NCBI RefSeq assembly: GCF_018798885.1 | Contig: NZ_CP076361.1 | Coordinates: 372,001-436,000, forward strand | Length of the DNA stretch: 64,000 nt | Origin: Gemmobacter fulvus | GTDB taxonomy: Bacteria > Pseudomonadota > Alphaproteobacteria > Rhodobacterales > Rhodobacteraceae | Direction: 5' to 3' | Part shown: positions 1 through 64,000 of the stretch, in pieces | Layout: every line of letters starts with the position of its first letter | How positions within the stretch are numbered: the stretch's first letter is position 1 | Program-made: the position numbers and the translations under genes | The notes under the pieces: generated by a model | Seen by the model: only the letters and a program-made list of their open reading frames with translations | Told to the model about the DNA's origin: nothing | The model's database searches: none

Positions 1-592
1 GTCGCCGCCCCAGCGCATCCGCCGCCAGCCGGCGCGAGGGCAAGGGTTTCACCGGCAGCGCCAGCCGCGCCAGCATCCGCTTCGCCTCGGCCATTTCGGC
101 AAGGCTCATCTGTTCAAAATCCAGGGTTTTCAGGCGCTCTTCGCGCGAGAGCGTGGCAGAGGCATCAATCTCCACCTGCTCATCCCCGGTCTGATCCGGC
201 CCGGCCTGCGGCACATCGCGGTTGGCCCCGTCCAGCAGCGCCTCGGCGGCGCGTTTTTCGGCAGCCTCTGCCAGACGTTCCTCCTGCACGCCGCGGATGG
301 CGGGCAGCATCAGGCTCATCATCTGTTCCATATAGCGCGGGTCGCGCCAGTACAGGCGGAAGATCTGCCGGAACACCGGGCGATGTTCGGGGCGATTGAC
401 GAAACAGGCGTGCAGCGTCCAATAGAAATCGCGTTTTTCGGTAAAGCCCACCGCCTCCACCGCGCGGATCGCATCAATCACCCGCCCCGGCCCGATTGGC
501 AGCCCTGCCTTGCGCAAGGCCCGCGCGAACCACAAGATGTTGCGGCTCAACTCACCCTGTTCGGGCAGATCCAGATCCGCATAAACCGCCAT
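1..592 (-). CDS. CoxE-like VWA domain protein, N-terminal part (cut by window edge)
   Basis: Only the first 197 or so codons are present; the frame runs open through base 1. It starts MAVYADLDLPEQGELSRN and continues with LWFARALRKAGLPIGPGRVIDAI and a segment rich in Phe, Tyr and Arg (FRQIFRLYWRDPRYMEQMM). This matches the N-terminal region of CoxE-type proteins, which carry a von Willebrand A domain in their C-terminal half; that half lies outside the window. Family members usually sit next to a MoxR-type AAA ATPase and are thought to help metal-enzyme maturation. The start is the ATG at 592-590. Function here is inferred from family resemblance only, since the VWA metal-binding motif cannot be seen. 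Confidence 0.7.
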   Translation of the reverse strand, partial: MAVYADLDLPEQGELSRNILWFARALRKAGLPIGPGRVIDAIRAVEAVGFTEKRDFYWTLHACFVNRPEHRPVFRQIFRLYWRDPRYMEQMMSLMLPAIRGVQEERLAEAAEKRAAEALLDGANRDVPQAGPDQTGDEQVEIDASATLSREERLKTLDFEQMSLAEMAEAKRMLARLALPVKPLPSRRLAADALGRR

Positions 593-749
593 GTGCCCCC
601 TGCCTGCCCAACCGCCCTGCCGCAGCATAGGCGCAAAGCGCGCGTATCGCGCACTGCCATTAGGTCGGGGTTTGCGATCTGTCGCAAGGGTCAGCTTTGC
701 GCAAACCGGGGCTTGCCCATCCCGATCCGATCCGGTATCGGAAGCGCGG

Positions 750-825
<76 letters not shown>

Positions 826-847
826 GTCCCCTCCCTCGCCATGGAAG

Positions 848-2131
848 TCAGTAGATCTTCTTGCGGATCCGGCGCAGGCCCAGCCAGACCGCGCCGATCA
901 CCAGCGGGGTCAGGATCGCCGTGGCCATGCCCTTGCTCAGCCCCACCGCCTCGGTCAGCGGATAGGCGGCATAGGCGGCGAGGCTGACGGCGTAATAGCT
1001 GATCGCCACCACCGACAACCCTTCGACCGTATGTTGCAGGCGCAGCGCCAGATCGGCGCGGCGGTCCATGCTTTCCAGCAGCTTCTGATTCTGCGCCGAG
1101 CGTTCGACATCGACCCGGGTGCGCAGCAATTCCGCCGCGCGCTGCGCGCGTTCGGCCATGGCCGCCAGCCGGTTTTCGGTGGATTTCACCGTGCGCATCG
1201 CCGGATCATAGCGCCGCATCATGAATTCGCCAAAGGTCTGCCGCCCCTGCAACCGGGTTTCGCGCAGCACTTCGATCCGCTGGTTGACGATGGCCTCATA
1301 GGCCCCGGTCGCGCCAAAGCGGAACGAAAAGCGCACGGCAAGGCTTTCCAGCTCGGCCGAGATCGACAGCAATTCGTTCAACGCGTCCTCGGGCGAGTGG
1401 TTGGACGCATCCAGCCCCGAGACCAGCGCCGACAGCTTGGGGTCCAGCGCATTCAGCCGCGCCGACAATTCGCGCGACCGCATCAGCCCCAGCATCGACA
1501 TGGCGCGATAGGTCTCGATCTCGCACAGGCGCTGCACGATCCGGCCAATGCGCCGCGCCCCCACGCCCTCGCGCACAAAGACCACAAAGCGCATATGCCC
1601 GGCGGCATCTATGCGAAAATCCCCGGCGATGACGGCAGCCCCATCCACCACCCAGGACACCGCAAGGCTTTCGGCCACAAACCATTCCTCAAGCCGCGCC
1701 AGCACCTCCTCTTCGGAGTCGGGCAGACGTTCGACCCGGATCAGCACCGAGGCCAGACGTTTGCCGGGGGCCACCGCCAGCCACTCCGCCGGAAACACCT
1801 TGGCCTCCATCGGGTCGAAGGGCCGGTCGGACAGGCCGGGCGTGAAGGCCGAATAGGTGACGAACTCGGTATGGCTTTCCCATTTCAGTTCGGCCCGGCC
1901 AATGGAGCCGGAGAAATGCGTGGCATCCGGTTGCGGGTGGCCCGATCCGTGCCGGTCCAGCAGTGCCAGCAGATGCGCACGGTCGGCGGCACGGTCACGG
2001 TTTGCCGCATCATCGGGTTCCTTGATCGCCACATAGGCGGCCATGCAAGGCACATGCAGCGCCGGAAACGGCCGGGCGTGCAGCTCGTTGACCAGGGAGT
2101 AGCGCAGGGGGTGATCGGGGATCGGGGGCAT
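848..2131 (-). CDS. DUF3422 family membrane protein
   Basis: A protein of about 427 residues beginning MPPIPDHPLRYSLVNELHARPF, the characteristic opening of DUF3422 proteins (HPLR...NE.HARP). The central part is largely helical and charged (ERAQRAAELLRTRVDVERS). The end has two hydrophobic segments (SVVAISYYAVSLAAYAAY and ATAILTPLVIGAVWLGL) followed by the basic tail RRIRKKIY, so it is probably anchored to the inner membrane by its C-terminus. A GTG six bases further upstream (2137) is in frame, but the ATG at 2131 is better spaced from the weak GGAA upstream. Biochemical function of the family is not known to me. It is transcribed in the same direction as pntAB but is separated from it by a terminator hairpin. 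Confidence 0.85.
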   Translation of the reverse strand: MPPIPDHPLRYSLVNELHARPFPALHVPCMAAYVAIKEPDDAANRDRAADRAHLLALLDRHGSGHPQPDATHFSGSIGRAELKWESHTEFVTYSAFTPGLSDRPFDPMEAKVFPAEWLAVAPGKRLASVLIRVERLPDSEEEVLARLEEWFVAESLAVSWVVDGAAVIAGDFRIDAAGHMRFVVFVREGVGARRIGRIVQRLCEIETYRAMSMLGLMRSRELSARLNALDPKLSALVSGLDASNHSPEDALNELLSISAELESLAVRFSFRFGATGAYEAIVNQRIEVLRETRLQGRQTFGEFMMRRYDPAMRTVKSTENRLAAMAERAQRAAELLRTRVDVERSAQNQKLLESMDRRADLALRLQHTVEGLSVVAISYYAVSLAAYAAYPLTEAVGLSKGMATAILTPLVIGAVWLGLRRIRKKIY

Positions 2132-2238
2132 CGGCACTTCCGCAGGGTTTTCCCCTTCTTTCCGCAGCGGAAGGCGCTTTTGAAAGGGATTTGTCGGGAT
2201 GCCGGGGTATGCCGCAAGGCTGTTGCAGAAATGACAAA

Positions 2239-2259
2239 GCCCCGGCTTTCTGCCGGGGC
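2239..2259 (-). terminator. Rho-independent terminator after pntB
   Basis: Perfect 8-bp inverted repeat GCCCCGGC / GCCGGGGC with a 5-nt loop. On the minus strand the hairpin is followed by TTTGTCATTT. It lies 49 bases beyond the pntB stop and before the DUF3422 gene. Confidence 0.75.
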
Positions 2260-2307
2260 CCTGTGCTGTTTTTTACATCGCCCTGTGACTGAACGCGGCG
2301 CGTCCGA

Positions 2308-3741
2308 TCACTCGATCATCGGCAGCAGCTGGTCGATGCTCTTCTTGGCATCACCATAGAACATGCGCGTATTCTCTTTGTAGAACAGCGGGTTCTCGAT
2401 GCCGGAATAGCCAGTGCCCTGACCACGTTTGCTGACGAACACCTGTTTCGCCTTCCAGCATTCCAGCACCGGCATGCCGGCGATGGGGCTGTTCGGGTCT
2501 TCCTGTGCCGCCGGGTTCACGATGTCGTTCGAGCCGATGACGATGGCCACATCGGTGGAGGGGAAATCCTCGTTGATCTCGTCCATTTCCAGCACGATGT
2601 CATAGGGCACCTTCGCCTCGGCCAGCAGCACGTTCATGTGCCCCGGCAGACGGCCCGCGACCGGGTGGATGGCAAAGCGCACGGTCTTGCCCTTGGCGCG
2701 CAGCTTGCGCGTCAGTTCCGACACCGATTGCTGTGCCTGTGCCACCGCCATGCCATAGCCCGGAATGATGATGACCGAATCCGCATCATTCAGCGCCGCC
2801 GCCACACCATCGGCATCAATGGCGATCTGTTCGCCGGTGACTTCCATCGCGGGGCCGGTGGTGCCACCGAAACCGCCGAGGATCACGCTGATGAACGAGC
2901 GGTTCATCGCCTTGCACATGATGTAGGACAGGATCGCCCCCGAGGAGCCGACCAGCGCGCCAACCACGATCAGCAGGTCATTCGACAGCGAGAAGCCGAT
3001 CGCCGCCGCCGCCCAGCCGGAATAGCTGTTCAGCATCGACACCACCACCGGCATGTCGGCGCCGCCGATGCCCATGATCAGATGATAGCCGATGAACAGC
3101 GCCGCCACCGTCATCACCAGCAGGGCCAGCGTGCTGCCCGATTGCAGATAGACCACCAGCAACACCAGCGAGATCAGCGCCGAGCCCGCGTTCAGAACAT
3201 GGCCGCCCGGCAGCTTTTTCGCCTTGCCATCCACCTTGCCCGCCAGCTTGCCAAAGGCAATGACAGAGCCGGTGAAGGTGACGGCCCCGATGAACACGCC
3301 AAGGAAAGTTTCCACCCGCAGGATGGCGATTTCCACGCCCGACTTATGCGCGATCACACCGGCAAAGCCGTCCAGCGCGGCCCGCGCCGCTTCGTCCAGC
3401 GCGGCGACCTGCACCATCTCGATATGGGTGTTGAAGCCAATGAACACCGCTGCAAGGCCGACGAGGCTGTGCATCGCCGCCACAAGCTGTGGCATCTCGG
3501 TCATCTGCACGCGCTTGGCCACAACCCAGCCAATCGCGCCGCCTGCCGCGACCATGATCACAGAGATCAGCCAGTTGCCCGCACCCGGGCCATAAAGCGT
3601 GGCCGCAACCGCCAGCGCCATGCCGACAATGCCATACCACACGGCGCGTTTCGCGCTTTCCTGGCCGGACAGACCGCCCAGGGATTGAATGAACAGAACT
3701 GCCGCAACGACATAGGCGGCCGTGGTGAATCCGTATTCCAT
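2308..3741 (-). CDS. pntB: NAD(P) transhydrogenase subunit beta
   Basis: Beta subunit (477 residues) of the proton-translocating Re/Si-specific transhydrogenase. The enzyme uses the proton motive force to drive NADH + NADP+ to NAD+ + NADPH at the inner membrane. About nine hydrophobic segments occupy roughly residues 1-280. The NADP(H)-binding domain III follows at about 300-477 and contains the nucleotide fingerprint [10 protein letters not shown] and the segments [18 protein letters not shown] and [13 protein letters not shown]. Full length for the family. It begins 15 bases after the pntA stop, so the two genes form one operon. NADPH supply for biosynthesis is the expected role. Confidence 0.97.
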
Positions 3742-3756
3742 TGCTCGGCCTCCCCC

Positions 3757-5328
3757 TTAAGACTTCTGGAACATGGCGAGCATCCGCCGGGTGACCATGA
3801 AGCCCCCGAAGATGTTGATCCCGGCCATGAAGACCGACAGCGCCGCCAGCACGACCACGAGCAGGCTGCCCGATCCGATCTGCATCAATGCGCCCAGAAT
3901 GATGATCGACGAAATCGCGTTGGTCACGGCCATCAGAGGCGTGTGCAGCGAATGCGACACGTTCCAGATGACCTGCACGCCGACATAGACCGACAGCACG
4001 AACACGATGAAATGCGACATGAAGCTGGCGGGGGCATAAAGCCCGGCCAGCAGGATCAGCGCGCCACCGCCGACCAACATGCCGATCTGGTTGCGGGTCT
4101 GTGCCTTGAAGGCCGCGGTTTCCTGTGCGCGCTTCTCTTCCGGCGTCAGCTCCTTGGCCTTTTCCTTCGGTTTCTGCGCCGCGATGGCAGCCACTTTCGG
4201 CGGCGGCGGCGGGAAGGTGATCACCCCTTCATGTGTGGCCGTCGCGCCGCGGATCACGTCATCTTCCATATTGTGGAAGATGACGCCGTCTTTCTTGGGC
4301 GTCAGATCCGTCAGCATGTGGCGGATATTGGTCGAATAAAGCGTGGAGGCCTGCGCCGCCATCCGGCTCGGGAAATCGGTATACCCGACCACCGTCACGC
4401 CATTGTCGCTGACGATCTTCTGATCCGGAACCGTCAGATCACAGTTGCCGCCGCGTTCCGCCGCCAAGTCAACGATGACCGAGCCGGGCTTCATCAGCGC
4501 CACCATATCGGCCGTCCACAGCTTGGGTGCGGGACGTCCGGGGATCAGCGCCGTGGTGATGACGATATCCATTTCGGGGGCCAGCTCGCGGAATTTCGCC
4601 AGCTGCTTTTCGCGGAATTCGGGGCTGGAGGGGGCCGCATAGCCGCCGGTCGCCGCACCGTCCTGCGCCTGTTCGAATTCGAGGAACACGAAATTCGCGC
4701 CCATGCTCTCGATCTGTTCGGCCACTTCGGGGCGCACGTCAAAGGCGTTGACGATGGCACCCAGGCTGACTGCTGTGCCGATGGCAGCAAGACCCGCCAC
4801 ACCGGCGCCCACGATCAGCACCTTGGCCGGGGGAACCTTGCCCGCAGCCGTCACCTGCCCGGTGAAGAAGCGGCCAAAATTGCTGCCCGCCTCGATCACC
4901 GCACGGTAGCCCGCGATATTGGCCATCGACGACAGCGCATCCATCTTCTGCGCCCGGCTGATACGCGGCACCATGTCCATGGCGATCACGGTCGCGCCAC
5001 GCGCCTTTGCCGCCTCCAGCAGCTCGGGGTTCTGCGCGGGCCAGAAGAAGCTGATCAGCGTCTGGCCGACGCGCAGCATCGCCACTTCCGACATCTCGGG
5101 GCCGCGCACCTTGACGATGACATCCGCCGCATCAATCACCGCCTGCGCCGAGGGCAGAACCTCGACACCCGCCGCAAGATATACCGCGTCGGAAAAGCCC
5201 GCCTTCGCGCCCGCCCCGGTTTCTATCACACATGTATGGCCCAGTTTGACCAGTTGCAGGGCCGAATCCGGCGTCATCGAAACGCGGTTCTCTCCCTGAT
5301 AGATCTCTCTCAGTGCACCAATCTTCAC
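3757..5328 (-). CDS. pntA: NAD(P) transhydrogenase subunit alpha (fused alpha1-alpha2)
   Basis: A 523-residue alpha subunit. Residues 1 to about 380 form the NAD(H)-binding domain I, related to alanine dehydrogenase, with the Rossmann segment [18 protein letters not shown]. After a charged Ala/Pro/Lys linker, three or four hydrophobic segments at about 425-515 form the membrane part. Alpha1 and alpha2 are fused, as in E. coli, unlike the three-gene form of Rhodospirillum rubrum. The start is a GTG at 5328-5326 preceded by GGGGGAG, a good ribosome binding site. First gene of the pntAB operon. Confidence 0.96.
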
Positions 5329-5719
5329 TGGATCTCCCCCGTATGGATGCGCCGGGTGGCGCAGAATCTTTCAAACTTCACTAGAGCCTGCGCAACAAAA
5401 TTACAAAGCAAAATTGCTGCTCTGCGGCATACTTTGGTCTTGGCGCTGCGGCAGCTGCCGTTTTTTGCCGTTTTCCTGCCCGTGCTCTGGTGTCCGCGAT
5501 CACTCGCCTGCGCGATCTTCCGCCCATGCTGTTCACAAACGGCATATTCCCGTTGATTTCCGACTTTGCAACCCTTCGCAAACCCCGGCCACCATATCTT
5601 CGCAACCTGTGTCACAGACTGTCTCAACCTATAAATTTTAAGCTTGAAATTTAACGGCGGATCCGCTTGAACTGAAGCGACCTCCGGCGCATCCTGCGCA
5701 GGCCGAAGAAGGACAGATC
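5329..5719. other. Intergenic region between divergent pntA and kynU
   Basis: These 391 bases hold no convincing gene. They must contain the promoters for pntAB (leftward) and kynU (rightward). The stretch 5630-5660 is AT-rich (ATAAATTTTAAGC). An inverted repeat TTTGC-N8-GCAAA lies at 5565-5582, about 140 bases before kynU. I could not assign it to a known regulator. Confidence 0.6.
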
Positions 5720-6916
5720 ATGACCACCGATTTCGCCGCCACCCGCGCCCTGTTCGACCTGCCGGAGGGCATGGTTTACCTTGATGGCAATTCGCTGGGT
5801 CCGCTGCCACGGGCCACGGCGGCACGGGTGGCGCAGACCGTGACCGAGGAATGGGGCAAACTGCTGATCACCGGCTGGAACAAGGCCGGATGGATGGAGC
5901 AGCCCGCCCGTGTCGGCAATCGCATCGCGCGGCTGGTGGGGGCAGAACCGGGCAGCGTGGTGATGGGCGATACCCTGTCGATCAAGGTCTATCAGGCGCT
6001 GGCCTCGGCTCTGGAGATGGTGCCGGGCCGCAAGATCATCCTGTCCGATACCGGCAACTTCCCGTCAGACCTTTACATGGCCGAAGGCCTGTGCCGCACG
6101 CTTGGCCCGGATTACCAGTTGAAGACGGTCGCGCCCGAGGCGGTGATGGACGCGCTGGATGACAGTATCGCCGTGATGATGATCACCGAAGTGGATTACC
6201 GCACCGGGCGGCGGCATGACATGGCGGCGCTGACAGAGCGCGCGCATGCGGTGGGCGCGCTGGCCATCTGGGATCTGGCGCATAGCGCCGGCGCGCTGCC
6301 GGTTGAACTGGCCAAGGGGGGGGCGGATTTCGGGGTGGGATGCAGCTATAAGTATCTCAATTCCGGTCCCGGTGGCCCGGCCTTCATCTATGTGGCGCCG
6401 CGCCATGCCGACCGCGTGCGCCCGGCCCTGTCCGGCTGGCTGGGCCATGACGCTCCCTTTGCCTTTGACCTGAGCTATCGCCCCGGCGCGGGGATCGAGC
6501 GGATGCGGGTCGGCACCCCGCCCGTGCTGCAACTGGCGGCACTGGAGGCCTCGCTCGACATCTGGGATCAGGTCGATATGGCCGATCTGCGCGCCACCTC
6601 GCTGGCGCTGACCGATCAGTTCATCGCGGGCGTCGAGGCGGCCTGCCCAAGCCTGCACCTGGCGACCCCGCGCAATCATGCGCAGCGCGGCAGCCAGGTC
6701 AGCTTCCGCCACCCGCAGGGCTATGCCATCATGCAGGCACTGATTGCGCGCGGCGTGGTCGGCGATTTCCGCGCCCCCGACATCCTGCGCTTCGGCTTTA
6801 CGCCGCTGTTCATCAATGCCGAGGATGTGGCCCGCGCCATCGCCATCATCGCCGAGGTGATGCAGGGCGATCTGTGGGACCGGCCCGAATACATGACCCG
6901 CGCCAAGGTCACCTGA
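5720..6916 (+). CDS. kynU: Kynureninase
   Basis: PLP enzyme of tryptophan catabolism that cleaves kynurenine to anthranilate and alanine. The 398-residue length is normal. The opening YLDGNSLGPLP, the helix TGWNKAGWMEQPARVG and the aspartate-containing WDLAHSAGALP all fit. The segment GCSYKYLNSGPGGPAF carries the PLP lysine at residue 211 and is diagnostic. A ribosome binding site GAAGGA precedes the ATG. A short frame and then kynA follow on the same strand, so kynU-kynA is likely an operon. The third enzyme, kynurenine formamidase (kynB), is not seen in this window. Confidence 0.96.
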   Translation: MTTDFAATRALFDLPEGMVYLDGNSLGPLPRATAARVAQTVTEEWGKLLITGWNKAGWMEQPARVGNRIARLVGAEPGSVVMGDTLSIKVYQALASALEMVPGRKIILSDTGNFPSDLYMAEGLCRTLGPDYQLKTVAPEAVMDALDDSIAVMMITEVDYRTGRRHDMAALTERAHAVGALAIWDLAHSAGALPVELAKGGADFGVGCSYKYLNSGPGGPAFIYVAPRHADRVRPALSGWLGHDAPFAFDLSYRPGAGIERMRVGTPPVLQLAALEASLDIWDQVDMADLRATSLALTDQFIAGVEAACPSLHLATPRNHAQRGSQVSFRHPQGYAIMQALIARGVVGDFRAPDILRFGFTPLFINAEDVARAIAIIAEVMQGDLWDRPEYMTRAKVT

Positions 6917-7029
6917 TGGCGCTGCATCTGGCCATTGCCCCACCGCCCTTATGCCGCCCGGCAGGCTGGATCTGCCTGTGGCGCACCCTCGGGGCCTTTT
7001 CGGTGCTGAACCGGCGGCGCGCGGCCTGA
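6916..7029 (+). CDS. Possible small protein between kynU and kynA
   Basis: A 37-codon frame whose ATG overlaps the kynU stop (TGATG), an arrangement that permits translational coupling. It ends at TGA 7027-7029, 34 bases before kynA. The peptide begins [18 protein letters not shown] and ends LNRRRAA. I recognise no family. It could equally be non-coding leader; the overlap geometry is the only support. Confidence 0.25.
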
Positions 7030-7063
7030 GCCGCCCTGCCCCAGTTTGACCGGAGAGAGAAAA

Positions 7064-7897
7064 ATGACCACCTATGATCCCAGCCGCGACGGCGCCCAGA
7101 TGTCTTTCGACGGCCGCATGTCTTACGGCGATTATCTGCAGATCGACACGATCCTGAACGCCCAGACCCTGCTGACCGGCGCGCATGATGAAATGCTGTT
7201 CATCATCCAGCACCAGACCTCGGAACTGTGGATGCGGCTTGCGCTGCACGAGATGGATGCCGCGCGCGCGGCCATTGCGGCGGGCGAGGTGCGCGCCGCC
7301 TTCAAGATGCTGGCGCGCATTGCCCGGATCTTCGAACAGCTCAACTCGGCCTGGGATGTGCTGCGCACCATGACGCCCTCGGAATACACCCGTTTCCGCG
7401 ACGGGCTGGGCCAAAGCTCGGGCTTTCAGTCCTGGCAATACCGCCTGATCGAATTCGCCGTGGGCAACCGCAATGCCGCCATGCTGCGCCCCCATGCCCA
7501 CCGCCCCGACCTGTTGGCGCGGCTGGAGGCGGAACTGGCGCGCCCATCACTTTATGACGAGGCGCTGCGCCATCTGGCGCGTGAGGGCCTGCCGGTCCCC
7601 GCCGAGGTTCTGAACCGCGATCTGCGCGGGCCCTGGGTCGCGCATGAGGGTGTGCAGGCGGTGTGGGAAATCGTCTACCGTGCGCCGGAACAGCATTGGG
7701 AGGCCTATGAGCTTGCCGAAAAGCTGGTGGATTTCGAGGATTATTTCCGCCGCTGGCGCTTCAACCACGTCACCACGGTGGAACGGGTGATCGGGTTCAA
7801 GCGCGGAACCGGGGGCACATCTGGTGTGCAATACCTGCGGCGTATGCTGGAAGTGGAGCTTTTCCCCGAATTGTGGCACCTGCGCACGTCTCTGTGA
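7064..7897 (+). CDS. kynA: Tryptophan 2,3-dioxygenase
   Basis: Heme dioxygenase that opens the indole ring of L-tryptophan to N-formylkynurenine, the first step of the kynurenine pathway. 277 residues from the ATG at 7064, which has GGAGAG six bases upstream; an in-frame TTG at 7046 is rejected for that reason. Diagnostic segments are [29 protein letters not shown], the region [19 protein letters not shown] (proximal heme histidine and substrate loop) and the C-terminal FPELWHLRT. It lies downstream of kynU on the same strand. Confidence 0.96.
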
Positions 7898-7996
7898 TCA
7901 TTTGAGAGGTGGACCGCTGCGGCACTCTCCCTTAATCCTGAAAATGGTGTAACGGGTGAAAAAGTTCCGTATCGGATTCTGCTGGAGATGATCGAC

Positions 7997-9037
7997 ATGC
8001 TGCGCAATGTGATGAGCCTCGTTCTGGGGGGCGCGCTGGTGGGGGCGCTTGGGGCTTGTGTGCCGGACCCTTCGCTCACCGGGGCAACCAAAGCGCCTGC
8101 CGAACAGGCCCCGGTGGTCAAGCAGCCGGTGCCGGAAGATTTCGTCAACGCTTATACGGCGCGGCAGGATGGGGCCTTCACCGTTCCCGCCGTGCCGGAA
8201 GACAAGATCCCGCCGCATCTGAAACGGCAGGAAGTGGCCTATGCCTCGGACGATGCGCCGGGCACGATCATCATTGATCCGACCGCCAAGACCCTGCACC
8301 TGATCACCGCACCCGGCAAGGCGATGCGCTATGGCATCGCGGTCGGCAAGGACGGGTTCCAGTGGGCGGGCGAGTCGCTGATCACCAACCGCCGCCACTG
8401 GCCGACCTGGACACCGCCCAAGGAAATGATCGCGCGCAAGCCCGAACTGTCGAAATGGGAAAAGGGTCAGCCCGGCGGGCCGACCAACCCGCTTGGCGCG
8501 CGCGCGCTGTATCTGACCACCAATGGTGTGGATTACGGCTTCCGCATCCATGGCACGCCGGAATGGAATTCGATCGGGCGCAATGCCTCGTCGGGCTGTT
8601 TCCGCATGATCAACCAGGACGTGATGGATCTGTATGACCGGGTGCCGAATGGCGTGAAGGTGGTGGTGCTGAATGCCGATGGCAGCCGCCCCACCGCGCT
8701 GAAACTGCCGCCGCCCGCCCCGGCTCCGAAGAAAAAGGCCGCCGCCGCGAAGCCGAAGGCCACGCCCGCCGTTGCCCCGGCAAGCCCCGGTGCGCCAGCC
8801 CCCGGCTTCCCCACCATGATGGCCCCGATCACCGCACCGCCGGTGATTGCGCCCGCAGCGCCCGCGCCCGCTGCAACGCCGACGGCGGCAACCCCGGCAC
8901 CTGCGCCGGTCGTCGTGCCCCCCGCCCCCGCACCTGCCGCGGTCACGCCAGCGCCTGCCGCAGATACCCCGCCGGAACCGCCAGCTCCTGCCGCAGCGGC
9001 GACTTGCGTTGCCACGGCTGAAAAACCCTGCCCGTAA
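7997..9037 (+). CDS. L,D-transpeptidase (YkuD domain) lipoprotein with Ala/Pro-rich tail
   Basis: About 346 residues from the ATG at 7997, which sits 10 bases after GGAG; an upstream ATG at 7988 is too close to that site. The N-terminus is a lipoprotein signal with lipobox LGAC (Cys21). The catalytic YkuD domain covers about residues 85-235, with His185 (FRIHGTPEW) and Cys201 (ASSGCFRM). Such enzymes form 3-3 peptidoglycan cross-links or attach proteins to the wall. From about residue 240 to the end the chain is a low-complexity Ala/Pro/Val tail of some 100 residues ending in ATCVATAEKPCP, unusual for the family. It may span the periplasm or bind peptidoglycan; that is inference. Confidence 0.9.
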   Translation: MLRNVMSLVLGGALVGALGACVPDPSLTGATKAPAEQAPVVKQPVPEDFVNAYTARQDGAFTVPAVPEDKIPPHLKRQEVAYASDDAPGTIIIDPTAKTLHLITAPGKAMRYGIAVGKDGFQWAGESLITNRRHWPTWTPPKEMIARKPELSKWEKGQPGGPTNPLGARALYLTTNGVDYGFRIHGTPEWNSIGRNASSGCFRMINQDVMDLYDRVPNGVKVVVLNADGSRPTALKLPPPAPAPKKKAAAAKPKATPAVAPASPGAPAPGFPTMMAPITAPPVIAPAAPAPAATPTAATPAPAPVVVPPAPAPAAVTPAPAADTPPEPPAPAAAATCVATAEKPCP

Positions 9038-9057
9038 CAGCGCAGACCCCGGAACGC

Positions 9058-9089
9058 AAAAGGGCGGCCCCGCATCGGGCCGCCCTTTT
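9058..9089. terminator. Bidirectional terminator between L,D-transpeptidase and sugar isomerase genes
   Basis: AAAA, then a perfect 9-bp stem GGGCGGCCC / GGGCCGCCC with loop CGCATC, then TTTT. It lies between two convergent genes and has a T tract in both directions. Confidence 0.9.
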
Positions 9090-9115
9090 CTGTTCTGTGT
9101 CGGCCTTGTTCCGGC

Positions 9116-9802
9116 TCAGCGCGCCAGCCAGCGGTCGTAATCGCTGACCAGAAGATGCAGCGGCGGCACGTCCTCGTCGATTTCGGCAAAGCGGCCGATC
9201 GGGGCGCGGAAGATATTGTCGGTCAGGTCATCATTCACCGTCGACACTTCGCCGATCAGCACATCGCCGCCCTCACCCCAGAAGGCATGCCAATCGCCCG
9301 GCATCAGGGTCACGCTTTCGCCCGGGGCCAGCCGCAGCTTTTCGCCCGGCGCATAGTCGCGCAGAATGCCGTCGCACAGCACTGATCCGCCACGATCCTC
9401 GGCAAAGCCGCCCGCATCATCCGAGCCATACAGCTCGATCAGCAGCGTGGCCCCGCCGCGGTTGATGATGTCTTCGGCCTTGATGACATGGGTGTGCATT
9501 GGGCTGATCTGATCCTGCCGCGAAATCAGCAGTTTTTCGGCGTAGCACATGCCGCCGCCGCGTTGCAGATCCGCCAGCTCGCCATTGCGCAGCGTGAACA
9601 GGAACAGGCCCAGATCATCAAAGTTGCCCTGCCCGTAATCGGTGATGTCCCAGCCCATGCGCCGCGCCACGATCCGTTCGGCATCCGGGCGGGCGCGAAA
9701 CTGCTCGGGCGTCCAATAGGCAAAGGGCGGCAGCACAAAGCCGTAATGCCGGATCATCTCATCCGCCGCCTGCATGATCTCGTTGATGCGTGACCGTTTC
9801 AT
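9116..9802 (-). CDS. D-lyxose / D-mannose family ketol-isomerase
   Basis: A 228-residue cupin-fold sugar isomerase that interconverts D-lyxose and D-xylulose or D-mannose and D-fructose. The metal site is visible as HTHVIKAEDI (His103, His105, Glu110), and a later DWHAFW supplies the fourth histidine. Length and the opening (MKRSRINEIMQAADEMI) fit the family. It is separated from the PuuD-like gene upstream by 64 bases on the same strand, so the two may be co-transcribed. The natural substrate cannot be read from sequence. Confidence 0.85.
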   Translation of the reverse strand: MKRSRINEIMQAADEMIRHYGFVLPPFAYWTPEQFRARPDAERIVARRMGWDITDYGQGNFDDLGLFLFTLRNGELADLQRGGGMCYAEKLLISRQDQISPMHTHVIKAEDIINRGGATLLIELYGSDDAGGFAEDRGGSVLCDGILRDYAPGEKLRLAPGESVTLMPGDWHAFWGEGGDVLIGEVSTVNDDLTDNIFRAPIGRFAEIDEDVPPLHLLVSDYDRWLAR

Positions 9803-9866
9803 CCTGCCCTCCCATGATGCGGGAGCAGCATATCACGCCCGTTAGCGCAAACAAGCCGCGCCGTGG

Positions 9867-10682
9867 TCAGCCGACCGAGGCCGCCCGTCCCACAGGCGGC
9901 GCGTCTGCCACCGCGCGCTGCCCCGCGGCCCAATCGGCCACCGCCTTGCCAAAGGCGGTGAACAGCGGGCGCGAGACCGGATCGCCCGCCGCATTCCATT
10001 CAGGGTGCCATTGCACCGACAGGGTGAAGCCCGGCGCATCCTGCACATAGATCGCTTCCGGTGTGCCATCCGGGGCCAGCCCGTCGATCACGATGCGGCA
10101 GCCCGCGCGGTTGATGCCCTGCCCGTGCAGCGTATTGGTCATCACCTCTTGCGCGCCCAACAGCCGCGCGAACACACCATCCGGCGTGAACTGCACCGGA
10201 TGGCGCAGCGCGAACTTCTCTTCCAGCGTGCCATCCGGCGGCATGCGGTGGTTCATCCGGCCCGGCAGGTCGCGGATTTCAGGGTAAAGCGTGCCGCCCA
10301 TCGCCACGTTCACCTCTTGAAAACCACGGCAGATGCCCAGAAACGGCTGGCCCCGATCCACACAGGCGCGGATCAGTGGCAGGGTGATCGCATCGCGGCA
10401 CCGGTCAAAATCGCCATGCGCCGGGGTTTCATCCTCGCCATATTCCGACGGATGCACATTGGGCCGCCCACCGGTCAGCAGAAAGCCGTCGCACAGATCC
10501 AGCAGTTCATCCACGCTCACCAGATGCGGATCGGACGGGATGATCAGCGGCAGACAGCCCGCCACCTGCGCCACCGCTTCGGAATTCATCGTGCCGCCCG
10601 CGTGAACGGGATAACTTTCGTTCAGCAGGTTCATGTTGCCGATGATGCCCACGACGGGGCGGCGCGAGGCGAGATGGGGCAT
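9867..10682 (-). CDS. PuuD-like gamma-glutamyl hydrolase (class I glutamine amidotransferase fold)
   Basis: A 271-residue protein of peptidase family C26. The nucleophile elbow FLGICRGFQEVNVAMGG holds Cys118, and the catalytic His-Glu pair lies in SVQWHPEW. PuuD of E. coli releases GABA from gamma-glutamyl-GABA in putrescine breakdown. No PuuA-type ligase or PuuB oxidase lies beside it, so the exact substrate is open. Same strand as, and upstream of, the lyxose isomerase gene. Confidence 0.85.
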   Translation of the reverse strand: MPHLASRRPVVGIIGNMNLLNESYPVHAGGTMNSEAVAQVAGCLPLIIPSDPHLVSVDELLDLCDGFLLTGGRPNVHPSEYGEDETPAHGDFDRCRDAITLPLIRACVDRGQPFLGICRGFQEVNVAMGGTLYPEIRDLPGRMNHRMPPDGTLEEKFALRHPVQFTPDGVFARLLGAQEVMTNTLHGQGINRAGCRIVIDGLAPDGTPEAIYVQDAPGFTLSVQWHPEWNAAGDPVSRPLFTAFGKAVADWAAGQRAVADAPPVGRAASVG

Positions 10683-10862
10683 TTCTGGGCCATTTCCGGT
10701 TATGCCCCCTCAATCTAGGCCCGCGCGCCCCGGCGGTGAAGGGGAAAAGCGGGCTGTTTGCGTGCATCACCGCAGAACTCGCCTGCTTTTCGGGCAGAGT
10801 GGCCCGAGGCTGCCCCGGATGCTGCCCCCGATGCGACCATAGAACTCACGCGGTGGTGACTT

Positions 10863-10883
10863 GCCCTCCCCCCACTGGAAGGC
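10863..10883 (+). promoter_or_regulatory. CueR/MerR-type operator in the promoter of the DUF305 gene
   Basis: GCCCTCC-N7-GGAAGGC is a dyad matching 6 of 7 positions between arms. It has the arm length and 7-nt spacer known for CueR-type copper operators (ACCTTCC-N7-GGAAGGT). It overlaps a possible -35 element TTGCCC at 10861, as in copper-efflux promoters where the regulator binds the long spacer. The corresponding -10 element is weak. It lies 36 bases upstream of the DUF305 start codon. Confidence 0.6.
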
Positions 10884-10918
10884 TGCACCGTGGCGCAGCA
10901 CCCAAAAAGGAGGTCCAG

Positions 10919-11272
10919 ATGAAAACCCTTGCCCTTGCGCTGACGCTCGCCCTGTCTGCCCCCGCCTTTGCCGAAGGCGAGATGGATCACTCCGGCCATG
11001 GCATGACCGGCACCGAAAGCGCCGCAACGCGCGCTTATATGGAGGCCAATGCCCGGATGCACGCCGATATGGCCGTGCCCTATACCGGCAATGCCGATGT
11101 GGATTTCATCGCGGGCATGATTCCGCATCATCAGGGCGCGGTGGAAATGGCCCGGATCGTGCTGGAACATGGCAGCGACCCGGAGGTGCGCAAGCTGGCC
11201 GAAGATGTGATCGCCGCGCAGGAGGCGGAGATTGCCTGGATGACGGACTGGCTTGTCAAAAACAAAAAATAA
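10919..11272 (+). CDS. Exported DUF305 protein, likely copper-related
   Basis: A 117-residue protein starting at the ATG at 10919 behind an excellent ribosome binding site (AAAAAGGAGG). Residues 1-18 are a signal peptide (LALALTLALSAPAFA). The mature part is rich in Met and His (EMDHSGHGM, FIAGMIPHHQGAVEMARIV), the hallmark of DUF305, a ferritin-like helical family found near copper-handling genes. The CueR-type dyad upstream supports a role in periplasmic copper binding or homeostasis. That role is inferred and no copper ATPase lies in the window. Confidence 0.88.
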   Translation: MKTLALALTLALSAPAFAEGEMDHSGHGMTGTESAATRAYMEANARMHADMAVPYTGNADVDFIAGMIPHHQGAVEMARIVLEHGSDPEVRKLAEDVIAAQEAEIAWMTDWLVKNKK

Positions 11273-11359
11273 GTCTTTTAAGAAAAATAAAAGCAACTAT
11301 TGCGGAAAACTTTACAACATACCATAAATTCCACCAAGGAATCAGCCTTGGGGGCATTT

Positions 11360-11824
11360 ATGGATCTGGATGAAACCGACCTGCGCATTGCCGCCCTCCT
11401 GCAACAGGATGGGCGGCTCTCGGCGACAGAGATCGCCCGCGAGATCGGGCTTTCCGTCTCGGCTGCGAATGAACGGCTGCGCCGCCTGCTGAGCAATGGC
11501 ACGGTGCGGCAGACGGCGGCCCTGCTGGATCCCGCAGCGGTGGACGCGGCCTGTTGCTGTTTTCTGCTGCTGGATCTGGCCTGGCAGGGCGAGGCCGAGG
11601 CGATTGCCGCCCTCGCAGCACGCCCCGAGGTGATGGAGCTGCATCACATTTCGGGGCCACATTCCTATCTGATGAAGATCCGCGTCAAGGATCCCGCCGC
11701 CGTGCAGCGGTTCCTGACCGAGGCGGTGAAGCCGCTGCCCGCCATCCTCAGAACCGAGACGATCTTTTCGCTTCAGGCCGAAAAGGAAAGCCCGACCCTG
11801 CTACTGCCGGAGGGTAAGGCATGA
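11360..11824 (+). CDS. Lrp/AsnC family transcriptional regulator
   Basis: 154 residues. An N-terminal winged helix-turn-helix (DETDLRIAALLQQDGRLSATE, then GLSVSAANERLRRL) is followed by an AsnC-type ligand-binding ACT-like domain (GPHSYLMKIRVKD, then AILRTETIFSL). The start is set at ATG 11360 because the family begins with LDETD; the preceding GGGG acts as ribosome binding site. Its stop overlaps the start of the LysE-type exporter (ATGA), so this regulator probably controls and is co-transcribed with that exporter, a common pairing for amino acid efflux. Confidence 0.92.
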   Translation: MDLDETDLRIAALLQQDGRLSATEIAREIGLSVSAANERLRRLLSNGTVRQTAALLDPAAVDAACCCFLLLDLAWQGEAEAIAALAARPEVMELHHISGPHSYLMKIRVKDPAAVQRFLTEAVKPLPAILRTETIFSLQAEKESPTLLLPEGKA

Positions 11825-12423
11825 GCGCCTTTGCCACCGGGGCCCTGATGGGCTTTGCCATTGCCGCGCCCGTGGGGCCGATCGGGTTGCTGTGCATCCG
11901 CCGCAGCCTTGCCGATGGCCGGGCCGCCGGGCTGGCCACCGGGCTGGGGGCGGCAGCGGCGGATGCGACCTATGGCATTGCCGTGGCGATGGGCCTCGCC
12001 GCCACCGGGCTGCTGGCCTATGCGCTGCCGATGCAGATCCTGGGCGGGCTGTTGCTGATCTGGCTGGGCATAGGCCCATTGCGCAGCTTTCTGCACCCGG
12101 CCACGCATCCCCCCGCAGGTCGCACCGGGCTCGACACGCTGCGCGCCTTTTCCGGCACCTATCTGCTGACGCTGTCGAACCCGGCCACCATTCTGGCGTT
12201 TCTGGCCATGCTGGCGGGGCTTGGCACTGCGGCAGCCGGTGGCCCGGTCTGGCTGGTTGCCGGGGTCTTTGCTGGATCGGCGCTGTGGTGGCTGATGCTG
12301 GTGCATGCCGCGCTTTACGCAGGCCGCTATCTGACACCACAAAGCCTGCGCCGGATCGACCTCGCTTCGGGGGTGATCCTGATCCTGTGGGGGGCCGTTC
12401 TGGTGGTGAAGCCGCTGATCTAA
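11821..12423 (+). CDS. LysE/RhtB family amino acid exporter
   Basis: A 200-residue inner-membrane protein with about six hydrophobic helices. The opening MGFAIAAPVGPIGLLCIRRSL is the LysE signature (APVGP near the first helix), and TYLLTLSNPATILAFLAML is the second conserved block (NP). It overlaps the Lrp/AsnC gene by 4 bases. It probably exports an amino acid whose level is sensed by that regulator; the substrate is unknown. The gene converges with, and overlaps by 4 bases, the GNAT gene on the other strand. Confidence 0.92.
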   Translation: MSAFATGALMGFAIAAPVGPIGLLCIRRSLADGRAAGLATGLGAAAADATYGIAVAMGLAATGLLAYALPMQILGGLLLIWLGIGPLRSFLHPATHPPAGRTGLDTLRAFSGTYLLTLSNPATILAFLAMLAGLGTAAAGGPVWLVAGVFAGSALWWLMLVHAALYAGRYLTPQSLRRIDLASGVILILWGAVLVVKPLI

Positions 12424-12851
12424 AGCGTCTTGCGGAAGAACACCCGGTCAAACCCCTGATCCTGGCGCCGCTCGATTTCGGCATAGCCCAGCCGGGGATA
12501 GAGCCGCAGCGCGCCGGCCATCGCGGCATTGGTGTAAAGCTCCACCACAGGCAGACCGGCAGACCGCGCCAGCGCCTCGCACTGCGCCACCAGCCCCGCT
12601 GCCAGCCCCCGGCCCTGCGCCTCGGGGGCGATGGCAAGGATGTCCAGCTCCATCGCGCCGGGTTTGGCGAAACAGGCCATCACTCCCGGCCCGTCCACTA
12701 GCCAGACCTGCCCCGCCGCGATCTGGCCCGCGTGATCGGCATCCATCGGTGCTGGGCGTCGCCCGATCTGCGCCACAAAGGGCGCAAAGGCGGCGGTGAT
12801 ACAGGCCTGCACCAGCGGCAGATCTGTGGCGGTGGCGCGGCGCGGCGTCAT
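12420..12851 (-). CDS. GNAT family N-acetyltransferase
   Basis: 143 residues with the GNAT acetyl-CoA motif around LDILAIAPEAQGRGLAAGLV (the Q-G-R-G-L loop) and the C-terminal segment LYTNAAMAGALRLYPRLGY. Substrate unknown. Its start codon overlaps the stop of the class V aminotransferase gene (ATGA), so the two are one transcription unit. Confidence 0.88.
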   Translation of the reverse strand: MTPRRATATDLPLVQACITAAFAPFVAQIGRRPAPMDADHAGQIAAGQVWLVDGPGVMACFAKPGAMELDILAIAPEAQGRGLAAGLVAQCEALARSAGLPVVELYTNAAMAGALRLYPRLGYAEIERRQDQGFDRVFFRKTL

Positions 12852-14056
12852 GCGCCTGCCGCCCCGGCCACCACGCGGGCGGCGGCATCCAGCGCGCCCG
12901 GCCCATGCGGAATGTCCAGCGCCACCATGCCCGCCTGCATCGCGGCCAACACGCCCAGCGTCATATGCGCATTGACATGGCCCATATGCGCCACGCGCAG
13001 AAAGCCGTCATAGGCAGGCTCTGATGGCAGCGCCATGCCCAGACCGATGCCAAGCGTGACCCCGGCCTTCTGCTCCAGCCAGATGCGCAGACGGGTTGCG
13101 TGCGGCGCGCCAAGCCGTGCCGCCGTCACTGCATGGCCACGATGCGCCGGGTCGGCCACGTTCAGCGCGATGTCGGGGTTGCCCACGCCCCAGGCCTCGA
13201 ACGCGGCCCAGACCGTGCGCGCCAGCGCCGCATGCCGCGCCCAGACCACCGCGCGCCCTTCCTCGGCAATCATGTTCAGGCTTTCGCGCAGGCCGAACAG
13301 GTGATGCGTCGGCGCGGTTCCGGCCCAGTGCTGCCAGAATTCCGTCGCAGTGGCACGCGGCGTCCAATCCCAATAGGGCGTGCGCAGATCGGCAGAACGG
13401 CTCCGCGCCAGCGCCTGGTCAGAAAACCACAGGATGCCCAGCCCCGGTGGCACCATCAGCCCCTTCTGGCTGGCTGCCACCGCCACATCGACGCCCCAGG
13501 CATCCATCTCGAACGGATCGCAGCCCATCGAGGCGATGCAATCCACCGCCAGCAAGGCCGGATGCCCCACCACATCCAGCACGGCGCGGATGGCGGCAAT
13601 GTCATTCTTCACCGAAGACGCGGTATCGACATGCGTGACCAGCACCGCCTTGAGTTCATGCCCCGGATCCGCCCGCAAGGCTGCCTCCAATTGCGCCAGA
13701 TCGACCGGCGCGGATTTGCCGAAATCGAGACATTCGGCCCGCACCCCCATCGCCAGCGCGCTTTCCTTCCAGCCATGGCCAAAGCGCCCGGTCGCCAGCA
13801 CCAGCGCGCGGTCCCCCCGGCTGAACAGGTTGGCATTGGCCGCCTCCCACGCGCCATGGCCATTGGCGATATAGAGCGCCACATGCCCCGCCGTGCCCGC
13901 CAGCGCCCGCAGATCGGGCCAGAGCGTCTGCACCATATCGGGCAAGGCCCCGGCATAGATGTTCGGCGCGGCCCGGTGCATCGCCGCCAGCACCCGGTCC
14001 GGCATGACCGAGGGACCGGGAATGGCAAGATAGGGGCGACCGTTGGCTAGGTTCAT
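12848..14056 (-). CDS. Class V PLP aminotransferase (alanine/serine-glyoxylate type)
   Basis: 402 residues from ATG 14056. The opening GRPYLAIPGPSVMPDRVLAAM and the early GHGAWEAANANLFSRGD are typical of the alanine-glyoxylate / serine-glyoxylate / purine catabolism aminotransferase group. The PLP lysine is Lys198 in AASQKGLMVPPGLG. The family moves an amino group from Ala or Ser to glyoxylate. Upstream in-frame codons continue toward 15907, but they lie antisense to the ABC exporter and do not resemble the family. The stop overlaps the GNAT start. The precise donor is not determined. Confidence 0.88.
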   Translation of the reverse strand: MNLANGRPYLAIPGPSVMPDRVLAAMHRAAPNIYAGALPDMVQTLWPDLRALAGTAGHVALYIANGHGAWEAANANLFSRGDRALVLATGRFGHGWKESALAMGVRAECLDFGKSAPVDLAQLEAALRADPGHELKAVLVTHVDTASSVKNDIAAIRAVLDVVGHPALLAVDCIASMGCDPFEMDAWGVDVAVAASQKGLMVPPGLGILWFSDQALARSRSADLRTPYWDWTPRATATEFWQHWAGTAPTHHLFGLRESLNMIAEEGRAVVWARHAALARTVWAAFEAWGVGNPDIALNVADPAHRGHAVTAARLGAPHATRLRIWLEQKAGVTLGIGLGMALPSEPAYDGFLRVAHMGHVNAHMTLGVLAAMQAGMVALDIPHGPGALDAAARVVAGAAGA

Positions 14057-14215
14057 GGCTGTCTCCGCGCTGTGCGCCCCATGGCTACGCCTGCCCCCGG
14101 CGAAGGTCAACGCAGGCAAGGTCAACGCGGCCCCAGTCAAGTTGGCCGAAGTGAACCCGGGTTGCCCTGCCCCGCCTGCCGGGCTAGACCCAAGCCACCC
14201 TGAACGGAGTTTCCT

Positions 14216-15970
14216 GTGGCCAAGGCCCCGCAAGACCCGCGCTATACCACCGGCCCGCTGTTCCGCAGATTGTGGCGCGGTTACCTGCATGGCCATGCGC
14301 CGCTGATGGCCGTGGCCTTCCTGCTGATGGTGCTGGAGGGCAGCACGCTCGGCGCGCTGTCCTGGCTGCTGGAGCCGCTGTTCGACACGGTGTTCGCGCC
14401 CGGCGGCTCGGATGCGCTGATTTGGGTCGGGCTGGCAATCCTTGGCCTGTTCCTGATCCGCGCCGTGACCTCGGTTCTGTCCAAGACCCTGCTCACCACC
14501 ATTGCGCAGAAAAGCTCCACCGCGATGCAGGTCGATCTGCTGGCGCATGTGCTGACGCTCGACAGCCGGTTTTTCCAGCAAAACCCGCCCGGTGCGCTGA
14601 TGGAGCGGCTGGTGGGTGACACCGCCGCCGTGCAGCGTGTCTGGTCGGCGGTGATTGTCGGCGTGGGCCGGGATTTCGTGGCGCTGATCGCGCTGTTCGT
14701 CGTGGCGCTGTCGATCGACGTGACCTGGACCTTCGCCGCCCTGATCGGCGCACCGCTGCTGCTGCTGCCCGCGCTGATCGTGCAGCGCTATATCCGGCGC
14801 AAGACGATGCAGATGCGCGAACAGGCAGGGAGCCGCGCCACGCGGCTGGACGAGATCTTTCACGGCATTCAGGCGATCAAGCTGAACCGGATGGAAACCT
14901 ATCAGACCGGGCGCTTCCGCCGCATCGCAGGCTCCATCGTGCGGGCCGAAGTGCGCACCATGCTGGGCCGCTCCACCATCCCGGCGCTGATCGACGTGGT
15001 GACCGGCATCGGCTTTTTCACCGTGCTGATCCTTGGCGGCCGCGAGATTGCCGCAGGCACCCGCACGACAGGCGAGTTCATGGCGTTTTTCACCGCCATG
15101 TCGCTGACCTTCCAGCCGATCCGTCGGCTGGGCGAGATGTCGGGCGTCTGGCAGATCGCCTCGGCCAGCCTCGAGCGGCTCTATCGGCTGTTCGATACCA
15201 CCGCAGCCCCGCGCGCCGCCCCCGGCCCGGACCGCCCCGTCCCCGGCGCGCCCGAAGTCCGGCTGGAGGATCTGCGCTTTTCCTATGGTGATGCGCCGGT
15301 GCTGAACGGCCTCAGCTTCACCGCCGAGGCGGGGCGGATGACGGCGCTTGTCGGGGCGTCCGGCGCGGGCAAATCCACCGTGTTCCATCTGCTGACCGGG
15401 CTGGCCGAGCCTGACAGTGGCCGCATCTCGCTGGGCGGGGCCGATATTGCGCAGATCCCGCTGGCCGATCTGCGTGGCAATTTTGCCGTGGTGTCGCAGG
15501 ATTCCATGCTGTTCGATGAAACCATCCGCGAAAACGTGGCGCTTGGCCGCGATCTGCCGCCAGAGCGGCTGACCCGCGCGCTGGAGGCCGCCCATGTCAG
15601 CGAATTCCTGAAATCCTTTCCGCAGGGCATGGATACGCCCGCAGGGCCGCGCGGCTCTGCCCTCTCGGGCGGGCAGCGGCAGCGCGTGGCGATTGCGCGC
15701 GCCCTGATCTCGGACGCGCCGGTGCTGCTGCTGGACGAGGCCACCTCGGCGCTGGATGCGCAATCCGAGGCGCTGGTCGCCGATGCGATCCGCCGCCTGG
15801 GTGAGGGCCGCACCACGCTGGTCATCGCCCACAGGCTCGCCACTGTGCGCGAGGCCGACAAGATCGTGGTGATGGACAAGGGCCGTGTGGTGCAGCAGGG
15901 CAGCCACGACGACCTGCTGGCCGAGGGCGGGCTTTACGCCGATCTCTATCGTTTGCAGTTTCAGGGCTGA
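14216..15970 (+). CDS. MsbA-like ABC exporter, fused membrane and ATPase domains
   Basis: 584 residues. Residues 1 to about 330 contain six transmembrane helices. The nucleotide-binding domain follows, with Walker A GASGAGKST, signature LSGGQRQRVAIARAL, Walker B VLLLDEATSALD and the H-loop VIAHRLATV. This is the half-transporter layout of lipid flippases such as MsbA; multidrug export is the alternative. The start is GTG 14216, eight bases after ACGGAG. It is divergent from the aminotransferase gene and 55 bases before ygfZ. Confidence 0.93.
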   Translation: MAKAPQDPRYTTGPLFRRLWRGYLHGHAPLMAVAFLLMVLEGSTLGALSWLLEPLFDTVFAPGGSDALIWVGLAILGLFLIRAVTSVLSKTLLTTIAQKSSTAMQVDLLAHVLTLDSRFFQQNPPGALMERLVGDTAAVQRVWSAVIVGVGRDFVALIALFVVALSIDVTWTFAALIGAPLLLLPALIVQRYIRRKTMQMREQAGSRATRLDEIFHGIQAIKLNRMETYQTGRFRRIAGSIVRAEVRTMLGRSTIPALIDVVTGIGFFTVLILGGREIAAGTRTTGEFMAFFTAMSLTFQPIRRLGEMSGVWQIASASLERLYRLFDTTAAPRAAPGPDRPVPGAPEVRLEDLRFSYGDAPVLNGLSFTAEAGRMTALVGASGAGKSTVFHLLTGLAEPDSGRISLGGADIAQIPLADLRGNFAVVSQDSMLFDETIRENVALGRDLPPERLTRALEAAHVSEFLKSFPQGMDTPAGPRGSALSGGQRQRVAIARALISDAPVLLLDEATSALDAQSEALVADAIRRLGEGRTTLVIAHRLATVREADKIVVMDKGRVVQQGSHDDLLAEGGLYADLYRLQFQG

Positions 15971-16024
15971 TCTTCCCCCCGCCGCGCCAGATGCTATATC
16001 TGAGGCGTATCAAGGAGAGATGTC

Positions 16025-16783
16025 ATGATGGGCGAAACCGCGCCGCACCGCCGCCTTGTCGCGCTGCAAGGCCCCGATGCGCTGACCTTCCTGCAAGGGC
16101 TGGTCAGCAATGACGTGCTGCCGCTGACCAAGGCCGAGGGGGTGGTCTATACCGCGCTGCTGTCGCCGCAGGGCAAATATCTTGCCGATTTCTTTGTGGT
16201 GCAGACCGGCGGGCAGGTGCTGCTAGATCTGCCCGAGTCGCTGGCCGATGGCATCCTGCGCCGCCTGACGCTGTATCGGCTGCGCGCCGCCGTCAGCTTT
16301 GCGCCCTGTGACCTCAGCGTGACCCGTGGCCTTGGTGAACCGCCTGCCGGGGCCCTGCCCGACCCGCGCCACAGCGCGCTTGGCTGGCGCGCCTATGGCG
16401 CCCCCGGCGCGGCACCGCAGATCGACTGGGATGCGATCCGCGTGGCCCATGTGATCCCCGAAACCGGGATCGAACTGATCCCCGACGAGACCTTCATTCT
16501 AGAAGCCGGGTTCGAGACGCTGCATGGCGTCGATTTCCGCAAGGGCTGTTACGTCGGGCAGGAAGTGACCGCGCGCATGAAACACAAAACGGAACTGCGC
16601 AAGGGCCTGATCCGCGTCGGAGTCAGCGGCAGCGCCCCGCCCGGCACGCCGATCCTGATGGCGGACGGGCGCGAGGCGGGCACGCTTTACACCCAGTCGG
16701 GCGGTGCCGCGCTGGCGCATCTGCGATTTGACCGGCTGTCCGGCCCGCTGACCGCCGGGGACGCCAGCCTGATGGCCGCCTGA
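16025..16783 (+). CDS. ygfZ: Folate-binding protein YgfZ (CAF17 family)
   Basis: 252 residues. Members of this family bind tetrahydrofolate and help the assembly or repair of certain Fe-S enzymes. The signature K-G-C-[FY]-x-G-Q-E is present as FRKGCYVGQEVTARMKHK, including the family cysteine. The N-terminal part (LQGPDALTFLQGLVSNDV) is also characteristic. Two consecutive ATGs (16025 and 16028) follow AAGGAGAG. Fe-S cargo such as the Rieske and 4Fe-4S proteins encoded further on may depend on it, but no direct link is shown. Confidence 0.93.
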   Translation: MMGETAPHRRLVALQGPDALTFLQGLVSNDVLPLTKAEGVVYTALLSPQGKYLADFFVVQTGGQVLLDLPESLADGILRRLTLYRLRAAVSFAPCDLSVTRGLGEPPAGALPDPRHSALGWRAYGAPGAAPQIDWDAIRVAHVIPETGIELIPDETFILEAGFETLHGVDFRKGCYVGQEVTARMKHKTELRKGLIRVGVSGSAPPGTPILMADGREAGTLYTQSGGAALAHLRFDRLSGPLTAGDASLMAA

Positions 16784-16785
16784 AC

Positions 16786-16815
16786 AAAAAGGCCCCCTCG
16801 AGGGGGGCCGTTTTC
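16786..16815. terminator. Bidirectional terminator between ygfZ and efp
   Basis: AAAAA, then GGCCCCCTCGAGGGGGGCC, a hairpin with a very short loop, then GTTTTCTT. It lies between convergent ygfZ and efp. Confidence 0.88.
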
Positions 16816-17379
16816 TTAGGCGCGTTCCGAATATTCCATCAGTTCCGTATGCACGATGATGTCCTCATCCGGCCCGATGAACGGCGGGATCATGATCCGC
16901 ACGCCATTGTCCAGCACCGCCGGCTTGAAGCTTTTGGTCGCGGTCTGCCCGTTCAGCACCGGCTCGGTTTCCACCACCTTGCAGGTCACTTTCTGCGGCA
17001 GCTGCACCGACAGCGGCTCCTCGCCGTAGAACAGCACCGTGGCGGTCATGCCGTCTTGCAGGAAGGGGCGGCGGTCGCCCAGCAGTTCGGCGTCAATCTC
17101 GATCTGCTCATAGCTTTCCGCATCCATGAACACCAGACGGCCATCGGTCTCGTACAGGAATTGCTGATCCTTGTTTTCCAGCGTGACCTGATCGACCTTG
17201 TCTTCCGACCGGAAGCGTTCGTTCAACTTGCGCCCGTCACGCAGGTTCTTCAGCTCAACCTGCGCGAAGGCCCCGCCCTTGCCCGGCTTCACATGGTTGA
17301 CCTTGACGGCCGCCCAGAGCCCGCCTTCATGCTCGAGGATATTCCCCGGACGGATTTCATTCCCGTTGATCTTCGGCAT
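16816..17379 (-). CDS. efp: Elongation factor P
   Basis: 187 residues, three beta-barrel domains. EF-P binds between the ribosomal P and E sites and relieves stalling at polyproline. The modification site loop [10 protein letters not shown] places Lys at position 34, as in E. coli. The C-terminal signature region ([26 protein letters not shown]) is intact. The window encodes several Pro-rich proteins, such as the L,D-transpeptidase tail and the PdhB/PdhC linkers, that could be clients. No EpmA/EpmB modification genes are visible. Confidence 0.97.
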
Positions 17380-17594
17380 TGCGGCAAAACCTTGTCAAAA
17401 GCTTGAGTTTCTTCAGCGGGCCCCTATATATCGGCAGCGAACCGCTGACAAGGCAACTAGATGCAGTAGCACGATGAAGAACCCATGCAGCATACGCATG
17501 GCGGATATGTTAAAGGTGGCATACCGAATCGTTGCGAAAACGTCATATTCCCGGTGCGCCGGAACATGCAAGAGCAAGAACAAGGACAACTCAA

Positions 17595-17921
17595 ATGGCT
17601 GACTTCATCGACGGCACTGCGTTCAACTATGAGCAAGGGCAACGCGCCCGCAAGCTTTTTGCCGCCGTGGTGCTGGCTGCGCTGGATGACGCAATTGCCG
17701 ATGACAAGAAATATGGCAACGGGCCGGAACAGATCGCCCGTTGGGCACGGTCGCGCGATGGGCGTGAAGTGCTGTCCTGTGCCGGGATCGACCCGAACGA
17801 GCGGGTTGTGAAGGGCCTGATGGAATTTGTGTCGAAGGGCATTCGCACCTCTGTCGCGCTGTCGCGCGAAGAAAGCGAACGCCGTCACGCCCTGGAACTG
17901 GATCAGGCCGAAGCCGCCTGA
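17595..17921 (+). CDS. DUF6280-type small protein
   Basis: A 108-residue hydrophilic protein (MADFIDGTAFNYEQGQRARK, later YGNGPEQIARWARSRDGREV and ALSREESERRHALELDQ). I recognise it as a conserved protein of Rhodobacteraceae, assigned from memory to DUF6280. No catalytic motif or membrane segment is seen. The start is ATG 17595, nine bases after AAGGA. Function unknown. It has its own strong terminator. Confidence 0.75.
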   Translation: MADFIDGTAFNYEQGQRARKLFAAVVLAALDDAIADDKKYGNGPEQIARWARSRDGREVLSCAGIDPNERVVKGLMEFVSKGIRTSVALSREESERRHALELDQAEAA

Positions 17922-17940
17922 TCCAGCCTGCGGCATTACG

Positions 17941-17970
17941 AAAAAGCGCGCCCATCTTGGGCGCGTTTTT
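17941..17970. terminator. Terminator after DUF6280 gene, bidirectional
   Basis: AAAAA, stem CGCGCCC (17947-17953) / GGGCGCG (17959-17965), then TTTTT. It also serves the popZ-like gene converging from the right. Confidence 0.92.
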
Positions 17971-18018
17971 CATTTCAGATCTGCGGGTTATGGCGCGACC
18001 TTCATGCAAGGCATGAGG

Positions 18019-18876
18019 TCAGTTCAACTCGCGGCTCGACAGAACCCGGTTGATCTCGGCCCGCACCAGCTTGCGCACATTGCGGGTGATACGTTCGCCC
18101 AAGGCGCCCTGCAATTCCTCACGGATGATGTCGCGCACCAGATCCCCCAGCGCCTCTTCATCCAGAACCTGATCCTCGTCGTCGAACATGCGGGTGGTGG
18201 TGTTCGGCGCATCGGCCCCGCTGGCGCGCTGGATTTCGGCCACGGCGGCGGCTTCGGCCAGATCGGCCAGCGTGCTGTCCTCCGGCCCGGTCACATCGTC
18301 CAGATCCGCCTCCAGCGGCCCGCCCGGCCAGGCGCCATCGCGCCAGGCCTCGTCCAGACGTGACTGGTCCGGGGCGACGACCTGCAGAACCTCGGCCTCT
18401 TCGACCTGATCCAGATCGACCTCGACCACCTCAGGTGAGGCCCAGCCCGCCTGCGGCCAACCGGCATTTGCCATGTCCTCCACCAGATCTTCGGCCTCGG
18501 CCTCCCACCCTTCGGGGCTGACACGCGCGCCGACAGCGGCCACCACATCCTCCAGCGAGGGCGAGGCCCCGACATGGGCATCCTCGGCCGGATCGGGCAG
18601 ATCTTCCGCCTCGGTCAGGCGCGGCGTGCCATCGGCGATCTGCTCCAGCAGCGCTGCCAGAACCGAGCCATCCTGCGATACGGAGGCAGGTTTTGCAACG
18701 GACTCGGGCACAACCGGATCGGACACCACGCGCAGCGCCGGCGTCAGGATCAACCTGTCAGAGGTTTTGGCTGGCAGGCCGCCCGCGCGGCTCTGCGGCC
18801 GCAGATCTTCAGAGACGAGCCGCCGGATGGAGGACAGCACATCTTCGATCTCCACAGAACTCATCGGCTCGCTCAT
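18019..18876 (-). CDS. PopZ-like polar organizing protein (DUF2497-like layout)
   Basis: 285 residues from ATG 18876. A short N-terminal helix SSVEIEDVLSSIRRLVSED resembles the PopZ N-terminus (MEEILASIRRIISED). A very acidic central region of about 180 residues, rich in Asp, Glu, Ala and Pro, follows. The C-terminal helices (LGDLVRDIIREELQGALGERI and NVRKLVRAEINRVL) resemble the PopZ oligomerisation helices. PopZ forms a pole-localised matrix that anchors ParB-parS and other factors. The gene sits downstream of tolC and pcm, the same neighbourhood seen for popZ in other alphaproteobacteria. Sequence identity is low except at the ends, so the assignment rests on layout and context. Confidence 0.65.
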   Translation of the reverse strand: MSEPMSSVEIEDVLSSIRRLVSEDLRPQSRAGGLPAKTSDRLILTPALRVVSDPVVPESVAKPASVSQDGSVLAALLEQIADGTPRLTEAEDLPDPAEDAHVGASPSLEDVVAAVGARVSPEGWEAEAEDLVEDMANAGWPQAGWASPEVVEVDLDQVEEAEVLQVVAPDQSRLDEAWRDGAWPGGPLEADLDDVTGPEDSTLADLAEAAAVAEIQRASGADAPNTTTRMFDDEDQVLDEEALGDLVRDIIREELQGALGERITRNVRKLVRAEINRVLSSRELN

Positions 18877-19006
18877 GCCTGCCCCGTTATGCTCATTGTG
18901 GAAACAGTAGCTGTTGCGCCATCGTCTTACAAGACAATGGCGCAACAGCAGTTAACAATTCACAAGGATCAGAGGCACTTGGCGCGGATCGCCGCCTGAC
19001 GGCGCA

Positions 19007-20398
19007 TCAGTCCTTGCCGATGGCGCGCAGCACGCGGTCCAGACTGTCACCCTGAAACGACGGGGCCGGGGCATCCTTGACCACGTTGTAATAGGCCGTC
19101 ACGTCATAGGTCGGGATGCCAAGGTTCATGCCCTCGACCGTCAGCAGACCCATCGCCGACAGCACGTTGTAGACGGCGTAATAGCGCTGCGCTTCGGATT
19201 GCACGCGGGCGGCGCGGGCGTCGAGCAGATCCTGCTCGGCATCGAGAACCTCCAGCGTGGTGCGCGCGCCCAGCTTGGCCTCTTCGCGCAGACCGTCAAA
19301 GGCCACCTGCGCCGCTTCGATCTGGCGGATATTGGCCGCGATCTGCGCTGCCGACACATCCAGATTGGCCCAGGCATTGCCCAGATTCTGATCAATACTC
19401 ACCCGCGTCTGATGCAGGGCGGCGCGCTGCGCCTCGCGCTGCGCCATGGCCCGGCGATACAGCGCCGACAGACGCCCGCCAGCATAAAGCGTCTGATTGA
19501 ACGACACGCCCGCCGACTGGTAATCATAATCGCTGTTGAATTGGTTGGAGCTGTTGACGCCCGCGCTCGCCTGAAGCCCAATGGTCGGGCGCATATTGGC
19601 CTGCGCCAGTTCCACGTTAAGGTCGGCGACCTTCACCAGATGCTGCGCGCGGATCATGTCGGGATGGGTACGCCGCGCAATGGCCAGCGCCTCGTCAAGC
19701 GAGCGCGGCAATTTCGGGGCTTTCGGCACCGCGGCCAGACGGCCCGGATAGGCCCCGGTCGAGGCCTTGTAGGACTCGCGCGCCACCAGCACATCGCCTT
19801 CGGCGGCGGCCAGCGCCGCCCGCGACGCCGCCAGCTGCGATTCCGCCAGCGCCACGTCGGTGCGCGTCACCTCACCCACATCAAAGCGGTCTTCGGCAGC
19901 GCGCAATTCTTCGGTCAGCAGGCGCAGGTTGTTCTGGCGCAGCTCGACAATCTCTTGTGCCAGCCGCACATTCACATAGGCCTCAACCGTGCCCAGCAGC
20001 ACCGATTGTTCCACCCCCACCAGCCCGGCGCGGGTGGCCAGCACGCTTTCCTTGGCCGCCGCAATACTGGCCGCCGTGCGTCCGAAGTCGAACAGCATCA
20101 GCTCCCACGACAGTTCCAGCGCGGTGTTTTCGGTAAAGCTTTCGTTGCCGGTCAGATCCGACACCCGGCGCTGGCGCGACGACGAGGCGGTGAATTCCAC
20201 CACCGGCCGCATCGCCGAAACCGCTGTCGCCACATCCTCATCCGCCGCGCGCAGCAGGGCGCGGTTCTGGTCGAGCAGGTGCGAATTCTTGTAGGCGGCG
20301 ATCATTGCATCGCCCAGCGTTTCGGCCCGCGCCATGGGGGCCAATGCCACCAGCACTGTCGCAGCCGTTGCCGCCAAGACCTGCCTCATCCCGAACAT
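19007..20398 (-). CDS. tolC: TolC family outer membrane efflux/secretion channel
   Basis: 463 residues with a signal peptide (LAATAATVLVALAPMARA). It contains two copies of the outer-membrane efflux protein repeat: long amphipathic helices such as AEDRFDVGEVTRTDVALAESQLAASRAAL, and later AKLGARTTLEVLDAEQDLLDARA. These form the periplasmic helical barrel plus beta-barrel. It serves type I secretion and multidrug efflux. It follows the pcm-like gene by 35 bases on the same strand. It is the only outer-membrane exporter in the window and could serve the RTX-repeat proteins encoded elsewhere; that is a suggestion only. Confidence 0.92.
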   Translation of the reverse strand: MFGMRQVLAATAATVLVALAPMARAETLGDAMIAAYKNSHLLDQNRALLRAADEDVATAVSAMRPVVEFTASSSRQRRVSDLTGNESFTENTALELSWELMLFDFGRTAASIAAAKESVLATRAGLVGVEQSVLLGTVEAYVNVRLAQEIVELRQNNLRLLTEELRAAEDRFDVGEVTRTDVALAESQLAASRAALAAAEGDVLVARESYKASTGAYPGRLAAVPKAPKLPRSLDEALAIARRTHPDMIRAQHLVKVADLNVELAQANMRPTIGLQASAGVNSSNQFNSDYDYQSAGVSFNQTLYAGGRLSALYRRAMAQREAQRAALHQTRVSIDQNLGNAWANLDVSAAQIAANIRQIEAAQVAFDGLREEAKLGARTTLEVLDAEQDLLDARAARVQSEAQRYYAVYNVLSAMGLLTVEGMNLGIPTYDVTAYYNVVKDAPAPSFQGDSLDRVLRAIGKD

Positions 20399-20433
20399 CG
20401 CCTGCTCCTGTTGTTGTATCGCCCCTGATCAGA

Positions 20434-21087
20434 TCAGAGCGTGAACGCCTTCTTGGCCGCAAAGCCGGGCAGAACCGGAGCCGATGCGTTGAATACATTG
20501 CGCCAGGTCACCTGGCCGTCGATCTTGTAGCCGACGCGCGCCACACCCAACGCGCCTTCCATGAAGATGCAGCCGATCCGCCCGCCCTCTTTCAACTGCG
20601 CCAGCAGCGCGTCGGGCACGACCTCGACAGCGCCTTGCAGCGTGATCACGTCATAGGGGCCGGGTTTCACCGCCCCGGCGGCCAGCGGCCCGACGATCAC
20701 CGCCGCATTGTCGACACCCTGCGACGACAACGTACGCTGCGCCTCGGAGGCCAGCGCCTCGTTCTCTTCCACCGCCACCACGGCTTCGGCCATGCGGGCA
20801 ATCACCGCCGTCGAATAACCAAGCCCGCAGCCCAGATCAAGCACGGTTTCCGTCGGCTGGATATCCAGCGCATCCAGCAGCTTGGCCAGCGTGCGCGCAT
20901 CCAGAACCACCCGGCCACCACCGATCATCACATGCTCGCCCATATAGGCGGCCTCGCGCTTGTCATAAGGCACATAGGCCTCGCGCGGCACCGACAGCAT
21001 CGCCGCGATGATCGGGAATTTCGTGACATCGGAGGGACGAACCTGGGTGTCGACCATGATGGTGCGGCGGGCAGCGAAATCGGTCAT
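20434..21087 (-). CDS. Protein-L-isoaspartate O-methyltransferase family protein
   Basis: 217 residues with the SAM-binding motif VLDLGCGLGYSTAVIARMA, motif II YDVITLQGAVEVVP and the N-terminal MVDTQVRPSDVTKFPIIAAML. It belongs to the PCMT family, which methylates isoaspartyl residues so that damaged proteins can be repaired. The version beside tolC in alphaproteobacteria is divergent from the classical enzyme, and its true substrate is uncertain. It heads the leftward group pcm-tolC-popZ-like. Confidence 0.85.
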   Translation of the reverse strand: MTDFAARRTIMVDTQVRPSDVTKFPIIAAMLSVPREAYVPYDKREAAYMGEHVMIGGGRVVLDARTLAKLLDALDIQPTETVLDLGCGLGYSTAVIARMAEAVVAVEENEALASEAQRTLSSQGVDNAAVIVGPLAAGAVKPGPYDVITLQGAVEVVPDALLAQLKEGGRIGCIFMEGALGVARVGYKIDGQVTWRNVFNASAPVLPGFAAKKAFTL

Positions 21088-21439
21088 GCTAAACTCATCG
21101 GTCTAGTTTCTGTCCCTTCCGTGATGCCACAGAAACGGACCAACAGCAACACGCCTTCTAAGCCCGCAACGCAGCACATATTCCACCCTTGCAATACAAT
21201 CACAGGTGCATTTTGCCCTGCCTGTTCCGGCTTTGAACGCCGCCCGGATCGCCCTCCGTCGCCAAAGACACAGATAAACTCTGCCGCCCCGCAAGGCCCG
21301 GCACATGGGCCCGAGATGAATTAGCCAAATCCTAATCAAAGCTGAAAAACACAATGCTTTTCCCTTAAGCCATGCTGCGCCACTGTAGGGGAACCCGCTT
21401 CACTTGGCACAATGCCACGGAACCGCAAAGGGCACCGCG
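21088..21439. other. Intergenic region between pcm-like gene and Rieske oxygenase gene
   Basis: 352 bases without a supported gene. It carries the divergent promoters for the pcm-tolC set and for the catabolic island. At 21321-21335 there is a TTAG-N7-CTAA palindrome, shared with two other sites in the island and annotated separately. An AT-rich stretch follows at 21336-21366. Confidence 0.6.
21321..21335. promoter_or_regulatory. Candidate LysR operator, site 1 (upstream of Rieske gene)
   Basis: TTAGCCAAATCCTAA: arms TTAG / CTAA separated by 7 bases, flanked by A and T so that ATTAG/CTAAT pair. It fits the T-N11-A rule for LysR-type boxes. It ends 104 bases before the Rieske start codon. The same TTAG-N7-CTAA form recurs at 26649-26663 and 27704-27718. 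Confidence 0.65.
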
Positions 21440-22573
21440 ATGAACAAGCATACCCCCCTGAGCCCCGCACAGGAATTGCACGCAAATGTCGCCGTGCCGT
21501 TCACCGAAGCCCATGCCATGCCGAAATCGGTCTATACCGATCCGGGGTTTCTGGCGCTGGAACAGAAACACATCTTTGCGCAGGACTGGCTCTGCGTGGG
21601 TCGGGCCGAAAGCCTGCCCAATCCGGGCGATTACCTGACGCTGCAAATCGCCGATGAGCCGGTGATCGTGCTGCGCGACCGCGAAGGGCAGATCCGCGCG
21701 ATGTCCAACGTCTGCCGCCACCGCATGTCGACGCTGTTGCAGGGCCGCGGCCATACCCGCAGCATCGTCTGCCCCTATCACGCCTGGACCTATAATCTGG
21801 ACGGCAGCCTGCGCGGCGCACCCGCGATGTCCCTCAATTCAAGCTTCTGCAAAGAGGCCCAGGGTCTGCCCGCCATCCGCTGTGAGGTCTGGCAGGGCTG
21901 GATCATGGTCTCGCTCAACCCCGACGCCCCGGCCCCCGCCGAGACCCTGGCCGAGGCGGCAGCGCTGATCGCGCCGCTGGACATGACGACCTATACCGAA
22001 ACCTTCCGCGAAACCTTCCGCTGGGCCACCAACTGGAAGGTGCTGGCCGAGAATTTCATGGAAAGCTACCACCTGCCCGTCTGCCATGCCGGCACGATCG
22101 GCGGCGCGTCGAAGCTCGAAGAGATGGTCTGCCCCGAAGGACTGGCGGCCTTCAACTATCACTGGATCCTGAAGAACGATACCGTGCCGCTGGCCCTTGC
22201 CCATCCCGGCAATACCACGCTGACCGGCGATGACCGCCGCAAGACCTGGCTTCTGGCGATCTATCCGGCGCTGCTGATCACCCTGACCCCCGGCTATTTC
22301 TGGTATCTGTCGCTGACGCCCGATGGCCCCGGCCATGTGAATGTGCTGTTCGGCGGCGGCATGTCTGCCGATTGGCTGGCCGATCCCGAGGCGGCGACCC
22401 ATCTCGCCAATGTCAAAGCCCTGCTGGACGATGTGAACATCGAGGACAAGGGCTGCACCGAAAAGGTCTATCGCGGCCTCTCTGCCGGCCTGGCACAGCC
22501 CGGCCCGCTCAGCCATCTGGAGCGGCCCAATTACGATTTTGCCCGCTACCTCGCCTCGCGCATCCCCGCGTGA
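21440..22573 (+). CDS. Rieske non-heme iron oxygenase, alpha subunit (quaternary-amine type)
   Basis: 377 residues. The Rieske 2Fe-2S site is Cys92-x-His94 and Cys111-x2-His114. The mononuclear iron site is in ENFMESYHLPVCH (His211, His216). The residue that bridges the two centres in this enzyme class is Glu208, where ring dioxygenases have Asp. A bridging Glu is known in carnitine monooxygenase CntA and suggests a methylated-ammonium substrate (inference). Such enzymes remove a methyl group as formaldehyde or cleave a C-N bond. No oxygenase reductase is encoded nearby. AAAGGG precedes the ATG. First gene of an operon with the flavoprotein, RidA, DUF1028 and aldehyde dehydrogenase genes. Confidence 0.9.
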   Translation: MNKHTPLSPAQELHANVAVPFTEAHAMPKSVYTDPGFLALEQKHIFAQDWLCVGRAESLPNPGDYLTLQIADEPVIVLRDREGQIRAMSNVCRHRMSTLLQGRGHTRSIVCPYHAWTYNLDGSLRGAPAMSLNSSFCKEAQGLPAIRCEVWQGWIMVSLNPDAPAPAETLAEAAALIAPLDMTTYTETFRETFRWATNWKVLAENFMESYHLPVCHAGTIGGASKLEEMVCPEGLAAFNYHWILKNDTVPLALAHPGNTTLTGDDRRKTWLLAIYPALLITLTPGYFWYLSLTPDGPGHVNVLFGGGMSADWLADPEAATHLANVKALLDDVNIEDKGCTEKVYRGLSAGLAQPGPLSHLERPNYDFARYLASRIPA

Positions 22574-22644
22574 TCCTCCCGCGTGTCTGGGCCAGGCGAT
22601 CTCGCCTGCTGCCCGAAATCTGCTGAATTCCAAAGGACATGATG

Positions 22645-23907
22645 ATGTCAGTCGAAAAGATCGAAGCGCTGGTGGTCGGCGCCGGCCAGGCCGGTGTGGC
22701 CATGAGCGAACATCTGAGCCGCTGCGGCGTGCCGCATCTGGTGCTGGAAAAAGGCCGCATCGCTGAACGCTGGCGCACCGCGCGCTGGGATTCGCTGGTG
22801 GCCAATGGCCCCGCCTGGCATGACCGCTTTCCGGGCATGGAGTTCTCCGGCGACCCCGAGGCCTTTGTCGGCAAGGATCAGGTGGCCGATTACTTCGCCG
22901 CCTATGCCGAAAAATTCCACGCCCCGATCCGCTGCGGCGTCTCTGTTACCGAAGTGGTGCGCAAACCCGGCGGCGGCTTCCGGGTCGACACCTCGCAAGG
23001 CCCGGTCGAGGCGCAATATGTGATCGCCGCCACCGGCGCGTTTCAGGTGCCGCTGATCCCGGCGCTGGTGCCGGAAACGGACGGCATCACCCAGATCCAC
23101 TCCAACAGCTACCGCAACCCCGGCCAATTGCCGCCCGGCGCGGTGCTGGTGGTCGGTGCCGGATCCTCCGGCGCGCAGATCGCCGAAGAGCTGATGGAGG
23201 CCGGTCGCAAGGTCTATCTCTCGGTCGGGCCGCATGACCGCCCGCCGCGCCGCTACCGGGGCCGCGATTTCGTCTGGTGGCTGGGCGTGTTGAACATGTG
23301 GGACGCCGATGCCCCGAAAGGCGCAGACCATACCACCATCGCCGTCAGCGGCGCCCATGGCGGCCAGACAGTCGATTTCCGCAAACTGGCCGCGCGCGGC
23401 ATGACCCTGGTGGGCCGGACCGAACAGTTTGCCGATGGCACCATGACCTTCGCCCCTGATCTGGTCCGCAACATCGACCGCGGCGATGCCAACCTGCTGG
23501 CACTGCTGGACGAGGCCGACGCCTGGGTCACCCGCAACGGCATCGACCTGCCGGAAGACCCCGAGGCCCGCGCCATCGGCCCCGCCCCCGACTGCATGGT
23601 CAACCCGCTGCTCAGCCTCGATCTGGCCGAAGCGGGCGTGACCACGATCCTCTGGGCCACCGGCTTCCGCAATGATTACGGCTGGCTCAAGGTCGATGCG
23701 CTGGATGACACCGGCAAACCCCGCCACCAGCGCGGCGTCTCCTCCGAACCGGGGATCTACTTCCTGGGTCTGCCCTACCAGTCCCGCCGCGGCTCGTCCT
23801 TCATCTGGGGCGTATGGCATGATGCCAAATTCGTGGCCGACCATATCGCCAAACAACGCAGCTACCTGGCCTACCGCGCGCCCGGCGATGCCGCCGCCGC
23901 CGAATGA
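22645..23907 (+). CDS. FAD/NAD(P)-dependent monooxygenase-like flavoprotein
   Basis: About 420 residues. The FAD-binding fingerprint VVGAGQAGVAMSEHL is near the N-terminus, and a second Rossmann fingerprint VLVVGAGSSGAQIAEEL lies near residue 170. The late motif TILWATGFRNDYGWL is typical of flavin monooxygenase and CzcO-like proteins. The best start is ATG 22645, seven bases after AAGGA; two in-frame ATGs lie just upstream. It could oxygenate a nitrogen atom or supply electrons to the Rieske oxygenase, for which no reductase is seen; neither is proven. Its stop region overlaps an alternative start of the RidA gene. Confidence 0.85.
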   Translation: MSVEKIEALVVGAGQAGVAMSEHLSRCGVPHLVLEKGRIAERWRTARWDSLVANGPAWHDRFPGMEFSGDPEAFVGKDQVADYFAAYAEKFHAPIRCGVSVTEVVRKPGGGFRVDTSQGPVEAQYVIAATGAFQVPLIPALVPETDGITQIHSNSYRNPGQLPPGAVLVVGAGSSGAQIAEELMEAGRKVYLSVGPHDRPPRRYRGRDFVWWLGVLNMWDADAPKGADHTTIAVSGAHGGQTVDFRKLAARGMTLVGRTEQFADGTMTFAPDLVRNIDRGDANLLALLDEADAWVTRNGIDLPEDPEARAIGPAPDCMVNPLLSLDLAEAGVTTILWATGFRNDYGWLKVDALDDTGKPRHQRGVSSEPGIYFLGLPYQSRRGSSFIWGVWHDAKFVADHIAKQRSYLAYRAPGDAAAAE

Positions 23908-23918
23908 AAGAGACCACC

Positions 23919-24335
23919 ATGGAACATACCCGCTACCGCACCTTCAACACCAAGGACACCTATCCCGAACAACGGCTGGACAATGATCTGTGCCAGGCAG
24001 TCGCCACCCGCGGCGGCACCACGCTCTGGATGCGCGGCCAATGCCCGCAAGACCTTGATACCGCCGTCAACATCAAGGGCAATGATCCGGTGGAGCAAAC
24101 CCACAAGGTGATGCAGAACATCCGGCAACTGGTTGAAGAGGCTGGCGGATCCATGACTCACGTGGTCAAGCTGGTGGTCTACCTGACCGATGTGCGCCAC
24201 CGCGAGGTGGTCTATCGCACCATGGGCGAATATATCAAAGGCGTGCATCCGGTCTGTACCGGCCTGACCGTGGTGGCGCTGGCCCGCCCCGAATGGCTGG
24301 TGGAAATCGATGCCACCGCCGTGATCCCCGATTGA
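23919..24335 (+). CDS. RidA/YjgF family enamine-imine deaminase
   Basis: 138 residues from ATG 23919 (AAAGAGA upstream); an alternative ATG at 23904 overlaps the previous stop. The Rid fold is recognisable from LWMRGQCPQDLD, EQTHKVMQNIRQLVEEAGGSM, VVKLVVYLTD and the C-terminal ALARPEWLVEIDATAVIP, where Arg would be the substrate-binding residue. RidA proteins hydrolyse reactive enamine/imine intermediates to ketones plus ammonia. Next to amine-oxidising enzymes it probably clears an imine intermediate. Confidence 0.9.
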   Translation: MEHTRYRTFNTKDTYPEQRLDNDLCQAVATRGGTTLWMRGQCPQDLDTAVNIKGNDPVEQTHKVMQNIRQLVEEAGGSMTHVVKLVVYLTDVRHREVVYRTMGEYIKGVHPVCTGLTVVALARPEWLVEIDATAVIPD

Positions 24336-24405
24336 CCCCACAGGGCCGACGCTCCGCCACTCCGGCTCCCGCTGGCCAGACTGGCCCATTCTGAAAACAC
24401 CCGCC

Positions 24406-24457
24406 TTTCATCTTGGCAAAAATATCCTCGGGGGTCCGGGGGCAGACAGCCCCCGGC
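24406..24457. repeat. Intergenic hairpin element before the DUF1028 gene
   Basis: A TTTCATCTTGGC-type lead is followed by a perfect 8-bp stem CCGGGGGC (24436-24443) / GCCCCCGG (24449-24456) with loop AGACA. I recognise this composite (TTTCATCTTGGC, AAAATATC, then a G/C hairpin) as similar to an intergenic repeat of Rhodobacteraceae genomes, from memory only. It lies inside the operon, 22 bases before the DUF1028 start codon, so it may affect mRNA processing. Confidence 0.5.
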
Positions 24458-24478
24458 CTCTCCAACCCAAGGCACCGC

Positions 24479-25153
24479 ATGACCTTTTCCCTCGTCGCCC
24501 GCTGCGCGAAAACCGGCCAGTTCGGCATGGTGATCGCCTCCTCCTCGCCCGCTGTTGCGGCCCGCTGCGCCCATACCCGTGCGGGCGTGGGGGTAGTGGC
24601 CAGCCAGAACGTCACCGACCCGGCGCTGGGGCCTTTGGTGCTCGATGCGCTGGCCTCTGGCCTTGGCGCGGCCGCGGCGCTGGCTCACGTCAAGACTGGT
24701 CGCGAACATATTGATTACCGTCAGATTCTCGTGATTGACCGCGATGGTGGCGTGGCCATTCATTCGGGCGGTCAGGTGCTGGGCCTCTGGGGCGAGGCGC
24801 AGGGGCGCGACTGTGCCGCGGGCGGCAATCTGCTAGCCAATGAGGACGTGCCCCGCGCCATGGTCGCGGCTTTCGAGAGCGCCACAGGCCATCTGGGCGA
24901 CCGGCTGATGGCCGCCTTGCAGGCCGGGTTGTCAGCGGGCGGCGAGGCGGGGCCGGTGCATTCCGCCGGGCTGCGCATCGCCGACCGGCTCAGCTGGCCG
25001 CTGGTTGATCTGCGCTGCGACTGGACCGACAGCTGCCCGATCCAGGCCGTTGAAACCGCTTGGAAAATCTACAAACCGCAGATGGCCGCCTATGTGCAGC
25101 GCGCCATGGATCCGACGCAGGCACCCTCTTACGGCGTGCCCGGAGACGAATGA
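24479..25153 (+). CDS. DUF1028 family protein (Ntn-hydrolase-like)
   Basis: 224 residues beginning MTFSLVARCAKTGQFGMVIAS, the typical DUF1028 opening. GGREH-like and GG-rich turns follow (VLGLWGEAQGRDCAAGGNLLANEDV). The C-terminus has PLVDLRCDWTD. The family has an Ntn-hydrolase-like fold and is often encoded beside RidA and amine or amino-acid catabolic enzymes; its reaction is not established. It ends 4 bases before the aldehyde dehydrogenase start. Confidence 0.88.
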   Translation: MTFSLVARCAKTGQFGMVIASSSPAVAARCAHTRAGVGVVASQNVTDPALGPLVLDALASGLGAAAALAHVKTGREHIDYRQILVIDRDGGVAIHSGGQVLGLWGEAQGRDCAAGGNLLANEDVPRAMVAAFESATGHLGDRLMAALQAGLSAGGEAGPVHSAGLRIADRLSWPLVDLRCDWTDSCPIQAVETAWKIYKPQMAAYVQRAMDPTQAPSYGVPGDE

Positions 25154-25157
25154 GGAC

Positions 25158-26642
25158 ATGATGTTCACCCATGCCGAATGGCAGACCCGTACCGCTGCCC
25201 TGACCTTCCGCAACCAGATCTGGCTGGATGGCAAGCCCGTGCCCGCCGCCTCGGGCGCGCGCTTCGAGTCCGTGAACCCGGCCACGGCGCAGATCCTGAC
25301 AGATGTTGCAAAGGGCGGCGCCGAAGATGTTGATCGTGCTGTCAAATCCGCGCGCCGCGCCTTTGACGACGGGCGCTGGAGCCGCAAGACCCCCGGAGAC
25401 CGCAAGGAGGTGCTGCTGCGCCTTGCCGCGCTGATCCGCGACAATATCCCCGAACTGGCGCTGCTCGACAGTCTGGATATGGGCAAGCTCATCACCGATG
25501 CCGCCACCATCGACGCGCCCGGCTCGGCGCATTTCTTCCAATGGCACGCCGAGGCGATCGACAAGCTCTATGACGAGATTGCCCCCACGGGTGGCCGCGA
25601 TCTGGCTATGGTGCGCCGGGTGCCGCTGGGCGTGATCGGCGCGGTGGTTCCGTGGAACTTCCCGCTCGACATGGCCACATGGAAACTCGCGCCCGCCCTT
25701 GCCATGGGCAATTCGGTGGTGCTGAAACCGGCCGAACAAAGCCCGCTTTCGGCGCTGCGGCTGGCCGAACTGGCCAGCGAGGCCGGGCTGCCGGATGGGG
25801 TTCTGAACGTGGTGCCCGGCTTTGGCCAGGATGCCGGGCAGGCACTTGGCCGCCACCCCGATGTCGATGCGCTAGTGTTCACCGGATCGACCGCCGTGGG
25901 CAAGCTGTTCCTGCGCTATGCGGGCGAAAGCAACATGAAACAGGTCTGGCTGGAGACGGGCGGCAAAAGCCCGAACCTGATCTTTGCCGATTCCGATCTG
26001 GATGCGGCGGCGGATATGGCCGCCTTCGGCATCTTTTTCAATCAGGGCGAGGTTTGTTCCGCCAATTCCCGCATGTTGGTCCATACATCCATCGCCGAGG
26101 AGATGATCGAGCGGATGCGCAGCCGCGCCGCTGCCATGCAGCCGGGCGATCCGCTTGATCCCGCCTCGCGCATGGGGGCCATGGTCGATCAGGCCCATGC
26201 CGATACCGTGATGGGCTTCATCGACAGCGGCAAACAGCAGGCGCGGCTGGTCTGCGGCGGCGAGCGGGTCCGGCTGAACGGGGCGGAAACCTTCATCCAG
26301 CCGACAATCTTTGCTGATGCCGGATCCGAGGCACGCATCGTGCGCGAAGAGATCTTCGGCCCCATCCTGTCGATCCAGACCTTCACCTCGGAAGACGAGG
26401 CCATCGCCATGGCGAATGACAGCCCTTATGGTCTGGCCGCCTCGGTCTGGACGCGTGATCTGAGCCGGGCCTTGTCGGTGTCGGATCGTCTGGTGGCGGG
26501 CACGGTGTCAGTGAACACGGTAGATGCGCTGTCGGCCATGACGCCGTTCGGCGGCATGAAACAATCGGGCTTCGGGCGCGATCTGTCGCTGCACAGCTTT
26601 GACAAATATTCGGCGCTGAAAACAACTTGGATCAAATACTGA
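25158..26642 (+). CDS. PuuC-like NAD(P)-dependent aldehyde dehydrogenase
   Basis: 494 residues (493 if the second ATG at 25161 is used; GAGGA lies just upstream). Numbering from the second Met: Asn166 in VPWNFPLD, general base Glu265 in LETGGKSPN, nucleophile Cys299 in NQGEVCSANSRM. The block order and the C-terminal FGGMKQSGFGRDLSLHSFDKYSALKTTWI match gamma-glutamyl-gamma-aminobutyraldehyde dehydrogenase PuuC of E. coli. This suggests an amine-derived aldehyde substrate. Last gene of the Rieske operon. Confidence 0.92.
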   Translation: MMFTHAEWQTRTAALTFRNQIWLDGKPVPAASGARFESVNPATAQILTDVAKGGAEDVDRAVKSARRAFDDGRWSRKTPGDRKEVLLRLAALIRDNIPELALLDSLDMGKLITDAATIDAPGSAHFFQWHAEAIDKLYDEIAPTGGRDLAMVRRVPLGVIGAVVPWNFPLDMATWKLAPALAMGNSVVLKPAEQSPLSALRLAELASEAGLPDGVLNVVPGFGQDAGQALGRHPDVDALVFTGSTAVGKLFLRYAGESNMKQVWLETGGKSPNLIFADSDLDAAADMAAFGIFFNQGEVCSANSRMLVHTSIAEEMIERMRSRAAAMQPGDPLDPASRMGAMVDQAHADTVMGFIDSGKQQARLVCGGERVRLNGAETFIQPTIFADAGSEARIVREEIFGPILSIQTFTSEDEAIAMANDSPYGLAASVWTRDLSRALSVSDRLVAGTVSVNTVDALSAMTPFGGMKQSGFGRDLSLHSFDKYSALKTTWIKY

Positions 26643-26648
26643 ATGCGC

Positions 26649-26663
26649 TTAGGATTATCCTAA
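26649..26663. promoter_or_regulatory. Candidate LysR operator, site 2 (upstream of lysR)
   Basis: TTAGGATTATCCTAA is a perfect 7-1-7 palindrome with the shared TTAG-N7-CTAA form. It lies 6 bases after the aldehyde dehydrogenase stop and 23 bases before the LysR start codon, overlapping or following the likely promoter, as expected for negative autoregulation. Confidence 0.7.
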
Positions 26664-26686
26664 CCCCAACGGGAGGTGGATAAGCC

Positions 26687-27640
26687 ATGCCCTTGCGCTT
26701 CACCCTGCGACAACTTGAATATCTGGTGGCGGTGGGCGAGTCCGGCTCCATCGCCATGGCGTCGGAAAAGGTGAATGTGTCGTCGCCGTCGATTTCGGCG
26801 GCGATTTCGCAATTGGAACAAGAATTTGGTCTGCCGCTTTTCGTGCGCAAACATGCGCATGGCCTGTCGTTGACCCAAGGCGGCAAACAGTTTGTCGAAC
26901 AGGCCAAGGTGGTGCTGGCCCATGCCGCGCGGCTGAACAATCTGGCCAATGACATCACCGGCAAGGTGCGCGGCCCGCTGCATGTGGGCTGCCTGCTGAC
27001 CTTTGCCCAAGTGGTGCTGCCGCATCTGCGCCGCGGCTTTGTCGACATGAACCCCGAAGTCGATTTCCATCAGTTCGAACGCAACCAGTCCGAGATCTTC
27101 GAGGGGCTGCGCAATGCCACCCTTGATCTGGCGCTGAGCTATGACCTCAACATCCCGCCCGATCTTGAGTTCGTGCCGCTGACCAGCCTGCCCCCCTATG
27201 CCGTGCTGCATGACACGCATGAGCTGGCGCATCTGACGGCAGTCTCCCCGGCAGAGTTGGCAGAATACCCGATGGTGCTGCTGGATCTGCCGATGAGCGC
27301 CGAATATTTCCTGTCGTTTTTCAGCGAGATCGGCGTGAAACCCCGGATTGCCGAACGCACCCGCGACATGGCGGTGATGCAAAGCCTTGTCGGGCAGGGA
27401 TTCGGCTATTCCATTGCCAATATCCGCCCGCACAGCAACCACGCCCCCGATGGCCGCAAGCTGCGTTATGTGCCGCTGACGGGCCCGGTGCGCCCGATGG
27501 AACTGGGGCTGGTGCTGTCAGAAGGCGCGCGCGCCTCGCAAACCGTGCGGGCTTTTGTCGATCATTGTCAGGCCCAGTTGACGCCGGAAAACACGCCGGG
27601 GTTGCGCCTGCGGCTGAGCGATACCGACACGGGCGTCTGA
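26687..27640 (+). CDS. LysR family transcriptional regulator of the catabolic island
   Basis: 317 residues. The N-terminal winged helix-turn-helix is FTLRQLEYLVAVGESGSIAMASEKVNVSSPSISAAISQLEQ, given here as its segments FTLRQLEYLVAV and SSPSISAAISQLEQEFG. The periplasmic-binding-protein-like effector domain starts near residue 90 (GPLHVGCLLTFAQVVLPHL). GGGAGGTGG precedes the ATG. It lies between the Rieske operon and the dehydrogenase/transport operon, all on one strand. The three TTAG-N7-CTAA sites flanking these units make it the likely common regulator. The effector would be the amine substrate or a metabolite. Confidence 0.92.
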   Translation: MPLRFTLRQLEYLVAVGESGSIAMASEKVNVSSPSISAAISQLEQEFGLPLFVRKHAHGLSLTQGGKQFVEQAKVVLAHAARLNNLANDITGKVRGPLHVGCLLTFAQVVLPHLRRGFVDMNPEVDFHQFERNQSEIFEGLRNATLDLALSYDLNIPPDLEFVPLTSLPPYAVLHDTHELAHLTAVSPAELAEYPMVLLDLPMSAEYFLSFFSEIGVKPRIAERTRDMAVMQSLVGQGFGYSIANIRPHSNHAPDGRKLRYVPLTGPVRPMELGLVLSEGARASQTVRAFVDHCQAQLTPENTPGLRLRLSDTDTGV

Positions 27641-27703
27641 CACCTTCCTATGCTGCCGAAAGCGCGGGCACTTCGCCCAAATCGAACGCGCCGGGACGAC
27701 CTG

Positions 27704-27718
27704 TTAGCCTTTCCCTAA
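27704..27718. promoter_or_regulatory. Candidate LysR operator, site 3 (upstream of TMADH-like gene)
   Basis: TTAGCCTTTCCCTAA has arms TTAG / CTAA with 7 bases between them, and shares the TTAGCC start and CCTAA end with site 1. It ends 108 bases before the TTG start of the dehydrogenase gene, nearly the same distance as site 1 from its gene. Confidence 0.65.
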
Positions 27719-27826
27719 GTCCAGCTTCCAGAAGCAATCATTTACCAAAGCCGCTGCGACGGGTCTTTTGGCCGCACCGCCGCGACGCTGTGCCGCATCG
27801 CGCATCCACTGAAGGGAGCCAGGGCC

Positions 27827-29920
27827 TTGCGCGATCCTCGCTATGATATCCTGTTTGAACCGATGGCCATTGGCCCGCTGATGGCGAAGAACCGCTTTTA
27901 TCAGGTGCCGCACTGCAATGGCGGTGGCTACCGCGACCCTTCGGCCGCCGCCGCGATGCGGGGCATCAAGGCCGAGGGCGGCTGGGGCGTGATCTTCACC
28001 GAACAGACCGAGATGCACCACACCTCGGAAATCACCCCGTTCATCGAGCTGCGGCTGTGGGAGGACAAGGATATTCCGATGCTGCGCAAGATGGCGCAGG
28101 CGATGAAAACCCATGGGGCGCTGGCGGGCATCCAGCTGGCCTATTCCGGCATCAATGGCCCAAACATGTATACCAAAGAGGTGCCGCTGGCGCCCTCGGC
28201 GCTGCCGATCCGCACCTTCACCAATGATCCGGTGCAGGCCCGCGCGATGGACAAGACCGACATCCGCAATCTGCGCCGCTGGTTCGTCAATGCCGCCAAA
28301 CGCTGCAAGCTGGCAGAGTTTGACCTGATCTGCCTGTATGGCGCGCATGGCTTCGGCATCTTTCAGCATTTCCTCAGCCGGGCCACCAACCAGCGCAGCG
28401 ATGAATATGGCGGCAGCCTGGAAAACCGCTCGCGCTTTGCCCGCGAAGTGATTGCCGACATGCGCGATGCCGTGGGTGACAGCATGGCGATCACCCTGCG
28501 GGTCAGTCTGGATGAAACCATTGGCGAGCTTGGCTTTTCCAACGCCGAGGTGCGCGATTTCATCGCGATGAATGCCGAACTGCCCGACCTGTGGGATCTG
28601 GCGCAGGGCACCTGGGAAGATTGCTCTGGCCCGTCGCGCTTCAAGGAGGAAGCCGCGCAAGAGGCCCTCGTGCGCGGCATCCGCGACCTGTCGCCGAAAC
28701 CCGTGGTCGGCGTGGGCCGCTTCACCTCGCCCGATGTGATGGCCAAGATGATCCGGCAGGGCACGCTTGATTTCATCGGCTGCGCCCGCCCGTCGATTGC
28801 CGACCCGTTCCTGCCGAAAAAGATCGAAGAGGGCCGGATCGACGATATCCGCGAATGTATCGGCTGCAATATCTGCATCACCGGCGACATGACGCAGGCG
28901 ATCAGCCGCTGCACCCAGAACCCAACCTTCATGGAGGAATGGCGGCGCGGCTGGCACCCCGAAAAGATCGCCACACGCGGTGACAGCGAAAATGTGCTGG
29001 TCATCGGCTCCGGCCCTGCCGGGCTGGAGGCGGCGCGGGCACTGGCCCTGCGTGGCTATGACGTGGCGGTGGCCGAGGCGCGCGACAGCTTTGGCGGCCG
29101 GGTGGCGCGCGAACGGATGTTGCCGGGCCTGTCGGCCTGGGGCCGGGTGGCGGATTACCGACTGTATCAGATCGGCCAACGCCCGAATGTGCAGATGTAT
29201 CCGGGGTCGGATCTGGGCGTGCAGGATGTGCTCGATTTCGGCTTCCAGAACATCTGCATCGCCACTGGCAGCCGCTGGCGCGCCGATGGTGTCGCGCGTC
29301 AGCATGTGCTGCCGATGCCCGGCGCCGATGCCCTGCCCGTCTTTACCCCCGATGATCTGATGGAGGGGCGCATGCCCGCAGGCAAGGTCATGGTCTTTGA
29401 TGACGACCATTATTACATGGGCGGCGTTCTGGCCGAACTGGCGGCGCAGAAGGGCTGCGATGTGACGCTGGTGACGCCCTCGGCCTATGTCAGCGACTGG
29501 ACGATCAACACGCTGGAACAGGGGGCGATTCACCGCCGCCTGATCGCCGCCGGGGTGAAGATCGTGCTGAACACCGGCATTGCCCGCCTGCACGCGGATG
29601 GGGTGGAAACCAGTTGCAGCTATACCGATCAGCGCGGGCGCCTGGCCTGCGATGCCGTGATCATGGTCGCCTCGCGCGTGGCGAATGACAGCCTGTTCCA
29701 TGCGCTGAAGGCCCGGCAGGCCGAATGGGCGGATGCGGGCATCCGTTCGGTGCAGCTGATCGGCGATGCTAGCGCGCCCGGCCCGATCGCCTGGGCCACC
29801 TTTGCCGGCCACCGCTATGCACGCGAGCTGGACAGCGGGGTCTGGGCCGATGAGCATGGCGGCGATTGGGGCGACAGCCTGCCCTTCCGCCGAGAGATCA
29901 CCGAACTGGCGGCGGATTGA
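27827..29920 (+). CDS. Trimethylamine/dimethylamine dehydrogenase-like flavoprotein (N-demethylase)
   Basis: 697 residues. The start is TTG 27827: the resulting N-terminus (RDPRYDILFEP) lines up with the known TMADH N-terminus, and GAAGGGA lies upstream. Residues 1 to about 340 form the FMN barrel with Cys30 (FYQVPHC), equivalent to the cysteine that covalently holds FMN in TMADH, and YGAH, which holds the active-site Tyr/His pair. The 4Fe-4S cluster is CIGCNIC...C (C-x2-C-x2-C-x11-C). An ADP/FAD-like domain follows (VLVIGSGPAGLEAARAL). Position 60, Tyr in TMADH, is Gln here, as remembered for dimethylamine dehydrogenase, favouring a secondary amine. Homologues demethylate N-methylproline or betaine derivatives. 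First gene of an operon with the ABC importer. Confidence 0.9.
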   Translation: MRDPRYDILFEPMAIGPLMAKNRFYQVPHCNGGGYRDPSAAAAMRGIKAEGGWGVIFTEQTEMHHTSEITPFIELRLWEDKDIPMLRKMAQAMKTHGALAGIQLAYSGINGPNMYTKEVPLAPSALPIRTFTNDPVQARAMDKTDIRNLRRWFVNAAKRCKLAEFDLICLYGAHGFGIFQHFLSRATNQRSDEYGGSLENRSRFAREVIADMRDAVGDSMAITLRVSLDETIGELGFSNAEVRDFIAMNAELPDLWDLAQGTWEDCSGPSRFKEEAAQEALVRGIRDLSPKPVVGVGRFTSPDVMAKMIRQGTLDFIGCARPSIADPFLPKKIEEGRIDDIRECIGCNICITGDMTQAISRCTQNPTFMEEWRRGWHPEKIATRGDSENVLVIGSGPAGLEAARALALRGYDVAVAEARDSFGGRVARERMLPGLSAWGRVADYRLYQIGQRPNVQMYPGSDLGVQDVLDFGFQNICIATGSRWRADGVARQHVLPMPGADALPVFTPDDLMEGRMPAGKVMVFDDDHYYMGGVLAELAAQKGCDVTLVTPSAYVSDWTINTLEQGAIHRRLIAAGVKIVLNTGIARLHADGVETSCSYTDQRGRLACDAVIMVASRVANDSLFHALKARQAEWADAGIRSVQLIGDASAPGPIAWATFAGHRYARELDSGVWADEHGGDWGDSLPFRREITELAAD

Positions 29921-29923
29921 GCC

Positions 29924-31000
29924 ATGGATACCCGTAACAAAGCCATCGAGGTCGTCAATGTCGCCAAATCCTTCGGCACCTATCAGGCGCTGAAAGGGGT
30001 CAGCTTCGACATCTATGACAACGAGTTCTTCACCATGCTCGGCCCGTCGGGCTGTGGCAAGACCACGCTGCTGCGCATGATCGCCGGGTTCGAAGCCCCG
30101 ACCAGCGGCACCATCCGCCTGCATGGCAAGGACATCCTGAGCCTGCCCCCGCACAAGCGACGGGTGAATACGGTGTTCCAAAGCTATGCGCTGTTCCCGC
30201 ACATGACACTGGAGGCGAATATCGCCTTCGGGCTGGAGAACATGGGCTGGGCGAAAGACCGGCGCGAGGCCCGCGTGGCCGAGATGCTGGCCATGGTGCA
30301 TATGTCGCAATTCGCCCGCCGCAAACCGGCGCAGCTGTCGGGCGGCCAGCGGCAGCGCGTGGCGCTGGCCCGCGCGCTTGCCCCCGAACCCGAAGTGCTG
30401 CTGCTGGACGAGCCGCTCTCGGCGCTGGACCTCAAGCTGCGTCAGGCGATGCGCGATGAATTGCGCGCCCTGCAACGCGCCACCGGCATCACCTTTGTCT
30501 TCGTGACCCATGATCAGGAAGAGGCGCTGGATATGTCGGACCGGATCTGCGTGCTGGGCCATGGCGAGATTCAGCATCTGGGCACCCCGACCGACATTTA
30601 CGAAGACCCGGAAAACCGCTTTGTCGCGGATTTCATCGGCGAGACGAATTTCTTCGAGGTCGATGTGCTGCGCGTGGACGGCGATCAGGCCACCGTGCGC
30701 ACGCCGATGGGGGTCACGCTGACCACCCTGCACAAGGGCGCACAGCCCGGCCAGCGCGCCACCCTGTCGCTGCGCCCCGAAAAGATCGGGATGGAGGATC
30801 AGGCGGCGGGCGAGCTGATGGAAGGTCAGATCATCACCAAGAATTACATGGGCGGCTATACCCATTACACGGTCGATGTGGGCGGCACCAAATTGCGCGT
30901 GTCCAAACGCAACGCGATTTCGCACAGCACCAGCTTCGATCTGGGCCGCCGGGTGAAACTGGGCTTCCGCCATGACAGCGCACGGGTGCTGGCGCGATGA
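29924..31000 (+). CDS. Polyamine-type ABC importer, ATP-binding protein (PotA-like)
   Basis: 358 residues. Walker A LGPSGCGKTTLL, signature LSGGQRQRVALARAL, Walker B VLLLDEPLSALDLKLR and H-loop FVTHDQEEAL are present, followed by a C-terminal TOBE-type regulatory domain (ATLSLRPEKIGM). This is the layout of spermidine/putrescine importers. It starts 3 bases after the dehydrogenase stop and its stop overlaps the next start (ATGA), so translation is tightly coupled. It probably energises uptake of the amine metabolised by the island. Confidence 0.94.
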   Translation: MDTRNKAIEVVNVAKSFGTYQALKGVSFDIYDNEFFTMLGPSGCGKTTLLRMIAGFEAPTSGTIRLHGKDILSLPPHKRRVNTVFQSYALFPHMTLEANIAFGLENMGWAKDRREARVAEMLAMVHMSQFARRKPAQLSGGQRQRVALARALAPEPEVLLLDEPLSALDLKLRQAMRDELRALQRATGITFVFVTHDQEEALDMSDRICVLGHGEIQHLGTPTDIYEDPENRFVADFIGETNFFEVDVLRVDGDQATVRTPMGVTLTTLHKGAQPGQRATLSLRPEKIGMEDQAAGELMEGQIITKNYMGGYTHYTVDVGGTKLRVSKRNAISHSTSFDLGRRVKLGFRHDSARVLAR

Positions 31001-31878
31001 AAACCCCCGATTTCCGCCTCTGGGGCCTTGCCCCGGCCTGGATCATCATGGCCTTCACGCTCATCCTGCCGATTGCCATCGTGCTGATGGTCAGCTTTGC
31101 CACGCGCGGCGCCTATGGCGGGTTTGAATGGGGCTTTTCGCCTGCCTCCTACACCCAGATCCTGTTCGAGGAAGGCTGGGAGGGCGAAACCGAATTTACC
31201 GCGCAATATCTGTGGATCATCGGGCGCACGCTCTGGCTTGCCGGGCTCACCACGCTGATCTGCGCCGCACTGGCCCTGCCCGCCGCCTATACCATCGCGC
31301 AGGCCGGGCCACGGCTGCGCGCGGTTCTGATCTATCTGGTGACGCTACCGTTCTGGGTGTCGATGATCGTGCGGGTCTATGCCTGGATCATCATTCTGGG
31401 CAATGACGGCGTGATCGAGAAAACCCTGCGCGGGCTGGGGCTGCTGGCCGATATCGACAGCCTGCTGTTCACCAATGGCGCGATGCTGACTGGCCTTGTT
31501 TACTCTTATATCCCGCTGATGATCCTGCCGGTGTTCGCCTCGGTCGAAAAGCTGGATCCGGCACTGATCGAGGCCAGCCATGATCTCTATGGCTCGCGCT
31601 GGGTCACGGCCCGGCGGGTGATCCTGCCGCTGGCGATGCCGGGGCTGATGGCCGGGGCGATCCTTGTGTTCGTGCCCTGCCTGGGGGCGGTGCTGGAGCC
31701 GATCCTGCTGGGCGGCGGCAAGGCCATGCTGATGGGCAACCTGATCCAGACGCAGTTCGGCGGCGGGCGCAACTGGCCCTTCGGCGCGGCCATTGCCATC
31801 CTGCTGATGGGGCTGGTGATGATCTTTCTGATGCTGAACGCGCTCAGGGCGCAGCGCGAGGTGGCCCATGGCGCATGA
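30997..31878 (+). CDS. Polyamine-type ABC importer, permease 1 (PotB-like)
   Basis: 293 residues with six or so hydrophobic helices (WIIMAFTLILPIAIVLMVSFA and others). The EAA loop that contacts the ATPase is EASHDLYGSRWVTARRVILPLAMPG. Overlaps the ATPase gene by 4 bases and permease 2 by 11 bases. It pairs with the next gene as the membrane heterodimer. Confidence 0.93.
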   Translation: MKTPDFRLWGLAPAWIIMAFTLILPIAIVLMVSFATRGAYGGFEWGFSPASYTQILFEEGWEGETEFTAQYLWIIGRTLWLAGLTTLICAALALPAAYTIAQAGPRLRAVLIYLVTLPFWVSMIVRVYAWIIILGNDGVIEKTLRGLGLLADIDSLLFTNGAMLTGLVYSYIPLMILPVFASVEKLDPALIEASHDLYGSRWVTARRVILPLAMPGLMAGAILVFVPCLGAVLEPILLGGGKAMLMGNLIQTQFGGGRNWPFGAAIAILLMGLVMIFLMLNALRAQREVAHGA

Positions 31879-32662
31879 TGTGAAACGCTATCCCGGCGCG
31901 CGCCTGTTTACCGCGCTGTTCTTTCTGTATCTCTATCTGCCCATCGCTGTGGTCATCGCGTTTTCCTTCAACGAAAACCGGCTCGTCTCGGTCTGGACCG
32001 GGTTTTCGCTGAAATGGTATGAAAGTGCGCTGTCCAACCGCGCGCTGATGGATGCGGTGAAGATCTCGCTCACCGTGGCGGTGATCGCCACCGCCATTGC
32101 CACCACCGTCGCACTGATGGCCGCGCTGGTGATCGTGCGGGGCCGCGATGTGCGCTTTCGCCGGGTGTCGGAAACCGTGGTCAACCTGCCCCTGCTGCTG
32201 CCCGAGATCGTGCTGGCGGTGGCGGTGCTGATCCTGTTTTCGCAGCTGGGCCTGCAAAACGGCATGGCCAAGCTGATCATCGCCCATACCGCCTTCTGCA
32301 TCCCCTTTGCCTTCCTGCCGATCCGCGCCCGTCTGCAAGGCATGGAGGCGGATTTCGAAGAGGCGGCGCAGGATCTTTATGCCAGCCCCTGGGTGACCTT
32401 TCGCCGGGTCACGCTGCCGCTGATCGCGCCGGGGGTGTTTGCGGGGGCCATGCTGGCCTTCGTGATCTCGATGGATGATTTCATCACCTCCAACCTGCTG
32501 AACTCGGGCGGGTCGACCACCCTGCCCGTCTATATCTTCGGCCTGATCAAACAGGGCACCACGCCGGAGCTGAACGCGATTTCCACTCTGATCGTCGCAG
32601 GCTCGCTCATCCTTGCCACCACGGCCCTTGTGCTGACCTTCCGCAACCCGAACCGGGGCTGA
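31868..32662 (+). CDS. Polyamine-type ABC importer, permease 2 (PotC-like)
   Basis: 264 residues with about six membrane helices. The EAA loop is EEAAQDLYASPWVTFRRVTLPLIAPG. The segment FAGAMLAFVISMDDFITSNLLNSGGSTTLPVYIFG is characteristic of PotC/PotI permeases; its key part is SMDDFITSN. Overlaps permease 1 by 11 bases and is followed 30 bases on by the binding-protein gene. Confidence 0.93.
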   Translation: MAHDVKRYPGARLFTALFFLYLYLPIAVVIAFSFNENRLVSVWTGFSLKWYESALSNRALMDAVKISLTVAVIATAIATTVALMAALVIVRGRDVRFRRVSETVVNLPLLLPEIVLAVAVLILFSQLGLQNGMAKLIIAHTAFCIPFAFLPIRARLQGMEADFEEAAQDLYASPWVTFRRVTLPLIAPGVFAGAMLAFVISMDDFITSNLLNSGGSTTLPVYIFGLIKQGTTPELNAISTLIVAGSLILATTALVLTFRNPNRG

Positions 32663-32692
32663 ACCCCGGCCCAATCTCAACAGGAGATCCCC

Positions 32693-33709
32693 ATGAAACG
32701 CTTGCTTCTTACCTCCACGCTCATCACCCTGCCGCTGGCCGCCCAGGCCGCGGGAGAGCTGAACCTCTATGTCTGGTCCGACAGCATCGCGCCCGAGCTG
32801 ATCGCCAAGTTCGAGACAGAGACCGGCATCAAGGTCAATGTCGACGGTTACAACTCCAACGAAGATCTGCTGACCAAATTGCAGGCCGGGGCCTCGGGCT
32901 ATGATGTTGTCACCCCGTCGCAGCACTTCCTGAAGATCATGGTCGATGAAGGGCTGCTGGAGGATATCGACGCCCATTCGCTGGCGGCCTATCAGGCGGT
33001 CGACGTCAAATGGCGCAGCCAGTGGTGGGATCCGACCAACGAATTTTCGATTCCCGTTGCCTATGGCACCGCCGGTTTCACCGTGAACCGCGACCAATAT
33101 ACCGGCCCGGTCGACAGCTGGGCGGTGTATTTCGAACCGTCGGCAGAGCTTCAGGGCAAGATCGCCTCGCTGTCCTACCCCGACGAGGTGATCGGCGCGG
33201 CACAGCTCTATCTCGGCGTGCCCTTCTGTTCGGAGGATTCCGCCGAAATGAAAAAGGTTCTGGATCTGCTGATGGCGCAAAAGCCCTTCGTGGCCGCCTA
33301 TACGTCGGACAATATCGAGAACCGCATTGGCGGCGGCGAGGTTGCGGCGCATTTCTGGTGGGATGGCAATTCGATGAAAACCCGGATGAATGACGGGGCA
33401 AAGATCGAATTTGCCATGCCGAAAGAAGGGCTTGTTGGCTGGCTTGACAGTTTTGCCGTGCCGAAGGGCGCGCCGAACGTCGACAATGCGAAAGCCTTCA
33501 TCGACTTCATGTCGAAGGTCGAAAACGCGACGATGCAATACAATTACTACGGCCATTCCGCCCCGGTGGCGATTGATACCGCCACGGCGAAATACACGCC
33601 GGAAAATGCGCCGGAGCTGTTCCCCACGGTCCCGGTCGAGTTTTCGCGCACCTGCTCGCCCGCCGCGCAGGATCTGGTGACCAAGGTCTGGACCCAGCTC
33701 CTGCAATAA
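32693..33709 (+). CDS. Periplasmic polyamine-type substrate-binding protein (PotD/PotF-like)
   Basis: 338 residues with a signal peptide (LLLTSTLITLPLAAQA) and mature start near GELNLYVWSDSIAPELIAKF. The N-terminal strand followed by FETETGIKVNVDGYNSNEDLLTKLQAG is the standard PotD/PotF opening. SGYDVVTPSQHF and GTAGFTVNRDQY follow. It captures a cationic amine and delivers it to the permease pair. Aromatic residues typical of cation recognition are present (WRSQWWDP), but the ligand cannot be read. A terminator follows. Confidence 0.93.
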   Translation: MKRLLLTSTLITLPLAAQAAGELNLYVWSDSIAPELIAKFETETGIKVNVDGYNSNEDLLTKLQAGASGYDVVTPSQHFLKIMVDEGLLEDIDAHSLAAYQAVDVKWRSQWWDPTNEFSIPVAYGTAGFTVNRDQYTGPVDSWAVYFEPSAELQGKIASLSYPDEVIGAAQLYLGVPFCSEDSAEMKKVLDLLMAQKPFVAAYTSDNIENRIGGGEVAAHFWWDGNSMKTRMNDGAKIEFAMPKEGLVGWLDSFAVPKGAPNVDNAKAFIDFMSKVENATMQYNYYGHSAPVAIDTATAKYTPENAPELFPTVPVEFSRTCSPAAQDLVTKVWTQLLQ

Positions 33710-33718
33710 CCCCCCAAT

Positions 33719-33747
33719 CCCCCCGGCCCGCGTCGGGGGGGCTTTTT
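33719..33747 (+). terminator. Terminator after the ABC importer operon
   Basis: Stem CCCCCCG (33719-33725) / CGGGGGG (33734-33740), 8-base loop, then GCTTTTT. It separates the importer genes from the amidohydrolase gene, which starts 15 bases later. Confidence 0.85.
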
Positions 33748-33761
33748 GCCTGAGGTGGCGC

Positions 33762-35387
33762 ATGACGGCTGATCTTCTGTTGCACAACGCCCGCCTGTTC
33801 GGCGGCACGGCCCCGGTGGCGCTGGCGATCAGGGCGGGTCTGATCGACTGGATCGGGCCGGATGCCGATGCGCCGCCCGCGCAGCGCCGGATGGACGCCG
33901 AAGGGGCCACCCTGCTGCCCGGCTTCACCGAAAGCCATCTGCACATCTTTCTGGGCGGCACGGCGCTGGGGCAGCTCAATCTGGCCAGCCTCAGCACGGC
34001 AGAGGATTTCGCCACCGCGCTGCGCCGCTTTGCCGACACGCTGCCGCCCGGCGCATTCCTCTGCGCCTATGCTGCCAATTACGAAATGCTCGGCCCCGGC
34101 ACCCGGCCCGATCGGCATGCGATTGACGCCGTGGTGGCGGACCGGCCAGTGTTCATCACCTCGACGGATTTTCACGCCGCCTGGGCCAATACCGCCGCCC
34201 TGACGCTGGCGGGCCTGTTGCACGGGGCCGAAACGCCGCCCGGCTCCGAAGTTGTGCTCGGCCCCGATGGTTTGGCGACCGGCGAGCTGCGCGAAGGGGC
34301 CGCGATGGAGCTGGTGCGCTGTCTGACCCCGACCGGCGGGCGCGACAGCACGGCGATGATCGGGCAGGAACCGCCCCATACCACGCCCGAACACCGCGCC
34401 CGCGACAAGGCCACCATCCTGCGCGCGCTGGAGTATTGTGCGCGCCATGGCATCACCTCGGCGGTGAACATGGATGGCAACCTCTATCAGGCCGGGCTGT
34501 TCACTGAACTCGCAGACCAGCTGCCGATCCGCGTCAAACTGCCGATGAACCTGACCGAAGATCAGGACGAAGCCCGGCGCGCAGCGCTGATTGCACAGGC
34601 GCAAAGCCCCGACCTCGGCAAGCTGTCCTTCGGTATGATCAAGATGTTCATGGACGGCGTCTATGACACCTGGACCGCGCATGTGGTCGGCGGCTATCCC
34701 GGCGATCCCGGCAATGACGGGCCGCGCCTGATTTCTGCGGCGGGCTTTGCCGATCTGGCGACCCGCGCCGATGCGGCGGGGCTGCAAATCGCGGTGCATG
34801 CCGTGGGTGATGGCGCGGTGCGGACGGTGATCGACGGTTATCAGGCGGCGCAGACCGCGAATGGCGCGCGCGACAGCCGCCACCGGATCGAACATATCGA
34901 CACGATCCAGCCCGCCGATCTGCCGCGCCTGAAGGCGCTGGGGATCATGGCCTCGATGCAGCCGGTGCATCCGCCCGGCAGCGCGGGCCTGCCGCTGGAG
35001 CCGACGACCACGATCATGGGGCGCGACCGCTGGCCCACCGCCTTTCCGTGGCGGATGATCGTGGATCAGGGCACGCCGCTGGCCTTTGGCACCGATTGGC
35101 CGGTCTCGCCGCTGGATCCGCTGTTCTGCCTGCATTGCGCGCTGACCCGTCAGCTCTGGGCCGAAGACCTGCCCGACCAGCGGCTGACCCTGCCCGAGGC
35201 GCTGGCCGCTTATAGTGCCGCCGGGGCCTATGGCATGTTTGCCGACACCCGGCGCGGCCGTCTGGCGGTGGGGATGCAGGGCGATGTGATCCTGGTGGCG
35301 GGCGATCTGGCCGGGCTGTCGCACCACCCCGATGCCGCCCGCGTCACGCTGACGCTTTGTGACGGCAAGGTGATCTGGCAGGGCTGA
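33762..35387 (+). CDS. YtcJ-like metal-dependent amidohydrolase
   Basis: 541 residues, amidohydrolase family 3. The N-terminal metal-binding pair is in ESHLHIFLGG, with later HAVGDGAVRTVIDGY and HRIEHIDTIQ histidines and the Asp in FGTDWPVSPLDP. These enzymes hydrolyse amide-type C-N bonds; substrates of the YtcJ group are mostly unknown. It lies directly after the importer operon terminator and on the same strand, so it may belong to the island, perhaps releasing the amine from an amide precursor (inference), but its expression may be separate or depend on read-through. Confidence 0.88.
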   Translation: MTADLLLHNARLFGGTAPVALAIRAGLIDWIGPDADAPPAQRRMDAEGATLLPGFTESHLHIFLGGTALGQLNLASLSTAEDFATALRRFADTLPPGAFLCAYAANYEMLGPGTRPDRHAIDAVVADRPVFITSTDFHAAWANTAALTLAGLLHGAETPPGSEVVLGPDGLATGELREGAAMELVRCLTPTGGRDSTAMIGQEPPHTTPEHRARDKATILRALEYCARHGITSAVNMDGNLYQAGLFTELADQLPIRVKLPMNLTEDQDEARRAALIAQAQSPDLGKLSFGMIKMFMDGVYDTWTAHVVGGYPGDPGNDGPRLISAAGFADLATRADAAGLQIAVHAVGDGAVRTVIDGYQAAQTANGARDSRHRIEHIDTIQPADLPRLKALGIMASMQPVHPPGSAGLPLEPTTTIMGRDRWPTAFPWRMIVDQGTPLAFGTDWPVSPLDPLFCLHCALTRQLWAEDLPDQRLTLPEALAAYSAAGAYGMFADTRRGRLAVGMQGDVILVAGDLAGLSHHPDAARVTLTLCDGKVIWQG

Positions 35388-35390
35388 GCC

Positions 35391-36137
35391 TCAGCGCTGC
35401 CGCCGCACCACCGGAACCCGCGATTTGTTGAGCGGATAGGCCACCGGCGGATGCGCCGGATGGCCCTCGGTCCGCCGCCAGAACCCCGGCCCGCCGCGCC
35501 GCGCCCAGGGGATCAGCGCCATGGCAAGGCCCGACACAAAGCCGCCCGCATGGGCCCAATAGGCCACGCCCCCCATATCGGTGGGCGTGTTCAGCCCGCC
35601 CAGAATCTGGATCCCGAACCAGAGGCCGAGCACGATCCACGCGGGAATCGCAAAGATGCGGAAGAAGATGATGAAGATGAACAGCACATCGACCTTGGCG
35701 CGCGGGAACAGCAGCAGATAGCCCCCCATCACCCCGGCAATCGCGCCCGAGGCCCCGACCATCGGGATCATCGACACCGGGTCCATCGCCACTTGCAGCA
35801 GCGCCGCGCCGATCCCGCTGAGGACATAAAAGGCCAGAAAGCCCAGATGCCCCATCAGATCTTCCAGATTGTCGCCGAAGATCCACAGGAACAGCATATT
35901 GCCGAACAGGTGCATCCAGCCGCCATGCAGGAACATCGAGGTCAGCACCCCGCCCCAGGCCCCGCTTTGCGTCAGTTCGGCGGGCACAAGGCCATAGGTA
36001 TAGAAGAACCAGCCAATCGCATCCTCGTCCGGCAGGGTAAACCAGTAGCCAAGGAAGATCAGCACATTGGCCGCGATCAGCGCCCAGGTGACATATGCGG
36101 TGCGCCCCGAAGGGTTATGGTCGCGGATCGGAAACAT
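35391..36137 (-). CDS. Rhomboid family intramembrane serine protease
   Basis: 248 residues with about six membrane helices. The catalytic serine motif is VGASGAIAGVMGGYLL, the catalytic histidine is in YWAHAGGFVSGLAMAL, and the conserved MFLHGGWMHLFGNMLFLWIFG block precedes them. Rhomboids cleave transmembrane helices of substrate proteins in the inner membrane. The C-terminal 50 residues are a Pro/Arg-rich cytoplasmic tail. Converges with the amidohydrolase gene. Confidence 0.94.
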   Translation of the reverse strand: MFPIRDHNPSGRTAYVTWALIAANVLIFLGYWFTLPDEDAIGWFFYTYGLVPAELTQSGAWGGVLTSMFLHGGWMHLFGNMLFLWIFGDNLEDLMGHLGFLAFYVLSGIGAALLQVAMDPVSMIPMVGASGAIAGVMGGYLLLFPRAKVDVLFIFIIFFRIFAIPAWIVLGLWFGIQILGGLNTPTDMGGVAYWAHAGGFVSGLAMALIPWARRGGPGFWRRTEGHPAHPPVAYPLNKSRVPVVRRQR

Positions 36138-36175
36138 GGCTCACGCTTTCCGATCCGCGCCCATCCGTCAAGCCA

Positions 36176-39100
36176 TCAGCTGCCCGAAACCTCGGCCAGA
36201 AGCTGTGCATTGCCGCCCGAAGCGGTGGTGTCGATGCAGACGTGGCGTTCCAGCACCACATGCGCCAGATCCGGCATCCCGCCGATCAACGGCAGAATCG
36301 GCCCGCGCCGCTGGGCCAGTGCCTGCGCATGGGCACGCGGTTCTGTCCCCCAGTAGAGCGCGCCCGAAAAGCTCGACAGCCGGGTCAGTGCTGCCGGATC
36401 AAGGCCGGGGGCCTCGACCGCGAGCCCGCCCAGACGGCGCACCGCCTCGGCCTGCGCCAGGGCCGTCGCGGCATCAGGGCCAAGGCACAGAAGCGGCTGG
36501 CGCTGATAACCAGACAGGCGGTTGCTTTCGCCCGTCGGCCCCGGCAGATCATGGGTGAACAGGGCCGCCGCAGCCGGTGTCACCGCCGCAAGCTGGCGCG
36601 CGACCTCGGCTTCGGAAGCGGCGACCGCCGTTGAGGTTTCAGGGGCCGCCGGTTGGTACTGCACCGAGAACCGCGCCAGATAGTCTGGGCCGCCCGCTTT
36701 AGGGCCAGTGCCCGACAGGCCCTCGCCGCCAAAGGGCTGGCTGCCCACCACGGCGCCGATCTGGTTGCGGTTCACATAGGTGTTGCCGACATGCAGCCGT
36801 TCGATGATGCGCTGCACCCGGTCGTCGATACGGGTGTGCAGGCCGAAGGTCAGACCATAGCCGGTGGCATTCACCGCGTCGATCACCGCGTCGATCTCGC
36901 TGGCCTTGAATGGCACCACATGCAGCACCGGTCCGAAAATCTCGCGCGTCATCTGCGCGATGCCCGACACCCGGATCACCGTCGGCGCGATGAAGGTGCC
37001 GCCTTCGGGGGCTGTCAACTCCTTGACCACCCGGCCCTCGGCGCGGGCCGCCGCGATATAGGCGCGGATGTCGGCCTGTGCCTCGGCGTCGATCACCGGG
37101 CCGATGTCGGTGGCCAGATGCCAGGGGTTGCCCAGCGTCAGCTCGTCCATCGCGCCGGACAGCATCTCCAGCAGGTGATCGGCAATATCCTCCTGCACAT
37201 AAAGGCAGCGCAGCGCCGAACAGCGTTGCCCCGCCGATTGGAACGAGGCCGCCAGAATATCGCGCACCGCCTGTTCGGGCAGCGCCGTGCTGTCGACCAG
37301 CATGGCATTCAGCCCGCCGGTTTCCGCGATCAGCGGCGCGGTCGGATCCAGATGATCGGCCATGGATTTGCGGATCAGCAGCGCGGTTTCGGTCGATCCG
37401 GTGAAACAGACGCCATTGACGCGCGGGTCGCGGGTCAGGGCCGCGCCGACGGTCGGGCCATCGCCGGGCAGCAGTTGCAGCGCCGTCGCCGGCACCCCTG
37501 CCCGGTGCAGGAGATCCACCGCCAGCGTCGCAATCAGCGGCGTCTGTTCGGCGGGTTTGGCCAGCACCGCATTGCCCGCGGCCAAAGCGGCGGCAATCTG
37601 GCCGGTGAAGATGGCAAGAGGGAAGTTCCACGGGCTGATACAGGTGAACAGGCCGCGCGGCGCGCCGGTCAGGCTTTCGCCCTGATCGGCATAATAACGC
37701 AGGAAATCCACCGCTTCGCGCAGTTCGGCGACGGCATCGGCCAGAGACTTGCCCGCCTCCCGCGCCAGCAGCGCGAAGATCGGGCCGAACTCGGCCTCGT
37801 AAAGATCGGCGGCGCGGCGCAGGATGGCGGCGCGCTCCATCGCGCTGGCCTCCCATATCTGCGCCCGGGCCAGCGCGGTCTCCACATCCGGCGTGCTGGC
37901 GGGCAGCACATTGCCGACGTGATCGCCCGTGGCGGGGTTGCGCATCTCGATCCGCTGCCCTCCGGCCACCGACCCGGCAAGGCGGGGGCGCGCATCAAAA
38001 ATGGTGGTCTCGTGCGGATCGCGCGCTGCCGCGATGGCGGCCAGATCGGCGCTGTCGGTCAGATCCCAGCCCTTGGAATTGGTGCGGCGGCCAAATAGGC
38101 GTGGCCCGGTGGCGATGGCCGGGCTTTCCACCGGCATCATGCGTTCCATCGCGGTGATCGGGCAGGCCGCCACCTCTTCGGGAGTAACCTCCTCGTTGAC
38201 GATCTGGTTCACGAAAGAGCTGTTGGCCCCGTTTTCCAGCAGACGCCGCACCAGATAGGCCAGCAGATCGCGATGCGCCCCGACCGGCGCATAGATGCGG
38301 CAGCGAGTCTTGCGGTCGGTCAGCACGATGTCATGCAGCCGCTCGCCCATGCCATGCAGGCGTTGGAATTCAAAGGATTTCAGATCGGTTGCCAGATCGA
38401 GGATCGCGGCCACCGTATGCGCATTATGCGTGGCGAATTGCGGATAGATCCGGTCGGTCATGCCCAGAAGCTTCTTGGCATTGGAGATATAGGACACATC
38501 GGTCGCCTGTTTGCGGGTGAACACCGGAAAGCTTTCCAGCCCCATCACCTGCGCCCGCTTCACCTCGGCATCCCAATAGGCGCCTTTCACCAGACGCACC
38601 ATGATCTTGCGGTCCAGCCGGGCGGCAAGCGCATAGAGCCAGTCGATCACCGCGCCGGCCCGGCGGCCATAAGCCTGCACCACCACACCGAACCCGGCCC
38701 AGCCTTTCAGGCTTTTATCCTTCAGCACCTCTTCGATCACCTCCAGCGACAACGCCAGACGGTCCGCCTCTTCGGCGTCGATGTTGAAGCCCAGGCCCGC
38801 GGCCTTGGCCAGCCCGGCCAGAGCGCGCACGCGCGGCACCAGTTCGGCCATCACCCGGTCGCGCTTGGCAACCTCGTAGCGCGGATGCAGCGCCGACAGC
38901 TTGACCGAAATGCCCGGATTTTCGCGGATGTCGGCGCTGTGGGCGGCGGCGGCAATCGCGGTGATCGCCTTGGAATAGGCCAGATGATAGCGCCGGGCAT
39001 CGCCTTCGGTGCGCGCCGCCTCGCCCAGCATGTCATAGCTGTAGGTATAGCCCTGCCCCTCCAGTTCGCGCGCGCGTTTCATCGCGGCTTCGATGGTTTC

Positions 39101-39622
39101 ACCCAGCACGAACTGGCGGCCCATTTCTTTCATCGCGCGGCTCACGGCGGTGCGGATCACCGGCTCGCCCAGCCGTTTCATCGCGGCGCGCAGATGGCCG
39201 ACGACGCCGGGCTCGCGGTCCTCCAGCACCTTGCCGGTCAGCATCAGCGCCCAGGTCGAGGCATTCACGAGGCTGGAGGCCGACCGGCCCAGATGGCGAC
39301 CCCAGTCGGAGGGCGCAATCTTGTCCTCGATCAGCGCATCCATGGTTTCGGCATCCGGCACGCGCAGAAGCGCCTCTGCCAGACACATCAGCGCGATGCC
39401 CTCTTCGGTGGACAGGCCATATTCGGCCAGAAACACCTCCATCAGGCCGGGCTTCACCGAATTGCGGATGCGGCGCACCAGATCCGCACCCGAGGCGGTG
39501 ATGCGGGTGCGGGTCGGCTCGTCCAGCCCCGCCTCTGCGATCAGGCTGCGCACCAATGCGGCCTCATCGCGCAGGCTTTGAGTGTCGATGATGGTCCAGC
39601 TGTCCTGATGGTCGCGCGGCAT
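36176..39622 (-). CDS. putA: Bifunctional proline dehydrogenase / pyrroline-5-carboxylate dehydrogenase
   Basis: 1148 residues from ATG 39622, which follows AGGAGGG. The N-terminal half (about 80-450) is the FAD-dependent proline dehydrogenase, with KGAYWDAEVKRAQ and YPQFATHNAHTV. The second half (about 530-1000) is the NAD-dependent aldehyde dehydrogenase with FPLAIFTGQIAAALAAGN, the Glu in IAETGGLNAM and the Cys in QSAGQRCSALRCLY. Together they oxidise proline to glutamate with channelling. It lacks the N-terminal ribbon-helix-helix domain of E. coli PutA, so it does not regulate itself; the divergent Lrp-type gene does that. An upstream extension of the frame to 39850 overlaps that regulator and is rejected. 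Confidence 0.96.
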   Translation of the reverse strand: MPRDHQDSWTIIDTQSLRDEAALVRSLIAEAGLDEPTRTRITASGADLVRRIRNSVKPGLMEVFLAEYGLSTEEGIALMCLAEALLRVPDAETMDALIEDKIAPSDWGRHLGRSASSLVNASTWALMLTGKVLEDREPGVVGHLRAAMKRLGEPVIRTAVSRAMKEMGRQFVLGETIEAAMKRARELEGQGYTYSYDMLGEAARTEGDARRYHLAYSKAITAIAAAAHSADIRENPGISVKLSALHPRYEVAKRDRVMAELVPRVRALAGLAKAAGLGFNIDAEEADRLALSLEVIEEVLKDKSLKGWAGFGVVVQAYGRRAGAVIDWLYALAARLDRKIMVRLVKGAYWDAEVKRAQVMGLESFPVFTRKQATDVSYISNAKKLLGMTDRIYPQFATHNAHTVAAILDLATDLKSFEFQRLHGMGERLHDIVLTDRKTRCRIYAPVGAHRDLLAYLVRRLLENGANSSFVNQIVNEEVTPEEVAACPITAMERMMPVESPAIATGPRLFGRRTNSKGWDLTDSADLAAIAAARDPHETTIFDARPRLAGSVAGGQRIEMRNPATGDHVGNVLPASTPDVETALARAQIWEASAMERAAILRRAADLYEAEFGPIFALLAREAGKSLADAVAELREAVDFLRYYADQGESLTGAPRGLFTCISPWNFPLAIFTGQIAAALAAGNAVLAKPAEQTPLIATLAVDLLHRAGVPATALQLLPGDGPTVGAALTRDPRVNGVCFTGSTETALLIRKSMADHLDPTAPLIAETGGLNAMLVDSTALPEQAVRDILAASFQSAGQRCSALRCLYVQEDIADHLLEMLSGAMDELTLGNPWHLATDIGPVIDAEAQADIRAYIAAARAEGRVVKELTAPEGGTFIAPTVIRVSGIAQMTREIFGPVLHVVPFKASEIDAVIDAVNATGYGLTFGLHTRIDDRVQRIIERLHVGNTYVNRNQIGAVVGSQPFGGEGLSGTGPKAGGPDYLARFSVQYQPAAPETSTAVAASEAEVARQLAAVTPAAAALFTHDLPGPTGESNRLSGYQRQPLLCLGPDAATALAQAEAVRRLGGLAVEAPGLDPAALTRLSSFSGALYWGTEPRAHAQALAQRRGPILPLIGGMPDLAHVVLERHVCIDTTASGGNAQLLAEVSGS

Positions 39623-39728
39623 GGTGCCCTCCTGATATTTGCGCCAAGAATAGCGCGGAAGTTGCGGGCGGTTTTCCCGATCCTGTGACAACATGCAGGC
39701 GATTCGCCTGAAATTGAGGGGACAGATC

Positions 39729-40193
39729 ATGCCATCCGCCCGCATCGCACTGGATTCCTTTGATGATGCGATTCTGCGCATCCTCGCCGCCGAAGGACGG
39801 ATCAGCGCCACCGAACTGGCCCGCCGCATCGGCCTGTCCAAATCACCCACCCAGGCCCGGCTGAAGCGGCTGGAGGACAGCGGCGTGATTGCCGGCTATC
39901 GTGCCCTGCTGGACCCCATCGCCATGGGCCTTGCGCATGTGGCCTTTGTCGAGGTCCGCCTATCGGACACGCGCGAGGCGGCGCTGCAAGCCTTCAACCG
40001 CGCGGTGCGTGCCATCCCTGAGGTGGAACAATGCCACATGATCGCCTCGCGTTTCGACTATCTGCTCAAGGTGCGCACCGCCGATATTCAGGATTATCGC
40101 CGTGTTCTGGCCGAGCGGCTGTCGGCCCTGCCCCATGTCGCCGCCACCTCGACCTATGTGGCGATGGAAGCGGTGAAGGAAAGCCCGATCTGA
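39729..40193 (+). CDS. putR: Lrp/AsnC family regulator of proline catabolism (PutR-like)
   Basis: 154 residues. The helix-turn-helix domain (FDDAILRILAAEGRISATELA and LSKSPTQARLKRLEDSG) is followed by the ligand-binding domain (IASRFDYLLKVRTADIQDYRRVL). ATG 39729 is preceded by GAGGGGA. It is divergent from putA with 106 bases between the starts, the arrangement of the proline-responsive activator PutR in Rhodobacter and Agrobacterium. Likely activates putA in response to proline. Confidence 0.9.
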   Translation: MPSARIALDSFDDAILRILAAEGRISATELARRIGLSKSPTQARLKRLEDSGVIAGYRALLDPIAMGLAHVAFVEVRLSDTREAALQAFNRAVRAIPEVEQCHMIASRFDYLLKVRTADIQDYRRVLAERLSALPHVAATSTYVAMEAVKESPI

Positions 40194-40276
40194 CCGCGAC
40201 CCTGCCACGTTTGCTATAAAACCGCCTGCGTGGTAGCCTGTGAGGGTTCGGGCACCGCGTTTTCAAAAGGCAGGTC

Positions 40277-41263
40277 ATGGCCAGAATCGTTTTCTTTTCC
40301 CCGCAGGATTTCCGCAGCTTCACCGTCAGCAACCGGGATGTTCAACTGGGCGATGACATTGATATGTCCTTCGACATCATCGGTGTGGGCGCGCGCAGCT
40401 TTGCCGATGCGCTGTTCCTTCAGGCCCCAGCCGCGCCGCTGCATCCCCAGCAGCTGTTCGTCGGCTCCGGCGTCAGCGCCACAGGCAGCGGCATCAGCGG
40501 CGGGCGCTTCACCGGCTGGTTTGACTATGACACCGTGGCCTATAGCGACTATATCCTCGGCTTCTCGATCCGGTCCGAGACGGTTTTCGCCGCCGCCAAC
40601 ACCGCCCGCCTGACCGATGATCGGGCACTGTTGCGGCAGATGCTGGCGGGTGATGACAGCATCACCCTGCACCATGCCGCAGACGATGGTCGCTCCAATC
40701 TGGTCTTTGGCGGTGCGGGGCGGGATACGATCCGTGGTGCCGCGGGGGACGATCAGCTCACCGGCGATGTGGGCAATGACCGGCTGTTCGGGGGCCGGGG
40801 CGATGACACCCTGCGCGGCGGCGCGGAGGAAGACCGCCTGTCGGGCGCGGGTGGCGCGGATCGGCTGGTCGGTGACAGCGGGGCCGATACCCTGCTGGGT
40901 CACGCCGGGGAGGACAGTCTGGAGGGCGGCCGCGACGCCGATCTGCTGCGGGGCGGCACCGGGCACGACAGCCTGACCGGCGGCAGGGGCGATGATACCT
41001 GCGCCGGGGGCACGGGTGCCGATATCTTTGTCTTTCGGGCCGGAGACGGGCATGACCTTCTGCGCGATTTTGATCAGGGCAGCGACAAGATCCATATTCT
41101 TCTGGCGCGCGACGACCCCGAAGAGGTGCAGTTCGACATCCGCTATCAGAACGGAGATGCCGAGCTGCGCTTTTTGGATGTGGTCATCACCCTCGACAAC
41201 ATCGCGCAGGGCAGCCTGATCTTCAACGGCCCGGATGCGGATGTGGAGCTGATCCGCCTTTAA
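40277..41263 (+). CDS. RTX-repeat calcium-binding protein 1
   Basis: 328 residues. Residues 1 to about 145 are a non-repeat domain (ARIVFFSPQDFRSF, GWFDYDTVAYSDYILGFSIR). About 11 nonapeptide repeats of the GGxGxDxL type follow (VFGGAGRDTIRGAAGDDQL and so on). A cap GADIFVFRAGDGHDLLRDFD and a beta-rich C-terminus close the chain. RTX repeats fold as calcium-filled beta-rolls and are usually exported by type I systems using a C-terminal signal. No catalytic motif is recognised in the N-terminal domain. Preceded by putR on the same strand; no secretion genes adjacent. Confidence 0.88.
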   Translation: MARIVFFSPQDFRSFTVSNRDVQLGDDIDMSFDIIGVGARSFADALFLQAPAAPLHPQQLFVGSGVSATGSGISGGRFTGWFDYDTVAYSDYILGFSIRSETVFAAANTARLTDDRALLRQMLAGDDSITLHHAADDGRSNLVFGGAGRDTIRGAAGDDQLTGDVGNDRLFGGRGDDTLRGGAEEDRLSGAGGADRLVGDSGADTLLGHAGEDSLEGGRDADLLRGGTGHDSLTGGRGDDTCAGGTGADIFVFRAGDGHDLLRDFDQGSDKIHILLARDDPEEVQFDIRYQNGDAELRFLDVVITLDNIAQGSLIFNGPDADVELIRL

Positions 41264-41315
41264 TCCCCGGTGTCGGGTCGCTCTTTCAGGGGGCCATGCA
41301 GCACAGATGGAGACT

Positions 41316-41389
41316 TGGAGGCGGGTACCGGAATCGAACCGGTCTTCACGGATTTGCAATCCGCTGCGTAACCTCTCCGCCAACCCGCC
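41316..41389 (-). tRNA. tRNA-Cys(GCA)
   Basis: Minus strand. Acceptor stem GGCGGGT/ACCCGCC; anticodon stem around CGGATTGCAAATCCG with anticodon GCA; T arm with GGTTCGATTCC; discriminator U as usual for tRNA-Cys; CCA encoded at 41318-41316. 74 nt. It lies 200 bases downstream of the atypical tRNA on the same strand, so the two may be one transcript. Confidence 0.95.
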
Positions 41390-41589
41390 GTTCCTTCAAG
41401 GTAGGCAGCATTTAGACTGTGGCGGCGACATGTGCAAGATATCTTCGCAACATTGCGGCCTTGATCATGCGATGAATTTTGTGTGCGAAAGGTGCAAACA
41501 CCTTGGGCACGGGGGTGTCGGGGACGTATCGCCCTCGCGCCGCAAACCGATGCACGGCCGCTGCCTTCCGGCGCTGATTTTCAGGCATA

Positions 41590-41666
41590 TGGTAGGCCCA
41601 CTGGGACTCGAACCCAGACTGTATGGAGTTTAAGTCCACTCTCTCTACCGGTTGGAGTATGGGCCC
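41590..41666 (-). tRNA. Atypical class I tRNA with UAA anticodon (Leu-like)
   Basis: 77 nt with encoded CCA. Acceptor GGGCCCA / TGGGCCT has a G1-U72 wobble. The anticodon stem GTGGA/TCCAT encloses CTTAAAC, so the anticodon is TAA, which reads the Leu codon UUA. The T arm is CTGGG-TTCGAGT-CCCAG. The variable loop is only 5 bases (ACAGT), whereas bacterial tRNA-Leu is class II with a long variable arm. The D arm forms only about three base pairs (CTC/GAG), with three bases before the anticodon stem. The fold is good enough to call a tRNA, but the amino acid it carries is uncertain. Confidence 0.7.
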
Positions 41667-41813
41667 CGGGATCCGAGCAATATCAGCCCTGTGGCGGGCG
41701 TTCAACCTCGCATGGGGTGCGGCGCTGACGGCAAAAGCCGCAGAGCCCGCGGCATGTCTTGCGGCACTCGACCGCTGATGCGGTCTCATGCCCTGCGCGT
41801 CAGACAGCCGCCG

Positions 41814-42065
41814 TTACATCAGCGGTTTCGCAGGCCCGCCGCAGAGCAGCGTGACAATCGTCTCACCGCCCGTCATCTCGATGGCGGCGACATCCATCGG
41901 GCGGCGGTCAAGATCGCCGCCGCTCAGCTCGATCGTGCCTGCGCCATGAAAGGTCGCGTCCAGCAGACTGATCAGCGCGTCACCACGCAGGGTGGCGGTG
42001 ACGCCGCCTGCAATGCGGTGGATGGCCGAAGGGGTGATGCGACGTGCGCCTACGATCAGTTCCAT
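41814..42065 (-). CDS. Small hypothetical protein
   Basis: 83 residues from ATG 42065 (AAGGAC upstream): starts MELIVGARRITPSAIHRIAGG and ends VTLLCGGPAKPLM. Alternating hydrophobic and polar residues suggest a beta-rich fold. No signal peptide, membrane helix or known motif. It lies downstream of nrdJ, past a terminator hairpin. Family not recognised. Confidence 0.6.
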   Translation of the reverse strand: MELIVGARRITPSAIHRIAGGVTATLRGDALISLLDATFHGAGTIELSGGDLDRRPMDVAAIEMTGGETIVTLLCGGPAKPLM

Positions 42066-42104
42066 GCAATGTCCTTCGGCCCGCGCCGGGGTGAGAAAGC
42101 TGGA

Positions 42105-42130
42105 AAAAGCCCCTCTGATCAGGGGCTTTT
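42105..42130. terminator. Terminator after nrdJ
   Basis: Perfect 10-bp stem AAAAGCCCCT / AGGGGCTTTT with loop CTGATC; on the minus strand a T run follows. It lies 77 bases past the nrdJ stop. Confidence 0.9.
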
Positions 42131-42206
42131 CCGGTGTTTTGCCAGTCGGGGCCAAGGATATGCGCGGGCCGGAACTGCCCGGAGGGATACCCTCTCCCCC
42201 CTGTTC

Positions 42207-45200
42207 TCAGCTACAGCCGCTCGTCCCGCCGCAGGTATTGCACTTCATGCAGGTGCCGTTGCGGACCAGCGTGTAATTGCCGCATTCGCCGCAGGCTTCG
42301 CCCTCGTAACCCTGCATTTTGGCCTTGGTGCGCGCGTCCATCGACACCGAGCCAGAGCTGAGGGCCGTGCTGCCGTGGGTGCCGGTGGCAAGACCGGCTT
42401 CCGGCAGCAGCATCGACAGGGCGCTGCTGTCCCCGGCCAGCGAGGTCGCGCCCATGCCGCCTTGCAGCACCACCAGATCCTTCGGCAGCCGCTTGCGCAG
42501 ATAGCCGGTCGACGAGATCTGGCGCAGCACTTCCAGCGATTTGGAGGCGGCGCTTTCGCTCACCGGCTCCACATTGCTGCGTTTGCCTTCGCCCACACCA
42601 CCGCCGATGTCATCGAAGCTGGCGCCCTTTGGGGCCACATGCGCGAGGTCGGTGCGGTCCAGATAGCTGACGGCCAGTTCCCGGAATACATAGTCGAGGA
42701 TCGAGGTTGCGTTCTTGATGCTGTCATTGCCCTGCACCATGCCCGCCGGTTCGAACTTGGTGAAGGTGAAGGCATCGACAAACTCTTCCAGCGGCACGCC
42801 ATATTGCAGGCCGACCGACACCGCGATGGCGAAGTTGTTCATCATGGCGCGGAAGCCCGCCCCTTCCTTGTGCATGTCGATGAAGATCTCGCCCAGCTGA
42901 CCATCGCCATATTCGCCGGTGCGCAGATAGACCTTGTGACCACCGACCACCGCCTTCTGGGTATAGCCCTTGCGGCGCTCGGGCAGCTTTTCGCGATGGC
43001 TGCGCACGATTTCCTTGACGATCACCTTTTCGATGATCTTTTCGGCCAGCACGATGGCCTTTTCCTGCTGCGAGCCCGAGGCCAGGATCTCTTCGGCCTC
43101 TTCGTCATCCTCGACCAGAGCTGAGGCGAGCGGCTGGCTCAGTTTCGATCCGTCCCGATAGAGCGCGTTGGCCTTGATGCCGAGGCTGTGCGACAGCTCA
43201 TACGCCGCCAGCGTCTCACCGATGCCTGCCGAATTCGGCATGTTGATGGTCTTGGAGATCGCACCCGAAATGAAGCTCTGCGCGGCGGCCATCATGTGAA
43301 TGTGGCTTTCCACCGACAAGTAACGCGTGCCCTTCTTGCCGCAGGCATTGGCGCAATCGAACACCGAATAATGCGCCGCTTTCAGGAAGGGCGCGCCTTC
43401 CAGAGTCATCGTGCCGCACACATGGTCGTTGGCGGCGTCGATCTGGGCCTTGGTGAAGCCAAGGTGGCGCAGCAGATCGAAGGTCGGATCGTTCAGCTTG
43501 TCAGCCGGGATGCCCAGCGTGCCCTTGCAGAACTCTTCGCCCAGCGTCCACTGGTTGAACACAAAGCGGATGTCAAAGGCCGAGGGCAGCGCCGCTTCGA
43601 TCTTTTCCAGCTCGCGCGGGCCGAACCCATGGCCGATCAGCGCGGTGTGATTGATGCCCGGGCAATTGCCTATGGTGCCATGGCCCACGGCATAAGCGAC
43701 GATTTCCGCGATCTGGCCGCTGGAATAGCCCAGCTTTTCCAGCGCCGCCGGAACCGACTGGTTGATGATCTTGAAATAACCCCCGCCCGCCAGTTTCTTG
43801 AACTTCACCAGCGCGAAGTCCGGCTCGATCCCGGTGGTGTCGCAATCCATCACCAGACCGATGGTGCCGGTGGGCGCAATCACCGTGGTCTGCGCATTGC
43901 GGTAGCCGTGCTTTTCGCCAAGGGTCAGCGCGTCATCCCAGGCGGCTTTCGCCAGCGTGACCAGTTCGGCATCGGGGCAATTGGCGGCGTCCAGCGCCAC
44001 CGGCACCACATTCACCGCCTCATAGCCGTCGGTATGGCCATAGGCCGCGCGGCGGTGGTTGCGGATCACGCGCAGCATATGGCTGGCATTGCGGGCATAG
44101 CCTGCAAAGGCGCCACGTTCCGAGGCCACTTCGGCCGAGGTGGCATAGGTCACGCCGGTCATCAGCGCGGTCAGCGCGCCGCACAGCGCCCGGCCTTCGG
44201 TGCTGTCATAACCAAGGCCCATGTTCATCAGCAGGCCGCCGATATTGGCGTAACCAAGGCCCAGGGTTCGGAAATCATACGAAAGCTGGGCAATTTCCTT
44301 CGACGGGAATTGCGCCATCATCACCGAGATTTCGAGCGTGAGCGTCCAGAGCCGGGTCGCATGCACATAGGCCTGCGCATCAAACTTGCCCGCCTTGAAG
44401 AAGGTCAGCAGGTTCATCGACGCCAGATTGCAGGCGGTATCATCAAGGAACATATATTCCGAACAGGGGTTCGATCCGCGGATCGGGCCGTCTTCGGGGC
44501 AGGTGTGCCAGGCGTTCACGGTGTCGTGGAACTGGATGCCCGGATCGGCACAGGCCCAAGCGGCATGACCGATCTGGTCCCACAGCTCTTTCGCCTTGAC
44601 GGTCTTGGCCACCTTGCCATCGGTGCGGCGGATCAGCGCCCAGTCGGCATCGTCCTTGACCGCCGTCAGGAAGGCATCGGTGACGCGGACCGAGTTGTTG
44701 GAGTTCTGGCCCGACACCGAAATATAGGCCTCGGAATCCCAATCGGTGTCATAGGTCGGGAATTCGATGCTGGTGAAACCCTGCCGCGCATATTGCAGCA
44801 CGCGGTTGATATAGGTTTCCGGGATCATCGACTTTTTCGCCGCGCGGATCGCGGTTTTCAGCGCCGCGTTCTTGGTCGCATCGGCGGCATCTTCCGCCGT
44901 GCCATCCCATTGGGCGATCGCCGCGAAGATCGCGTTCAGATGCGCCTCGTGCATCTTCGAGCCGGCAACGAGGCTGGCGACCTTCTGTTCTTCGATCACC
45001 TTCCAGTTGATGAAGGCTTCGACATCGGGGTGATCCATGTCGCAGATCACCATCTTGGCCGCGCGCCGCGTGGTGCCGCCCGATTTGATCGCGCCGGCAG
45101 CCCGGTCACCGATCTTGAGGAAGCCCATCAGGCCCGAGGATTTGCCGCCGCCAGAAAGTTTCTCGCCCTCGCCGCGCAAGCTGGAGAAGTTGGTGCCGGT

Positions 45201-45890
45201 GCCCGAGCCATATTTGAACAGACGTGCCTCGCGGACCCAGAGGTCCATGATGCCGCCCTCGCCCACCAGATCATCCTTCACCGACTGGATGAAACAGGCA
45301 TGGGGCTGCGGATGTTCATAGGCGCTGGCCGATTTGGTCAGCACGCCGGTTTCGTGATCGACGTAGAAGTGGCCCTGCGACGGGCCGTCAATGCCATAGG
45401 CCCAATGCAGCCCGGTGTTGAACCACTGCGGGCTGTTCGGGGCCGCCATCTGGCGGGCGAGCATGTAGCGCATTTCGTCATAATAGGCGCGGGCGTCGGC
45501 TTCGGTGGTGAAATAACCACCCTTCCAGCCCCAATAGGCCCAAGCCCCGGCCAGACGGTCGAACACCTGCTTGGCCGAGGTTTCGCCGACAATACGCTGA
45601 TCTTCCGGCAGTTTTGCCAGCTCGGCCTCGTCCGCGACCGAGCGCCACAGGAACTCGGGCACGCCCTTTTCCTTCACGCGCTTCAGACGGGCCGGAACCC
45701 CGGCCTTGCGGAAGTATTTCTGCGCCAGAACGTCGGAGGCGACCTGGCTCCAGCCCTCGGGCACTTCGACGGCTTCGTTGCGGAACACCACTTTGCCATC
45801 CGGGTTGCGGATTTCGGACAGGGTGGTGCTGAACGACATGGCACCATAAGCGCCGGTGGTTTCCGTCGTGAACTTCCGCTCGATCTTCAT
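42207..45890 (-). CDS. nrdJ: Adenosylcobalamin-dependent (class II) ribonucleotide reductase
   Basis: 1227 residues from ATG 45890 ([13 protein letters not shown]). It reduces ribonucleotides to deoxyribonucleotides using B12, with no need for oxygen. The catalytic loop [20 protein letters not shown] carries the Asn-x-Cys-x-Glu triad. The end has a zinc-ribbon [23 protein letters not shown] for thioredoxin-type reduction, typical of the large alphaproteobacterial NrdJ. Codons upstream to 46058 are in frame but unlike the family. The protein has the usual length. No class I or III reductase genes lie in the window. Regulation may involve NrdR (see the candidate box at 46060). Confidence 0.96.
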
Positions 45891-46598
45891 CTGCCCCAAG
45901 GTCCCTTGTGTGTGGCGGGCCTTCGCCCTGCCGTTTGTCCTCGTCCGCGCTTTGCGTCGGCATACAGGAACCATCGCGCTGCCCGTCTGGCCGGACAGCG
46001 CGCACCACAGCATGACATGCGGCGCATCTTGTGATTCTGATCTGCATCCCCACGACAAAACACCAGATTTTGTGTGCTGTGTCGTTGCGATGACAAACTG
46101 TCGGAAATTTCTTCCCCATTCAACGAGAAAATTTGCTCCCCGCCGCGCTATTTAGTGTTGACGGGTGACTTACCCACAAGGGGTATGATTTCTGATCGAT
46201 TCAGACCACGGGCGGGCCGCTGTGGATGGTTTCGGGGACAACTGCGGGACACCTTGGCCAAAGCCCCGCAAATATTCAGGGAATGGGCAGATTTGCGGGA
46301 AAGGCTTCATGCCCTGCCTGAACGGGGATAACTCGGTTGCCGTAACGGAAGATGCGCCACGATCTGCCGCCAGCAGATTTTGTGCCAACACAAGCTGTTG
46401 TGGCGGCAAAGTAACATTCCCTTAATCTGACACTAAGGCTGGATCAGAATCGGGCAAGCGCCGGGCTGATTCCCGCAGCCGGTCGGCAAGGGAGTGATGC
46501 GCCCGGTTTTTCCCATTGGCAGCGCGGGAACCAAACCGCAGTCTCGGGCCTGTTTCCTGCGGGCATATCTGCCGCGCAGCATCACAAGGGGAAAGCGG
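45891..46598. other. Long intergenic region upstream of nrdJ and the DUF533 gene
   Basis: 708 bases without a supported protein gene between divergent genes. A candidate NrdR box lies at 46060-46075. AT-richer tracts at 46090-46170 include TTGACG at 46155 that could be a -35 element for the rightward gene. I looked for a cobalamin riboswitch for nrdJ and could not identify its conserved boxes. A small RNA cannot be excluded. Confidence 0.55.
46060..46075. promoter_or_regulatory. Candidate NrdR box upstream of nrdJ
   Basis: ACACCAGATTTTGTGT has intact outer arms ACAC/GTGT and matches about 13 of 16 positions of the NrdR consensus (ACACWATATATWGTGT, from memory). It lies 170 bases upstream of the nrdJ start codon. 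NrdR boxes normally occur in pairs about three helical turns apart, and I could not find a clear partner, so support is moderate. Confidence 0.4.
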
Positions 46599-47390
46599 AT
46601 GAGCCTGATCAAGACTCTGGCCAAGGTTGCCATCGGCGTGGCGATTGCCAAGGGCGTGAACCATGTCACACAGAACGGTCTGCCGGGCCGCAGCAGCGGC
46701 AGCGCGGGCACCAGCCGCAGCGGCGGTGGCCTGGGCGATCTGGGCAATCTGCTCGGCGGCAAGGCCGGTGGCGGCATGTCGGGCGGGCTGGGGGGGCTGC
46801 TGGATGGTTTGACCGGCGGCGGCACGACCAGCCGCAGCACCAGCCGCCGCAGCTCCGCCCCCTCGGGTCTGGAGGGGCTGCTGGGCGGCGCCGGTGGGTT
46901 GGGCGGGCTGCTCGGGGGCTTGCTGGGCGGGGCGTCGGCAACCACCCGCACGAGTTCGCGCAGCACGGGCGGGCTTGGCGCGATGCTGAATGATGCGCTG
47001 ACGGGGCAGGCTTCGCCCGAGGAACCGAGCCGCGATCAGGAACTGGCCGCCGCCCTGATGCTGCGCGCGATGGTGCAGGCCGCCAAGGCCGATGGCGTGC
47101 TGGATGCCGAGGAGAAGGCGCAGCTGATGCAGGCGCTGGACGGGGCCGAAGATGCCGAAATCGCCTTTGTTAATCAAGAGCTTGCCGCCCCGGTCGATGT
47201 GGACGCACTGGTGCGGCAGGTGCCCGTCGGCATGGAAGCGCAGGTCTATGCGGTGTCATTGGCCGCCATCCGGCTCGATCATCCGAGCGAGGTGCGCTAT
47301 TTGCAGGATCTGGCGCAGGCACTGGAACTGGACCGGCAAGAGGTGAATGACATTCACCGCAGTGCCGGTGTGGCCCCCCTTTACGCCTGA
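46599..47390 (+). CDS. DUF533 / TerB-like protein with Gly-Ser-rich linker
   Basis: 263 residues from ATG 46599 (AAGGGGAA upstream). The N-terminus MSLIKTLAKVAIGVAIAKG is a short amphipathic or hydrophobic helix. Residues about 30-150 are low complexity, dominated by Gly, Leu and Ser (GLGGLLGG-type repeats). The C-terminal 110 residues are a helical TerB-like domain (MLRAMVQAAKADGVLDAEEKAQL). Similar to E. coli YebE-type inner-membrane proteins of unknown function. A Fur-family gene follows 94 bases later. Confidence 0.82.
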   Translation: MSLIKTLAKVAIGVAIAKGVNHVTQNGLPGRSSGSAGTSRSGGGLGDLGNLLGGKAGGGMSGGLGGLLDGLTGGGTTSRSTSRRSSAPSGLEGLLGGAGGLGGLLGGLLGGASATTRTSSRSTGGLGAMLNDALTGQASPEEPSRDQELAAALMLRAMVQAAKADGVLDAEEKAQLMQALDGAEDAEIAFVNQELAAPVDVDALVRQVPVGMEAQVYAVSLAAIRLDHPSEVRYLQDLAQALELDRQEVNDIHRSAGVAPLYA

Positions 47391-47484
47391 CCGCAGGGGG
47401 AAGGGTCGACCACCCTTCCCTTTCCCTATGGAGCCGCCCGCGCAAATCCCGTAAACGGGGCAAAAGACGGGATCAGAGGGGCCC

Positions 47485-47898
47485 ATGAGCGAGACGATCA
47501 TCACCCGCTGCGAGGCCAAGGGTCTGCGCATGACCGAACAGAGGCGCATCGTCGCGCGTGTCATCGGGGCGGCGGACGATCATCCTGATGTGGAAGAGCT
47601 TTATGCCCGCGCTGCCGCCATCGACCCGCGCATTTCGCTGGCCACTGTCTATCGCACCGTCAAACTGTTCGAAGAGGCGGGGATTCTGGAAAAGCTGGAA
47701 TTCGGCGATGGCCGCGCGCGCTATGAAGATGCCGACCGCGATCACCACGACCATCTGATCGACGTCAACTCTGGTCAGGTCATCGAATTCATTGATCCCG
47801 ACATTGAAGAGCTGCAAGAACGCATCGCCCAGCGGTTGGGCTATCGGCTGATCGGGCATCGGCTGGAACTTCTGGGCGTGCCGCTCAAGAAAGCATGA
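47485..47898 (+). CDS. Fur family metal-responsive regulator
   Basis: 137 residues. The N-terminal winged helix has LRMTEQRRIVARVI and ISLATVYRTVKLFEEAG (the recognition helix with ATVYR). The dimerisation domain has DRDHHDHLIDVNSGQVIEF, with the histidine cluster that binds metal or heme. The C-terminal GYRLIGHRLELLGVPL is typical of alphaproteobacterial Fur/Mur. CxxC zinc motifs are absent. Whether it senses iron or manganese cannot be told. Its stop is one base before the start of the DMT transporter gene. Confidence 0.9.
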   Translation: MSETIITRCEAKGLRMTEQRRIVARVIGAADDHPDVEELYARAAAIDPRISLATVYRTVKLFEEAGILEKLEFGDGRARYEDADRDHHDHLIDVNSGQVIEFIDPDIEELQERIAQRLGYRLIGHRLELLGVPLKKA

Positions 47899-47899
47899 C

Positions 47900-50306
<2,407 letters not shown>

Positions 50307-50329
50307 TCGGTTTCCACGGTTTTCTGCAC

Positions 50330-50355
50330 ACGGCGCGTCTTTCGGGGCGCGCCGT
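50330..50355 (+). terminator. Weak terminator hairpin after eno
   Basis: Stem ACGGCGCG / CGCGCCGT with a loop of about 10 bases, without a clear T tract (TCTGC follows). Confidence 0.45.
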
Positions 50356-50483
50356 TCTGCATGGTGCCGTTCGCATCTGTTCCCGTCGTAGAGACATAAG
50401 TGCCATTGCGGGCACGCCCCCGCCTCGACCAGCTTGGCGCGGACCGTTGCAGCAAGCAGCGGCATTTCGGGAGGAGGAACTTC

Positions 50484-50978
50484 ATGAATATCATCACCGC
50501 ATTGGCGATCTCCATCGGGGCGCTGGCCGCTGTCGCGACCTGGCTGTGCCTGGGCACCGGGCTGGGATTGCAGGTCTGGGCGCTGTTCATTGCCTGGGGC
50601 AGCTTTTACCACACCGGCGGCAAGACCGACGGGCTGAGCAAATCCGCGATCAACCATCTGTGGGGTGTGGCGGTGGCGGCGGTCACGCTGGTGATCGTGG
50701 GCACGGTGGGCGGCTCGGTCATCGTGACCTCGCTGATTGTCGGCACTTCTGTCGTGGTGCTGGTGCTGGGCGCGCATCTGCCGCTTCTGGCGACCATCCC
50801 GGCGGCGGTCTATGGCTATGCCTCGACCGCAGCCTTCTGCCTGCTGACCGGGGTGGCGATTGGCGATGCGGCGGCGGTGGCCGCAGCGGCGGGGATCGTG
50901 TTCATCTCGCTGTTGCTGGGCAATCTGTTCGGCTTCGTCTCTGAAAAGCTGGCCGGTATGCTGGCCAAATCGGCCTGA
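50484..50978 (+). CDS. DUF1097 family membrane protein
   Basis: 164 residues with about five hydrophobic helices covering most of the chain (ITALAISIGALAAVATWLCLG, HLWGVAVAAVTLVIVGTVGG and others). Length and the WGSFYHTGGKT segment after helix two fit DUF1097, an inner-membrane family that includes E. coli YcdZ. GGAGGAGG precedes the ATG. Function unknown. Confidence 0.85.
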   Translation: MNIITALAISIGALAAVATWLCLGTGLGLQVWALFIAWGSFYHTGGKTDGLSKSAINHLWGVAVAAVTLVIVGTVGGSVIVTSLIVGTSVVVLVLGAHLPLLATIPAAVYGYASTAAFCLLTGVAIGDAAAVAAAAGIVFISLLLGNLFGFVSEKLAGMLAKSA

Positions 50979-51090
50979 TCGCGCGACGGATCCGGCGCGG
51001 GAGGGCGCGCCGGACCGGCCCCCGAGGCCGAATTGTGCCGGGCACAAGATAGCCATGGCACCGCGCCTGCCAAAGATTTAGGCAAGACGC

Positions 51091-52002
51091 ATGAAGGATA
51101 TGCCCCAAACCCAAGACTCGCCGCGCGGCCTTGCATTCGCGCTGTCTGCCTATGTGATGTGGGGCTTCCTGCCCCTCTACATGAAGGCGCTGGCCCATAT
51201 TCCGGCGGCAGAGGTGATTGCCCATCGGGTGATGTGGTCGGTGCCGGTGGCCGGGCTGGTGCTGATCTGGCTGGGCCGCACGGCGGATCTGGCGACAGCC
51301 CTGCGCAATCCGCGCATGTTGGGCATGGGCGTGGTGACGGCGGCGCTGATCTCGCTCAACTGGGGGATCTATGTCTGGGCGATCCAGAACGGCCATGCGC
51401 TCGACGCCGCGCTTGGCTATTACATCAACCCGCTGTTCAGCGTGTTTCTGGGCGCGGTGCTGTTGGGCGAAAAGCTGAACCGGGCACAGCTGGTGGCCAT
51501 TGCGCTGGCCGTCTGTGCCGTGGCGGTGCTGACCTGGGATGCGGGCCGCCTGCCCGTGCTGGCACTTGGCATGACGCTGACCTGGGCCGCCTATGCCTAT
51601 TTCAAGAAACAGCTCCCCATCGGGCCCAATCAGGGCTTCATGCTGGAAGTGCTGCTGCTGCTGCCCTTCGCGCTGATCTATGCGATCTGGTTGCAGGCCA
51701 CCGGGCAAAGTCATTTCCTGAATGGCGTCGGGTTTGACAGCCTTATGCTGGCACTGGCCGGGATCGTGACGGCGGTGCCGCTGATCCTCTATGCCAATGG
51801 GGCCAAGCTGCTGCGCCTGTCGACCATCGGCATCCTGCAATATGTCGCACCGACGATGATCTTCCTCACGGCGGTGTTTGTCTTTGGTGAGCCGTTCGGC
51901 ACAGCCAAGATGGTGGCCTTCCCGATGATCTGGGCGGCGCTGGCGATCTATACTTTCGGCATGGTGCAATCTGCTCGCAGCCGCAACGCGACGGCGGGAT
52001 AA
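51091..52002 (+). CDS. rarD: RarD-type EamA transporter
   Basis: 303 residues, about ten membrane helices. The motif SAYVMWGFLPLYMKALAHIPAAEVIAHRVMWS is the RarD signature (key part EVIAHRVMWS), and GYYINPLFSVFLGAVLLGEKL and YVAPTMIFLTAVFVFGEPF follow. The protein name comes from chloramphenicol-sensitive RarD of E. coli; its substrate is not established. Confidence 0.9.
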   Translation: MKDMPQTQDSPRGLAFALSAYVMWGFLPLYMKALAHIPAAEVIAHRVMWSVPVAGLVLIWLGRTADLATALRNPRMLGMGVVTAALISLNWGIYVWAIQNGHALDAALGYYINPLFSVFLGAVLLGEKLNRAQLVAIALAVCAVAVLTWDAGRLPVLALGMTLTWAAYAYFKKQLPIGPNQGFMLEVLLLLPFALIYAIWLQATGQSHFLNGVGFDSLMLALAGIVTAVPLILYANGAKLLRLSTIGILQYVAPTMIFLTAVFVFGEPFGTAKMVAFPMIWAALAIYTFGMVQSARSRNATAG

Positions 52003-52010
52003 GCGCCGGA

Positions 52011-53111
52011 TCAGACGCCGGGCCTGCTGATCTGCCCACCGCCAACCTGCCCGGCCACGCCTGTCGTCGTCGGGCCAGAGGTTGGCAGACCACGCGCCAC
52101 GCGCACCGCCAGAAAGGCGAAGGCCTGCGCCTCCAGCATATCGCCGTCCAGCCCAACCGCCTCGACCGGCAGCACATCGCAGGGCATCAGCGCGGCCAGA
52201 TGCGCCATCAGCGTGGCATTGTGCCGACCGCCGCCGGTGACCAGCAGCTGCGACACCGGCAAGGGGAAATGCTCGGCCCCGCGGGCCACGGCTTCGGCGG
52301 CGGCACGGGTCAGCGTGGCGGCGGCATCGGCATCGGACAGGTGCGACACCGCCTGAAGAAGTGCGTGGAAGTCATTGCGGTCCAAGGATTTTGGCGGTAT
52401 CCGGTAAAAGAACGGATGCGCCAGAAAGGCGGCGATGATCGCCGGATCAGCCTGTCCCTGCGCCGCCAAAGCGCCGCCCTCATCCTGCGTCAGCCCGCGC
52501 CGCGCGCGCATCAGATCATTGACCGGCGCATTGGCCGGGCCCGTATCGAAGGCAAGGCAGGCCCCTTCGGCATCCGGCGCAGACCGGGACGGATCGACCC
52601 AGGTCAGATTGCCAACGCCCCCGAGATTGAGAAAGGCCACCGGCGCTTCGGCCTTGATGCGTTTGGCACAGGCAAAGTGGAAATAGGGGGCCAGCGGCGC
52701 ACCCTGCCCGCCCAGCCCAACATCGGCGCTGCGGAAATCCCAGACCACCGGCACACCCAGCACCTCGGCCAGAACCGAGCCATTGCCCGCCTGATGTGTG
52801 CCACGCCCGCCCGGATCATGCGCCAGCGTCTGGCCGTGAAAACCGATCAGGTCAGCCCCGGCAATCTGGCTCAGCAATTCGGCATGGGCGGTCTCGACCA
52901 CCTCGGCCGCCGCCTCTACCCCCGGATCACCGGGCCAGAGACCAAGGGCATCGCGGATCAACCCGCGTTCTTCCTCATCATAGGCGCGATAGCCGGTTTC
53001 GCCGAATTCGAGGATACGTTCGCCATCGGTGAACAGCATGGCGGCATCGACCCCGTCCAGCGAAGTGCCCGACATCGCCCCGAGCGCCCAGATCGGCCCC
53101 GCCTTCAACAT
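52011..53111 (-). CDS. anmK: Anhydro-N-acetylmuramic acid kinase
   Basis: 366 residues. Phosphorylates and opens 1,6-anhydro-MurNAc to MurNAc-6-phosphate in peptidoglycan recycling. The N-terminal phosphate-binding [15 protein letters not shown], the central [25 protein letters not shown] and the late LVTGGGRHN are diagnostic. Divergent from tyrS with 62 bases between starts, as seen in other proteobacteria. Confidence 0.95.
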
Positions 53112-53173
53112 GGCTTCCCCTCGCCCTCTGCCGCAGATATATGCGTCACGTTGATATAAAGCACGAGAACGCC

Positions 53174-54424
53174 ATGACCTACCACCCGAAATCCGACTTC
53201 ATGCGCGTGATGATGGAGCGCGGCTATCTGGCCGACTGCACCGATTATCAGGCGCTCGACGAGGCTTTGGTCAAGGGGATCGTGCCCGCCTATATCGGCT
53301 ACGATGCCACGGCGGCCTCGCTGCATGTGGGGCACCTGCTCAACATCATGATGTTGCGCTGGCTGCAAAAGACCGGGCACAAGCCGATCACCCTGATGGG
53401 CGGCGGCACCACCAAGGTGGGCGACCCGTCCTTCCGCAGCGAAGAGCGCCCGCTGCTGACGCCGGAAAAGATTGACGACAATATCGCCGGCATGAAGCAG
53501 GTCTTTGCCCGCTACCTCGATTACGGCGATGCGCCCAACGGGGCCATCATGCTGAACAATGCCGAATGGCTGGACAATCTGAACTACCTCGATTTCCTGC
53601 GCGACATCGGGCGGCATTTCAGTGTCAACCGCATGCTGTCGTTTGAATCGGTGAAATCGCGGCTGGACCGGGAACAAAGCCTGTCCTTCCTCGAATTCAA
53701 CTACATGATCCTGCAAGCCTATGATTTCCTTGAAATCCATCGGCGCTATGGTTGCCTTTTGCAGATGGGCGGCTCGGATCAATGGGGCAATATCATCAAC
53801 GGGATCGACCTGACCCGCCGGGTGATCGACGCGCAGATCTTTGGCCTGACCTCGCCGCTGCTGACCACCAGCGACGGCAAGAAAATGGGCAAATCGGCGG
53901 GCGGCGCGGTCTGGCTGAATGGCGCGATGCTGAGCCCCTATGAGTTCTGGCAATTCTGGCGCAATACCACCGATGCCGATGTGGGCCGGTTCCTCAAGCT
54001 CTATACCGAACTGCCGGTCGAGGAATGTGACCGGCTGGGCGCGCTGGCGGGGGCCGAGATCAACGGCGCGAAGATCATTCTGGCCAATGCGGTGACGACG
54101 CTGCTGCATGGCCCGGATGCGGCTGCGGCGGCTGAGGCGACGGCGCGGGAAGTGTTTGAAAAGGGCGGCGTGGGCGATGATCTGCCGACCCTTGCGCTAT
54201 CGGTCGCGGATCTGGCCGATGGCATCACCGTGGCACAGCTGTTCGTGCGTACCGGCCTGTCACCCTCGGGCAAGGATGCCAAACGGCTGATTCAGGAGGG
54301 CGGCGCGCGGCTGAATGATGAGATCGTGCTGGATGCGGGGCACAAGCTGCACGCGGGCGATCTGGTCGATCCGGTGAAGCTGACGGCGGGCAAGAAGCGC
54401 CACGCACTGGTCACCCTGGGCTGA
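53174..54424 (+). CDS. tyrS: Tyrosyl-tRNA synthetase
   Basis: 416 residues from ATG 53174. Class I synthetase: the HIGH-type motif is HVGHLLN, the KMSKS-type motif is [11 protein letters not shown], and the tyrosine pocket includes [26 protein letters not shown] (key part GGSDQWGN). The C-terminal S4 RNA-binding domain is present ([20 protein letters not shown]). Full length. Confidence 0.97.
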
Positions 54425-54428
54425 GCGC

Positions 54429-54460
54429 AAAAAAAGGGCGCGCCGCGATGTGGCGCGCCC
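54429..54460 (-). terminator. Terminator after RTX-repeat protein 2 gene
   Basis: Stem GGGCGCGCC / GGCGCGCCC with a 7-base loop; the seven A bases at 54429-54435 become a T run on the minus strand. Serves the leftward RTX gene; it may also end tyrS less efficiently. Confidence 0.82.
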
Positions 54461-54480
54461 CGGTCTGTTGTCAGGCCAGT

Positions 54481-55434
54481 TCAGGCAACAAAGATATGAT
54501 CGCCAATGACCAGAGAATCCACAGCCACATTCTCGACGATCAGCCGCCCCGAGGCAAAGCGCAGAATGGCATCGCCATCGCGGTAGACTACATCAAATTC
54601 ACCGGTCACGCGCAGCCTGTCAGCGTCCAGATCGAAATCCGTGACCACGTCGTTGCCGTCCCCGCTAGCGAAGACGAAGATATCAGCCCCGCCATCGCCG
54701 GTCAGTGTATCGGCCCGGATCCCGCCTGACAGGGTATCCCGCCCGGCACCGCCAAACAGCTGATCACTCCCGTTTTCGCCGAACAGACGGTCATTGCCGC
54801 GCCCGCCAAACAGGAAATCATTGTCGCCGCCGCCAAACAGCGAGTCATTGCCGGTGGCGATTTCGCTTTCGCCCAGACGATCCTTGCCGCCGCCGCCATA
54901 GACCCGGTCATTGCCATTGGAATCGTAGATCACATCATCGCCGTATCCGGCGTTGATCCGGTCATTTCCATCGCCCCCGCGCGCCGTGTCGTTGCCGCCG
55001 AGCAGGTCAAGCACAAAGCCGTTTTTGGAATGGAAGCCCAGCGGATTGTCGAGGAAGATCGCGTTGGCCTTCACGGTGCCGGCCACCCGCCAGTCCATAT
55101 CCGCAAGGATCTGCGCCAGTTGCGCGGCCCCTGCGGGTTTGCTCAGATTGGGCAGATCGTCCAGCGACAGGTTCAGGCCGCTGAACTTGCCGATCAGGGC
55201 GTTGGAACCGGCCTCACGGATGGTCAGCCCGGTAAAGGTGCCATCCAGCAAGGCCGTCACCAGCCCGTCCTTCAGCCGGTAGTCAAAGTCAGACCCGCTG
55301 AAGTCGTATTTGAAGAAGTCATTCTGCAACACGAGCGAATCCGCGTCTTCGCGTTGCACGGCAACCCCGCCGAACAGGGACAGGACAGCATTTGAAAGGG
55401 CACTCGTTGAAATGAGATTGGATAAGACTGGCAT
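54481..55434 (-). CDS. RTX-repeat calcium-binding protein 2
   Basis: 317 residues from ATG 55434 (MPVLSNLISTSAL), which has GGAG at proper distance; an ATG at 55446 is also in frame. The N-terminal 150 residues include FFKYDFSGSDFDYRLKDG and TFTGLTIREAGSN, a beta-rich domain. About ten GGxGxD-type repeats follow (GGDGNDRINAGYGDDVI), then GADIFVFASGDGNDVVTDFD and a C-terminal part resembling that of RTX protein 1 (DGDAILRFASG). Calcium-binding, probably secreted by a type I route. No transporter nearby. Confidence 0.88.
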   Translation of the reverse strand: MPVLSNLISTSALSNAVLSLFGGVAVQREDADSLVLQNDFFKYDFSGSDFDYRLKDGLVTALLDGTFTGLTIREAGSNALIGKFSGLNLSLDDLPNLSKPAGAAQLAQILADMDWRVAGTVKANAIFLDNPLGFHSKNGFVLDLLGGNDTARGGDGNDRINAGYGDDVIYDSNGNDRVYGGGGKDRLGESEIATGNDSLFGGGDNDFLFGGRGNDRLFGENGSDQLFGGAGRDTLSGGIRADTLTGDGGADIFVFASGDGNDVVTDFDLDADRLRVTGEFDVVYRDGDAILRFASGRLIVENVAVDSLVIGDHIFVA

Positions 55435-55527
55435 AGCAGACTCCATTTTTCATATGCCGTTACGTTAGGCCTCGCCGTGGCACAGGTCAACAAAACTGCT
55501 TGCCCCAAGGGCAGGCCAGATATGAAA

Positions 55528-55551
55528 ACGGCGGCCCCGGGGGACCGCCGT
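55528..55551 (-). terminator. Terminator after the cyclophilin pair
   Basis: Stem ACGGCGG / CCGCCGT with inner CC/GG pairs; on the minus strand TTTTCATATC follows. 23 bases past the stop of the periplasmic cyclophilin gene. Confidence 0.75.
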
Positions 55552-55573
55552 CTGCTGTCTGTGCGAGGGTCGG

Positions 55574-56165
55574 TTATTCGACCAGGCTGACCTTGGCCAT
55601 CCGGTCCGGCGCGCTCACCTCGCCATTGCCGCCTGCGCCCTTCTTGATCGCATCGACCACATCCATGCCTTCGACCACACGGCCGACGATGGTGTATTGG
55701 CCATCCAGATGCGGCGCCGGGGCAAACATGATGAAGAACTGGCTGTTGGCCGAGTTCGGATCCATCGAGCGTGCCATGCCGACGACACCCCGGTCAAAGC
55801 TGAGCGAAGAAAATTCGGCCGCCAGATCAGGCTTGGACGATCCGCCCATGCCCGCCTCGGCAGAGCCACCGGCCTTGCCATATTGCACGTCGCCGGTCTG
55901 CGCCATGAAGCCGTCGATCACGCGGTGGAACACCACATCATCATAAGCGCCTTCCTTGGCCAAGGCCGCGATCTGCGCCACATGGTTCGGAGCAACATCC
56001 GGCAGCAGATCAATCACGATCTGGCCCTTGGTGCTGCCATCCACCTCGATCACCAGATTGGGGCCGGGGCCGTCATCGGCCAGTGCGGGCGTGGCGCTCT
56101 GGCTCAGGGCAAAGCCGCCCAGAACCGCCATGCCAAGCGCGAACAGCCCGCCTGCCACAAACCGC

Positions 56166-56176
<11 letters not shown>
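55574..56176 (-). CDS. Exported cyclophilin-type peptidyl-prolyl isomerase
   Basis: 200 residues with an N-terminal signal (FVAGGLFALGMAVLGGFALSQSATPALA) in which the hydrophobic core is clear, then a compact cyclophilin domain: VVFHRVIDGFMAQTGDV, NSANSQFFIMFAPAPHLDGQYTIVG (key part SQFFI) and VEGMDVVDAIKKG. Catalyses cis-trans isomerisation of prolyl bonds during folding of exported proteins. Overlaps the upstream cytosolic cyclophilin gene by 11 bases. Confidence 0.93.
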
Positions 56177-56675
<499 letters not shown>

Positions 56676-56810
56676 CCGGTCGGTCTCCTCTGTTCTGGCG
56701 CGCAAGGTAATGGGGCGGCGGGCCGAGGGAAAGGGCAAACCCGCGTGATCGGTTGACGCGGGGGACTGTTCGGCGGAAACAGGAGGAAAGACACCCCTGA
56801 GGAGGCTGCA

Positions 56811-58001
56811 ATGGGCTGGAAGACACTCGACGACATGGATCTGGCGGGCAAAGTGGTGCTGCTGCGCGTGGATGTGAACGTGCCGATGGAACATGGCGTG
56901 GTCACCGATGCGACGCGGATCGAAAAGATCGTGCCGACGGTGAAGGACATTCAGGCCAAGGGCGGCAAGGTGGTACTGCTGGCGCATTTCGACCGGCCCA
57001 AGGGCAAGGTCGTGCCCGAGATGAGTCTGGGCCATGTGCAGGCGGCGCTGGCGGGCGCGCTTGACTGCAAGGTGGTCTTTGCGGCGGATTGCATCGGCCC
57101 GGTTGCGGCAGAGGCGATTGCGGCAGCGGCCCCCGGCGATGTGGTGCTGCTGGAGAACACCCGTTTCCACGCGGGCGAGGAAAAGAACGACCCGGCGCTG
57201 GCCCGCGCCATGGCCGATCTGGGCGATGTCTTTGTGAATGATGCGTTTTCGGCGGCGCACCGCGCCCATGCCTCGACCGAAGGGCTGGCGCGGCTGTTGC
57301 CTGCGGCGGCGGGGCGGCTGATGGCGGCAGAGCTGAAGGCGCTGGAAGCGGCGCTGGGGCAGCCGCAGCGCCCGGTGGTGGCGGTGGTGGGCGGCGCGAA
57401 AGTGTCGACCAAGCTGGATCTGCTGGGCAATCTGGTCAGCAAGGTGGACCATCTGGTGATTGGCGGCGGCATGGCCAATACCTTCTTGGTGGCGCAGGGG
57501 ATCGAGGTCGGCAAAAGCCTTGCCGAACGCGACATGGCCGATACCGCGCGCGAGATTCTGGCCAAGGCGCAGGCGGCGGGCTGCACCATCCATCTGCCGA
57601 TCGACGTGGTGGTGGCGCGCGAGTTCAAGGCCCATGCCGCGCATGACACCGTGGCGGCGGCGGCCTGCCCCGCCGATGCGATGATTCTGGATGCCGGGCC
57701 GCAAACGGTGGCGGCGCTGGAAGCCGTGTTTGCCTCGGCCAAGACCTTGATCTGGAATGGCCCGCTGGGCGCGTTCGAGCTGGAGCCGTTTGACGCCGCG
57801 ACCAATGCCGCGGCCCGGTCGGTGGCGCGGCTGACGCGCGCGGGCAGCCTCATCTCGGTCGCGGGCGGCGGTGATACGGTGGCGGCGCTGAACAAGGCGG
57901 GCGCGGCTGAGGACTTCAGCTTCATCTCCACCGCAGGCGGTGCCTTCCTGGAATGGATGGAAGGCAAGGCCCTGCCGGGCGTGGCCGCACTCGACGTCTG
58001 A
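56811..58001 (+). CDS. pgk: Phosphoglycerate kinase
   Basis: 396 residues. Reversible transfer of phosphate between 1,3-bisphosphoglycerate and ADP. Recognised by [40 protein letters not shown], the central [16 protein letters not shown], and the nucleotide-binding [10 protein letters not shown] and [18 protein letters not shown] precedes the ATG. Divergent from the cyclophilin pair. Confidence 0.98.
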
Positions 58002-58010
58002 CCGAAAGCA

Positions 58011-58044
58011 AAGGCCCGCGCGGAGTGATCTGCGCGGGTCTTTT
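58011..58044. terminator. Terminator between pgk and RTX-repeat protein 3 gene
   Basis: Stem GCCCGCGC / GCGCGGGT, 10-base loop, then CTTTTG; AAAG upstream gives a T run in the other direction. Serves two convergent genes. Confidence 0.78.
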
Positions 58045-58063
58045 GACGTTTCTTAGGGTCGGG

Positions 58064-58924
58064 TCAGATCAGATCCATCGTGCCAAGCCGCGAGGCCAAC
58101 GCGTCGATATCCGTCCAGCCGAGGATCTTGATGGAATTGCCATCCAGTTCGAGGAAGGTGCTACCGCCGCGCGTGACGGCATAGGCCTCCAGCACGTCCT
58201 GAGCCGTCTCCATGCCCTCCCAATATTCGGCCCCCAGAATGAGGCGGTCTTCGTCGGTCATGTCGGTCACGACATCCGCGCCGGACTTGCCAGAGAAGAT
58301 GAAGTAATCCGTGCCCTCGCCGCCGCGCAGCCGGTCAGCACCCAACCCGCCGTCAAGCCGATCTTCGCCACCGCCGCCCCGCAGCTGATCGTTGCCGGTG
58401 CCGCCCATCAGCGTATCCTGCGCGAAGCCGCCAATCAGGGTATCATTGCCGCGATTGCCTTCCAGCAGGTCGCGCCCGGCCTCGCCTTGCAGCAGATCCG
58501 CGCCGCCATCGCCCGCAAGCGTGTCATTGCCAGCGCCACCGTTCAGCGTGTCATCGCCGCCGAAGCCTTGCAGATTGTCGCGCCATTTGGTGCCCGACAT
58601 CCGGTCGGCATCCGCAAAGAGTTCCGCAAAGAACGCGCGACCCGAGGCACCTTCCAGAAAATCCAGCAAATCGGCCAGATCAATCGGCGCGCTGGTCATG
58701 CGCAGGATGGGTTGCCCGAACACCGTGATCTGCGCCGCCGTGACCGTGCCTTCTCCCACGCCGTTTTCAAAGGTGTAATCGCCGGTCAGCGCAAGCCGCT
58801 TGCCCGCAAAGCTGAGGCTGAGACGACCGGCATCGTCAGCCGAGACCGGGCCGAATGTGCCGTCGAAAAAGGCCGACAGATCAATGCCTTTTTTGATGTT
58901 CCGGGTGGCGTCAAGTGTGGACAC
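58064..58924 (-). CDS. RTX-repeat calcium-binding protein 3
   Basis: 286 residues from a GTG start at 58924 preceded by AGGAG. The N-terminal 120 residues (IKKGIDLSAFFDGTFGPVS, ALTGDYTFENGVGEG) resemble in outline the non-repeat domain of RTX protein 2, with a TFxG-type strand. About eight GGxGxDxL repeats follow (GFGGDDTLNGGAGNDTLAGDG), then EGTDYFIFSGKSGADVV and a C-terminal ILGWTDIDALASRLG. Calcium binding and type I export are inferred from the repeats. Confidence 0.87.
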   Translation of the reverse strand: MSTLDATRNIKKGIDLSAFFDGTFGPVSADDAGRLSLSFAGKRLALTGDYTFENGVGEGTVTAAQITVFGQPILRMTSAPIDLADLLDFLEGASGRAFFAELFADADRMSGTKWRDNLQGFGGDDTLNGGAGNDTLAGDGGADLLQGEAGRDLLEGNRGNDTLIGGFAQDTLMGGTGNDQLRGGGGEDRLDGGLGADRLRGGEGTDYFIFSGKSGADVVTDMTDEDRLILGAEYWEGMETAQDVLEAYAVTRGGSTFLELDGNSIKILGWTDIDALASRLGTMDLI

Positions 58925-59330
58925 AGTAATCTCCTTACAGGAAAGATCCCGGACCGAGGGTCCGTGAAAACCAAGATTAACAAATCATTAAGGGGGCCTC
59001 GCGCGCGACGTCAAGATTTTGCGATAGCGGCCCGCCCCGCCTGACGGCGCGCGCGACAATCCACCGTGCAGATACCCGGTTGTTCCCGCAGGGCGGATAA
59101 TGCGCGGGGGCGGCGGCGCCGACAAACGCATGATTCGGGCGGGAGCCACTGCGGACCGGAGATCGGCGGAATGATGCCTGATGCGGTGATTTTCCGGCCT
59201 TGTCACAACATTTTTGCGGATCGCGGAGACTGTTAGCGCCAACAGGATTGCGCGACGCTCAGGGCGGCACTAGTGGCAGGCCAAAGGCCTTGCGGCCTTG
59301 CGCAGTGCAAACAGATGAGGAGCATCCGAC
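58925..59330. other. Intergenic region upstream of fba
   Basis: 406 bases between the divergent RTX protein 3 and aldolase genes with no supported gene. Short AT-rich tract at 58975-58992. A palindrome-like TGTTAGCGCCAACA at 59231-59244 is annotated separately. A small hairpin CCAAAGGCCTTGCGGCCTTGCG lies around 59280-59301 in the fba leader. Confidence 0.55.
59231..59244. promoter_or_regulatory. Candidate CceR-type operator upstream of fba
   Basis: TGTTAGCGCCAACA matches, with one difference, the form TGTTA-N-CG-N-TAACA that I recall for the carbon-metabolism regulator CceR of Rhodobacter. It is centred about 94 bases before the aldolase start codon. No other assignment was tested. Confidence 0.5.
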
Positions 59331-60260
59331 ATGCGGGCCACCAAGCAGGTGCAGAAGATCCTGAGCAATTACGAAGGCGAGAATGCCGGTGTGAAAGGCA
59401 ACCTCTGCCGGATGCTGATGGAAGGCAAACTGGGCGGCACCGGCAAGATGATCATCCTGCCCGTCGATCAGGGTTTCGAGCATGGCCCGGCACGGACCTT
59501 TGCCGCCAATCCGGTCGGCTATGACCCGCATTACCACTATCAGCTGGCCATCGACGCCGGGCTGAACGCCTATGCCGCCCCGCTGGGCATGCTGGAAGCA
59601 GGCGCGGATACCTTTGCAGGCCAGATCCCGACGATCCTGAAAGTGAACTCGGCAAACTCGCTGATGAGCGATGGCGCGGGCAAAAATCAGGCGGTCACCG
59701 CCTCGGTCGATGATGCGCTGCGCCTTGGCTGTGCTGCCATCGGCTTTACCATCTACCCCGGCTCGGACTGCCAACTGGACATGTACGAAGAAATCGTCGA
59801 GATGCGCCGCGAGGCTGCGGCCAAGGGCGTGGCGACGGTGATCTGGTCCTATCCGCGCGGCGAAGCCATCACCAAGGACGGCGAGACCGCCATCGACGTG
59901 GCCGCCTATGCGGCCCAGATTGCGGCGCTGATCGGTGCGCATATCATCAAGATCAAGCTGTCGACCGATCACCTGATGCTGGGCGAGGCCAAGAAGGTCT
60001 ATGAAGCGCAGAACATCGACATCGCCACGCAGGCCGCCCGTGTGCGGCATTGCATGGATGCCTCGTTCGGCGGGCGTCGGATTGTCGTCTTCTCGGGCGG
60101 GGCCAAGAAGGGCGAAGACTCGGTCTATGACGATGCCCGCGCCATCCGTGACGGCGGCGGCAACGGCTCGATCATCGGGCGCAACTCGTTCCAGCGCGAA
60201 CGCGGCGATGCGCTGGCCATGCTGGCCAAGCTGGTCGACATCTACAAAGGCAAGGCCTGA
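59331..60260 (+). CDS. fbaB: Class I fructose-bisphosphate aldolase, DhnA/FbaB type
   Basis: 309 residues. Schiff-base aldolase of the archaeal/DhnA group: MIILPVDQGFEHGPARTF near the start, then GFTIYPGSDCQLDMYEEI, VIWSYPRGEAI, and HIIKIKLSTD, where Lys207 or Lys209 would form the Schiff base. GGGNGSIIGRNSFQRE is the C-terminal phosphate site. Cleaves or forms fructose-1,6-bisphosphate. Unrelated to the zinc-dependent class II enzymes. Good GAGGAG upstream. Together with pgk, eno and pdh it supplies central carbon flux. Confidence 0.94.
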   Translation: MRATKQVQKILSNYEGENAGVKGNLCRMLMEGKLGGTGKMIILPVDQGFEHGPARTFAANPVGYDPHYHYQLAIDAGLNAYAAPLGMLEAGADTFAGQIPTILKVNSANSLMSDGAGKNQAVTASVDDALRLGCAAIGFTIYPGSDCQLDMYEEIVEMRREAAAKGVATVIWSYPRGEAITKDGETAIDVAAYAAQIAALIGAHIIKIKLSTDHLMLGEAKKVYEAQNIDIATQAARVRHCMDASFGGRRIVVFSGGAKKGEDSVYDDARAIRDGGGNGSIIGRNSFQRERGDALAMLAKLVDIYKGKA

Positions 60261-60268
60261 TCCTGGCC

Positions 60269-60311
60269 TTCAGGGCGGGGGTTCCCCGCCCTGAACCGCC
60301 TTCGGGCGGCA
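60269..60311 (+). terminator. Tandem hairpins after fba
   Basis: A perfect 12-bp stem TTCAGGGCGGGG / CCCCGCCCTGAA with loop GTT (60269-60295), then a second small hairpin CCGCC-TTCG-GGCGG ending at about 60311. No T tract follows immediately, so it may stabilise the 3' end as well as stop transcription. Confidence 0.65.
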
Positions 60312-60428
60312 GAAATCTGCAACTTTCTGGATTCCTCACGTTTTTTCCCGATTCACATTGTGATTCGGCCATGCCATAGTGTGCGGACCCCGCCCGATGA
60401 TCGCGGCGCGGCACTGGCAGAGACGCAT

Positions 60429-60725
60429 ATGACCGCACATCGCCCCTCCATTGGCAGCCTGATGATTTTCGCCCTCGCGCTGACGCTGGGCGGCTATTTC
60501 ACCTTTGCGGCCGTGCAGGGCGATTACGGCGTGTTCCGCCGCGTGCAGATCAATGCCGAGGCCGATGCGCTACGGACCGAGCGTGACCGGCTGCAAAAAG
60601 AGCTGGCGGAATTGCAGAACCGCACACTGCGCCTGTCGGATGCCTATCTGGACATCGACCTGCTGGATGAGCAGGTGCGCGATGTTCTGGGCTATATCCG
60701 CGCCGACGAGATCGTCATCCGCTGA
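60429..60725 (+). CDS. FtsB/DivIC-type septum formation initiator protein
   Basis: 98 residues from ATG 60429. One N-terminal membrane helix (SLMIFALALTLGGYFTFAAV) follows a short basic cytoplasmic tail. A periplasmic coiled coil comes next (ALRTERDRLQKELAELQNR), then the family ending LDEQVRDVLGYIRADEIVI. FtsB acts with FtsL and FtsQ in the divisome. In alphaproteobacteria this gene commonly sits just before pdhA, as here. Confidence 0.88.
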   Translation: MTAHRPSIGSLMIFALALTLGGYFTFAAVQGDYGVFRRVQINAEADALRTERDRLQKELAELQNRTLRLSDAYLDIDLLDEQVRDVLGYIRADEIVIR

Positions 60726-60864
60726 TCCCCCTTTCATACCGCGAAGATCAGGCGCCCGGCACCGGGTCTGGCCTGCCGTTGGGCCTGCGCAAATCCAAGG
60801 CCCATGCCGCAGCGCGGCGGAGGAAAGTCTTGCGCGACTCCTTATTTCTCCGATAAAGTGAAGA

Positions 60865-60882
60865 TAGTTTAACGCTGAACTA
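60865..60882. promoter_or_regulatory. Palindrome in the pdhA leader, candidate operator
   Basis: TAGTTTAACGCTGAACTA: the halves match at 7 of 9 positions, with perfect TAGTT/AACTA arms. It is centred 34 bases before the pdhA start codon, where a repressor could block transcription or the early transcript. Regulator not identified. Confidence 0.4.
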
Positions 60883-60907
60883 TTTTGCCACCACGGGAGG
60901 GAGCCGC

Positions 60908-61897
60908 ATGGCCACCAAGAAGGCACCAGAGAGACCGAATGTCTCGAAAGATGAGCTTCTGAAATTTTACCGCGAGATGCTTTTGATCCGCCGGTTCGAG
61001 GAAAAGGCGGGCCAGCTTTATGGCATGGGCCTGATCGGTGGGTTCTGCCACCTTTATATCGGGCAGGAAGCTGTGGTCGTGGGCCTTGAGGCGGCGACCA
61101 AAGAGGGCGACAAGCGCATCACCTCCTACCGCGATCACGGCCATATGCTGGCCTGCGGCATGGACCCCAAGGGTGTCATGGCCGAACTGACCGGGCGCAT
61201 CGGTGGCTATTCCAAGGGCAAGGGCGGCTCCATGCACATGTTCTCGAAGGAGCGCCATTTCTACGGCGGCCACGGGATCGTGGGCGCGCAGGTGCCGCTG
61301 GGGGCAGGCCTTGCCTTCGCCGACAAATATCTGGGCAATGACAACGTGACCTTCGCCTATTTCGGCGATGGGGCGGCCAACCAGGGCCAGGTCTACGAGA
61401 CCTACAACATGGCAGAGCTGTGGAATCTGCCGGTGATCTTCGTGATCGAAAACAACCAATATGCCATGGGCACCAGCGTCAAACGCTCGACCAAATCCCC
61501 CTCGCTGTGGGAACGTGGCGCGGCGTATGGCATCAAGGGCGAAGCTGTGGACGGCATGGATGTGCTGGCCGTGAAAGCGGCGGCTGAAAAGGCCGTGGCG
61601 GCCTGCCGTGCGGGCGAAGGCCCCTATATCCTTGAAATGATGACCTATCGCTATCGCGGCCACTCGATGTCTGACCCGGCGAAATACCGCACCCGCGAAG
61701 AGGTGCAGAAAATGAAGGATGAAAAGGACGCCATCGAGCATGTGCGCGACCTGCTGGTGCAGGGCGGACTGGCCTCGGATGACGATCTGAAAGCCATCGA
61801 CAAGGAGATCAAGGCCATCGTCAACGAGGCCGCAGAATTCTCCAAGGAAAGCCCGGAGCCGCCTGTCAGCGAGCTTTGGACCGATATCTACGCGTAA
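60908..61897 (+). CDS. pdhA: Pyruvate dehydrogenase E1 component, alpha subunit
   Basis: 329 residues. Together with PdhB it decarboxylates pyruvate with thiamine diphosphate and acetylates the lipoyl group. The ThDP/Mg motif runs from [19 protein letters not shown] to [11 protein letters not shown] (GDG...NN). The phosphorylation-loop-like region [16 protein letters not shown] is also typical. GGGAGGG precedes the ATG. First gene of the pdhA-pdhB-pdhC operon; pdhB begins 12 bases later. Confidence 0.97.
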
Positions 61898-61908
61898 GGG
61901 GGAAAGAC

Positions 61909-63288
61909 ATGGCAATTCAGGTTCTCATGCCCGCGCTTTCTCCGACGATGGAGGAAGGCACGCTGGCCAAATGGCTGGTGAAAGAGGGTGATGCGGTGAA
62001 ATCCGGCCAGATTCTGGCCGAGATCGAGACCGACAAGGCGACGATGGAGTTTGAAGCGGTTGATGAAGGCATCATCGGCAAGCTTCTGGTCGCGGAAGGC
62101 ACCGCGAATGTGAAGGTGAACACGCCGATCGCACTGCTGGTGGAAGAGGGCGAAAGCGCCGATGCACCTGCGGCAGCGGCGGCGGCGCCTGCCCCAGCAG
62201 CAGCAGCAGCTGCGGCCCCGGCGGCGGCGGCCCCCGCACCGGCGGCGGCAAAGGCCCCGGTCGAGGTTGTGTCGAAAGCATCGCCGGATTGGCCGGAAGG
62301 CACCGCGATGAAAACCATGACCGTGCGCGAGGCGCTGCGCGAGGCCATGGCCGAAGAGATGCGGGCAAACCCCACGGTTTTCCTGATGGGCGAGGAAGTC
62401 GGCGAATATCAGGGTGCCTACAAGATCAGCCAGGGCCTTCTGGACGAGTTCGGCGCCAAACGGGTGATCGACACGCCAATCACCGAACATGGCTTTGCCG
62501 GTTTGGCAGTGGGCGCGTCCTGGGGCGGCCTGAACCCGATTGTGGAGTTCATGACCTTCAACTTCGCCATGCAGGCGATTGACCACCTGATCAACTCGGC
62601 GGCGAAAACCAACTACATGTCGGGCGGCCAGATGGGCGCGCCGATCGTGTTCCGCGGGGCCAATGGCGCTGCCGCCCGCGTGGGCGCACAGCACAGCCAT
62701 GATTACGCAGCGTGGTATGCGCAGATTCCGGGCCTGAAAGTGGTGATGCCCTATTCGGCAGCAGATGCGAAAGGCCTGCTGAAACAGGCGATCCGCGATC
62801 CGAACCCGGTGATCTTCCTGGAAAACGAGATCCTCTATGGTCGGTCGTTCGAAGTGCCGGTGCTGGATGATTTCACCATTCCCTTCGGCAAGGCCCGCGT
62901 CTGGCGCGAAGGCAGCGATGTGACCATCGTATCTTTCGGCATCGGCATGACCTATGCGCTGGAAGCGGCGGATCTGCTGGCGAAAGACGGGATTTCTGCC
63001 GAGGTGATCGACCTGCGCACCCTGCGCCCGATTGATTACGATACGGTTCTGGCCTCGGTGATGAAAACCAACCGCTGCGTGACCGTCGAGGAAGGTTTCC
63101 CCGTCGGCTCCATCGGCAACCACCTGTCCGCCACGATCATGGAGCGCGCCTTCGATTACCTCGATGCGCCGGTGATCAACTGCACGGGCAAGGATGTGCC
63201 GATGCCCTATGCGGCCAATCTTGAGAAACTCGCTCTGGTGACGACGGCGGAAGTTGTCGAAGCCGTCAAATCCGTCTGCTATCGCTGA
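61909..63288 (+). CDS. pdhB: Pyruvate dehydrogenase E1 component, beta subunit with N-terminal lipoyl domain
   Basis: 459 residues from ATG 61909. Residues 1-80 are a lipoyl domain with lipoyl-lysine Lys43 in [11 protein letters not shown]. An Ala/Pro linker runs over about 90-130. The E1 beta domain ([38 protein letters not shown], the late [14 protein letters not shown]) runs to the end. A lipoyl domain fused to E1 beta is a feature of alphaproteobacterial complexes. The first 50 residues are almost identical to those of PdhC next door, suggesting domain duplication. pdhC starts 8 bases downstream. Confidence 0.97.
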
Positions 63289-63296
63289 GGTGTGAC

Positions 63297-64000
63297 ATGG
63301 CTGTTCAAGTTCTGATGCCCGCGCTCTCGCCCACGATGGAAGAGGGCACGCTGGCAAAATGGTTGATCAAGGAAGGGGATACGGTCAAATCAGGCCAGAT
63401 CCTCGCCGAGATCGAAACCGACAAGGCAACGATGGAGTTCGAGGCCGTTGATGAAGGTGTGATCGGCAAGCTTCTGATCGCCGAGGGCACGGCGGGGGTG
63501 AAGGTCAACACACCCATCGCCCTGCTGCTGGAAGATGGCGAAAGCGCCGATGCGGCGGTGGCGGCTCCGGCCCCTGCGGCGGCAGCGGCGGCCCCGGTTG
63601 CTTCGGCCCCGGCCCCGGCGGCTGTTGCAGCGGCACCCGCTGCTGCGGCCCCCAAGGCCGAAGGCGCGCGTGTCTTCGCCTCGCCCCTCGCCCGGCGCAT
63701 CGCGGCGGAAAAAGGGCTGGATCTCAGCGCGGTCAAAGGCTCCGGCCCGCATGGCCGCATTGTGAAGGCCGATGTGGAAGGCACTGTCGCAGCCCCGAAA
63801 GTGGCAGCAGCAGCGGCCCCGGTTACCGCCCCGGCGGCAGCCCCCGCCCCGGTGGCCGCCGCCGCGGCACCGACCGGCCCGTCGACCGAGACTGTGCTGA
63901 AAATGTATGCGGATCGGGCCTTTACCGAAGTGCCGCTGGACGGGATGCGCCGGACCATCGCGGCGCGGCTGACCGAGGCAAAACAGACCATCCCGCATTT
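63297..64000 (+). CDS. pdhC: Pyruvate dehydrogenase E2 (dihydrolipoamide acetyltransferase), N-terminal part
   Basis: First 234 codons; the frame continues past the window end. Lipoyl domain with Lys43 ([11 protein letters not shown]), an Ala/Pro linker of about 40 residues, and the peripheral subunit-binding domain ([20 protein letters not shown] and [11 protein letters not shown]). A second Ala/Pro linker and the beginning of the catalytic domain ([20 protein letters not shown]) follow. Transfers the acetyl group to CoA and forms the core of the complex. The catalytic HxxxD motif is outside the window. Confidence 0.96.

Follow-up and report, generated by a model that had tools for sequence, protein, structure and literature searches.

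A LysR-type regulator resembling HinK of Pseudomonas likely (probability about 0.8) controls an island of histamine-utilisation genes in Gemmobacter fulvus through promoter elements headed by the palindromic box TTAG-N7-CTAA. The island lies in the stretch of 64,000 nucleotides that was analysed (the window) and has the following features, in which gene functions are based on sequence similarity and promoter labels are tentative:

21321-21335, + strand: site 1 (TTAGCCAAATCCTAA), exact TTAG-N7-CTAA, conserved in relatives; proposed to be recognised by LysR for control of the Rieske operon
21341-21386, +: promoter module after site 1, with GCT-N5-A-N5-T-n-CTTT at 21341-21360 (site-anchored alignment of 77 promoters), a candidate second LysR site overlapping the putative -35 (about 21358-21363) and a candidate -10 (about 21381-21386)
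21440-22573, +: Rieske oxygenase alpha subunit, a GbcA/CntA-like ring hydroxylase (Pfam Rieske and Ring_hydroxyl_A; PDB relatives)
22642-23907, +: FAD-dependent monooxygenase (FMO), MSMEG_0569-like but under that model's cutoff; proposed HinF counterpart from gene order
23919-24335, +: RidA family protein (domain match); proposed HinL counterpart
24479-25153, +: DUF1028 protein (210.5 bits); proposed HinH counterpart
25161-26642, +: aldehyde dehydrogenase, PuuC-like but under that model's cutoff; putatively acting on imidazole acetaldehyde
26649-26663, +: site 2 (TTAGGATTATCCTAA), box between the aldehyde dehydrogenase gene and lysR, without promoter module
26687-27640, +: LysR-type regulator, HinK-like (Pfam HTH_1 and LysR_substrate)
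27704-27718, +: site 3 (TTAGCCTTTCCCTAA), exact TTAG-N7-CTAA; proposed to be recognised by LysR for control of the dehydrogenase/importer operon
27724-27769, +: promoter module after site 3, with GCT at 27724-27726, a candidate -35 (about 27741-27746) and a weak putative -10 (about 27764-27769)
27827-29920, +: histamine dehydrogenase (HDH; residues 1-694 aligned to 6de6)
29924-33709, +: PotABCD-type importer, proposed to take up histamine
29924-31000, +: importer ATPase (domain and family models)
30997-31878 and 31868-32662, +: importer permeases (open reading frames, assigned by position and orthologues only)
32693-33709, +: importer binding protein (domain and family models)
33762-35387, +: amidohydrolase (Amidohydro_3), putative imidazolone-acetate hydrolase; the best NCBIfam match, far under cutoff, is a short N-terminal stretch of HutI imidazolonepropionase

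Boxes of the island

An earlier note on this DNA had placed three 15-mers at 21321, 26649 and 27704, and all three positions are correct. The motif also exceeds random frequency, as the exact form occurs three times in the window against 0.04 expected (three were reached in 0 of 100 shuffles) and the island accounts for three of the five matches in the whole genome (4,677,627 bp), in which the reversed reading of the pattern has 33. The two genome matches beyond the island are L004 and L005, the former of which resembles an Irr site. Permitting one mismatch adds a single match in the window, at 46422; since four matches at that stringency were reached in 20 of the 100 shuffles, only the exact box form is significant.

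Calculated from the coordinates, 104 bp separate the end of site 1 from the ATG of the Rieske gene (21440), and 108 bp the end of site 3 from the TTG of the dehydrogenase gene (27827). This near-equal distance had been pointed out before and results from the fixed spacing of both boxes to the same promoter module. Site 2, described as a perfect palindrome, is indeed fully symmetric about its central base and ends 23 bp before the ATG of lysR (26687).

Conservation of the box and its promoter element

Among 295 genomes sampled from the family, 67, counting that of the window, have the regulator. The family search yielded 72 LysR places, of which one was the window's own, 60 were taken and the 11 lowest-scoring were left out; together with L006-L014 these 60 form a set of 69 loci, to which the genomes G200 and G073 contribute two loci each, and which includes a contig of 3.1 kb (L010) and a locus whose first gene runs past the contig end (L090). 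In this set TTAG-N7-CTAA was observed 86 times against 0.22 expected, whereas other spacers (3-6 and 8-12) gave 0-3 matches, and the TTAG/CTAA dyad was the most enriched among all 256 four-base dyads. Nearly all boxes (83 of 86) precede a gene of this cluster by 15-282 bp, namely FMO (23), HDH (17), potA (13), Rieske (9), LysR (8), HpaB (7) and RidA (6). When boxes located no more than 300 bp 5' of a gene were counted (exact; with up to one mismatch in brackets), they preceded 28 (41) of 43 FMO, 7 (8) of 8 HpaB, 15 (15) of 19 potA, 11 (15) of 17 Rieske and 6 (7) of 10 RidA genes that were first in their unit, and 17 (25) of 33 HDH genes. Within the same distance no box was found upstream of internal DUF1028, aldehyde dehydrogenase, permease and binding-protein genes, and two control dyads gave zero counts in all of these upstream regions. 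An assigned exact box was absent from 16 of the 69 loci. A search of related genomes for the 15-mer, as the earlier note had suggested, thus found the box kept before orthologous operons in many genera.

A new finding is that the box opens a rigid promoter element of ~66 bp, which is common to sites 1 and 3 and absent at site 2 (module scores 36.9, 21.8 and -17.3, respectively). Near-invariant positions among the 77 aligned promoters are A29 (73), T38 (74) and T39 (76). In leave-one-locus-out scoring 72 of 75 promoters passed, and all eight lysR-proximal boxes scored below 0. A scan of 21100-28000 for sigma-70 promoters found no consensus promoter, the putative -10 after site 3 being poor.

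The first 40 bp of this element, referred to as the composite element, are matched without mismatch at site 1 and with one at site 3, and no further composite within three mismatches was found in the window's genome. Of 26 genomes that have the LysR regulator, 19 contain the composite with up to one mismatch, against 0 of 24 that lack the regulator; allowing up to two, the counts are 23 of 26 and 2 of 24. The box alone, by contrast, separates these genomes poorly (123 matches in the 26 versus 78 in the 24; median 4 versus 2) and was dropped as a genome-wide marker. The proposal of a LysR regulon defined by the box is strongly supported by its conservation over many genera, the common promoter module and this association of the composite with the regulator. 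The same exact layout precedes HDH in L114 and L120, and potA in L115. The locus L120 is labelled as Roseateles, a betaproteobacterium, and this label is marked as unverified.

Classical LysR-activated promoters carry a T-N11-A box near -65 and a second site near -35. TTAG-N7-CTAA likewise holds T-N11-A, and going by the site-anchored alignment its centre would lie ~65 bp 5' of the putative transcription start. The T-N11-A box of LysR regulators is described in PMC10912698. The island differs from classical LysR-activated promoters in keeping the module spacing rigid across six classes of genes, and in having its regulator gene within the controlled region and in the same orientation, not divergent.

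The regulator, its probable pathway and alternative readings

The LysR protein contains the HTH_1 (residues 7-66) and LysR_substrate (93-298) domains, both over cutoff; its predicted structure had a mean pLDDT of 45.8, and no fold was drawn on. The closest solved chains are 6m5f and 3fzv with 198 bits, followed by the next chain with 95.5. We take these two structures to be HinK, so that HinK is probably the nearest solved relative; no confirmation of the structure entries as HinK was found in literature searches for 6M5F, 3FZV and PA0218. As described in PMC8231116, HinK (PA0218) is an imidazoleacetate-responsive LysR activator of histamine catabolism in Pseudomonas, which binds the hinD and hinF promoters, controls its own expression and governs hin genes for the conversion of histamine to imidazoleacetate and further to aspartate. 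The island resembles this system in the type of its regulator and in its predicted genes for both conversions, and it shares the HinK-type feature of boxes before histamine catabolic operons, here the histamine dehydrogenase operon and the Rieske/FMO operon. A HinK-like gene setting, with a LysR relative near FMO-RidA-DUF1028, aldehyde dehydrogenase or both, was also found in all five examined loci of family f44, which we regard as Pseudomonas-like. However, the window LysR shares only 37-39% identity with its relatives in f44, and the f44 loci lack the exact TTAG-N7-CTAA and have another promoter motif in common. Furthermore, Pseudomonas uses the aminotransferase HinC and the permease HinA according to PMC8231116, whereas the window encodes a flavin histamine dehydrogenase and a PotABCD-type importer.

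The earlier note had regarded the regulator and its box as undescribed. No description of this alphaproteobacterial regulon or of the TTAG-N7-CTAA box was found among the literature matches listed (the best 15 of 1,571, the best 15 of 3,245 and all 6, 1 and 11 matches of smaller searches), but the probable homologue HinK is published (PMC8231116). The regulon is therefore probably best seen as a well-defined alphaproteobacterial member of the known HinK-type class.

The dehydrogenase is, by full-length homology to characterised enzymes, a histamine dehydrogenase: it scores 1234.5 bits with the Rhizobium sp. enzyme (PDB 6DE6), 802.1 with 3k30 and 516 with trimethylamine dehydrogenase. Phe72 and Asn110 of 6DE6, residues whose variants altered histamine specificity, are identical in the aligned window enzyme. 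Unlike 6DE6 as known, this enzyme comes with a regulator, a promoter element and an importer; no description of the gene cluster of 6DE6 was found among the best 15 of 3,245 literature matches. Since the dehydrogenase is a histamine dehydrogenase, the island probably represents a pathway for histamine uptake and breakdown via imidazoleacetate. This match also settled the question against homarine or trigonelline catabolism, the first idea, on which the matches listed and the text passages searched were silent for these genes; the passages of PMC9870897 mention neither homarine, histamine, imidazole nor Rieske, and those of PMC9723723 mention homarine without histamine and imidazole.

In the proposed model, a LysR tetramer would bind TTAG-N7-CTAA as its T-N11-A box and also touch a second, looser dyad (A-x-G-x-A-N5-T-x-C-x-T) overlapping the -35. 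On binding of a pathway compound, most likely imidazole-4-acetate, to its effector domain, it would activate a predicted operon of Rieske oxygenase, FAD monooxygenase, RidA, DUF1028, aldehyde dehydrogenase and lysR, and a second one of histamine dehydrogenase, importer and amidohydrolase. Imported histamine would be converted to imidazole acetaldehyde and imidazoleacetate, followed by ring opening towards aspartate.

The pattern of the three boxes was previously interpreted as that of a LysR activator that also controls itself. The LysR regulon is strongly supported, but autoregulation is weakly so, and it is rather doubtful that site 2 is a true operator through which LysR acts, positively or negatively, on its own promoter. 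The perfect dyad so close to lysR, exact boxes at 15-24 bp in eight of 67 lysR upstream regions and the reported self-control of HinK (PMC8231116) agree with such a role, whereas the promoter module occurs at none of the eight lysR-proximal boxes, the gap to the start is too short for a standard promoter, and the other 59 regions lack an exact box. If active, site 2 may be an additional operator or act as a brake locally before lysR.

The regulon could also be real while its core pathway serves another imidazole or amine compound, with histamine dehydrogenase peripheral in some genomes and a ring-cleavage intermediate as inducer. HDH was not seen in 36 of the 69 loci (stretches of up to 19 kb), 21 of which have an assigned box, so that a different imidazole compound may be the inducer or substrate at the core; in addition, one Klebsiella and one Pantoea plasmid cluster (LysR 44-45%) combine FMO, importer, ArgE, DUF1028 and RidA, with no histamine dehydrogenase within 16.9 kb. 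We nevertheless consider this unlikely, because the HDH gene may sit elsewhere in genomes whose locus stretch shows none, the Pseudomonas hin genes turn imidazoleacetate into aspartate under HinK (PMC8231116), and in the window the HDH gene is preceded by a promoter element of its own and encodes a protein that matches a characterised enzyme over its full length.

Where the LysR is more divergent from the window's, the exact box has mostly disappeared: it was found in none of the 16 loci of a phylum sample whose LysR is at 35-53% (L157-L172), nor in the distant loci L117 and L118, and TTAG-N7-CTAA was not among the dyads common to 17 promoter regions of 14 distant loci, although one Rhizobium with LysR at 40% has kept it. 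Because it is missing from distant loci, the box is not claimed beyond the alphaproteobacteria.

The Irr/ICE box, TTAGAAnnnTTCTAA (TTAGAA-N3-TTCTAA), has the same outer TTAG...CTAA arms. That the boxes are such iron-control sites is nonetheless highly improbable. In favour of it, one of the genome matches beyond the island, TTAGAATTATTCTAA, is found 12 bp ahead of an open reading frame read as a ferritin-like/VIT membrane protein, similar AA/TT-flanked matches recur in genomes both with and without LysR, and two positions distinguish site 2 from TTAGAATTATTCTAA. Against it, just nine of 83 island boxes have A at position 5, on which ground Irr was rejected, the Irr/ICE form is at none of the three window sites, and the downstream module and gene set follow the LysR cluster.

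Wider meaning and flavin reductase fusions

Under the HinK-type reading, an unnamed LysR regulator can be assigned a function, a candidate inducer and a precise rule for its operator and promoter, and many alphaproteobacteria are predicted to feed on histamine or imidazoleacetate. As an annotation marker the rigid 66-bp element can be used directly; it also offers a clean case from nature of LysR activation geometry across many promoters, and may be of use as part of a histamine or imidazoleacetate biosensor.

More novel than the regulon itself are fusions of a flavin reductase with a LysR effector domain, which were found in four of the 69 loci, L013 among them. We tentatively suggest, as a possibility somewhat short of even, that the pathway's ligand sensor is used twice: once in the LysR activator acting on the rigid promoter element with its TTAG-N7-CTAA box, and a second time, in certain relatives, as effector domain on a flavin reductase that would be switched on by the same compound (imidazoleacetate) and feed a flavin monooxygenase. 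If true, transcription and enzyme activity would both be gated by one ligand.

Conservation of the TTAG-N7-CTAA box

The three TTAG-N7-CTAA palindromes (hereafter the box) from which the earlier note had proposed a LysR regulon are present in the window sequence as 15-mers, at the positions given there:

21321-21335, site 1, before the Rieske operon
26649-26663, site 2, before lysR
27704-27718, site 3, before the histamine dehydrogenase/importer operon

Random occurrence of the motif, named in the note as an objection, does not account for them, as shuffled windows contained 0.04 boxes on average and three were reached in none of 100 shuffles. The complete genome (4,677,627 bases) contains five boxes, compared with 33 occurrences of the pattern read backwards. 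One box outside the island, TTAGAATTATTCTAA (L004:1501-1515; G000:C1:1434207-1434221), precedes, at a distance of 12 bp, an ORF interpreted as a membrane-bound ferritin-like/VIT protein and is likely an Irr site. The second is in L005. Irr-like sites have their outer arms in common with the box and confuse genome-wide box counts.

Nine LysR orthologue loci (L006-L014) were retrieved by a search of genome contigs. All three boxes were exact in four of them (L008, L009, L013, and L014), L007 contained two exact boxes plus a third with a mismatch, in both L011 and L012 a single box was exact and a second had a mismatch, the short contig L006 carried two boxes, and the 3.1 kb contig L010 had none. 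A LysR orthologue (E up to 1e-60) was found in 67 of 295 family genomes, the window's own included, and 60 of the 71 other orthologue places were fetched, which together with the nine earlier loci resulted in a dataset of 69 loci (1.195 Mb) picked by LysR and never by the box. This dataset contained 86 boxes vs 0.22 predicted from arm frequencies; other spacers of the dyad (3-6 and 8-12) occurred 0 to 3 times, and TTAG/CTAA topped the enrichment among all 256 four-base dyads. As for the suggested occurrence upstream of orthologous genes, 83 of the 86 boxes were located 15-282 bp before a cluster gene, with at least one such assigned box in 53 of the 69 loci. A stricter count considered genes with at least 45% identity, an intact N-terminus, and 300 bp of available upstream sequence, and scored boxes between divergent genes for both; two control dyads gave 0 in every gene class. 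The LysR regulon that the earlier note recognised from a shared box is real and conserved, as supported by the occurrence of the box upstream of orthologous genes.

Boxes before cluster genes in the 69 loci (gene; assigned boxes; stricter count for first genes of a unit, exact, with up to one mismatch in parentheses; stricter count for genes inside a unit). FMO, flavin monooxygenase.
FMO; 23; 28 (41) of 43; 1 of 9
Histamine dehydrogenase; 17; 17 (25) of 33 at any unit position
potA; 13; 15 (15) of 19; 0 of 9
Rieske; 9; 11 (15) of 17; 0 of 16
LysR; 8
HpaB; 7; 7 (8) of 8; 0 of 1
RidA; 6; 6 (7) of 10; 0 of 49
DUF1028; first 0 of 7; inside 0 of 52
Amidohydrolase; first 0 of 2; inside 0 of 6
Flavin reductase; first 0 of 1; inside 0 of 4
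Inside only: permeases 0 of 22; aldehyde dehydrogenase 0 of 15; binding protein 0 of 5

A rigid promoter element and its specificity

Ungapped alignment of 77 promoters on the box (75 from the loci, two from the window) revealed a module of fixed downstream positions, namely G21 (65 of 77), C22 (49), T23 (66), A29 (73), T35 (63), C37 (53), T38 (74), T39 (76), T40 (53), A62 (54), and T66 (54), with weaker preferences elsewhere. Positions 38-43 and 61-66 may represent the -35 and -10 hexamers with a 17-bp spacer, and transcription would then start near position 73, which would place the box centre near -65. A weak dyad centred on position 32 is a candidate second LysR site. In leave-one-locus-out scoring the module alone exceeded 5 bits in 72 of 75 locus promoters, with 99.9% of random positions scoring below 3.5; sites 1 and 3 scored 36.9 and 21.8, respectively. 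Sixteen loci have no assigned exact box, and in nine of them a mismatched box with the module was located just upstream of a cluster gene (scores 15.3 to 39.7). The 16 loci are:

L063, L066, L079, L080, L087, L088, L096, L099, L100: mismatched box with module
L102: weak element
L097: weak, unplaced match
L056: exact element, pointing away from recognised genes
L010, L090, L095, L101: no element at the threshold used

The lysR-proximal box differs. Just eight of 67 lysR genes have an exact box in the 300 bp before their start (10 with one mismatch), and these eight boxes lie 15-24 bp from the lysR start, too close for a standard promoter. The module is missing there (all eight in relatives score below 0, site 2 -17.3). 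Most likely, this box acts as a local brake or has no role, and the autoregulation of LysR envisaged in the earlier note is unproven.

Specificity was assessed with a composite of the box and the first part of the module (first 40 bp). With up to three mismatches it had no match in the window's genome besides sites 1 and 3, vs 8 and 7 matches for its backward control, and the regulon there therefore probably comprises just these two operons. The 50 family genomes compared comprised 26 that have a LysR orthologue (E up to 1e-60) and 24 that lack one. By itself the box was unspecific (123 vs 78 occurrences; median 4 vs 2), in part because of Irr-like sites. The composite was found with up to one mismatch in 19 of 26 vs 0 of 24 genomes, and with up to two in 23 of 26 vs two of 24 (G013 and G017); at three mismatches it was common in both groups and the backward control equally common or commoner. 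The G013 composite (G013:C1:699807-699846, minus strand; two mismatches) is a good one in a genome lacking a LysR orthologue at this cut-off, and may be used by a more distant regulator.

Gene content of the island

A Pfam and NCBIfam profile scan identified a Rieske oxygenase, FMO, RidA protein, DUF1028 protein, aldehyde dehydrogenase, and LysR, and in the second operon an FMN/Fe-S dehydrogenase, polyamine-type ABC ATPase, binding protein, and amidohydrolase; the two importer permeases were assigned from ORFs, position, and orthologues. The dehydrogenase matched Rhizobium histamine dehydrogenase 6de6 with 1234.5 bits (residues 1-694), the Nocardioides enzyme 3k30 with 802.1 bits, and trimethylamine dehydrogenase with 516. 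A study of the Rhizobium enzyme describes altered histamine specificity of F72 and N110 variants (PMC10180351), and both residues are identical in the window dehydrogenase (counted on the alignment to 6de6). Based on these matches, the island probably serves the uptake of histamine and its oxidation by way of imidazole acetaldehyde and imidazoleacetate. Since the Rieske, FMO, aldehyde dehydrogenase, and amidohydrolase proteins did not reach NCBIfam equivalog cut-offs in the profile scan, the later steps are putative.

In L007 (1227-2747), and at the equivalent place in L008, L009, L013, and L014, an HpaB-type flavin monooxygenase gene separates the Rieske gene from the site 1 promoter. It is absent from window positions 21336-21439, although the site 1 promoter is kept, and a genome search run without a positive control found none. 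The RidA-DUF1028 gap contains AAAATATCCTCGGGGGTCCGGGGGC (24419-24443), a single copy in the window; similar intergenic repeats occur in Rhodobacteraceae.

Five of the 69 loci had a flavin reductase match, and in four of these (not L045) the enzyme is fused, inside the same cluster, to a LysR effector domain without HTH (Pfam domains verified for L013 only; coordinates are of open frames):

L013:3945-5111
L075:6611-7831
L086:2861-4078, minus strand
L104:6465-7775

The fusion may be a flavin reductase gated by a ligand. Its two halves match only separate places in the window's genome.

Probable relationship to HinK and reach of the box

The window LysR has HTH_1 and LysR_substrate domains (Pfam). 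Among solved structures, chains 6m5f and 3fzv come closest to it (198 bits; next 95.5). Each is titled "probable transcriptional regulator" and is probably PA0218, or HinK, the Pseudomonas regulator of histamine catabolism. HinK was reportedly studied by Wang et al. in 2021. In the sampled phylum genomes, LysR relatives of family f44 (37-39%), taken to be Pseudomonas-like, were near FMO-RidA-DUF1028, aldehyde dehydrogenase, or both in five of five fetched loci (L166-L170). By gene order, this supports the equivalences FMO = HinF, RidA = HinL, and DUF1028 = HinH. The regulon is best classed as a HinK-like one of alphaproteobacteria for histamine/imidazoleacetate, for which the box and rigid promoter element are newly defined; open-licence literature searches combining histamine with regulator, enzyme, or family yielded no paper on it among the matches listed (in two of the searches, the best 15 of 1,571 and the best 15 of 3,245).

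Beyond close relatives, an exact box with module precedes the histamine dehydrogenase gene of a Shinella plasmid (L114, 12650) and of a record labelled Roseateles but marked unverified (L120, 12636), potA on a Rhizobium gallicum plasmid (L115, 17718; one-mismatch copy before histamine dehydrogenase at 12577), and an importer gene in a Rhizobium with just 40% LysR identity (L119, 9029). In the phylum sample, box and module were kept in four of four fetched loci with 57% LysR identity (L153-L156), and 0 of 16 loci with 35-53% (L157-L172) had an exact box or above-threshold element. A plasmid locus each from Klebsiella pneumoniae (L117) and Pantoea (L118), with LysR at 44-45%, had no exact box. 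LysR relatives were found on Klebsiella plasmids in 106 of the 229 plasmid records with a match; in the single one viewed, LysR clustered with FMO, importer, ArgE, DUF1028, and RidA, with no histamine dehydrogenase in the stretch seen.

The distant f44 promoters, which are probably from Pseudomonas, share another, AT-rich motif. Blocks such as AGCTTTTTC and AATAATTTTCCT or AATAATATTTTAT precede the aldehyde dehydrogenase gene in L166, L167, and L169 and FMO in L168 and L170, and are perhaps the HinK operator there. Because these distant promoters share a different motif, the box seems to have diverged together with its regulator. In L119, the DUF1028 homologue at 7144-7818 (59% to that of the window) carries the annotation fimbrial assembly protein FimA, likely a misannotation.
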